Assembly: GCA_029219425.1 (NCBI GenBank)
Contig: JAQXTJ010000003.1
Coordinates: 1-39,625, forward strand
Origin: Bacteroidales bacterium
GTDB taxonomy: Bacteria > Bacteroidota > Bacteroidia > Bacteroidales > Muribaculaceae
Length of the DNA: 39,625 nucleotides
Direction of reading: 5' to 3'
Shown here piece after piece: positions 1-39,625 of the stretch. The translations under genes were made by a program, and so were the position numbers. A model generated the notes under the pieces. That model was given only the letters and a program-made list of their open reading frames with translations, did not search any database and was not told the DNA's origin. How positions within the stretch are numbered: position 1 is the first letter of the stretch; every line of letters begins with the position of its first letter.

Positions 1-140
1 TAAAAGCTATCAGAATATTAAAACACGGCAAGAGAGCCAAATCGCTGGTAAAGTATGGCCTGGAAGAAATCGCAAACGTACTCCTCAGGCCGCTCTACAA
101 GCAGAAATTCGATGTTTTCAAATTTTTGTCATGTACTTAA
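1..140 (+). mobile_element. 3' end of an IS4-like transposase ORF (C-terminal fragment only; upstream part outside window)
   Basis: Frame 3 reads KAIRILKHGKRAKSLVKYGLEEIANVLLRPLYKQKFDVFKFLSCT* (nt 3-140), which resembles C-termini of Bacteroidetes IS4-type transposases. Family assigned from memory of the motif, not from a search. Confidence 0.5.
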
Positions 141-2016
141 AGAAGCAATAGAAAATGGAAATCGAATAATTTCCACAACTATTCAAAAATTCCCATATAT
201 TGTTGGCGGTATAGCTGATATGAGGCAAACTAACTTTGCAATCATCATCGACGAAGCACATAGCAGCCAAAGTGGCATCGCTGCCGATAAAATGAATGCA
301 GCTGTCGGTCGCGATGCAGACCAAGACGGAGCAGACACCGACCAACTCATTCAGCGGCTTATCGAGGAACGCAAAATGAGCGAGAACGCTTCGTATTTTG
401 CTTTTACTGCAACGCCCAAGAGAGAAACGCTTGAACGCTTCGGCATTGAACAGAGGGATGGCTCATTTAAGCCTTTCCACCTTTATTCAATGAAACAGGC
501 AATAGAGGAAGGCTTTATTCACGATGTTCTTACAAACTATACAACTTACCATAGTTTCTACGAAGTCATAAAGCGAACGGAAGAAAACCCGGAATACAAC
601 GAAGCTCGTGCTCAAAAAATATTGAAGAAGATGGTTGAGCGTGAGCCGCATACTATTGCTGCAAAAGCTGAGGTAATGATTAGTCATTTCGATGCAAAAG
701 TGTTCCGCTCTCGCAAACTAAAAGGCAAAGCAAAAGCGATGGTGGTAACAAAAGACATTGAATGTGCCATTAGATACTATCACGCTTTACGACGCTTTGC
801 GGAGGAAAAGCATTTACCGTACAATATTCTAATAGCTTTATCCGGAACTAAAGTTGTTGATGGCGTAGAATACACTGAAGCAGGTCTTAATGGTTTTCCT
901 GACACAAAGACAAAAGAAGAATTTGATAAAGACGAAAACCGCATACTTGTAGTTGCCAACAAGTATTTGACAGGCTTCGACCAAGAGAAACTTTGCACAA
1001 TGTACATTGACAAGCCTCTTGGCGGTGTGCTTGCTGTGCAAACACTATCACGACTAAACAGAACAGCTCCTGATTTGGGCAAGCGAGATGAAGACATCTT
1101 TGTCCTCGACTTCTTCAACACTGTTAATGATATGAAAACAGCGTTCGACGATTTCTATACTTCTACCACGCTCGAACAAGCGACCGACCCGAATGTTCTT
1201 TCAGAACTTCGTCGCACATTGCTTCATTTCGGAGTATATACTGAAGAAGAAGTTGAAGAATTTAACGACTTATATTTGCACGGAGCAGACCAAGACCAAC
1301 TCGCTCCAATTCTCGACCGTGCACAACATCGATATGACGAAGAAATAGAATGGCCTGAAAACGGCAAAGCCGATTTCAAGATGAAGTGCAAACAATTCGT
1401 GAAAATATACTCACGCATTGCCGCACTTATGGCTTTCGATGCACCTTCTTGGGAAAAACTGTATTGGTTCTTGCGACTGCTTATTCCACAATTAAAAGTT
1501 CCTGAAAATGGTGGAATAGATGTGTCGGATCTGCTTGATAATGCAAATCTCAACACATATTGTTTGAGCCGTACTGCATTAAATCAACACATAGAACTTA
1601 ATGCCGACGAAACAATTCTTGACCCATTGGCTCCAACAATGGTCAATGCCGGTACAACTGATGATGAAAGAACGGAAATAGACATCATTTTGCAGCACTT
1701 CAATGAGCAGCACATGAATGGTTGGGACGCCACGCCGGAAGAACAAAGAGCTAAAGTGGTGCGTATCGCAGAACTCGTTACGCAAACTCCGCAATTCCAA
1801 TCACAAGTTGTGGGTAATCCTGACACCGATGCCGCGACTCGCAGATTTGAACAAATTGTTGATGAAGTTATGGCACGTCAACGAAGCCGTGACCTTTCAC
1901 TCTATCGTGAATACCGTGACAGTGGCTTCCGTCGCGACTTCATCAACCTTATCCGCACAGCTATTGAGAATGGTGATAGAAGCTCCAACGTGTTATATAG
2001 AAGAAGTAACCCATAA
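136..2016 (+). pseudogene. hsdR: Type I restriction endonuclease R subunit (HsdR), N-terminally truncated
   Basis: Contains IIIDEAH (DEAH box), FAFTATPK and VQTLSRLNRTAP helicase motifs of HsdR. The PD-ExK nuclease domain and Walker A are absent. In-frame HsdR-like sequence starts at LKEAIENGNRIISTTIQKF; the ORF-track N-terminus (55-135) is out-of-frame transposase DNA. Confidence 0.8.
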
Positions 2017-2206
2017 GAAATGGCAAACACTATTTCTATATACGAGGCGACGAATTTGTTCACTGATTAGATTCCACTATGAGAAGTGACTCAGCAGCGA
2101 TTCAAGCACTATCACATAAGTAATTAAGGGGAAAGAAATAGGGGCGCTCCGTGGGGTGGGGCGTCCCTTGTTGTGTGGTGCCGGAGGGGCGAGGGATGTG
2201 GGTGGA

Positions 2207-3361
2207 TTAGCGGCGGCGACGGACGCTGCGGGCGGCAGAGCTGCTGCTCTTCACTTTCTGTTCCTTCACTTTTGATTCCTTGGGCTTTGTTGCTTTTTCT
2301 TTCTTTTCGGTTTTTGCCTTGCTGCGCTTTGAGCTGCGTGTGGAGCTGCGCTTGGTGGTCGATTTCTTCTCGTCGCGCCGGCTTATCACAAGTGTGGTGT
2401 CGGCAGCGGCGATGCGTGCTGCTTCGAGGGCTTCGAGGGAGTCGGCGCGAGCCTGGAGCTCTTCGCGTGTGGGAACCCACAGGGTCTTGTCGAAGGCTTG
2501 CAGGCGGCGCTCAATTGAGTCTTGTGCGCGCTTTAAGTCGTCGGGGTCGGGATACATCTGCATGAGTGAGAGGTTGCGTAGGTTCTTGGTCTTGTAGATG
2601 TCGCCCTTATATAGATTCATTGTGAAGAAGTCGTCGATGTTGTGGCTGGCGATGTTGTTGTCGTTGTTGGTGAAGATGTATTGCTTTGCGAGGTAGGGGC
2701 GGATTGACTCGTCGTATTTCACCCAGAACATTGGGTAGCGCACGGGCTCGCCTCCAAACTCGTCGGAGCGGTGAAGCACGGGGCAGATGGCTTGCACTGT
2801 GTTCTTCATCTTGGTGCTTACGCGGTCGAATTCCCACTTTTCGATGACGTAGTAGCTAAGCACCTCGTTGGAGGGCATGTCGGCGTCTTCTATGGTGAAT
2901 CTGGGGTTTTTCTCGGTGCTTCCCTTTGCTTCGGTGTAGAGTATGTGGAAGCGGTCGAGGAGGTCGCGCACCTTCACCTTGTATTGGTCGGTGAATATTT
3001 CGCGTCCGTCGAGATACTCATACACGGTGAGCTGTCCCTGTGCCACGAGCTTCATGATTATGCAGAAGAGGTTCATTCCGTCCTGATTTGGCTCCTCGGG
3101 GTAGTAGAGAGCCATGTTGTGCTCTTTGCGGAGGTCGATCTGGCGGTAGATTACCTTCATCCACTGCACGTCGGCGTCGCTCGTTTCTTGCTGCTCATAG
3201 AAGGAGCGCATGCGGGGCGTAATCTGCGAGGCTTTGTCGCCGTCCTTGTCTTTGGCGTTGCGCTTTCGCACCGAGCTCGAGGTGGATTTGTCTTGCGCCA
3301 CTGCGCTTGTGGCAGTGGTGGCGAGCAGCAGGGCCACTGCTAAGTATCGAAGAATCTTCAT
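2207..3361 (-). CDS. gldN: T9SS/gliding motility protein GldN/PorN
   Basis: MKILRYLAVALLLATTATSAVAQ signal peptide; body (WMKVIYRQIDLRKEHNMALYYPEEP..., NLFCIIMKLVAQGQLTVYEYLDG) is GldN-like; last gene of the gldKLMN order. Start set at the internal ATG (3361). Confidence 0.88.
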   Translation of the reverse strand: MKILRYLAVALLLATTATSAVAQDKSTSSSVRKRNAKDKDGDKASQITPRMRSFYEQQETSDADVQWMKVIYRQIDLRKEHNMALYYPEEPNQDGMNLFCIIMKLVAQGQLTVYEYLDGREIFTDQYKVKVRDLLDRFHILYTEAKGSTEKNPRFTIEDADMPSNEVLSYYVIEKWEFDRVSTKMKNTVQAICPVLHRSDEFGGEPVRYPMFWVKYDESIRPYLAKQYIFTNNDNNIASHNIDDFFTMNLYKGDIYKTKNLRNLSLMQMYPDPDDLKRAQDSIERRLQAFDKTLWVPTREELQARADSLEALEAARIAAADTTLVISRRDEKKSTTKRSSTRSSKRSKAKTEKKEKATKPKESKVKEQKVKSSSSAARSVRRRR

Positions 3362-3443
3362 AATGCGATTATATCTATAAAAATATTGTATGACAACTTG
3401 TGGGTTGTTGGAAAATCGTGAAATAATCATTTATGGTGTGCTC

Positions 3444-5021
3444 CTACTGCACTATCACCTCCATTGGGGCTATTGTGCGCTCAATTCCGTCGGGGCCTAT
3501 TGCTCGCACGCGCGAGATGTAGAAGCGCTTTCCTCGGGAGAGGCGCCTGAAGCTGCTGCGCTGTCGCTCGGAGAATTTGTTTCCGGCCGACACCTCGGGG
3601 ATTGCGTTGCCCATTGAGTCGAAGAACACGGTTTCGAAGCTCAGCACTTTGTAGTCCACATTGAGGATGTCGTCGTCGATAGCAGCCGAAATGCCTTCGG
3701 CTTGCATGAGCAGGGTCTTGGAGAATGGCTTTCCGCCCTTGTAGCGCTCGGGGTTGCCCTTTGCATCGGTGAATGCGATGTAGGGCATAGGGTCGGGCAA
3801 TTTGCGCACGCGGAATGAGGTGGATGCCACTTTCTGCGACACTCCGTCGATTGTCGCGGTGACCGTGAGCACGGCCTCGGCGCCCACTTTGGTGGGACGT
3901 GCCACCCAGTTGTCGCCGTTGCGTGTGAGAGATCCATTTGTCATAGAGGCAGTGATGGCGTTGTTTGGGATGCCGGGCACGGCGATTGATATTGGGTTGT
4001 TGATGCCGGCGTAGAGCACGTTCATCATTGTGGCCGAGATGGTGGCCATAGGCTCGATTACTGTGTAGGAGGAGCGGAAGTCGTGACGCGACACTGTGCC
4101 GTCGCCGTGAGGCACTTCAATGTAGCCTGAGTAGTCGTAGTTTCCGGCCTTGCCTGTGCCCACCTGGTAGAGACCGCGGTCGTTGCCGAGCTGTGTGCCG
4201 TTGACAAACACGTTGGGTCGCTGTGTGGTATCGACAGCAGCGAGCACGATGCTTGCCGAGTAGCGGCTGCCGCGCATCACGATTCGAGAGTCGGGGATAA
4301 CGAAGGCTTCTACCTGGTTCACGCGGATGTCGCCAATGTCGATGTTGGTGAGCAGAGTGTTGAGCACTTCACCCTCCACATATAGGAGGTCGTTCTGCAT
4401 CTTGCTGAGCAGGGTGACGGCGGCCACCACGGGCATGTTTTCGAAGAGGTTCTCTTCCCATGATTTTGCGTCGATGTTTGCGTGGCTCTTCTTTACCTGA
4501 GTGGAGAGCACGCGGCGAATGTTGGCCAACTGGGCCGAATCGGTGATGTGGCTGCACGAGAAGTTGCTGTAGTCGTTGATTTTCTTCTTCAGCTCGCCGC
4601 CTTTTCCGGTGCCGGGGGCGAGCATGACCACTGCTGCCGACTCGAGGTCGTCGAGGTTGCGGATGTCGTTGGCGTTGGCGTCGTCGCCATCGGCGGCGCG
4701 CGCAATCTCAGTTTTCAGTGAGTCGATGTAGTTGTAGAGTGCGAGTGTGCGCCGGCGCACTTCTTGTGCCTTCGAGAGCCACACGCCGCCTTTTTCGGGG
4801 TTTTTCTCATTGAAGGCTTTTAGTTTTTCAAACAGCTGCACGTTTCGCTCGGCCACAGTGCGGTTGGAGCGGCTGAGGCCGTCTTCCACCTGGCTGAATC
4901 CGTTGAGCACGTCGCTCGACACATTCAGTGCGAGCATGGCCGTGAGGACGATATACATTAGGTTTATCATCTTCTGTCGCGGCGACATGCGTCCGGCTGT
5001 CTGATTATGAGCATTAGCCAT
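3444..5021 (-). CDS. gldM: T9SS protein GldM/PorM
   Basis: N-terminus MSPRQKMINLMYIVLTAMLALNVSSDVLNGF is characteristic of GldM; synteny with gldL/gldN. Confidence 0.93.
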   Translation of the reverse strand: MANAHNQTAGRMSPRQKMINLMYIVLTAMLALNVSSDVLNGFSQVEDGLSRSNRTVAERNVQLFEKLKAFNEKNPEKGGVWLSKAQEVRRRTLALYNYIDSLKTEIARAADGDDANANDIRNLDDLESAAVVMLAPGTGKGGELKKKINDYSNFSCSHITDSAQLANIRRVLSTQVKKSHANIDAKSWEENLFENMPVVAAVTLLSKMQNDLLYVEGEVLNTLLTNIDIGDIRVNQVEAFVIPDSRIVMRGSRYSASIVLAAVDTTQRPNVFVNGTQLGNDRGLYQVGTGKAGNYDYSGYIEVPHGDGTVSRHDFRSSYTVIEPMATISATMMNVLYAGINNPISIAVPGIPNNAITASMTNGSLTRNGDNWVARPTKVGAEAVLTVTATIDGVSQKVASTSFRVRKLPDPMPYIAFTDAKGNPERYKGGKPFSKTLLMQAEGISAAIDDDILNVDYKVLSFETVFFDSMGNAIPEVSAGNKFSERQRSSFRRLSRGKRFYISRVRAIGPDGIERTIAPMEVIVQ

Positions 5022-5069
5022 TTATTCTCTGTTAGTAGGTTAGTGTTTTTTTATGAATCCTGTGGGGAA

Positions 5070-6041
5070 TTACACGTTTTTGTCGTCGTCGTCGTTGTTG
5101 CCGAAGGCGTTGCCGGGCATCATGGGGCGATACATTGTGGTGGTCATTGCTTTCACCATTCGCTCATACACGCCGTTGAGCTGCTTCATGTTGTGTGCGA
5201 GCTTTTCGGTCTCGTCGCAGTAGCTTGCGCTCTCGCGTGCCGATTTCTCATACATGTCGCGGATGTCCTTTAGCCCGCGGTTCACTCGGTCGATGCTGTC
5301 GAGTTGCGATGATATGCTCTTGAGCTGTATCTCGTAGATTGCATTGAGGCCGCTGATGTTGCGGTTGAGTCCCTCGAGCTGGTCGGCATATCCTGTGGCG
5401 CTGCCTGTGATGCGCTCGCTGTTGTCGGTGATTGCCTGGTAGCTGCCCAGCAGGGTTGCCGACACATGGTTGAGAGCCTCGGTTGTTGCCCGGAGCTGCT
5501 CCATTTGTTCCGATATAGCCGACATCTGGCTGAGGTATTGCTGAGTGGCGTCGGTGAGCTCGGCCATGCGCGACAGCTGGTCGCTTGCGGCTGCCATCTT
5601 GGCTATGCTCTCGCTCAGGCTGCGCGAATCCTCTTCGCTGAGGTCGATGCCGTCGGGGATACCTGCTGCGCGTCGGGCCTGCTTGTCGGGGATGGTGATT
5701 CCGCTGGATGTGGTCGAATCGCTGCCGCCGCCAATTATTATGCCGCTACCCGAGAAGTCGGGACGGTCTTCGGGGTCGTTGGTGGCGAGCACGGGGAACA
5801 CTTCTTCCCACTTGTATTCCTTGGCGGGACGGTCGAAAGCGGTGAGGATAAACATGAGCACCTCGGTGCCCATACCCACGCAGAGCAGGGTGTTGCCGCC
5901 CGGCAGGTGAAGAATCTTGAACAGGGCGCCCCAGATAACCACTGCTGCGCCAATACTGTAGGCGAAATTGAAGAAACGCTGGCCCTTCTCGCCCGAAAGG
6001 AATTTCTCCACCACGTTTTTGTATCGCTTAATCTTGCCCAT
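5070..6041 (-). CDS. gldL: T9SS protein GldL/PorL
   Basis: FFNFAYSIGAAVVIWGALFKILHLPGGNTLLCVGMGTEVLMFILTAFD: typical two-TM GldL N-terminus followed by coiled coil; synteny. Confidence 0.93.
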   Translation of the reverse strand: MGKIKRYKNVVEKFLSGEKGQRFFNFAYSIGAAVVIWGALFKILHLPGGNTLLCVGMGTEVLMFILTAFDRPAKEYKWEEVFPVLATNDPEDRPDFSGSGIIIGGGSDSTTSSGITIPDKQARRAAGIPDGIDLSEEDSRSLSESIAKMAAASDQLSRMAELTDATQQYLSQMSAISEQMEQLRATTEALNHVSATLLGSYQAITDNSERITGSATGYADQLEGLNRNISGLNAIYEIQLKSISSQLDSIDRVNRGLKDIRDMYEKSARESASYCDETEKLAHNMKQLNGVYERMVKAMTTTMYRPMMPGNAFGNNDDDDKNV

Positions 6042-6081
6042 TTTCTCGATTTGTGCAAATTATTGAATTATAGAGAAGTTG

Positions 6082-7515
6082 TTATTTTCTTTTTTTCGAT
6101 TTAGAGAATCCCACCGATGAGCGCACGCAGCGGAAGCCGATGTATGATCGCTGCTCATTCTGGTATTCCCACATGCGCAGGTCGCTGCGCACGTTGTGTG
6201 CGGCATCCTTCCACGAGCCGCCTCGCACGATTTTGCGCGTCATCTTGTAGGGGTCTTCCTTGGCGGCGTTGTAGCTATACTCTGGGTTGAGGTCGCTTGT
6301 GAGCTTGTCGATGCTCTCGGTGAAAGCCGTTGAGGTCCATTCGCTCACGTTGCCTGCCATGTCGTAGAGCCCGAAGTCGTTTGGAGCATAGTTCCCGGCT
6401 CGGGATGTGATGAGGTTGCCGTCCTTCACATAGTTGCCCTCCATGGGCTTCAGGTTGGCATAGAAGCAACCTTCTTTCTCCTCCATTGGCAACTCGCCGC
6501 TCCATGGGTATTTGTTCTCGCTGCGGCCGGCGCGGGCTGCATATTCCCACTCGGCTTCGGTGGGAAGCCGGTAGGGCTCCACATACACTCCCTGCTTTCC
6601 GAGGGAGCGTCGCAGGAACTCGGTGCGCCATGCGCAGAAGGCATTTGCCTGCTCCCAGCTCACACCCACCACGGGGTAGTCGTTGTAGCCTGCGTGAGAG
6701 AAGTACATGCGCACGTATTTCTCATTGTAGGCGTTCTCGAAGTCGTTGACCCAGCATGTTGTGTCGGGGTACACGTTCACGATGTAGGTGTTGAGGAAGT
6801 CGTAGTCGCCGGTGAGTGCTCGGGTGATGGTCTCGCGGCGTATCTGCCCCTCCTCGTCAACGTAGGCGGTGTCCTTGGAGATGACTGGCAGCTCCCGGCT
6901 CACTTCGTGGTCGGTGTTGTAGTCGCGTCGAGAAGCGTCGAGGCGGTTTTTGCGCTTCACGGCCTCGGTCATGTTGTAGATTTCGTAGCGGTAAATCATC
7001 TGGCTGGGGTCGAGCTCACGCACTCCGGTGATTGGGTTGGTGCGATACACACTCTCGATGGCGCGAGCCTCGTCTTCGCTTGGGTTGCGCCATGGAATAG
7101 CCTTGTTCCAGTTGAGTCGCGGAGTGATGGGGTTGCCCTCCTTGTCCTCCTCAATCTTGAAGGCCTCGTTGCCGCCGTAGGCAGGGTCGGCGAGGCGCTC
7201 GCGGATGATTGAGTCGCGCACCCAGAATAGGAATTGCTTATACTTGGAGTTGGTGATTTCGGTTTCGTCCATCCAGAAGGCATCCACAGAGATGCCACGG
7301 GCGGCAGCCTCGATGCCCCACACCGAGTCTTTCTCGGCGGGGCCCACCTTCATAGAGCCACGGTCGATGAGCACCATGCCGTAGGGGGTGGGCTCTTGCC
7401 ACACCACTCCGCCCACGCCGGTAACTTCGCCGCCGGCGCTGCTCAGGCTGCCCTTTGGCGACATGCACGACACTACTGCCATGGCCATTGCGATATAAAT
7501 GATAGTTTTTTTCAT
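6082..7515 (-). CDS. gldK: T9SS lipoprotein GldK/PorK (formylglycine-generating-enzyme fold)
   Basis: Lipobox AVVSC; FGE-like blocks WMDETEITNSKYKQFLFW, YRLPTEAEWEYAARAG, DMAGNVSEWTS, RGGSWKD, IGFRCVR; synteny. Start set at the internal ATG (7515). Confidence 0.92.
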   Translation of the reverse strand: MKKTIIYIAMAMAVVSCMSPKGSLSSAGGEVTGVGGVVWQEPTPYGMVLIDRGSMKVGPAEKDSVWGIEAAARGISVDAFWMDETEITNSKYKQFLFWVRDSIIRERLADPAYGGNEAFKIEEDKEGNPITPRLNWNKAIPWRNPSEDEARAIESVYRTNPITGVRELDPSQMIYRYEIYNMTEAVKRKNRLDASRRDYNTDHEVSRELPVISKDTAYVDEEGQIRRETITRALTGDYDFLNTYIVNVYPDTTCWVNDFENAYNEKYVRMYFSHAGYNDYPVVGVSWEQANAFCAWRTEFLRRSLGKQGVYVEPYRLPTEAEWEYAARAGRSENKYPWSGELPMEEKEGCFYANLKPMEGNYVKDGNLITSRAGNYAPNDFGLYDMAGNVSEWTSTAFTESIDKLTSDLNPEYSYNAAKEDPYKMTRKIVRGGSWKDAAHNVRSDLRMWEYQNEQRSYIGFRCVRSSVGFSKSKKRK

Positions 7516-7525
7516 ATTTGTGTAT

Positions 7526-8530
7526 CTACATAATGCGAATACTCTTGTGCTTGTTGCGGTTTTTATCGCCCAAATTGAGCTTGATGTTGTAGCGCAGGAA
7601 CACCTCATGGCTTCCCGAGCTTGCCTTGGCCACCTGGGAGATGGGGTAGTCGTAGCAGTATCCGAGGAAGAAGTTCTTCAGTTCGGCGCCAATCATGAGC
7701 GAAACGGCATCGTTCCATCGGTAGCCCAGTCCGCCCGACAGGAATTTGTTGTAGCGCAGGCGGGCAGTTGCCTCTCCGGTGAATATGTTGCCATCGGTCT
7801 TCAGCAAGAGAGATGGCTGCACTTCAAATAACGTGTTTTTAACCGGAATATTGCCACCTGCCATAAAATAATATATCCGTGAAGTGGCAAATTCATATTG
7901 CTTTTCCTGCTCAGAGTCGTCCTTCATTGTGATGGTGGGTGCGGAGATGTGGTTGGCCGAGAGTGATGCCCAGAAGAGCCGGTGTGTGTAGGCCACGCCG
8001 GCGGCAAAGTCGATGGCGTTTCCATTGATGTCGGTGCGAGGTATTCCGTCGTCGTTGCTCTCGTGGTAATCGTCGTCGTCGGGGATATATGCTTCAGAGC
8101 CGCGGAACGACTGGCTCATTAGGCCAAGCTGCACGCCTATGCTCAGCTCTCCCTTGAGCAGCTTCTTCTTCCAGGCGGCCTGTAGCGCGGCATTGAGGGT
8201 GCTGTAGAGTCCCTCGCTTTGCTGCATTATCACCACGCCTGCTCCCACTCGCTTGCCGAAGAGCTTGAAGGGGCTGTCGGCCATTGCCAGAAATGCCTTT
8301 GGGGCTTTGGGGATTCCCACCCACTGCATACGGCTGGCGGCGGTGATGCGTATGTAGTCGCTGTTGCCCACGAGACCGGGGCTGTAGTAGGTGGGCATAG
8401 CCCAGTATTGCGTGAGCTGTGCGTCGGTCTGTGCATGGGCGTGGATGGAGGCCACGGCAAGGCAAGCCATGGCGGCCGCGGCTCGGGCCACGGCTGCCAG
8501 TGATGCCATATTTCGTAAAAATACACTCAT
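7526..8530 (-). CDS. porP: T9SS outer-membrane protein PorP/SprF family
   Basis: Signal peptide, then QTDAQLTQYWAMPTYYSPGLVGNSDYIRITAASRMQWVGIPKAPK, typical of PorP/SprF; directly upstream of gldK. Confidence 0.9.
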   Translation of the reverse strand: MSVFLRNMASLAAVARAAAAMACLAVASIHAHAQTDAQLTQYWAMPTYYSPGLVGNSDYIRITAASRMQWVGIPKAPKAFLAMADSPFKLFGKRVGAGVVIMQQSEGLYSTLNAALQAAWKKKLLKGELSIGVQLGLMSQSFRGSEAYIPDDDDYHESNDDGIPRTDINGNAIDFAAGVAYTHRLFWASLSANHISAPTITMKDDSEQEKQYEFATSRIYYFMAGGNIPVKNTLFEVQPSLLLKTDGNIFTGEATARLRYNKFLSGGLGYRWNDAVSLMIGAELKNFFLGYCYDYPISQVAKASSGSHEVFLRYNIKLNLGDKNRNKHKSIRIM

Positions 8531-8608
8531 TGCGTCAGTAAAAAAAAGTTTCCCACAAAAAAACGGGTCTTTGTGTCGGCATCGGCTACGGATAGCGATG
8601 CTGCTTCC

Positions 8609-9331
8609 TTATTCGAAGAAGAATGTGACTACCACCATGTTGCTGCTCACGCGGCCGAGGCTGTTGGTGAACTTCAGCTTGTCGGGGTCGTCGCTAAGGT
8701 CGGGGCGGTCGCGCTTCAGCAAGTCGCTAAGGCCGAAGCAAAATTTCACTTCGGGGCAGAACTTGAAGAAAGGCAGGTAGAAGTCGCATCCGAAGCCCAC
8801 GGAGAGCATGAAGTCGCCATTCTTCAGGGCAATCTGCTCACTGCGCTTCTTCGACACGTCGAACACGCCCATCACGCCGCCAAGCAAGTAGGGGCGCATG
8901 TTGCGGTGACGCAGCGCCGAATACTTGATATCGACAGGCAGCACCACATAGTTGCTCTTCACGTTTTGTGTTTCCACCACATCGTTGGTGGCATCGCGGA
9001 AGTGCACATTCTTGTTGCCGAAGTACATGCCCGGCGAGAAGCGCAGGTTGAAGTGTCGCGACAGCCGCAAGTCGGCAAGCACATTCACGCAGAAACCCGG
9101 TGAGTGAGCCGGCACCTCGGCAAACCACGACTCGCCGGCTTCGGTGACGAAGCCATTGTTTTGCAGCTTCAGGTCCTGGAAGTGGAATCCCACCGAGAAG
9201 CCGAAGTGCAGCGGCTTGAGGTCGGCATAGGGGCGGTTCAGGATTCGGTCGTTATCCTGAGCCACTGCCGCGAGGCAGAGCATTGAGAGCGCTGCCACGA
9301 GCACAAATCTTCTATTTCTAAGAAATCTCAT
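8609..9331 (-). CDS. porT: PorT-like outer-membrane beta-barrel protein
   Basis: Signal peptide; HFGFSVGFHFQDLKL, FCVNVLADLRLSRHFNLRFSPGMYFG, VVLPVDIKYSA, YLLGGVMGVFD: PorT-like barrel; same strand as the T9SS genes. Confidence 0.78.
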   Translation of the reverse strand: MRFLRNRRFVLVAALSMLCLAAVAQDNDRILNRPYADLKPLHFGFSVGFHFQDLKLQNNGFVTEAGESWFAEVPAHSPGFCVNVLADLRLSRHFNLRFSPGMYFGNKNVHFRDATNDVVETQNVKSNYVVLPVDIKYSALRHRNMRPYLLGGVMGVFDVSKKRSEQIALKNGDFMLSVGFGCDFYLPFFKFCPEVKFCFGLSDLLKRDRPDLSDDPDKLKFTNSLGRVSSNMVVVTFFFE

Positions 9332-9491
9332 TATCATAGATAACGCTCCACCACCTCCATTTATTGCCGGCATCTTGAATATTTCTTGAAATTGTGCCGC
9401 CAGAAAAAATGTCTAAAAAAAATGTGGCCGCATCGAGGGCAGAAAAGTGGGAAAAAGTGGGGAATGATTTCGGTAATTCGGAGAAATGTTG

Positions 9492-9499
9492 TAACTTTG
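9492..9499 (+). promoter_or_regulatory. Candidate Bacteroidetes -7 element (TAACTTTG) for argS
   Basis: Matches the TAnnTTTG consensus of Bacteroidetes primary-sigma promoters; TTTC at 9468-9471 lies 20 nt upstream, at the -33 position. Confidence 0.5.
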
Positions 9500-9560
9500 C
9501 TCACTAATATATGTGTTTTTTGAGAAATTAATAAAAGGAATAAATTACAGTTTATTAGAT

Positions 9561-11339
9561 ATGTCGATAGATAGCATTTTAGCGCAAGCTGTCGCCGAGG
9601 CCTTGAAGGCACTCTATGGCGCGGAGATTGAGGCTTCGAAGATTGTGCCTCAAACTACCAAGAAGGAATTTGAGGGAAATCTCACCATCGTGGTGTTCCC
9701 TTTCGCATCGAAGAAGGCTCCCGAGGCAACTGCCCGGGAGATTGGTGAATATCTTGTGGCACACTGCGAGGCGGTGCGCTCTTTCAATGTGATAAAGGGC
9801 TTCCTCAATATCGTGATTGAGCCTAAGTTCTGGAATGGCGTGCTGGGCCACATTGCCACCACGCCCGACTATGGCTACAAGGCGTGCACTCCCGACAGCG
9901 AGCTGGTGATGATAGAGTATTCGTCGCCCAACACCAACAAGCCTCTGCACCTTGGCCATGTGCGCAACAACTTGCTGGGCTACAGCCTCTCGCGCATCAT
10001 GCAGGCCAATGGCTACCGCGTGGTGAAGACCAATATCGTGAACGACCGCGGCATTCACATCTGCAAGTCGATGCTCGCCTGGCAGAAGTGGGGCAACGGT
10101 GTGACTCCCGAGAGTGCAGGCAAGAAGGGCGACCACTTGATTGGCGACTTCTATGTGCTCTTCGACAAGAACTACAAGGCCGAGCTGAAGGCTCTGAAGG
10201 AGCAGGGAATGACCGATGAGGAGGCCGAGAAGGCTTCGCCTCTCATGCAGGAGGCCCGCGAGATGCTCAAGAAGTGGGAAGCCGGCGACGAGAGCGTGCG
10301 CAGCGTGTGGCGCATGATGAACGAGTGGGTGTATGCCGGATTCGATGAGACCTACAAGCGTCTTGGTGTGGATTTCGACAAGATTTACTACGAGAGCAAC
10401 ACCTATCTTGAGGGCAAGGAAAAGGTGCTCGAGGGGCTGGAGAAGGGCATTATGTATCGCCGCGAGGATGGCTCGGTGTGGGCCGACCTTACCGGCGACG
10501 GGCTCGACCACAAGCTGCTTCTGCGCAGCGACGGCACTTCGGTGTACATGACTCAGGACATAGGCACCGCCAAGCTCCGCTATCAGGACTATCCCATCGA
10601 CAAGATGATTTATGTGGTGGGCAATGAGCAGAACTACCACTTCCAGGTGCTCTCGCTGCTGCTCGACAAGCTCGGATTCAAGTGGGGCAAGGACCTGGTG
10701 CATTTCTCCTACGGCATGGTGGAGCTGCCCGAGGGCAAGATGAAGTCGCGCGAGGGCACTGTGGTGGATGCCGACGACCTTATGGACGAGATGATTGCCA
10801 ATGCTCGCCAGATTTCGGCCGAGATGGGCAAGCTCAACGATGTTCCCGAGGCTGAGGCTGCCGAGATAGCGCGCATTATAGGCCTTGGTGCGCTGAAATA
10901 CTTCATCCTGAAGGTGGATCCGCGCAAGAACATGACTTTCAATCCCAAGGAGTCGATCGACTTCAACGGCAACACAGGCCCGTTCATTCAATATACCTAC
11001 GCCCGAATCCAGTCGCTGCTGCGCAAGACTGCCGAGGCCGGAATGGCTGCCGAAATTGCCGATGTGGAGCCTAATGAGAAGGAAATATCGCTCATTCAGC
11101 GCCTTGCCGATTTCCCCGGCGTGGTGGCAGAGGCCGGCCGCAGCTACAGTCCGGCACAGATTGCCAACTATGTGTATGAGCTTGTGAAGGAGTATAACCA
11201 GTTCTATCACGACTACTCAATAATGAAGGAGCCTGATGCCGCAGTGCGTGCGTTCCGCATCAAGCTCTCGGAGGTGGTGGGCACGGTGATTCGCCGCGCC
11301 ACTGGCCTGCTGGGCATTGAGGTGCCCGACAGGATGTGA
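9561..11339 (+). CDS. argS: Arginyl-tRNA synthetase
   Basis: SSPNTNKPLHLGHVRNNLLG (HIGH-type motif), MSIDSILAQAVAEALKALYG N-terminus, KMKSREGTVVDADDL, anticodon-binding C-terminus. Confidence 0.97.
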   Translation: MSIDSILAQAVAEALKALYGAEIEASKIVPQTTKKEFEGNLTIVVFPFASKKAPEATAREIGEYLVAHCEAVRSFNVIKGFLNIVIEPKFWNGVLGHIATTPDYGYKACTPDSELVMIEYSSPNTNKPLHLGHVRNNLLGYSLSRIMQANGYRVVKTNIVNDRGIHICKSMLAWQKWGNGVTPESAGKKGDHLIGDFYVLFDKNYKAELKALKEQGMTDEEAEKASPLMQEAREMLKKWEAGDESVRSVWRMMNEWVYAGFDETYKRLGVDFDKIYYESNTYLEGKEKVLEGLEKGIMYRREDGSVWADLTGDGLDHKLLLRSDGTSVYMTQDIGTAKLRYQDYPIDKMIYVVGNEQNYHFQVLSLLLDKLGFKWGKDLVHFSYGMVELPEGKMKSREGTVVDADDLMDEMIANARQISAEMGKLNDVPEAEAAEIARIIGLGALKYFILKVDPRKNMTFNPKESIDFNGNTGPFIQYTYARIQSLLRKTAEAGMAAEIADVEPNEKEISLIQRLADFPGVVAEAGRSYSPAQIANYVYELVKEYNQFYHDYSIMKEPDAAVRAFRIKLSEVVGTVIRRATGLLGIEVPDRM

Positions 11340-11402
11340 TTGGGATGGCATCTTCTTTTATTTAGATGATTGATAATTGAAAACTAAATATTATTAGCTG
11401 AT

Positions 11403-12095
11403 ATGGAATTTAATAATCAGCCTGCAATGAGCGCAGGGATGAGCGTGTCGTTGGTGATGCGCCAAGTGTATGTGAAGATGTTTCTTGCCCTGGTGGTGTC
11501 CACAATAACTGCATTTTTGTGTGTCACCACGCCGGCATTTATGTCGTTGATGCTCTCGTCGCAGTGGATCTACTTAGGCTGCTGCGTGCTCGAGCTTGTT
11601 ATGGTGATAGCACTCACCGGTCGCATCGCCAAGGGTGGCAACCCGGCAATAGCCACGCTTATGTTCTATTTATTTGCCATTCTCAATGGCCTCACTCTGT
11701 CGGTGCTGCTGCTTGTCTATACCACCTCGTCGGTTGTTGCCACATTTGGTATCACTGCCGGCGTGTTTGGCGCGATGTCGCTCTATGGCTATTTCACCGA
11801 CCGCGATCTCACCGGGCTTGGCACGTTCCTCTTTATGGGCGTGATAGGCCTTATAATTTGCTCGGTGGTGAATATTTTCTTGAAGAGCACGCAGATGGAG
11901 TGGATAATAAGTTTTGCCGGCGTGGCAATCTTCATTGGCCTCACCGCTTGGGACACGCAGAAGATAAAGACTATGCTCGCCACCTGCCCGGTTGAGCAGC
12001 AGGAGAACGTGGCCACATGGGGTGCACTGTCGCTCTATCTCGACTTCATCAACCTATTCATCTATCTGCTGCGTTTCTTTGGAAACCGCGACTAA
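11403..12095 (+). CDS. Bax inhibitor-1/YccA family membrane protein
   Basis: Seven hydrophobic segments; GLTAWDTQKIKTM and ALSLYLDFINLFIYLLRFFGNRD are BI-1 family C-terminal motifs. Confidence 0.92.
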   Translation: MEFNNQPAMSAGMSVSLVMRQVYVKMFLALVVSTITAFLCVTTPAFMSLMLSSQWIYLGCCVLELVMVIALTGRIAKGGNPAIATLMFYLFAILNGLTLSVLLLVYTTSSVVATFGITAGVFGAMSLYGYFTDRDLTGLGTFLFMGVIGLIICSVVNIFLKSTQMEWIISFAGVAIFIGLTAWDTQKIKTMLATCPVEQQENVATWGALSLYLDFINLFIYLLRFFGNRD

Positions 12096-12101
12096 TGTGC
12101 T

Positions 12102-13424
12102 ATGGCCGAAAACGGTAACTGCAATGCTATTACGCTAAGAGAGTTCAACAATCGGATAAAGCGGTTGTTGAACTCTCCTGCTGTGTGCAACTGCTGGATT
12201 CGAGCCGACTTGAGCGACGTGAACGTGCGAGGCGGGCACTGCTACCTCGAGTTGCTCGAGAAAGACGAGCGCACCGGCGCCACTGTGGCGAAGATGCGCG
12301 GCATTATCTGGGCCAACCGCTATGCCTGTCTGCGGCAGAAGTTCATGCAAGTGACGCGGCAGGAGCTGCGTAGCGGGCTGAAGGTGATGCTTGAGGTGTC
12401 GGTCAACTATCACGAGCAATATGGCATATCGCTCATTATCACCGACATCGACCCGAGCTACACACTGGGCGACATGGAGCGGCTGCGCCGCGAAATACTC
12501 TACCGCCTGAAGGCCGATGGCATTATCGACATGAATAAGCAGTTGCCATTCCCGGCTGTGCCGCAGCGCATTGCCATCGTGTCGGCAGCCGGAGCGGCGG
12601 GCTATGGCGACTTTATGAACCAGCTTCAGGGCAATGCCTACGGGTTGCAGTTCTACACCTGCCTGTTCCCGGCGGTCATGCAGGGCAAGGACACCGTCCC
12701 CTCGGTGACGGCAGCTCTCGACCGAATCAACCGGCACCTCCACCTCTTCGACTGTGTGGTGATAATACGCGGTGGAGGCTCAACCAGCGACCTGAACTCG
12801 TTTGACGACTACACGCTTGCCTCCTATGTGGCGCAATTTCCATTGCCAGTGGTGGTGGGTATAGGCCATGAGCGCGACGTGACAGTGCTCGACTATGTGG
12901 CCGGCCGCCGCGTGAAGACTCCCACAGCTGCTGCCGAGCTGCTGATAGGCTGTGGAGTGGAGGCACTTGCCCACCTCGATGAGCTGCGCGATGCTGTGAC
13001 GGTGACCGCACGCGAGTATATCACCGAGGCGAAGCGGCAAATGCAGTATCTCACCGGCACCATTCCGCTCATTGCGGGCAATATAGTGGAGCGCAACCGC
13101 GCCCGTCTTCAGCGAATAGTGCACACAGTGCCACTTACCGCACAAGGGCGCATTGCCCGTGGCAGCGAGCGAATGAGCTTCTTCGTGCAGCAGATGCAGC
13201 AGGCGTCGGCACAGGCGGTGGTGCGCGAAAGGCTGCGCCTCACGGCAATCTACGACAAGGTGCAGATACTCTCGCCGCAAAACACACTGCGCCGAGGCTA
13301 CTCACTCACCACGGTGAATGGCCACGCGGTGACTGCCGCCACGCAACTTGCTCCGGGCGACACCATCACCACCCATCTCGCCTCGGGCAAGGTGGAATCG
13401 GCGGTTACCGGGTGTGAGCAATGA
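12102..13424 (+). CDS. xseA: Exodeoxyribonuclease VII large subunit
   Basis: N-terminal OB fold; core motifs RIAIVSAAGAAGYGDF, VVIIRGGGSTSDLNSFDDYTLA, PVVVGIGHERDVTVLD, LRRGYSLT. Confidence 0.95.
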   Translation: MAENGNCNAITLREFNNRIKRLLNSPAVCNCWIRADLSDVNVRGGHCYLELLEKDERTGATVAKMRGIIWANRYACLRQKFMQVTRQELRSGLKVMLEVSVNYHEQYGISLIITDIDPSYTLGDMERLRREILYRLKADGIIDMNKQLPFPAVPQRIAIVSAAGAAGYGDFMNQLQGNAYGLQFYTCLFPAVMQGKDTVPSVTAALDRINRHLHLFDCVVIIRGGGSTSDLNSFDDYTLASYVAQFPLPVVVGIGHERDVTVLDYVAGRRVKTPTAAAELLIGCGVEALAHLDELRDAVTVTAREYITEAKRQMQYLTGTIPLIAGNIVERNRARLQRIVHTVPLTAQGRIARGSERMSFFVQQMQQASAQAVVRERLRLTAIYDKVQILSPQNTLRRGYSLTTVNGHAVTAATQLAPGDTITTHLASGKVESAVTGCEQ

Positions 13425-13460
13425 GCTTTGGGCAATGAGCGATGAGCTTTGGGCTTTGGG
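13419..13460 (+). repeat. Degenerate 7-bp tandem repeat, 6 units matching C-N-N-T-G-R-G (plus GTGTGAG at 13412-13418)
   Basis: Direct reading: CAATGAG CTTTGGG CAATGAG CGATGAG CTTTGGG CTTTGGG. Confidence 0.9.
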
Positions 13461-13517
13461 TTGATGATGGCTTTTTTTATTGACAACAACAACGAATTTT
13501 TCAGATAAACGACAGAT

Positions 13518-13724
13518 ATGGAAAATAATCTCACTTATTCGCAGGCAATAGCCGAGCTTGAGAAGATTGTGCGCGAGATGCAGAGCGAGAATTGCTCTAT
13601 CGACAATCTTTCCACTCTCACTTCGCGCTCACTCGAGCTGCTTAAAATATGCAAGGCAAAGCTGCAACAGACCGATGCCGAGGTGAAGAAGATTCTTGCC
13701 GCACTCGAGGAGTCGCAGCAGTGA
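13518..13724 (+). CDS. xseB: Exodeoxyribonuclease VII small subunit
   Basis: LTYSQAIAELEKIVREMQSENCSIDNLSTLTSRSLELLKICKAKLQQTDAEV: XseB; adjacent to xseA. Confidence 0.95.
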   Translation: MENNLTYSQAIAELEKIVREMQSENCSIDNLSTLTSRSLELLKICKAKLQQTDAEVKKILAALEESQQ

Positions 13725-13841
13725 TGCTGAAAAATGTGGAGGGTGTGGACAGGACTCGCTCCCAAGGCGAGGATTTCCGCGGTGTGGTGGGTAAAAGAGA
13801 AATTTTCCCGGGGTGTGTGGAGAAGTATTGTGGATTTTTCG

Positions 13842-13849
13842 TATTTTTG
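13842..13849 (+). promoter_or_regulatory. Candidate -7 element (TATTTTTG) upstream of the AsmA-like gene
   Basis: Matches TAnnTTTG, 27 nt before the ATG; no clear -33 element. Confidence 0.35.
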
Positions 13850-13876
13850 TAGGCTGAAAACACAAAAAATCAAACG

Positions 13877-16800
13877 ATGGAAACGAAAAAGATGGTGAGG
13901 CGAATACTGAAGGTTGGCGCATGGATTGTGGGCAGCATTGCCATGCTGCTCGTTGTGGCAATGTGTGGCGTGGCATGGATTCTCACGCCCCAGCGGCTCA
14001 CTCCCATTGTGAACGAAATAGCCAATGAGAGCCTGAATGCCAATGTGCGAATAGGCCGCGTGGAACTAACGGCGTGGAGCACATTCCCTCACATTGTGCT
14101 CGATGTGGATTCGCTGTGCATCACTTCGCGGAGTCTTCAAGGCCTACCCGACGACAGCCTCGCACTGCTGCCCTCGGCAGCCGACTCGCTTGTTGAGGCT
14201 CGCCATGTGCATGGAGGCGTGAATGTGCTAAGGTTACTCTATGGCACGCTGTCGCTGGTAGATTTCAGTGCCGACGACGTGAAGCTCAACCTTGTGGCAG
14301 TGAGTCCCACACGCGCCAATTATCTCATTGCGCTGCCGGGCGATGAGTCGGGGAGCGATGAGCCACTGTCGCTTCCCAGGCTCTTCTGGGACAACCTTGC
14401 CCTGCGCGGCAACACTCGCGTAGCCTATTGCAGCGTGGCCGACTCGCTCAGTGCCGTAGTGGATTTCTCGAAGCTCACGCTCAACAATACCTCTGCCGGC
14501 ACCTACGCCCTCGACCTTGCCGCCACGGCAAGCTACACAATGGCAGGCCTTGAGCTGGTGAAGAACCTGCCTGTGAACATGCAGGGCGACGTGGAGTGGG
14601 AATCAGGCCGTCCCATGGATGTGGCTATGCGCGATATGCGCACCACTATGCTCGATGTGCCGGCCATTTTTGGCCTCAGCATCGAAAATGGCAACACCAT
14701 GCTTCTGCGCGACCTTGATGTGGCGGTAGGCCCGGTGAAGTTTGCCTCTGTGATGACGATTTTGCCCGACGTATATACGCATCTCTTTGCCGGCGTGAAG
14801 AGCGACCTTGCCGCCACAATCAATGCCCGGCTCACCGAACCCTACGACCTGCTTGGCACCGACCTGCCCTCGGTTGACGCCACACTGAGTGTGCCAAATT
14901 CATTCATCGAGGCAGCCAACGGCAAGGCACGCATCGACCGCATGGCAATGCAGGCGGGAATGAAGCTCAACGGCCGCAAGCCCGACAGTAGCACGTTCAC
15001 CCTCGAGCAGCTCATCTTGCAGGGACAAGCTGTGGCCCTGGAACTTAGCGCAACTGCCGACAACGTGTTCACCGACCCCCATGTGGCCGCCAAGATGAAA
15101 GGCTCGGCCAATATTGAGCGCGTGATTCGCGCCATGAACTTGCCACTGAATTTCACCGTGCGCGGCGACATGAAGGCCGATGTCACTGTGGATGCCCACA
15201 TGAGCGACTTCACAGCCAACCGCTTCCAGCAGATGAAGCTCGGCGGCAACCTTGAGCTTAACGACCTTTTCTACAACTCCGACGCCGACACGATTAGCCT
15301 CTATGCCCGCAATGTGGATTTAGCCTTTGGCAGCAATGAGAGCATTGCGCTGCATGGCAACACCGTGGACCACCTTATGCGCCTCACGGCCGATGTGGAT
15401 ACCATGGCAGCCTCTGTGGCCGGAATTGTGGTGACAATGGCCAATGGACGTGCCGGAATAGGCTGCATAGCCGATGGCTCTTATCAGCGCGACACCACGA
15501 GCATAGTGCCGCTTGGGTTGCGCGTGCGCTCGGGCCGTCTCACCATGGAGCAGGCCGATGGCACACGACTGCGCCTTCGCGACATCGACTGCGGTGGCAG
15601 CATCTCGCGCTACGAGGGCAACGTGAAGGTGCCCAAGCTACAACTCGGACTCAATGCGCGCCGCATCGCCTACAAGGACAACACCATGCGACTGATGCTT
15701 GCCGACAGCCGCGCCAAGGTCAACGCCACCGTGCGCCCGCGCAACACTGCGCTTGCCGAGCGGCTAAGGCACCGCATCGACTCGCTGCGCACCGCCCATC
15801 CCGAGTGGAGCAACGACACTGTGCTACAGGTGGCAAGCCGGCGACGCCACGCTGCCAACCCCAATGCCATCGACTTCTCGGTGGGCGACCAGGGACTGAA
15901 GCGTCTGCTTATGCGCTGGAACATGCAGGGAAGCCTCTCGAGCGCAAAGGGACGGGTGTATTCGCCCTATTTCCCCATGCGCACCACAATAAGCAATATG
16001 AACTCCCAGTTCAGCATCGACAGTGTGTCGTTCCGTCGCATGACGCTGAAGAGCCGGCAGACCACCGTGGATGTGAGCGGCGCAGTTCGCAACATACGCC
16101 ATGCGCTGACCGGCTCCACACGGCGTCCGCTCGGCCTCGACCTATTTGTGAAGGCCGACACGCTGAACGTGAATGAGCTAATCAAGGCCGCCACCGATGG
16201 AATGGCCTTTGCCGGAAGCTCCAATGGGCTAAACGGCCTCACCGACAGCGACGACATCGACCATGTGCAGGCTCAGGTTGCCGCCACGGCTGCCGACAGC
16301 GACAGCTCGATGACTGCATTTGTGGTGCCCGGCAATGTGGATGCCAACATTCGTGTGCGTGCCGAGAATATTCTATACACCGACTTGTTCATGAACCGCT
16401 TCAATGGCAACCTGCTCGTGCACGACGGCGTGGTGAACCTCAATGAGCTGAAGGCACGCACCGACATAGGCACGGCACGCTTCAATGCCATGTATGCCGC
16501 CCCCGACCTGCACAACATACGCATGGGCTTCGACCTCTCGCTGAGCGACATACAAGTGGGGCGCTTCTTGAAGATGGTGCCAGGGCTTGACTCGATAATG
16601 CCTCTGCTGGAGTCGGTGGATGGCGTGATTGATGCCGACCTTGCCGCCACGAGCGACGTGGACAGCACCATGAACCTCGTGATGCCCTCGCTCAAGGCAG
16701 TGATGAAGCTGCATGGCAAGGACCTGGTGTTTATGGACGCGGCCACATTCAAGAAAATCGCCAAGATGCTTCTCTTCAAGAACAAAGAACGCAATGTGAT

Positions 16801-17347
16801 AGATGAGATGACGGTGGAGATGCTTGTGGAGAACTCGCAGATGGAGTTGTTCCCATTCATGTTCGATGTGGACCGCTACCGACTGGGAGTGCTTGGACAC
16901 AACGACCTCGACATGAATTTCCGCTACCATGTGTCGGTGCTCAAGTCGCCCATTCCCTTCAAGTTTGGCATAAATATCTATGGCAATCCCGATAAGATGC
17001 ACTTCCGCTTTGGTGGGGCAAAATACAAGGACAACATGGCACGCGAGAAGGTGCAGATTGTAGATACGGCTCGCATCAACCTGCGTGAGCAAATCAATCA
17101 GGCACTGCACCGTGGCGCAAAGGCCGCACTGAAATCGGATCTGCACATAGATGCGCGTCCTGAGCGAAGCGACATAGATGGCGACACAGCCAAGTTCTCT
17201 CACGAGGACAGTGTGATGATGATACAGGGAGGTTTCTTCGAAGCACCGCCGGCGCCTGCCGTGCCTGCCGCTCCTGCCGAGCCATCTCCTGCTGCGCCGA
17301 AGAGTGGCAAGACGGCTGAGAAGCAAGCCGCTACGCGCAAGGAGTGA
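13877..17347 (+). CDS. AsmA-like / large membrane-anchored protein (AsmA family)
   Basis: 1156 aa; single N-terminal TM, then RLTPIVNEIANESLNANVRIGRVELTAWSTFPHIVLDVDSL (AsmA N-terminal motif) and a C-terminal AsmA_2-like region. Confidence 0.85.
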   Translation: METKKMVRRILKVGAWIVGSIAMLLVVAMCGVAWILTPQRLTPIVNEIANESLNANVRIGRVELTAWSTFPHIVLDVDSLCITSRSLQGLPDDSLALLPSAADSLVEARHVHGGVNVLRLLYGTLSLVDFSADDVKLNLVAVSPTRANYLIALPGDESGSDEPLSLPRLFWDNLALRGNTRVAYCSVADSLSAVVDFSKLTLNNTSAGTYALDLAATASYTMAGLELVKNLPVNMQGDVEWESGRPMDVAMRDMRTTMLDVPAIFGLSIENGNTMLLRDLDVAVGPVKFASVMTILPDVYTHLFAGVKSDLAATINARLTEPYDLLGTDLPSVDATLSVPNSFIEAANGKARIDRMAMQAGMKLNGRKPDSSTFTLEQLILQGQAVALELSATADNVFTDPHVAAKMKGSANIERVIRAMNLPLNFTVRGDMKADVTVDAHMSDFTANRFQQMKLGGNLELNDLFYNSDADTISLYARNVDLAFGSNESIALHGNTVDHLMRLTADVDTMAASVAGIVVTMANGRAGIGCIADGSYQRDTTSIVPLGLRVRSGRLTMEQADGTRLRLRDIDCGGSISRYEGNVKVPKLQLGLNARRIAYKDNTMRLMLADSRAKVNATVRPRNTALAERLRHRIDSLRTAHPEWSNDTVLQVASRRRHAANPNAIDFSVGDQGLKRLLMRWNMQGSLSSAKGRVYSPYFPMRTTISNMNSQFSIDSVSFRRMTLKSRQTTVDVSGAVRNIRHALTGSTRRPLGLDLFVKADTLNVNELIKAATDGMAFAGSSNGLNGLTDSDDIDHVQAQVAATAADSDSSMTAFVVPGNVDANIRVRAENILYTDLFMNRFNGNLLVHDGVVNLNELKARTDIGTARFNAMYAAPDLHNIRMGFDLSLSDIQVGRFLKMVPGLDSIMPLLESVDGVIDADLAATSDVDSTMNLVMPSLKAVMKLHGKDLVFMDAATFKKIAKMLLFKNKERNVIDEMTVEMLVENSQMELFPFMFDVDRYRLGVLGHNDLDMNFRYHVSVLKSPIPFKFGINIYGNPDKMHFRFGGAKYKDNMAREKVQIVDTARINLREQINQALHRGAKAALKSDLHIDARPERSDIDGDTAKFSHEDSVMMIQGGFFEAPPAPAVPAAPAEPSPAAPKSGKTAEKQAATRKE

Positions 17348-17357
17348 TTTTTCTCGG

Positions 17358-17427
17358 CTTTGAGCTGTGGGCTATGGGCTTTGAGCTGTGGGCTATGAGC
17401 TGTGGGCTATGAGCTTTGAGCTGTGGG
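17358..17427 (+). repeat. Degenerate 7-bp tandem repeat, 10 consecutive units of C-T-D-T-G-R-G
   Basis: Direct reading: CTTTGAG CTGTGGG CTATGGG CTTTGAG CTGTGGG CTATGAG CTGTGGG CTATGAG CTTTGAG CTGTGGG. Confidence 0.95.
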
Positions 17428-17471
17428 GCTTTTGGGGGAGATTTTGTTTTTCTTTAGCTGATGTTTTTGAT

Positions 17472-18275
17472 ATGGAAATACTGATGCTTGGCACCGGGAG
17501 TGCCGCTGTGACGGAGTGTTACAACACTTGTTTTGCGCTGATTGCCGACGATGGCCGGCCTATGCTGGTTGATGCCGGCGGTGGCAATGGCATTCTCAAG
17601 CAATTGGAGCGCGGAGGGCTTGCACTCACGGCAATCCACGATATGTTCGTCACCCACATTCACACTGACCATATCCTTGGCGCGGTGTGGATTGTGCGTA
17701 TGGTGGCGCAGAGCATTTATGGAGGGAAATACAGCGGCACGTTCACCGTGCGCGGCCACGATGAGGCGATGGCGGCACTCCGCACCATTTGCTTTGCCAC
17801 ACTGCCGGTGAAGGTGACGTGCCATATCGACAAAGATATAATTTTCCAGACGGTTGCCGACGGTGAGCATTTCACTGCCATTGGCTGCGACTTCACGGCA
17901 TTCGACATTTGTTCGACCAAGGCGAAGCAATATGGATTTGCGATGGAGCTGCCGCTGGGGGAGCGGCTTGTGTGTCTTGGCGATGAGCCATTCAATGAGC
18001 AGTGCCGGCACTATGCCGAGGGAGCGAAGTGGCTGCTGAGTGAGGCGTTCTGCCTCTATTCGCAGCGCGAGCGCTTCAAGCCCTACGAAAAGCACCACAG
18101 CACCGCGCTCGACGCCGGGAAGCTCGCCGAGAGCCTGCGAGTGCACAACTTGCTGCTCTATCACACCGAGGACAAGACCCTTGCCACACGCCGTGCCACC
18201 TACGCAGCCGAGGCGGCCACCCACTTCACCGGCACGATTCACGTGCCCGACGACTTGGAGCGTATAGAGCTTTAG
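17472..18275 (+). CDS. MBL-fold metallo-hydrolase (RNase Z-like)
   Basis: MEILMLGTGSAAVTECYNTC and FVTHIHTDHILGA (HxHxDH). Start placed at 17472; the ORF-track start at 17388 lies inside the tandem repeat. Confidence 0.88.
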   Translation: MEILMLGTGSAAVTECYNTCFALIADDGRPMLVDAGGGNGILKQLERGGLALTAIHDMFVTHIHTDHILGAVWIVRMVAQSIYGGKYSGTFTVRGHDEAMAALRTICFATLPVKVTCHIDKDIIFQTVADGEHFTAIGCDFTAFDICSTKAKQYGFAMELPLGERLVCLGDEPFNEQCRHYAEGAKWLLSEAFCLYSQRERFKPYEKHHSTALDAGKLAESLRVHNLLLYHTEDKTLATRRATYAAEAATHFTGTIHVPDDLERIEL

Positions 18276-18566
18276 TTAATCTTCTTTGGGCTGGAGGTAG
18301 GTGGTGCCGTCGAGCACCGACTGGAGGAGGCGGCGCACTTCGTCCTTGAAGATTCCACCCTCGTGAGCCTTGCGGTCGCCCACATAGAAAGTGGGTACAT
18401 AGTAGTAGTCGAATTGGTCGGCGTAGGCAGGACGCTCCAGTTCGTCGATTTTCTCGATTTCGATAGTGCCAAATTCGGGGTTTTCCTTCACCAGTTCGTC
18501 AATATAGGCAAAAGCCCTTTTGCAGAACGGGCATCGAGCCTGATAAAATAATTTCACTTTTTCCAT
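18276..18566 (-). CDS. Glutaredoxin/thioredoxin-like protein (CPFC motif)
   Basis: KVKLFYQARCPFCKRAFAYIDEL ... YYVPTFYVGDRKAHEGG (redox CxxC, cis-Pro). Confidence 0.85.
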   Translation of the reverse strand: MEKVKLFYQARCPFCKRAFAYIDELVKENPEFGTIEIEKIDELERPAYADQFDYYYVPTFYVGDRKAHEGGIFKDEVRRLLQSVLDGTTYLQPKED

Positions 18567-18715
18567 AATCATAGTGCTTTACTCTACCATATATAACGCC
18601 GAAATGCGGACAATCTTTTAGAAATCACGCAAAAAATTAGGGAAAAAGATGTGTTTTTTTGTGACGATTGAAAATCGCCATGGTGCTTGTGAGTTTCAAT
18701 GAAAATCAAAATATA

Positions 18716-18723
18716 TACTTTTG
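18716..18723 (+). promoter_or_regulatory. Candidate -7 element (TACTTTTG) in the large intergenic region
   Basis: TAnnTTTG match; TTTC at 18694-18697 lies 18 nt upstream. Confidence 0.35.
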
Positions 18724-18742
18724 AATTTCAATATTAAAACGA

Positions 18743-18886
18743 TTGGTAATCAGGAATAAAGCTAAAATATTTGTCTTGAGCGAGAAAGAGGCGTTGGCCT
18801 TTCCGGGCTTAGAAATCATTAGGCTCTTGCTCGGGGGCGATTTGGCAAACGCGCCGAAGGAGCTGTTGGAGGAAAAAATGATGTAA
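18743..18886 (+). other. Possible small ORF (TTG start) or gene remnant, 47 codons
   Basis: Open frame: (M)VIRNKAKIFVLSEKEALAFPGLEIIRLLLGGDLANAPKELLEEKMM*; not in ORF track because it is short and has no upstream ATG. Confidence 0.3.
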
Positions 18887-19136
18887 ATTATTCACAAATT
18901 GGTGAGAATGGGGCAGTGATGGTGTGGTGGCGAAATTTTGTTAATTATTGCGAGATAATTGGTGAATTGCGCCGGGAATGTTGAATAATTTTGTTGGCGG
19001 TAAATTCATTGCATCTTTTTGGTGGACAAGAGGTTGTTGCAGAGCTTGAATTTGATGATAGGATAAGGTTTCGCGGATAATAAGATTGTCCATTTTATTA
19101 GGTGTTTTCTCCATTTTTTTGCGAAGCTCTGACTTC

Positions 19137-19144
19137 TAACTTTG
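19137..19144 (+). promoter_or_regulatory. Candidate -7 element (TAACTTTG) upstream of the PUL
   Basis: TAnnTTTG match; TTTG at 19118-19121 is 15 nt upstream (short spacing). Confidence 0.45.
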
Positions 19145-19214
19145 CTGCCGAAAATGAGTAGTGAACGTTGCCACCAAAATTACAACCATTAACTCTAACT
19201 AAATTCAAACGACA

Positions 19215-21557
19215 ATGAAACTACGACTACTTCGATGGCGACCATTAGTTGCAAGTGTGTATTTTTTGCTGATTGCCACATTGGCTACGGCTGGAAATGT
19301 GCTGTGGTATCAAACGCCGGCCGACGGCTGGATGAAGGCTGTGCCCACGGGCAACGGACGACTCGCAGCCATGATTTATGGCGGAATCAATCGTGAGCGC
19401 ATAGCTCTCAATGAAATCTCGATGTGGTCGGGACAACCAGACACCGTGAATTGCACCAACTGTAATCCCGAACGCCTTGCCGAGATGCGCAAGTGCTTCT
19501 TTGCCGACGACCCTGAAAAGGGCGAGGAGCTGGGATTCAGGTATCTTGGCGGAAGCAACCGCTCTTTTGGCACTCATCTTCCGCTTGGCGACATGGTGAT
19601 TGACTTTGCTTATCCCGAAGGACGCATAACCAACTATCGCCGCCAGCTCGATATGGACAACTCGGTAGCCACGGTTACTTTCACTTGCGGCAATGTGAAC
19701 TACCGCCGCGAGATGATTGCCGACTATCCCGACAATGTGTTTGCCATGCGCATAACTGCCGACAAGCCCGGTGCCGTGACGGCGAGCCTTGGCATGGAAT
19801 TGCTTCGCGAGGCTGTGATCAGCACTGCGGGCAATGCCCTCACGCTGGGCGGCAAGGTGAGTTTTCCCATGCACGGAGCAGGAGGTGTGAACTTCTGCGC
19901 CGAGGTGCAGATGATTGCCGACGGAGGCACGGTGAAGGCACAAGGGAAGACCCTCAAAGCCACTAATGCCAATGCTTTGACCATAATACTCGACATTCGC
20001 ACCGACTACAACAATAAGGATTACCGCAATACTTGCCACAACACCGTGGCGCGTGCGGCGGCAGCAGGATTTGACGCACTCAAGCAGCGCCACATTGCCG
20101 ACTACAAGCAACTTTTCGACCGCATGAGTATCACGCTTGGCGATGACACGAATGCCAATCTGCCCACCGACACTCGCTTGAAGCTTGCTCAGGAGGGCGC
20201 CTACGACCCGGCTTTTGATGCCTTGTTCTTCCAGTATGGCCGCTATATGCTCATCTCATCGTCGCGCGACCATGGAATCCCTTTGTGCGCCAATCTGCAA
20301 GGTGTGTGGAACGACAATCGCGCCTGCAACATGCCGTGGACCTGCGATTATCACCTCGACATGAACACTCAGCAGAATTATTGGTCGGCCAACCGTGCCA
20401 ATCTTGCCGAGTGTAACACACCGCTCTTTGGTTACCTTGGCTTGCTTGCCGAGCACGGAAAGTATCCTGCACGACAGATGTATGGCTGCCGTGGCTGGGT
20501 GGCACACTCGGTGTGTAGCGCATGGGGCTACAGCTATCCGGGATGGGGCGTGAACTGGGGAACGAGTGAGGTGGGAGGTGCCTGGCTTGCCACTCACCTG
20601 TGGATGCACTTTCTCTACACACGCGATGTGGAGTGGCTGCGCACCACCGGCTATCCCATCATCAAGGGAGCAGCCGAGTTCTTCATGGACTATATGGAAA
20701 TAGACCCGCGCAACGGCTATCTTGTGACCGGCCCGAGCATCTCGCCCGAGAATGGCTATGTGTCGAAGAAAGGCAACCACTTGTGCCTCTCGATGATGCC
20801 AACAATCGACCGCAGCATGGTTTACGACATATATCACGCCTTTATCGAGTCGGCAAAAATACTCAAGACCGACAAGAAGATGCGTGCTCGCATAGAGAAA
20901 GACATCAAGAAGCTTCCACCCCTCATGATAGGCAGCGACGGCCAGATACAGGAATGGCTCGACGATGTGCGTCGCAGCGACCCGTCGCACCGCCACTCAT
21001 CGCACCTGCACTCTCTGTTCCCTCTTAATCAAATTTCATATACCGCCAACCCCGACCTTATTGCAGCTGCACGCAAGAGCCTTGAGGCACAGACGGCAAG
21101 CAGTGGTTGGGAAGACACTGAGTGGAGCACTGCCAATATGCTTTGCTTCTTTGCCCGAATCAAGGACGCACAGGTGGCCTACGGCTGGTTGCAGAACCTG
21201 TTCCACAAGTTCACGCGCGAGAACCTAATGACGGTGTCGCCGGCAGGCGTGGCAATGGCCGAGAAAGACATTTTCAGCTTCGACGCCACCGAGGCAAGTG
21301 TGGCAGGTATGTGCGAGATGCTCATGCAGAGCTACGATGGCTTCATCGAGTTTCTTCCGGCGCTGCCCAAGCAGTGGAGCACGGGCGAAGTGAAAGGACT
21401 GTGTGCCGAGGGAGGCTTGGTGATTGACATGAAGTGGACCGAGGGCAAGATGCTCACTGCCTGCATCACAGCCACAGTGGATTGCACCTTCGCAGTGAAG
21501 GGCATTGAGAAGAAATTCACCTTGAAGAAGGGCGAAAGTACAAGAATTGATTTTTAA
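19215..21557 (+). CDS. Glycoside hydrolase family 95-like (alpha-L-fucosidase/alpha-L-galactosidase type)
   Basis: NVLWYQTPADGWMKAVPTGNGRLAAMIYGGINRERIALNEISMWSG, FGTHLPLGDM, QGVWNDNRACNMPWTCDYHLDMNTQQNYW, GWEDTEWSTANMLCFFARI: GH95 hallmarks. Confidence 0.9.
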   Translation: MKLRLLRWRPLVASVYFLLIATLATAGNVLWYQTPADGWMKAVPTGNGRLAAMIYGGINRERIALNEISMWSGQPDTVNCTNCNPERLAEMRKCFFADDPEKGEELGFRYLGGSNRSFGTHLPLGDMVIDFAYPEGRITNYRRQLDMDNSVATVTFTCGNVNYRREMIADYPDNVFAMRITADKPGAVTASLGMELLREAVISTAGNALTLGGKVSFPMHGAGGVNFCAEVQMIADGGTVKAQGKTLKATNANALTIILDIRTDYNNKDYRNTCHNTVARAAAAGFDALKQRHIADYKQLFDRMSITLGDDTNANLPTDTRLKLAQEGAYDPAFDALFFQYGRYMLISSSRDHGIPLCANLQGVWNDNRACNMPWTCDYHLDMNTQQNYWSANRANLAECNTPLFGYLGLLAEHGKYPARQMYGCRGWVAHSVCSAWGYSYPGWGVNWGTSEVGGAWLATHLWMHFLYTRDVEWLRTTGYPIIKGAAEFFMDYMEIDPRNGYLVTGPSISPENGYVSKKGNHLCLSMMPTIDRSMVYDIYHAFIESAKILKTDKKMRARIEKDIKKLPPLMIGSDGQIQEWLDDVRRSDPSHRHSSHLHSLFPLNQISYTANPDLIAAARKSLEAQTASSGWEDTEWSTANMLCFFARIKDAQVAYGWLQNLFHKFTRENLMTVSPAGVAMAEKDIFSFDATEASVAGMCEMLMQSYDGFIEFLPALPKQWSTGEVKGLCAEGGLVIDMKWTEGKMLTACITATVDCTFAVKGIEKKFTLKKGESTRIDF

Positions 21558-21581
21558 GAACATTATCAATAGAGAAAACAA

Positions 21582-24149
21582 ATGTTTAGAAAGGTTATAA
21601 TAGGATTACTGATGACAACGCTTGCTACATCGGCAATGCAGGCCGATGTGGCAAAGCGCCCGGTGCGCGACGGGTGGAAATTCCGCCAGGGACGCTCCGA
21701 AATATGGTATCCTGCAACAGTTCCCGGAACGGTGCACACCGACCTCATAGCCAATGAGATAATCGAGGACCCGTTTTTTCGCCTCAATGAGCGCGGCGTG
21801 CAGTGGGTCGACAAGGAAGACTGGATGTATGAAACCACGCTGGTGGCAACAGCCGCCGAGGTGGGCAGCAGCAACCAGGAGCTGGTGTTTCACGGACTCG
21901 ACACATACGCCGACGTGTATCTCAACGGCAAATCCATTCTCAATGCCAACAACATGCACCGCACCTGGCGCGTGAATGTGAAGGGACTGCTGAAGCAAGG
22001 CGAAAACAAGCTTGAGGTGTATTTCCACTCACCCATAAAGATTGACCTTCCCAAGTGCGACAAATACAGCTATGGCTTCAACACGGGCCCCGACCAGTCG
22101 CAGAACGGAGGAATCTTCGACAAGCTGGTGAGCATTTTTGCCCGCAAGGCAGGCTATCACTATGGCTGGGACTGGGGCCCACGATTGGTGACATCGGGAA
22201 TATGGCGCGATATAGTGCTTGAGACGTGGAGCGACAGCCGCATCGACGATGTGCAGCTCATTCAGAACAAGGTGAGTGAGGCCTCGGCCACACTAAGCAG
22301 CATTGTGGAGATGCGATGTGATGCGGCCGTGAGCAATGCCACGCTCACTGTCACTGCCAACGGCCGAGAGGTGGCGAAGAAGCAGGTGAGCCTCACCAAA
22401 GGCGACAACCGCGTGCAGATGGACTATACTATTCACAACCCACGCTTGTGGTGGCCCAACGGACTTGGAGAGGCCTATCTCTACGACTTTGAAACCACAC
22501 TGAGTATTGGAGGCAAGGTGGCCGACAGCCGCAAGCAGGAAATAGGACTTCGCTCGATAGTGCTTCACAACGACAAGGACCAATATGGCCACAACCTCTA
22601 TTTCGAGGTCAATGGCAAGCCGGTGTTCATGAAGGGCGCCGATATGGTTCCGCTCGATAACTTCCTGCCGCGCATCACCCGCGAGCGATATGAGAAGCAC
22701 GTGCTCGATGCCAAGGCCGTGAACATGAACATGATTCGCGTGTGGGGCGGCGGAGTGTACGAAGACGACTATTTCTATGAGCTTTGCGACCGCAACGGCA
22801 TACTCGTGTGGCAAGACTTCATGTTTGCGTGCTCCATCTATCCGGCTGATGATGAGTTTATTGCAAATATCCGTCAGGAGGCAATCGACAATGTGAAGCG
22901 CTTGCGCAACCACGCGTGCATAGCCCTGTGGTGCGGCAACAACGAGTGTCAGGATGTGATGTACGGCTGGGGCAACCGCAAGAAATACTATGAGGAGCGC
23001 GGAGTGCTCCCGCTGCTTGAGTCGCAATTCAAGAATATGTATTTCAAGTGTCTTCCCGAGGTGGTCGCCGAGTATGGCAGTGGCGTGGCCTACCGCCCGT
23101 CGTCGCCCTTTGCCTTCGAGGACACACCGAGCGATGGCGTGAACGGCGATGCCCACTACTGGGGCGTGTGGCACGGGCGCGACTCGATAGGGCACTACAA
23201 TGTGGAGCGGGCACGCTTTTTCTCGGAATATGGCTTCCAGTCGTTCCCCGAATTTGAGTCGGTGAAGCTCTATGCGCCGCAGAAGCGCGACTGGAACATC
23301 AACAGCGAGGTGATGATGGCACATCAGCGTGCCGGCTCCTACGCCAACAATCTCATCCGCGACTATATGAATGCCGAATATCGCACACCCGACAACTTCG
23401 AGCATTTCCTCTATGTGGGAATGTTGCTCCAGGGCGACGCTATAAAGACGGCAATGGAGGCACACCGCCGCGACATGCCCTACTGCATGGGCACGCTCTA
23501 CTGGCAGCACAACGACTGCTGGCCGGTGGCTTCGTGGGCAGCGCGCGACTACTACGGACGCTGGAAGGCGCAGCAATACTTCGCACGTCAGGCCTACCGC
23601 GACATCTTAGTGTCGCCCACGGTGAAGGACGATGTGGTGAAGGTGAGCCTCGTGAGCGACCGGCGCGCCGATGCAAAGGGTAAGTTTACCATCACGGCAC
23701 TCACGCTCGATGGCAAGAAACTTGCACAAGTCAGCCGCAACGTCACAGCCAAGGCATTCACATCGCAGGTGATTTTCAGCAGTGCGCTGCGCAATATGCT
23801 CAAGGGCTGCAAGCGCGAGGATATGGTGATTGCCGTGCGCTTCGAGACAGCCGGCGCCGAGCCTTACACCAACGTGGGCTACGCCTGCCGGCAGAAGCGG
23901 ATGAACTACACCCACCCCAATTACAGCGTGGATATAGAACCGGCCGAAGGGGGCTACGAGGTGACAGTGGGCAGCGACGTGTTTGCGCGAGGCGTTTTCC
24001 TCTCAATTGAAGGAATTGACAACTTTTTTAGTGACAATTATTTTGACATTTTGCCGGGAGAAAAGCGCACCATACACGTGAGAACGACTATTGACCGTGA
24101 CGAAATGCGCCGGCAGCTCAAAATTTTGTCACTGGGCGACACATTCTGA
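21582..24149 (+). CDS. GH2 beta-mannosidase-like protein
   Basis: WYPATVPGTVHTDLIANEIIEDPFFRLNE, YHYGWDWGPRLVTSGIW, MNMIRVWGGGVYEDDYFYELCDRNGILVWQDFMFACSIYP, WCGNNECQ, ARFFSEYGFQSFP. Confidence 0.92.
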   Translation: MFRKVIIGLLMTTLATSAMQADVAKRPVRDGWKFRQGRSEIWYPATVPGTVHTDLIANEIIEDPFFRLNERGVQWVDKEDWMYETTLVATAAEVGSSNQELVFHGLDTYADVYLNGKSILNANNMHRTWRVNVKGLLKQGENKLEVYFHSPIKIDLPKCDKYSYGFNTGPDQSQNGGIFDKLVSIFARKAGYHYGWDWGPRLVTSGIWRDIVLETWSDSRIDDVQLIQNKVSEASATLSSIVEMRCDAAVSNATLTVTANGREVAKKQVSLTKGDNRVQMDYTIHNPRLWWPNGLGEAYLYDFETTLSIGGKVADSRKQEIGLRSIVLHNDKDQYGHNLYFEVNGKPVFMKGADMVPLDNFLPRITRERYEKHVLDAKAVNMNMIRVWGGGVYEDDYFYELCDRNGILVWQDFMFACSIYPADDEFIANIRQEAIDNVKRLRNHACIALWCGNNECQDVMYGWGNRKKYYEERGVLPLLESQFKNMYFKCLPEVVAEYGSGVAYRPSSPFAFEDTPSDGVNGDAHYWGVWHGRDSIGHYNVERARFFSEYGFQSFPEFESVKLYAPQKRDWNINSEVMMAHQRAGSYANNLIRDYMNAEYRTPDNFEHFLYVGMLLQGDAIKTAMEAHRRDMPYCMGTLYWQHNDCWPVASWAARDYYGRWKAQQYFARQAYRDILVSPTVKDDVVKVSLVSDRRADAKGKFTITALTLDGKKLAQVSRNVTAKAFTSQVIFSSALRNMLKGCKREDMVIAVRFETAGAEPYTNVGYACRQKRMNYTHPNYSVDIEPAEGGYEVTVGSDVFARGVFLSIEGIDNFFSDNYFDILPGEKRTIHVRTTIDRDEMRRQLKILSLGDTF

Positions 24150-24223
24150 GCATTTAAGGTGAATTGGAACAATTTTGACAAAATTTTGCCGAATTTGCTT
24201 CATTTTTTCCCCTAAATAAAGCA

Positions 24224-24231
24224 TAAATTTG
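24224..24231 (+). promoter_or_regulatory. Candidate -7 element (TAAATTTG) upstream of susC
   Basis: TAnnTTTG match about 98 nt before the susC ATG. Confidence 0.4.
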
Positions 24232-24328
24232 CAATAGAATGTTTGGGAAAAACCGCCTTTATTAACTGAATTTCAAAACAATTTATTTTTTTAACAATAA
24301 ACCTAATAATAATCAATTCTAAAGTAAC

Positions 24329-27300
24329 ATGAAAAGAAGACTTTCAAGTATGTTGGTCCTTATGTTATTTTGCGTGCAGGCAATCTTTGCACAGGCAAAT
24401 ATCACGGGACAAGTTTTAGATGAAAAAACCGGTCCACTCATTGGAGCTACTGTTCTGGTGAAAGGAACTACGGTGGGAGTATCGACTGATGTCAACGGTA
24501 ATTTTACTATCAAGGCGAAAGCCGGACAGACACTCCAAGTTTCATACGTGGGCTACAACTCTCAGGAAGTGGTAGTGCCAAAGAGCGGAAAAGTGGTAAT
24601 CAAACTTAAAGAAGCCAGCACCAGTCTCGACGAGGTGGTTGTTGTGGGTGTGGCAATGAAGAAGAGCGACCTTACAGGCGCTGTCTCCTACGTCGATGCC
24701 GAAGTGCTCGCCGAGAAGCCGGTAACTAACATCAACGACGCTCTCTCGGGCCGCGTGGCCGGTGTGAGCATCGTGAAGAGCACCTCGCCCTCGGAAGACT
24801 CATCAATCAAGATTCGTGGTACGAACACCATCAACTCAGGCTCGTCGCCAATCTACGTAGTCGATGGTCTTGTAATGGGCAACGACTTTGGTTTCTACAA
24901 CTCAATCAACGTGAACGACGTTGAGTCGGTTCAGGTGCTCAAAGACGCATCTGCAACAGCGCTCTACGGTTCGCGTGGTGCCAATGGTGTAATCGTAATC
25001 ACCACCAAGAAGGGAAAGAAGGGCAAAGCTGAGTTCTCTTACGATGGTTGGGTAGGATTCTCAAAGATAGGACACCGCCCCGAGACAATGAACGCCCAGC
25101 AACTCTTCGATATGCGTACTGAGGCTTACGCCAACGGTTACATGTACAACAACCCCGATGCAAACCGTCAGGAGTATATCGATAACACCCTCATGAAGAC
25201 CAACATCGCCTTCCACGAGCAGGAATTTGCCGGCTACAAGAGTGGCAAGAGCTTCGACTGGCTCAAGGAGGTGACACAGACAGGCGTGCAGCACAACCAC
25301 AACTTCAGCTTCTCGAAGGCTACCGATGGCTCACAGGTTTACATCAGCCTTGGTATCAACAACCTCAAGGGTATCGTTCGCGGCACTGAGCAGCAGCGTT
25401 ACACCGGCCGTATCAATGCTTCGACCGACATCACTCCGTGGTTGCAGGTAGGTACAAACACTTCTTACACCTACACTCACGACGACATGACCAGTGGCTC
25501 GGTATATTCGCAGGCCCTTTACAATGGAAACCCGCTTGTGGATTTTGCTCCCTATAAGGACGATGCAACCCGCCACGACGATGACTACCTCACACTCTTC
25601 TGGCGTGTGAAATCGGAGGAGAACAACAACAACTTCAACCCGTTCAACTCCTACGAAGTCAAGACCGACCGCTCGCGCTACCACCTCACATCGTCGAGCT
25701 ACTTGAACATAAACCCGATGAAGGGCTTGAACTTCCGTTCTACATTTGCAATCAACCACGGAGAGCAGAGCTGGAACCAGTTTATCCCGACAGGCATCCA
25801 GGAGTCGTATCGCCACTATTCAGGCGAGGCATTCGCTACACAGCAGCACTTCGGTGAGACACAGTGGCAGTGGGATAACACCATCAGCTACGATAACATC
25901 TTCAACGATGTTCACCGCGTGAACGCTTTCGTTGGTACTTCTGCATCGCGCAAGACTTCAAACTACCTCAAGGGTGAGGGCCGCAAGTTTGCTTCCGACG
26001 ACCTCGGTTATGATGGCCTTTTCGGAGCAGCTGACGCTGAAAACCGCCACATCTACAACGGACGCTCGGCTGAGTCGCTCATGTCGTATGTAGCACGTGC
26101 CAACTACACCTACGCATCGCGTTACTACTTGACCGTAACCGGTCGCTGGGACGGCTCGTCGAAGTTTGCTGCCGGACACCGTTGGGGCTTCTTCCCATCA
26201 TTCTCTTTGGCATGGGATATCACTAATGAGCAGTTCTTCCCGAAATCACAGTATATCAACCAATTGAAGCTCCGTGGAGGCTATGGAGTAGTAGGTAACC
26301 AGGCCATCGGCGACTTCATGTATGCTACACTCTACACACCGAGCGTGAGCAACGGTGAGGCATCGTACGGAACAGATGGTCGTCGCGGAACTCCCGATAT
26401 CTCTTGGGAGAAACAGAAGCAGACCAACATCGGAATCGACATGAGCTTCTTCCAGCGTCGCTTGAGCGCATCTCTCGATGTATTCTTCATCAACAACTCA
26501 AACCTTCTCATGAGCCACAACTTGCCTACAACTTCGGGTTACACCTACACAGTTGAGAACATCGGTGAGCTTAGCAACAAGGGATTTGAGCTTACACTCT
26601 CGGCAGTGCCCGTTCAGACAAAGGATTTCACTTGGAACATCAGCGCCAACCTCGGCCTCGACCGCAATGAGGTGAAGAAACTCTACGGCAATGTGGAGCG
26701 CATTCTTAGCGGTGGCCGCACAGGCAATATCTTCATCGGTGAATCGCTCAACAACCTTTACTGCCTCCAGGCAGGCGGCATCGCCAATGAGAACAACCGC
26801 ACTGAGTGGGAAAGCCTCGACTTCAATGGCCGCACTATCGGTCTTGGCGACCTCTTTGCCCGCGATATTTCAGGACCGGACGATAAGCCCGATGGCGTAG
26901 TTGACCAGTACGACCGCGCTATCTACAGCGATATGGATCCGAAGTTCTATGGTGGTTTCTCAACCGACTTCTCTTGGAAGGGCTTGACTCTTAACGCCAT
27001 CTTCAACTACTCTGTAGGCGGACACGCACTCAGCGGATACTATGAGAGCCTTATCAGCTCATTCGGCCAGAGCAACGCATCGACCGACCTTCTCGACCGC
27101 TGGACTCCCGAGAACACTGCTGCCTACTTCCCACGCCGCATGGCAAATGTGAGCGGATACAGCGCATACGGAGCAGGCGAAACCGACCGCTATGTGCAGA
27201 GCACATCGTTCCTGCGTCTGTCTAACCTCACACTTTCTTACAACTTGCCTAAGAGCCTCACCCAGAAGTGGCACATGAACAACCTGCGTGTATATTTCAC

Positions 27301-27421
27301 TGCAAGCAACGTGTTCACTCTCACCGGCTACAAGGGATTTGATCCCGAGTATGGCGACGGAAGCGGATACTACCCGACAGAGCGCTCTTACACTATTGGA
27401 CTTTCGTTAAGCATTTTCTAA
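24329..27421 (+). CDS. susC: SusC/RagA family TonB-linked outer-membrane protein
   Basis: Signal peptide; carboxypeptidase-D-like plug extension (ITGQVLDEKTGPLIGATVLVKGTTVGVSTDVNGNF); plug IRGTNTINSGSSPIYVVDGL, ALYGSRGANGVIVITTKKG; SusC barrel C-terminus. Confidence 0.97.
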   Translation: MKRRLSSMLVLMLFCVQAIFAQANITGQVLDEKTGPLIGATVLVKGTTVGVSTDVNGNFTIKAKAGQTLQVSYVGYNSQEVVVPKSGKVVIKLKEASTSLDEVVVVGVAMKKSDLTGAVSYVDAEVLAEKPVTNINDALSGRVAGVSIVKSTSPSEDSSIKIRGTNTINSGSSPIYVVDGLVMGNDFGFYNSINVNDVESVQVLKDASATALYGSRGANGVIVITTKKGKKGKAEFSYDGWVGFSKIGHRPETMNAQQLFDMRTEAYANGYMYNNPDANRQEYIDNTLMKTNIAFHEQEFAGYKSGKSFDWLKEVTQTGVQHNHNFSFSKATDGSQVYISLGINNLKGIVRGTEQQRYTGRINASTDITPWLQVGTNTSYTYTHDDMTSGSVYSQALYNGNPLVDFAPYKDDATRHDDDYLTLFWRVKSEENNNNFNPFNSYEVKTDRSRYHLTSSSYLNINPMKGLNFRSTFAINHGEQSWNQFIPTGIQESYRHYSGEAFATQQHFGETQWQWDNTISYDNIFNDVHRVNAFVGTSASRKTSNYLKGEGRKFASDDLGYDGLFGAADAENRHIYNGRSAESLMSYVARANYTYASRYYLTVTGRWDGSSKFAAGHRWGFFPSFSLAWDITNEQFFPKSQYINQLKLRGGYGVVGNQAIGDFMYATLYTPSVSNGEASYGTDGRRGTPDISWEKQKQTNIGIDMSFFQRRLSASLDVFFINNSNLLMSHNLPTTSGYTYTVENIGELSNKGFELTLSAVPVQTKDFTWNISANLGLDRNEVKKLYGNVERILSGGRTGNIFIGESLNNLYCLQAGGIANENNRTEWESLDFNGRTIGLGDLFARDISGPDDKPDGVVDQYDRAIYSDMDPKFYGGFSTDFSWKGLTLNAIFNYSVGGHALSGYYESLISSFGQSNASTDLLDRWTPENTAAYFPRRMANVSGYSAYGAGETDRYVQSTSFLRLSNLTLSYNLPKSLTQKWHMNNLRVYFTASNVFTLTGYKGFDPEYGDGSGYYPTERSYTIGLSLSIF

Positions 27422-27448
27422 ACAACAACTTAAAAAACACAAATAACG

Positions 27449-29026
27449 ATGAAACTGAAAAATAAGATATTTACACTGGGAATTCTTGCCCTGTCATCGC
27501 TTGCATTCACATCGTGCAGCGATTTCCTCGACGAAGATCCCAAGACGGCAATCACCGAGGACAAGATGTACTCCTCGCCTGAATATGCTGAATCTGTTCT
27601 TCAAAGCTGCTATAAGGGCTGGCGCGGAATGTTTAAGGACCGCTACATCTGGGAGTGTATGGTGGGAACCGACGAGATTCAGTCGGGTGCTTACCAGGCA
27701 CTAAAGGAAGACGGAATGCGCCGCGGCTCGCTCGACCGCTACGATGCTCTTCTCACTTCGGAACTTTACTATATCTCCGACCAGTGGGGTAACCGCTGGA
27801 CAAAGGTGGGTGAGGCTGCCAAGATTATCCGTGCATTGAAGCCTCTCGTTGAGGAAGATGCTCAGGCTGCTAAGGTTTATGGTGAAGCAAGCTTTATTCG
27901 TGCCGGACTTACTATGGAGCTTACATTTATCTTCGGACGTATTCCTATCCTCGACCTCGACCGTATCACCGAACTCGGTTATGGCCGTCAGCCCGAGAAG
28001 GACATTTGGGCGTTTATCATCAACGACTTTGAGAATGCAGTGAAATACTGCCCCGAGAAGAACGACCCGGCCCGTGCTACAACCTACGCTGCATCGATGC
28101 TTCTTGGCTACGCCTATATGTCGGCACCCGAGGCAACCGGACTCCGCGACTTCTCAAAGGCTAAGGCAGCTCTTGAGAAGGTGGTGAAAGGCCCGTTCCA
28201 GCTTGTTTCTTACTACGACCTGTGGGACTACAGCACGCCCAACACAGCCGAGTCGATCTTTGAGTGGCAATTCAGCAACGCATGGCCTGACAACAACGCT
28301 ATCCAGTTCCAGATTGGCTCACGTGCAGTGCAGGCAATGGGCGGTGACGGCTGTTTCATGAGTGGTTACGACCACGCAGTACCTTCGGCTTGGGCATATA
28401 GCGACAAGGCTGATGGTGGTATCTGGGAAGACGGTGACGTGCGCAAGGAAGAGTCGATCCGCTACGATTTCACTTGGTTTGGAAAAGTGCCCGACCTTAA
28501 CAGCGTAGCATGGGAAGACCTTGGCGAAGACCACGATGAGCTTCTCCCGCACATCAAGAAGTATGAGGACTTCCGCACCGACATTCACTCGGGCATGGGA
28601 CTCAACAACGAGTGGTATTCGGGCAAGAACATTCCGTTCCTCCGCCTTGGCAATGCAATCCTCCTCTATGCAGAGTGCCTGAACGAGCTTGGCCAGACAA
28701 GCGATGCAATGGAGCAGGTGAACAAGATTCGTGAGCGTGCATGGGACTTCGACCTTCCGGCTGACAAGCGTTGGACAGGCATGTCGAAAGAGCAGTTCCG
28801 CACTGAGCTTATGACAGAGCGCGTGCGTGAGCTGTTCGGAGAGCGTTGGCGTCGTTTCGACCTTGTGCGCACCGGCAAGTTCCTTGAGTATGTAAAGGAG
28901 CGCAACAAGTGGGCAAAGCGTTCGGGAACAATCCAGGAGTGGAACAAGGTTTGGCCAATTCCGCAGGCTGAAATCGACCAGAACGACGACATTTCACCCG
29001 AGGATCAGAATGAGGGTTACAGATAA
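27449..29026 (+). CDS. susD: SusD/RagB family nutrient-binding outer-membrane lipoprotein
   Basis: Lipobox AFTSC; SDFLDEDPKTAITEDKMYSSPEYAE; AEAYFIR-like GEASFIRAGL; C-terminal ELFGERWRRFDLVRTGKF, WPIPQAEIDQN. Confidence 0.97.
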   Translation: MKLKNKIFTLGILALSSLAFTSCSDFLDEDPKTAITEDKMYSSPEYAESVLQSCYKGWRGMFKDRYIWECMVGTDEIQSGAYQALKEDGMRRGSLDRYDALLTSELYYISDQWGNRWTKVGEAAKIIRALKPLVEEDAQAAKVYGEASFIRAGLTMELTFIFGRIPILDLDRITELGYGRQPEKDIWAFIINDFENAVKYCPEKNDPARATTYAASMLLGYAYMSAPEATGLRDFSKAKAALEKVVKGPFQLVSYYDLWDYSTPNTAESIFEWQFSNAWPDNNAIQFQIGSRAVQAMGGDGCFMSGYDHAVPSAWAYSDKADGGIWEDGDVRKEESIRYDFTWFGKVPDLNSVAWEDLGEDHDELLPHIKKYEDFRTDIHSGMGLNNEWYSGKNIPFLRLGNAILLYAECLNELGQTSDAMEQVNKIRERAWDFDLPADKRWTGMSKEQFRTELMTERVRELFGERWRRFDLVRTGKFLEYVKERNKWAKRSGTIQEWNKVWPIPQAEIDQNDDISPEDQNEGYR

Positions 29027-29054
29027 TAGAAGCTAATAAACTCCATTAACACTT

Positions 29055-29106
29055 GATGGTGGAGAGCGACCTCTCCACAGTGATGCCACTCTCCACCATC
29101 TTTTCC
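29055..29106 (+). terminator. Hairpin with T-tract after susD (terminator/attenuator candidate)
   Basis: GATGGTGGAGAG (29055-29066) pairs perfectly with CTCTCCACCATC (29089-29100), followed by TTTTCC. Confidence 0.7.
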
Positions 29107-29148
29107 AAATATTAATCAACAATAAGAATAAACAACTTTGAATTTATT

Positions 29149-30948
29149 ATGAAAAAGAAATCTTTACTTAGTGTGCTGCTTGCAGCAACAACCACGGCAG
29201 CCTTTGCAGCTCCACAGGTGCCTTCATACAATGAAATCGACCTCACGTCGCTTGTATCTCCGGCATTGTTCCATGGCAACTTGGGTGTCGTTGACTTCAA
29301 TAGCGATGATATTCTCGACGTTTTTGTGAAAGGTCGTGACCTCAATAAAAGTTGGATTCCAAAATTCGTATATCTCACAGGCGACGGCTACTCGTTCACA
29401 AACTGCACTGTTGTTCCCGAACTTGATGGCACTGGTTGGGAGCGTGTGGTTTTGCCAATCGACTACAATAGCGATGGCATCGTGGATGTTATCTATGGTG
29501 CATCTTATGGCTCCAAGCTCTTGAAAAATGATGGAAAGGGGAATTTTACCGAAGTAGAAGGTTTCGCTCTTGAAGGCGAGATTAGCATTGATGGTAATGA
29601 CCAGCAAAAGTGGTATGATGGTGTGCTGCTCACAGCCGACTTCAACCTCGATGGTTATCCCGATGTGGTAACATTCAATGGCAATCCTCGTGAGGACCAG
29701 GGAACACCAACTATCTACCTCAACAATCAAGGCAATGGCACTTTCACTCGCATTGCTGAGAGTGGTCTTAATCCTCAGCGTGGCGGTACGATGGCTATTG
29801 GTGACATCAATGGCGACGGCAAGCCCGACTTGGTTGTATGTGGCTGGATTGACAATGACCGCATTCGCGCATACTATGGCAATGGCGACGGCACATTCAC
29901 GGCTGCCGAGACTGCAATGTTCGATGACACCAACCGTGGAACTGAGAAGGGACACATTATCCTCGTGGATATTGATGCCGATGGCGACCTCGACCTTTTC
30001 GTAACAGGAACATCTTGCCCGCAAGGCTGGGCTCGCGTAGCCGATATTTATCTCAATGACGGAACAGGAAAATTCACTTATACTGACTATGGACTTCCCG
30101 GAGTGCAGGCATCGGCTGCCGACTGGTGCGACCTCAATGCCGATGGAAACATGGATATTGTTTATGTGGGCTATGGAAGCAATGGAGGCGTGACTAATGT
30201 GGCAATCAATCAAGGCAATGGCACTTTTGTGGTGAAGAATAACCTTATCGGCGCTCACCGCGATGGCTGCTCGGTGTTTGCGGCCGATGTCAATGGTAAT
30301 GGTATGATGGATATTCTCGTGATGGGTTATCAAGATGGCTCCGACCACCACTTCCAGCTGATGAACGGACTTGCTTCTCGTGGCGTTAATTCGGCTCCTA
30401 CTGCTCCCACCAACCTCAAGGCATCGTCGGAGGGTGGAAAGGTGACATTCACCTGGGAAGCCGGAAGCGATGCCCAGACTCCCACCGCAGCTCTTCGCTA
30501 CAATGTGTATGTGAAGATGAACGACGGCCGCATCATCACCGTGGTTCCCGCAAATCCCGCATCGGGTGTGCTTCGCTCGGTTAATGGCGTCAGCGGCGCT
30601 CTCGTTGGATGCAGCTATACACTCAATGTCAACGCTGCCGACGTGGCAGAGTGGGGTGTTCAGACAATCGATGGCTGCAAGCTCGGCAGTGCATTTGCAA
30701 CATCAACTGAAATCACAAGTGGCGCAGAGGCCGTGAAGGCTGAGAAGGTGGCTGTGAAGTGCAACGGCCGCACAATCACGGTCAATGCCGATGCACAGGT
30801 GAGCGTAATCGACTTTGCGGGTCGCGTGGTTGCCAATGCAAGCGTTAAAGCCGGCGAGGCAATGGGCACCAACCTCGCAGCAGGTGTATATGTGGTAGAG
30901 GCAACTACCGCACAGGGTAAGAAGATTGAGAAATTTATTATCAAGTAA
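29149..30948 (+). CDS. FG-GAP/VCBS-repeat beta-propeller protein with Fn3-like domain and T9SS C-terminal sorting domain
   Basis: Type I signal peptide (AFA-AP); seven DxNxDGxxD-type motifs (DFNSDDILD, DYNSDGIVD, DFNLDGYPD, DINGDGKPD, DIDADGDLD, DLNADGNMD, DVNGNGMMD); Fn3-like APTNLKASSEGGKVTFTWEAG; C-terminus VSVIDFAGRVVANASVK...LAAGVYVVEATTAQGKKIEKFIIK. Confidence 0.88.
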   Translation: MKKKSLLSVLLAATTTAAFAAPQVPSYNEIDLTSLVSPALFHGNLGVVDFNSDDILDVFVKGRDLNKSWIPKFVYLTGDGYSFTNCTVVPELDGTGWERVVLPIDYNSDGIVDVIYGASYGSKLLKNDGKGNFTEVEGFALEGEISIDGNDQQKWYDGVLLTADFNLDGYPDVVTFNGNPREDQGTPTIYLNNQGNGTFTRIAESGLNPQRGGTMAIGDINGDGKPDLVVCGWIDNDRIRAYYGNGDGTFTAAETAMFDDTNRGTEKGHIILVDIDADGDLDLFVTGTSCPQGWARVADIYLNDGTGKFTYTDYGLPGVQASAADWCDLNADGNMDIVYVGYGSNGGVTNVAINQGNGTFVVKNNLIGAHRDGCSVFAADVNGNGMMDILVMGYQDGSDHHFQLMNGLASRGVNSAPTAPTNLKASSEGGKVTFTWEAGSDAQTPTAALRYNVYVKMNDGRIITVVPANPASGVLRSVNGVSGALVGCSYTLNVNAADVAEWGVQTIDGCKLGSAFATSTEITSGAEAVKAEKVAVKCNGRTITVNADAQVSVIDFAGRVVANASVKAGEAMGTNLAAGVYVVEATTAQGKKIEKFIIK

Positions 30949-31008
30949 TTGCTTATTTTGGGTTTATATATTCAGGTATAGTTTTTTAAGTTAGTTTACT
31001 TAGGTATT

Positions 31009-31050
31009 CGTGGCTTGTGCCACTTTCATGATAGCACAAGCCACGATTTT
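31009..31050 (+). terminator. Rho-independent terminator-like hairpin after the VCBS gene
   Basis: CGTGGCTTGTGC (31009-31020) pairs perfectly with GCACAAGCCACG (31034-31045), followed by ATTTT. Confidence 0.75.
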
Positions 31051-31064
31051 ACAAAAAAAATCGC

Positions 31065-31072
31065 TATATTTG
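31065..31072 (+). promoter_or_regulatory. Candidate -7 element (TATATTTG) upstream of the GH-D gene
   Basis: TAnnTTTG match, 29 nt before the ATG; directly after the terminator hairpin. Confidence 0.45.
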
Positions 31073-31101
31073 CATTACTAATCAAAGATAATCGTAGGGT
31101 T

Positions 31102-33504
31102 ATGAGAATCACAACGAAGATATTATCGGTTCTTGCTCTTGCAAGTAGCAGTCTGCTTGCAATGGGCGGAAACCTCTATATCACCGACGGTGCATGGAAA
31201 ATCACTGCCGGAACATCGAACACACTGACCTATACGGTCGATGGTAACACCATCATCAAGAATGCCTACGTCACGGCGCTTGATGAGAGTTACAACACAA
31301 TGTCGTCGAAGAACTATCCCACATGCAACCTCACATCGAAGAGCATCAGCGACGGTTTTGGTACGGGAACACAGTACACCTACCGCTTTTCGGGCAAGAG
31401 TGGACAGAATGACCTTGAGCAGAACATCTACATCTATACGAACCAACCTTATATTCTCGTGGAGGCATCGGTGATAGCCTCATCGGGTACTACATCGAGT
31501 ACAAAAATATGCCCGATAGTGTCGGAAACCACTACAACCCTCTCGGTGCTTGGCAGCAGCAACAACCGCGTGTATAACATGCCATTCTGCAACGACAACT
31601 GGGCTACTTTCAACACAGTTACATGGGAAACCGGACAACAGGTGATTTCGTGTGAGGCAACAACCCTCTTCAATACCGACAGCCGCAAGGCGATAGTCCT
31701 TGGCTCGGTTGACCACACCACCTGGAAATCGGCAGTGTATGTAACGCCCAATGGCAGCAACCGCATGCGCAAGCTCACCGCCGAGGCAGGCTACATAGGC
31801 GAGCGCACTTGGGACGTTGTGAAAGACAAGGCTTCGAGCGAGCGCCACGGAGCAGTGAAGGGCGCGAAAGTAAGCTCACCGCGCTTTATGCTGGGCGTGT
31901 TCGACGACTGGCGCACGGGAATGGAGACATTTGGTGATGCCAATACCGTGATTTGCCCCAAATATGAGTGGACCAAAGATGAGTCGCTCTTTGGCTGGCA
32001 GTCGTGGGGAGGCATGGAATTTGGACTTAATTACACCTCGGCAATGAGTGTGCTCGACTTCTTCGAGCGCGAGCTGAAGCCGGTGGGATTCTTCAATAAG
32101 CAGGGCCGGTGCCACCTGGTGCTCGACTCAGGCTGGAGTGCACTCAACGATGACCAACTTCGCCGTTATGCCAGTCGCTGCAAGGAACTTGGCTTCGTGC
32201 CCGGTATCTACACCACACCATGGTCGTACTGGGGAAGCGAGCAGCAGGTGCTCAACAACGATGAGTGGGAAGGCGGACGTCTTGGCGAGATGGTGCTGAA
32301 GGCAGGCGGCAAGTATCGCCACATTGTAGGTTGGTCGCTCGACCCGACACACCCGGCAGTGAAGGAGTGGAACCGCCGCACAATACAGAAATTCCGCAAT
32401 CTCGGCTTTGAATTTGTGAAGATTGACTTCCTCAACAATGGCTCGCAGGAGGCCGATTCCTGGTATGACCCGAATATCACAACAGGAATGCAGGCTTATA
32501 ACTACGGACTCGATTACATTAAGGAGTTCTGTGGCGATGATATGATGATTGACTTCTCGATTGCGCCCGTATTCCCCAACAAGGCACATGTGCGCCGCAT
32601 AGGTTGCGATGCCTGGGGTGAGCTGAAATTCTCGATGTACACCCTCAATTGCATTCAAGGCTCTTGGTGGCTCGACCGCATGTATGCTTTCAACGACCCC
32701 GACCACATGTGTCTGTCGAAAGTGAAATTCTCGGGCAAGGGTTCGCCCGATGAGCAGGAGGCACGCATTCGCTACACTTGTGGCTTGATTACGGGCATGA
32801 CCTTGCTTGGCGGCACCTACGCCTACGAGGGAGAAGTGAAGGGCAACTATGGCCATGTGGTGGGCTATGACGAGGAGCGTGCCCGCGCGGTGAAATTTGC
32901 TACGAACAAAGGGCTCACCGAAATGGGTCGGATTGGCAAGACGTTCCGCCCCGTTGAGGCGACATTCAAGTATAATTCATCGCTCTGGAGCACCAACGAC
33001 GTTGCCGTAGATAAAGAGTTCGTTATGGATACTCCCGATGCGTTCTACTATGTGGTATTCAACTACGAGCAGAATGGAGCGCTCAACTTTGCGCCCAATT
33101 TTGAGCGCCTTGGCGTAAGTGCCTCGGAGTTTGTGCGCGTAACCGAGCTTTGGGAGAGCAAGACATATACCAACCCTGCATCGATGCAGATAAGCGTGCC
33201 CAATAAGGACGTGCGCATCTATCGCTTTGAGCGTGCCGGCTATGGCAAGGCAGAATCAACTTTGATCGACCCTGCGGGGTCGGTCAAAGTGAGTTTCCGC
33301 AATGGCGAGCTGCATGTGTGCGCCGCCGAGGCAGTGAGCAGTGTGAGCGTCTATGGAATCGACGGCTCGGCACTTGCCACACTCACACCCGGCAGCTATG
33401 CCTGTGAGCTCGCAGTGCCACTGGGCAGACACATGGGCGTTGTCATAGCCAAGGTGACACTTGAATCGGGGCGTACGGCAGTGCTCAAGGTTGCGGCACG
33501 CTGA
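31102..33504 (+). CDS. Clan GH-D alpha-galactosidase-like (GH27/GH36-type) secreted enzyme with T9SS-like C-terminal tail
   Basis: LVLDSGWSALNDDQLRRYASRCKELGFVPGIYTTPW, FEFVKIDFLNNG (candidate nucleophile Asp), RRIGCDAWGELK, YAFNDPDHM; tail VSSVSVYGIDGSALATLTPG...VVIAKVTLESGRTAVLKVAAR. Start set at 31102. Confidence 0.8.
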   Translation: MRITTKILSVLALASSSLLAMGGNLYITDGAWKITAGTSNTLTYTVDGNTIIKNAYVTALDESYNTMSSKNYPTCNLTSKSISDGFGTGTQYTYRFSGKSGQNDLEQNIYIYTNQPYILVEASVIASSGTTSSTKICPIVSETTTTLSVLGSSNNRVYNMPFCNDNWATFNTVTWETGQQVISCEATTLFNTDSRKAIVLGSVDHTTWKSAVYVTPNGSNRMRKLTAEAGYIGERTWDVVKDKASSERHGAVKGAKVSSPRFMLGVFDDWRTGMETFGDANTVICPKYEWTKDESLFGWQSWGGMEFGLNYTSAMSVLDFFERELKPVGFFNKQGRCHLVLDSGWSALNDDQLRRYASRCKELGFVPGIYTTPWSYWGSEQQVLNNDEWEGGRLGEMVLKAGGKYRHIVGWSLDPTHPAVKEWNRRTIQKFRNLGFEFVKIDFLNNGSQEADSWYDPNITTGMQAYNYGLDYIKEFCGDDMMIDFSIAPVFPNKAHVRRIGCDAWGELKFSMYTLNCIQGSWWLDRMYAFNDPDHMCLSKVKFSGKGSPDEQEARIRYTCGLITGMTLLGGTYAYEGEVKGNYGHVVGYDEERARAVKFATNKGLTEMGRIGKTFRPVEATFKYNSSLWSTNDVAVDKEFVMDTPDAFYYVVFNYEQNGALNFAPNFERLGVSASEFVRVTELWESKTYTNPASMQISVPNKDVRIYRFERAGYGKAESTLIDPAGSVKVSFRNGELHVCAAEAVSSVSVYGIDGSALATLTPGSYACELAVPLGRHMGVVIAKVTLESGRTAVLKVAAR

Positions 33505-33571
33505 TTTGCTGCCGCACCTTCCTGCCAATCACCTCACACTTCTATGCCCACAAAACTAAATCGAAGACTAC

Positions 33572-36500
33572 ATGAATCTCAATTATCATAGCGCATTATT
33601 TGCACAATTGCGCCTCATTGTGCTGCTACTTGCCGCTTTGGCGGCAACCGAAGAGGCAAATGCGCTCGACAACTATTCATTCAAGCACATCGACAGCAGC
33701 ACCGGACTCTCATCGAGCAACGTGAAATGCATTGTCGAGGACAGCTATGGTTTTATGTGGCTTGGCACCAAGAACGGACTCAACCGCTACGACGGTGTGA
33801 ACATGCGGCTCCTCGACTGCTACGATGAGGAGCTGAAGCAGGGAAACAACAACATAGGCGCACTCTATGAGGACGAGAACAAGATGCTCTGGGTGGGAAC
33901 CGACCGAGGCATCTATATCTACAATCCACGCACCGACCGTTTCACAAAGGCCGTGCAGAAAGATGCCAAGACAGGCACCGTGGCCGACAACTGGGTGCAG
34001 TCGATAGTGGGCGACCAGAGGGGCAATGTGTGGGCGCTTGTGCCCGACCAGGGTGTGTTCCACTACCACGACGGTGACAAAGTGGACTACTACAACATCA
34101 CAAAAGACGGAAACTTCAAGAAAATATTCCCATCTAATATATTCGTCAGCAGCAAGAAGAATGTGTGGATATGCACCACAGGCTCAGGCCTCTACCGCCT
34201 GAATGTGGAAACCCGGGATTTTGAGCAGATAGCACAGGTTGACGATACTTCGCTGCTTGGCATAAATTTTATCTCGATTGCCGAGGACATCACCGGCTCG
34301 CTGATTCTGGCATCGAATGAGGGGCGGATTTTCCGCTTCAACACACGTGCGAACAACATATCGGAGATTCCATTCACCTGCGCGGGCAAGGTGTATCTTC
34401 GCTGTTTGGCCTGCTTCGACGGAGAGATTTGGATAGGCACGCAGCACGGACTCTACATCATCGACACGATAAGGCACACTGAGCGTTACCTCATAAACGA
34501 CCCACTCAATGAGTTCAGCCTGTCGGACGACATAGTTTACTACATCTACAAGAGCAAGCAGAATGATGCCTGGATAGGAACCATGTTTGGTGGCGTGGAC
34601 TACATGCCACGCCACAAATTCACATTTGAGTACTTCGGGCTTGGAGCCGGACTGAGCAGCCGGCGAGTGCGCGGACTGGCGCAGGCAGCCGATGGGCGCA
34701 TCTGGATAGGCACTGAGGAGAAGGGGCTGAATGTGCTGAATCCGGCAACAGGGACAGTCACATTTGCCGAGCAACGACCCATACCCAGCAACAATACCAT
34801 ACTGATGCTAACTTCGAGCGGAGGTGATATTGTGGCGTCGTTCAGCCGATTGGGTCTGGTGAGAGTGGAATCGGCGAAGAACTACACGAAACTATTCGAC
34901 AACAACAGCGGCTCCAACGGAGTGTACTCTTACCTGAAGGACAGCAGCGGCACCGAATGGGTGGGACTTGGCTATGCCCTCTACCGCCGCAAGGCGGGAG
35001 CGGCCGATTTTGAGCATATAACGGCAACAGGATATGACTGGATATTCACCATTGCCGAATCGACCAACGGAGAGGTGTGGCTTGGCACTATGGGAAACGG
35101 AGTGTGGCGCTACACACCCCATAACGGACTTTTCAGACAGTACACCTGCGATGGAGAGAATCCCAGCGGACTCCGCTCTAACTCAATCAGCGCATTGTAC
35201 ACCGACAGCAAGGGACGGCTGTGGCTCTCGACCGACCGTGGCGGAATAAGCCGCTACAACCGCGACACAGATGACTTTACCACATTCGGACAGGAAGAGG
35301 GGCTTCCCGACGATGTGGCATACAGCATGCTTGAGGACGAGAATGGGAATCTGTGGTTCGGCACCAACAAGGGGCTTGTGAAATTCAATCCCAACACGGC
35401 AGCGGTGAAGGTGTTCACCATGAAGGACGGTCTGCCGGGCAACCAGTTCAACTACGGTCAGGCAGTGAAGACTGGCAGCGGAATGTTCTACTTCGGCTGC
35501 ATCGACGGCGTTGTGGCCTTCAATCCGCAGAACGAGGAGCTCCAGACTTCGCTCGAAGGCATATACTTCACGCGGATGGACGTGCTCAACGATGAGGTGT
35601 ATCCCGGTGAGGAGGGTTCGCCGCTTGAGCAGAACATACTGTTCACCGACCAAATCACGCTCCCCTACGACCTTGCCACCTTCTCGCTCGATGTGGCATC
35701 GCCCAACTTCGGCACCACAGGAGGCGACATCTACAGCTACAAGATAGAGCCACTTGGCGACAAGTGGATAACGATGCACAACAACCGCATTTCGTTCACC
35801 AATCTTGCCACCGGCGACTACAAGCTCACGGTGCGCGTGGAGAACAACGGCAAGAAAGTGGAGCGCGAGATGCGAATCACGATACTGCCACCCTGGTGGC
35901 TCTCGGGATGGGCATTCTTTTGCTATTTCCTCATGGCTGCGCTTGCGGTGGTATGCTGGTTCTGCTGGTATCGCAACCACAAGGAGCAGCAGCTCAGGGA
36001 GAGGCAGAAGCTCTTTGCCATCAACAAGGAGAAGGAGCTGTATGAGAGCAAGGTGAACTTCTTCACCGAGGTTGCCCATGAGATACGCACGCCGATAGCT
36101 CTTATCGACGCGCCTCTTGAGGCAATAGAGGAGATAGGCGTGAGCGATGGCAAAGTGGCGCACTACCTGAATGTGATGCGCCAGAACACGCGCCGCCTGC
36201 TCAACCTCACCGGGCAACTGCTCGACTTCCAGAAGATTGACTCGGGGCGCATGGTGCTCACGAGCGAGAATGTGGATATTGCGCTGCTCGTGACCGAGAC
36301 CCTCGACCGCTTTGAGCCTGCAATCATGGTGAAGCACAAGCAACTGCTGCGGCATGTGACCGATGAGCAGATAATCGTATCGACCGACAAGGAGGCTGTG
36401 ACCAAGATACTGAGCAACCTGCTCAACAATGCGCTGAAATATGCCTCGAGGACAATAGAAGTGACGCTCACGGCCGACGACAAGACTTTTGTGCTGCGCG

Positions 36501-37594
36501 TGATGAGCGACGGAAAGAAAATAACCGAAGCCGACCGCAGGCGCATATTTGAGCCATTCTACCAGATTGACAAGACCATGAGTGGCGAGAATGGCGTGGG
36601 AATTGGGCTGCCGCTGTCGCTGTCGCTTGCCAAGATGCTTGGCGGTGTGCTCTATCTTGAGGAGAACACAGGCGATGAGAATGTGTTCTCACTCTCCCTA
36701 CCCATCAACAAGACCGACATCAGGCAGAACAACAAGAATGTGGTAGTCACCTCCGACTATCTCATTGAGGAGGGCTCGAACCAGTCGAAAGAGAATGCTG
36801 CCGGATACACGGTGCTCATAGTGGAGGACAACGACAATATGCGTGAGTTCCTCGCCGACCAGGTGAACATGTCGTTCTCGGTTGAGACCGCAAGTAACGG
36901 CAAGGAGGCATTTGAGAAGCTGAAAAAGAGCCATATCGACCTGATAGTGACCGATGTGATGATGCCCGAGATGAATGGCTATGAGCTGTGCAAGGCTGTG
37001 AAGGCCGACATCGACCTGTCGCACATTCCGGTGGTGTTCATCACAGCGAAAAACGACCTCGACAGCAAGATAAAGAGCCTGCAACTTGGCGCAGAGGCCT
37101 ACATCGAGAAGCCTTTCTCGGTGAAATACTTCCGCCAGCTCATCCGCTCACTGCTCGACAACCGCCGCCGCGAGCGCGAGGCATTCTCGAAGAAGCCTTT
37201 CTTCAACGTGGATAACATGCACGTGAACAAGGCCGATGAGGAGTTCATCAACAAGGTGGTGAAAATCATTGAGGACAACATAGGCGAGGACAACTTCAGC
37301 GTGGAGTCGATGGCCGACATCTTCTGCATGAGCCATTCGAGCCTGCTTCGCAAGATTAAGACGGTGTTTAATCTCTCGCCGGTGGAGCTGATAAGGCTAA
37401 TCAAGCTGAAGAAGGCTGCCGAGCTAATTCAGGAGGGCAAATACCGCATTGGCGACATCTGCTACATGGTGGGCATATCGTCGCAGAGCTACTTCAGCAA
37501 ACTCTTCTTCAAGCAATTTGGCATCACGCCCAAGGACTTTGAGAAGCAGTGCCAGAAGAAGCTGCAAGGCACGGTGCCCGAACAGCTAAAATAG
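33572..37594 (+). CDS. Hybrid two-component system sensor/regulator (HTCS): Reg_prop propeller, Y_Y_Y, TM, HisKA, HATPase, REC, AraC HTH
   Basis: Reg_prop repeats (FMWLGTKNGLNRYDG, LWVGTDRGIYIYNPRT...); TM near WWLSGWAFFCYFLMAALAVVCWF; H-box FFTEVAHEIRTPIALI; VGIGLPLSLSLAKMLGG; REC LIVTDVMMPEMNGYELC; AraC HTH IGDICYMVGISSQSYFSKLFFKQFGITPKDF. Confidence 0.97.
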   Translation: MNLNYHSALFAQLRLIVLLLAALAATEEANALDNYSFKHIDSSTGLSSSNVKCIVEDSYGFMWLGTKNGLNRYDGVNMRLLDCYDEELKQGNNNIGALYEDENKMLWVGTDRGIYIYNPRTDRFTKAVQKDAKTGTVADNWVQSIVGDQRGNVWALVPDQGVFHYHDGDKVDYYNITKDGNFKKIFPSNIFVSSKKNVWICTTGSGLYRLNVETRDFEQIAQVDDTSLLGINFISIAEDITGSLILASNEGRIFRFNTRANNISEIPFTCAGKVYLRCLACFDGEIWIGTQHGLYIIDTIRHTERYLINDPLNEFSLSDDIVYYIYKSKQNDAWIGTMFGGVDYMPRHKFTFEYFGLGAGLSSRRVRGLAQAADGRIWIGTEEKGLNVLNPATGTVTFAEQRPIPSNNTILMLTSSGGDIVASFSRLGLVRVESAKNYTKLFDNNSGSNGVYSYLKDSSGTEWVGLGYALYRRKAGAADFEHITATGYDWIFTIAESTNGEVWLGTMGNGVWRYTPHNGLFRQYTCDGENPSGLRSNSISALYTDSKGRLWLSTDRGGISRYNRDTDDFTTFGQEEGLPDDVAYSMLEDENGNLWFGTNKGLVKFNPNTAAVKVFTMKDGLPGNQFNYGQAVKTGSGMFYFGCIDGVVAFNPQNEELQTSLEGIYFTRMDVLNDEVYPGEEGSPLEQNILFTDQITLPYDLATFSLDVASPNFGTTGGDIYSYKIEPLGDKWITMHNNRISFTNLATGDYKLTVRVENNGKKVEREMRITILPPWWLSGWAFFCYFLMAALAVVCWFCWYRNHKEQQLRERQKLFAINKEKELYESKVNFFTEVAHEIRTPIALIDAPLEAIEEIGVSDGKVAHYLNVMRQNTRRLLNLTGQLLDFQKIDSGRMVLTSENVDIALLVTETLDRFEPAIMVKHKQLLRHVTDEQIIVSTDKEAVTKILSNLLNNALKYASRTIEVTLTADDKTFVLRVMSDGKKITEADRRRIFEPFYQIDKTMSGENGVGIGLPLSLSLAKMLGGVLYLEENTGDENVFSLSLPINKTDIRQNNKNVVVTSDYLIEEGSNQSKENAAGYTVLIVEDNDNMREFLADQVNMSFSVETASNGKEAFEKLKKSHIDLIVTDVMMPEMNGYELCKAVKADIDLSHIPVVFITAKNDLDSKIKSLQLGAEAYIEKPFSVKYFRQLIRSLLDNRRREREAFSKKPFFNVDNMHVNKADEEFINKVVKIIEDNIGEDNFSVESMADIFCMSHSSLLRKIKTVFNLSPVELIRLIKLKKAAELIQEGKYRIGDICYMVGISSQSYFSKLFFKQFGITPKDFEKQCQKKLQGTVPEQLK

Positions 37595-37659
37595 CAACAT
37601 TTGGCGGAAAATGGCGATTTTTTGGAGTTTTCATGGCTTTTGGCTAAAGAAATAATGAG

Positions 37660-37667
37660 TAATTTTG
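37660..37667 (+). promoter_or_regulatory. Candidate promoter (TTTG-N17-TAATTTTG) upstream of the esterase gene
   Basis: TTTG at 37639-37642, then TAATTTTG at 37660-37667; close to the Bacteroidetes -33/-7 consensus. Confidence 0.5.
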
Positions 37668-37743
37668 TGGGCAGGAGAGGAAACCAGGAGTATCCTTCCA
37701 CTGAGAAAACAACATAGACTTCTAACAATCATTTATCAAGACA

Positions 37744-39625
37744 ATGAAAAGAGATAGCATGAGAAGAATGAGCCTTGTGCCTGCATTGCTTGCCTTGTGG
37801 CTCGTGGCAGGAGCGAAGGTGCAGTTGCCGCAATTTGTGACCGACAGCATGGTGGTGCAACAGCAGAGCAACTGGAGAATTGAGGGCAAGGCCTCGGGCA
37901 AGGTGAAAGTGACAACATCGTGGAATGGAAAGACCATCGTGGCTACCACCGATGCCGACGGACACTTTGCAGTGACACTTGCCACGCCGGCGGCCGGCGG
38001 CCCACACCGCATCACCTTCGACGACGGCGAGCGGCTCACGCTGCGCGACATCTACTCGGGCGAGGTGTGGCTGTGCTCCGGGCAATCGAACATGGAAATG
38101 CCCGTGGGCGGCTGGGGCAAGGTGATGGACTATGAAAAGGAGATTGCCAATGCGAATCATGACAATATCCGCTTCCTGCAAGTGCAGAAGCAGATAGGCT
38201 ACCGCACTGCCGACGACACCAATATAAATATGGGAGGCTGGCGCACGTGCTCTCCCGCCACCGTGGAGAATTTCTCCTCGATAGCCTACTTCTATGCCCG
38301 CGAGATGGCGAAGAAGCTGGGCGTGCATGTGGGTGTGATTGACTGCACATGGGGCGGCACACCGGCCGAGGCATGGACAAGCTATGAAGGAGTGAAATCG
38401 GTGCCCGGATTTGAGAAAGAGACGCAGTTGCTCAGTGACGGCAACTTCGATGCCGCCAATATGAAGCAACTCTACGAGAAGGAGATTGAGGAGTGGATGA
38501 GGCTGGCATCGTCGGGGAGCAAGACATTTGATGCCGCGCGTTACGATGCTTCGCTGCCCAAAATGGCACTGCCCTGTGAGTGGGAGAAAGCGGCGCTGCC
38601 CGACTTCGATGGCATAGTGTGGTTCCAGTATTCGATTGACATTCCTGCCGATTGGGCGGGGAAAGCGATTGAGCTGCACCTCGGGATGATTGACGATGAG
38701 GATGTGACATACTTCAATGGAAAGAAGATTGCCGAGGGTTCGGGCTACAACGTGAAGCGCAGCTACACAATTCCGGCTGAGCTTGTGAAAGCCGGACGCT
38801 CGGTGATCTCGGTGCGCGTGAGCGACTTTGGCGGCGGTGGCGGAATATGGGGCGATGCAGCCGACATGGTGGCCGTGCAGGGCGAAAAGAGCATCTCGCT
38901 CGCCGGCAACTGGCACTACAGCGTAGCCGCCGACTTTGGCAAGCTGCCACGGCGACCCGTTTCGGTGGAAAGCTCGAGTTTCCCTTGTGTGCTCTACAAT
39001 GCAATGCTCTATCCGCTTCACACCATGCCGGTGAAGGGAGTGCTGTGGTATCAGGGTTGTGCCAATGTGGGACGCGACGCACAATACTCGGTGCTCTTCA
39101 AGCGACTTATCAACGACTGGCGCACGCTGTGGGGCAATGAACAGCTGCCATTCTATTTTGTGCAGCTTGCCGGCTACTTGCAGCCGAAGCTCATTCAGCC
39201 CGATTCGCAATGGGCTGCACTTCGCCAGGCACAGGCCGACGCCCTGGAGCTTGACAATACAGCCATGGCCGTGGCTATCGACATAGGCAATCCCGACGAC
39301 ATTCACCCCAAGAACAAGCAGGAGGTGGCACGAAGGCTCTCGCTCATAGCACTGAGGCATACCTATGGCCGTGGCGAGGTGATTTGCGAAGCACCGAAGC
39401 CTGTGTCGCTCGGTGCGGCAGGCAATGATGCGCTTGTGAAATTTGACAATGAAGTGAAAGCCGATGGCGCAGCTCCACAGGGCTTCATCGCCCTTGTGGG
39501 AGGCCAGTGGGTGCGACCCGAGGTAAAAATTGTGGATCACAATGTGGTGCGCCTCACCGCCGGTGGCAAAATTGAGCAGGTGAAATACAACTGGGCCGAC
39601 TATCCCGACGGCAATTTGCGTGGTA
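37744..39625 (+). CDS. Sialate O-acetylesterase-like (SASA/SGNH family), 3'-truncated by window end
   Basis: My translation in the 37744 frame stays open to 39625: signal peptide; SGEVWLCSGQSNMEMPVGGW (SGNH block I), GVIDCTWGGTPAEAWTS, VKGVLWYQGCANVGRDAQYSVLFKRLINDWR, AIDIGNPDDIHPKNKQEVARRLSLIAL. Missing from ORF track because it lacks a stop codon in the window. Confidence 0.92.
   Translation, partial: MKRDSMRRMSLVPALLALWLVAGAKVQLPQFVTDSMVVQQQSNWRIEGKASGKVKVTTSWNGKTIVATTDADGHFAVTLATPAAGGPHRITFDDGERLTLRDIYSGEVWLCSGQSNMEMPVGGWGKVMDYEKEIANANHDNIRFLQVQKQIGYRTADDTNINMGGWRTCSPATVENFSSIAYFYAREMAKKLGVHVGVIDCTWGGTPAEAWTSYEGVKSVPGFEKETQLLSDGNFDAANMKQLYEKEIEEWMRLASSGSKTFDAARYDASLPKMALPCEWEKAALPDFDGIVWFQYSIDIPADWAGKAIELHLGMIDDEDVTYFNGKKIAEGSGYNVKRSYTIPAELVKAGRSVISVRVSDFGGGGGIWGDAADMVAVQGEKSISLAGNWHYSVAADFGKLPRRPVSVESSSFPCVLYNAMLYPLHTMPVKGVLWYQGCANVGRDAQYSVLFKRLINDWRTLWGNEQLPFYFVQLAGYLQPKLIQPDSQWAALRQAQADALELDNTAMAVAIDIGNPDDIHPKNKQEVARRLSLIALRHTYGRGEVICEAPKPVSLGAAGNDALVKFDNEVKADGAAPQGFIALVGGQWVRPEVKIVDHNVVRLTAGGKIEQVKYNWADYPDGNLRG

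Follow-up and report, generated by a model that had tools for sequence, protein, structure and literature searches.

The gene directly 3′ of susD in the window, by which we mean the whole stretch of 39,625 nucleotides that was analyzed, from a gut-type Bacteroidales bacterium, encodes a VCBS/FG-GAP propeller protein that we think rather probably acts as a surface glycan-binding protein: it would be Ca-stabilised, delivered by the T9SS, placed in the SusE/F slot, and would cooperate with the neighboring glycosidase GHx and with SusC/SusD. The architecture of the protein, its C-terminal tail, the T9SS gene set, the conserved neighborhood and a series of natural fusions all emerge from computation, and glycan binding by the propeller is suggested by this context, by the glycosidase fusions and by clade-specific aromatic residues. 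The locus is ordered GH95, GH2, SusC, SusD, propeller, GHx, hybrid two-component regulator and SASA esterase; its features, and those of the export genes, are as follows.

2207..8530, minus strand: GldN, GldM, GldL, GldK and PorP, the T9SS core (profile matches)
19215..21557, plus strand: GH95 (PF22124, 474 bits)
21582..24149, plus strand: GH2, beta-mannosidase-like (profile match)
24329..27421, plus strand: SusC (TIGR04056, 873.6 bits)
27449..29026, plus strand: SusD lipoprotein (PF07980, 99 bits)
29055..29100, plus strand: perfect 12-bp stem-loop followed by TTTT (z = -4.0), inside the gap 29027-29148
29149..30948, plus strand: 599-aa protein with VCBS/FG-GAP propeller, Fn3-like part and T9SS type A tail (PF13517, TIGR04183, AlphaFold2, Foldseek)
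29149..29208, plus strand: predicted signal peptide of SPI type, residues ~1-20 (sequence reading; no Cys before residue 86)
29293..30312, plus strand: seven DxNxDG Ca-type loops, residues 49-388 (pattern scan and shuffles)
30370..30723, plus strand: Fn3-like beta-sandwich, approximately residues 408-525 (fold matches; EWGVQTID motif)
30775..30945, plus strand: T9SS type A C-terminal sorting domain, residues 543-599 (TIGR04183; gingipain matches)
31102..33504, plus strand: GHx, GH36-like alpha-galactosidase fold (alignment to solved GH36, motifs)
33572..37594, plus strand: hybrid two-component system regulator (profile match)
37744..39624, plus strand: SASA-type carbohydrate esterase, running off the window (profile match)

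The propeller gene is an intact open reading frame with an ATG start that adjoins susD in the order susC-susD-propeller. The N-terminus of its product, MKKKSLLSVLLAATTTAAFA/A, reads as a signal-peptidase-I-like signal of the Sec type, and an outer-membrane lipoprotein signal is absent, the earliest cysteine being residue 86. The stop-to-stop frame is 610 aa long, with only 11 open codons 5′ of the ATG; this limit, together with the position of the first cysteine, means that no upstream start can supply a lipobox. The first-pass annotation had claimed a type I signal peptide without a lipobox, and exactly seven Ca-binding motifs; both claims hold. A scan with the pattern D-x-[ND]-x-[DN]-[GDN]-x-x-D finds matches at residues 49, 105, 164, 219, 274, 328 and 380 and none elsewhere in the protein, whereas 1000 shuffles of the same sequence average 0.025 matches and never yield more than 1. 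The suspected FG-GAP/VCBS character is confirmed by PF13517 (FG-GAP_3; 139.7 bits in five stretches, above the gathering score) and by PF01839 (56.8 bits). The SusE family PF14292 reaches 14.7 bits in this protein, under its cutoff of 25.2, and no enzyme family of Pfam or NCBIfam is above its cutoff there.

An AlphaFold2 model (mean pLDDT 81.7, pTM 0.79) has the propeller fold that had been anticipated; it probably has seven blades, judging by the loop count, the pattern of strands and the seven-bladed proteins among its fold matches. Foldseek searches with this model place CRTAC1 first (9etn), followed by PVL-family lectins, galactose oxidase and integrins; other AA5 oxidases are also among the matches, BtuG is absent from the best 50, and a search of viral folds yields generic propeller matches only. 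A profile built from 11 relatives of the propeller protein likewise matches CRTAC1, integrin alpha and PVL lectin. The Fn3-like domain that had been proposed beyond the propeller has partial support: Pfam fn3 has no match in the window protein at E≤5, and PF00041 is matched by one of nine relatives (E 3e-4). The C-terminal half modeled alone is less certain than the full model (pLDDT 69.8, pTM 0.49), and this lower-confidence model matches tandem Fn3 (FNIII) structures; the EWGVQTID motif in the Fn3-like part is invariant across 11 relatives.

The C-terminal sorting domain that had been suspected is recognized by TIGR04183 across residues 543-599 at 28.9 bits (cutoff 23); PF18962, with 22.4 bits, stays under its cutoff of 27. 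Through the tail, the profile of the 11 relatives matches solved gingipain C-terminal domains, and a profile restricted to the C-terminal region matches these domains along with a single chain of 75 residues named Endonuclease I. The T9SS core had been placed about 20 kb from the propeller gene, and GldN-GldM-GldL-GldK-PorP are indeed there, at 2207-8530. Elsewhere in the genome, a draft of 86% completeness that comprises 203 contigs, the components sought under the names porU, porV and sov were also found: SprA on contig C56, two PorU paralogues on C144 (L072) and C152 (L073) that score 954 and 721 bits against the NF033707 cutoff of 420, PorV (504 bits) on C152 beside one PorU, and in addition PorQ (362 bits) on C131. 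This genome holds 31 TIGR04183 matches at E≤0.001, 23 of which are over the cutoff. SprA occurs in 45/45 tested genomes that bear a relative of the propeller protein and in 14/15 others; since nearly the whole order has the T9SS, the presence of machinery alone says little and its co-occurrence with cargo is uninformative. We regard T9SS export of the propeller protein as a prediction that is well supported in silico. Weighing against T9SS delivery are relatives whose tails are not clearly of this type. In three of them (L004, L079, L085) TIGR04183 falls just below the cutoff, at 21.9-22.6 bits, and four orthologues in the same slot (L080 2412-4142, L082 8508-10382, L111 7852-9780 and L112 7599-9674) have short or changed tails of type NGLYIRRQGTKVEKV that the T9SS models we ran do not recognize. 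The genomes of these four have SprA, and their short tails are possibly a variant of the T9SS tail.

What normally follows susD was surveyed in 80 susD neighborhoods, taken from 24 genomes within the family and chosen from the higher-scoring SusD matches. Among the 64 same-strand genes that lie ≤400 bp from susD, 47 encode lipoproteins, three have T9SS-like tails, 14 have neither and none is a propeller, proportions that are approximate given this choice of matches and our custom lipobox rule; the expectation that the SusE/F slot usually encodes a lipoprotein is thereby substantiated. T9SS-tailed proteins of 320-345 aa lie directly 3′ of susD in other genomes of the family (L209, L223, L224). 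In the genome under study, which has seven SusD genes, a 577-aa T9SS-tailed protein on contig C200 (L099 3660-5393) also adjoins susD; it lacks FG-GAP repeats, so propellers are not the only T9SS cargo to occupy the slot. The uniqueness implied by the first-pass annotation does not survive: T9SS-tailed proteins other than propellers occupy the slot (3/64, and C200), and the propeller arrangement recurs in several families. On contig C160 of the same genome we also observed a second susC-susD pair that is followed by a GH43-similar lipoprotein and then by a VCBS-T9SS protein (L098 8919-10892 and 11038-12174; TIGR04183 32.1 bits for the VCBS-T9SS protein), an arrangement that is repeated in G048.

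Relatives of the propeller protein are present in 29 of 198 family genomes at E≤1e-10 and, at E≤1e-25, in 21 genomes of an order-wide sample of 393, the genome under study being included in both counts. Several families of Bacteroidales share the arrangement susC-susD-propeller-GHx, in most cases with tails of T9SS type. The propeller lies directly after susD in 11 genomes, counting that of the window: the others are G085 (the same as L001), G181, G110, Prevotella illustrans (L004), G167, G175, G006 and G117, plus G218 (L139) and G460 (L145) from other families. In six more (L085, L086, L088, L089, L110 and L002) it is located directly 5′ of susC, the arrangement seen in genus g24 and in L002. 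In a maximum-likelihood tree the window propeller belongs to a supported clade of 15 (95/95) that consists of 14 susCD-linked proteins and a Dysgonomonas fusion (L003 7971-12671), in which a single 1566-aa protein comprises propeller, Fn3-like part, GHx, Ig and T9SS tail. A second group lies between regulator and GH2 genes, without susCD (L005-L007, L108, L114, L115, L140, L147); it also has fused forms, ~1420-1445 aa in length, that join GH2-type enzymes to the VCBS-Fn3 module (L009 4817-9100, L084 13047-17336, L091 3204-7541, L109 4650-8903). Linkage to susCD requires at least three changes on supported branches, and was therefore gained or lost more than once. Conservation, clade and fusions together back the role in the PUL that had been ascribed to the gene. 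Close to one of the propeller clusters that lack susCD, the protein at L006 14812-16596 has a C-terminus that resembles a type I dockerin (PF00404, 36 bits).

The susCD clade retains nine residues, W69, Y156, W233, K267, W294, D325, R371, G373 and Y394, that have been substituted in the HTCS-GH2 clade. Aromatic and charged side chains specific to one clade are the pattern expected for a ligand face, and we put these nine forward as candidates for one. Compared with its closest relative (L001), the propeller protein is 69% identical, against 82% for GHx, 92% for SusC and 90% for SusD; its dN is 0.209, against 0.044 for SusC and 0.060 for SusD. The corresponding dN/dS values are 0.139 for the propeller and 0.073 for SusC; dS of the propeller is near saturation and we claim no positive selection. 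Its faster evolution than that of its neighbors would be consistent with surface exposure.

The stem-loop between susD and the propeller gene has counterparts, in the same place but of differing sequence, in most susD-propeller gaps (z≤-3 in 7/10), but seldom (4/47) in the gaps between susD and a lipoprotein gene, which are far shorter (median 24 nt). Expression downstream of susCD may be tuned by the stem-loop. As an intrinsic terminator the hairpin was rejected: it is missing from the consensus scan because its loop exceeds 8 nt. At the far end of the window there is an HsdR-like fragment near the contig start (55-2016), where TIGR00348 matches in its C-terminal half only and below cutoff. 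A plasmid origin was discarded after no match was found in a plasmid collection.

The putative partner glycosidase GHx aligns to the GH36 alpha-galactosidase 1zy9 (E 2.5e-10) and keeps the KIDF and RIGxD motifs, so that both similarity to solved GH36 and the catalytic Asp motifs are present; PF17801 is under its cutoff in this protein. TIGR04183 does not recognize the tail of the window's GHx, and is above cutoff in GHx relatives from L004, L082, L111 and L145. GH95, GH2 and the esterase have a signal peptide and no recognized T9SS tail. For the actual export, anchoring and substrate of the propeller system, we infer the following sequence of events. Sec would move the propeller protein to the periplasm, where the signal peptide would be cleaved; SprA/PorV, energised by GldL/M, would carry it over the outer membrane; and PorU, aided by PorV and PorQ, would cut off the tail and anchor the protein on the surface, a step proposed from established T9SS knowledge and from the presence of these genes. 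There, the Ca-stabilised VCBS propeller may offer its ligand face, with the Fn3-like sandwich as a stalk, and propeller and GH36-like GHx, the latter T9SS-tagged in some relatives and fused to the propeller in Dysgonomonas, would pass oligosaccharide to SusC/SusD; GH95, GH2 and the esterase would then complete its breakdown in the periplasm. A broader proposal, which we offer tentatively, is of a recurrent T9SS-type PUL surface complex, in which propeller and surface glycosidase are both T9SS cargo and replace the lipoprotein SGBP and GH; the Dysgonomonas protein would be both components fused in one polypeptide.

The assignment as a glycan binder is itself open to challenge: the GW sugar-pocket motif of PVL/tachylectin precedes only one of the seven loops, and VCBS propellers have many non-sugar roles. 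The protein might instead be a T9SS-delivered, BtuG-like subunit that caps or docks onto SusC/SusD and does not bind glycan. Seven-bladed BtuG does cap a TonB-dependent transporter (PMC10404256), and the propeller gene sits beside susC-susD in many genomes; SusC, however, is already capped by SusD, BtuG is a lipoprotein that does not appear in the best 50 fold matches, and related proteins reside in PUL-like clusters without susCD or are fused to GH2, and we consider such a cap unlikely. Matches to integrin alpha and CRTAC1, by profile and by fold, and the rapid evolution of the protein would also suit an integrin-like adhesin that recognizes protein or matrix of a host or a plant and lies next to the PUL by chance or for co-regulation. 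Recurrence of the susCD/GHx order across families, the glycosidase fusions and the coherence of the clade argue otherwise, and leave an adhesin slightly less likely still.

That the propeller is an enzyme, a lyase or oxidase working on glycan at the surface, draws on VCBS relatives that include RGL11 lyases and the AUDH dehydratase (PMC8023676) and on the AA5 oxidases among the Foldseek matches. It is an improbable reading, given that no Pfam or NCBIfam enzyme family exceeds its cutoff and that natural fusions (L003, L009) join the propeller to enzymes that already have a catalytic domain. Most improbable of all is a periplasmic protein with a vestigial tail: PF18962 is under its cutoff and some orthologues have unrecognized short tails, but TIGR04183 is above its own, the gingipain C-terminal domain profile matches, and all T9SS parts that were sought were found.

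Glycan binders linked to SusC/D are described, like surface glycosidases, as lipoproteins of the cell surface, and the usual topics of T9SS research are proteases, gliding and free polysaccharases. If a SusE/F-slot clade carries T9SS tails, then the T9SS would also supply outer-membrane uptake complexes: in some gene sets for sugar uptake, the surface binder seems to travel by a non-lipoprotein route, and annotation pipelines that seek lipoproteins would miss such binders. Our proposal also gives the widespread, uncharacterized VCBS-Fn3-T9SS proteins a testable candidate function. A rumen lineage without archetypical PULs exports its CAZymes through the T9SS (PMC5831590), and S24-7 genomes have the T9SS and many hypothetical TIGR04183 proteins (PMC4936053); in the open-licence papers searched we found no report of this architecture, and none that combines FG-GAP/VCBS with PULs and SusD, the T9SS or sorting domains.

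Among known systems, SusE, SusF and SGBP-B (e.g., the levan SGBP BT1761) resemble the window protein in their slot after susC-susD, in pairing an Ig/Fn3-like part with a putative binding domain, and in low conservation. Lipidated SGBPs and GHs form a utilisome, in which Trp residues of a lipidated SGBP with Ig-like domains cradle levan (PMC7618045); the window protein, in contrast, has a T9SS tail in place of a lipid anchor and a VCBS propeller in place of a CBM-like or globular binding domain, with no above-threshold match to the SusE Pfam family. ChiA of F. johnsoniae is a PUL enzyme secreted by the T9SS (PMC5127042), and is alike in being PUL-encoded and T9SS-exported, export of the propeller protein being predicted from its sequence; ChiA is a secreted multimodular chitinase, whereas our protein fills a binder slot and has no recognized catalytic domain. 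PVL-type lectins (Psathyrella velutina lectin), part of the VCBS superfamily described in PMC8023676, share the VCBS propeller, the Ca loops and both profile and fold matches, whereas the window protein is bacterial and has an Fn3-like domain and a T9SS tail; membership among these lectins was rejected, as the GW motif (DA′ loops) defined in that work precedes one of seven loops. BtuG is a seven-bladed propeller, as the window protein probably is, and is a lipoprotein that works on a TonB-dependent transporter (PMC10404256), but it binds corrinoids, and the window protein has no lipobox. Finally, the CRTAC1 and integrin alpha propellers provide the best fold match (9etn) and share the FG-GAP loops, yet these are animal proteins that have no SusCD or T9SS context.
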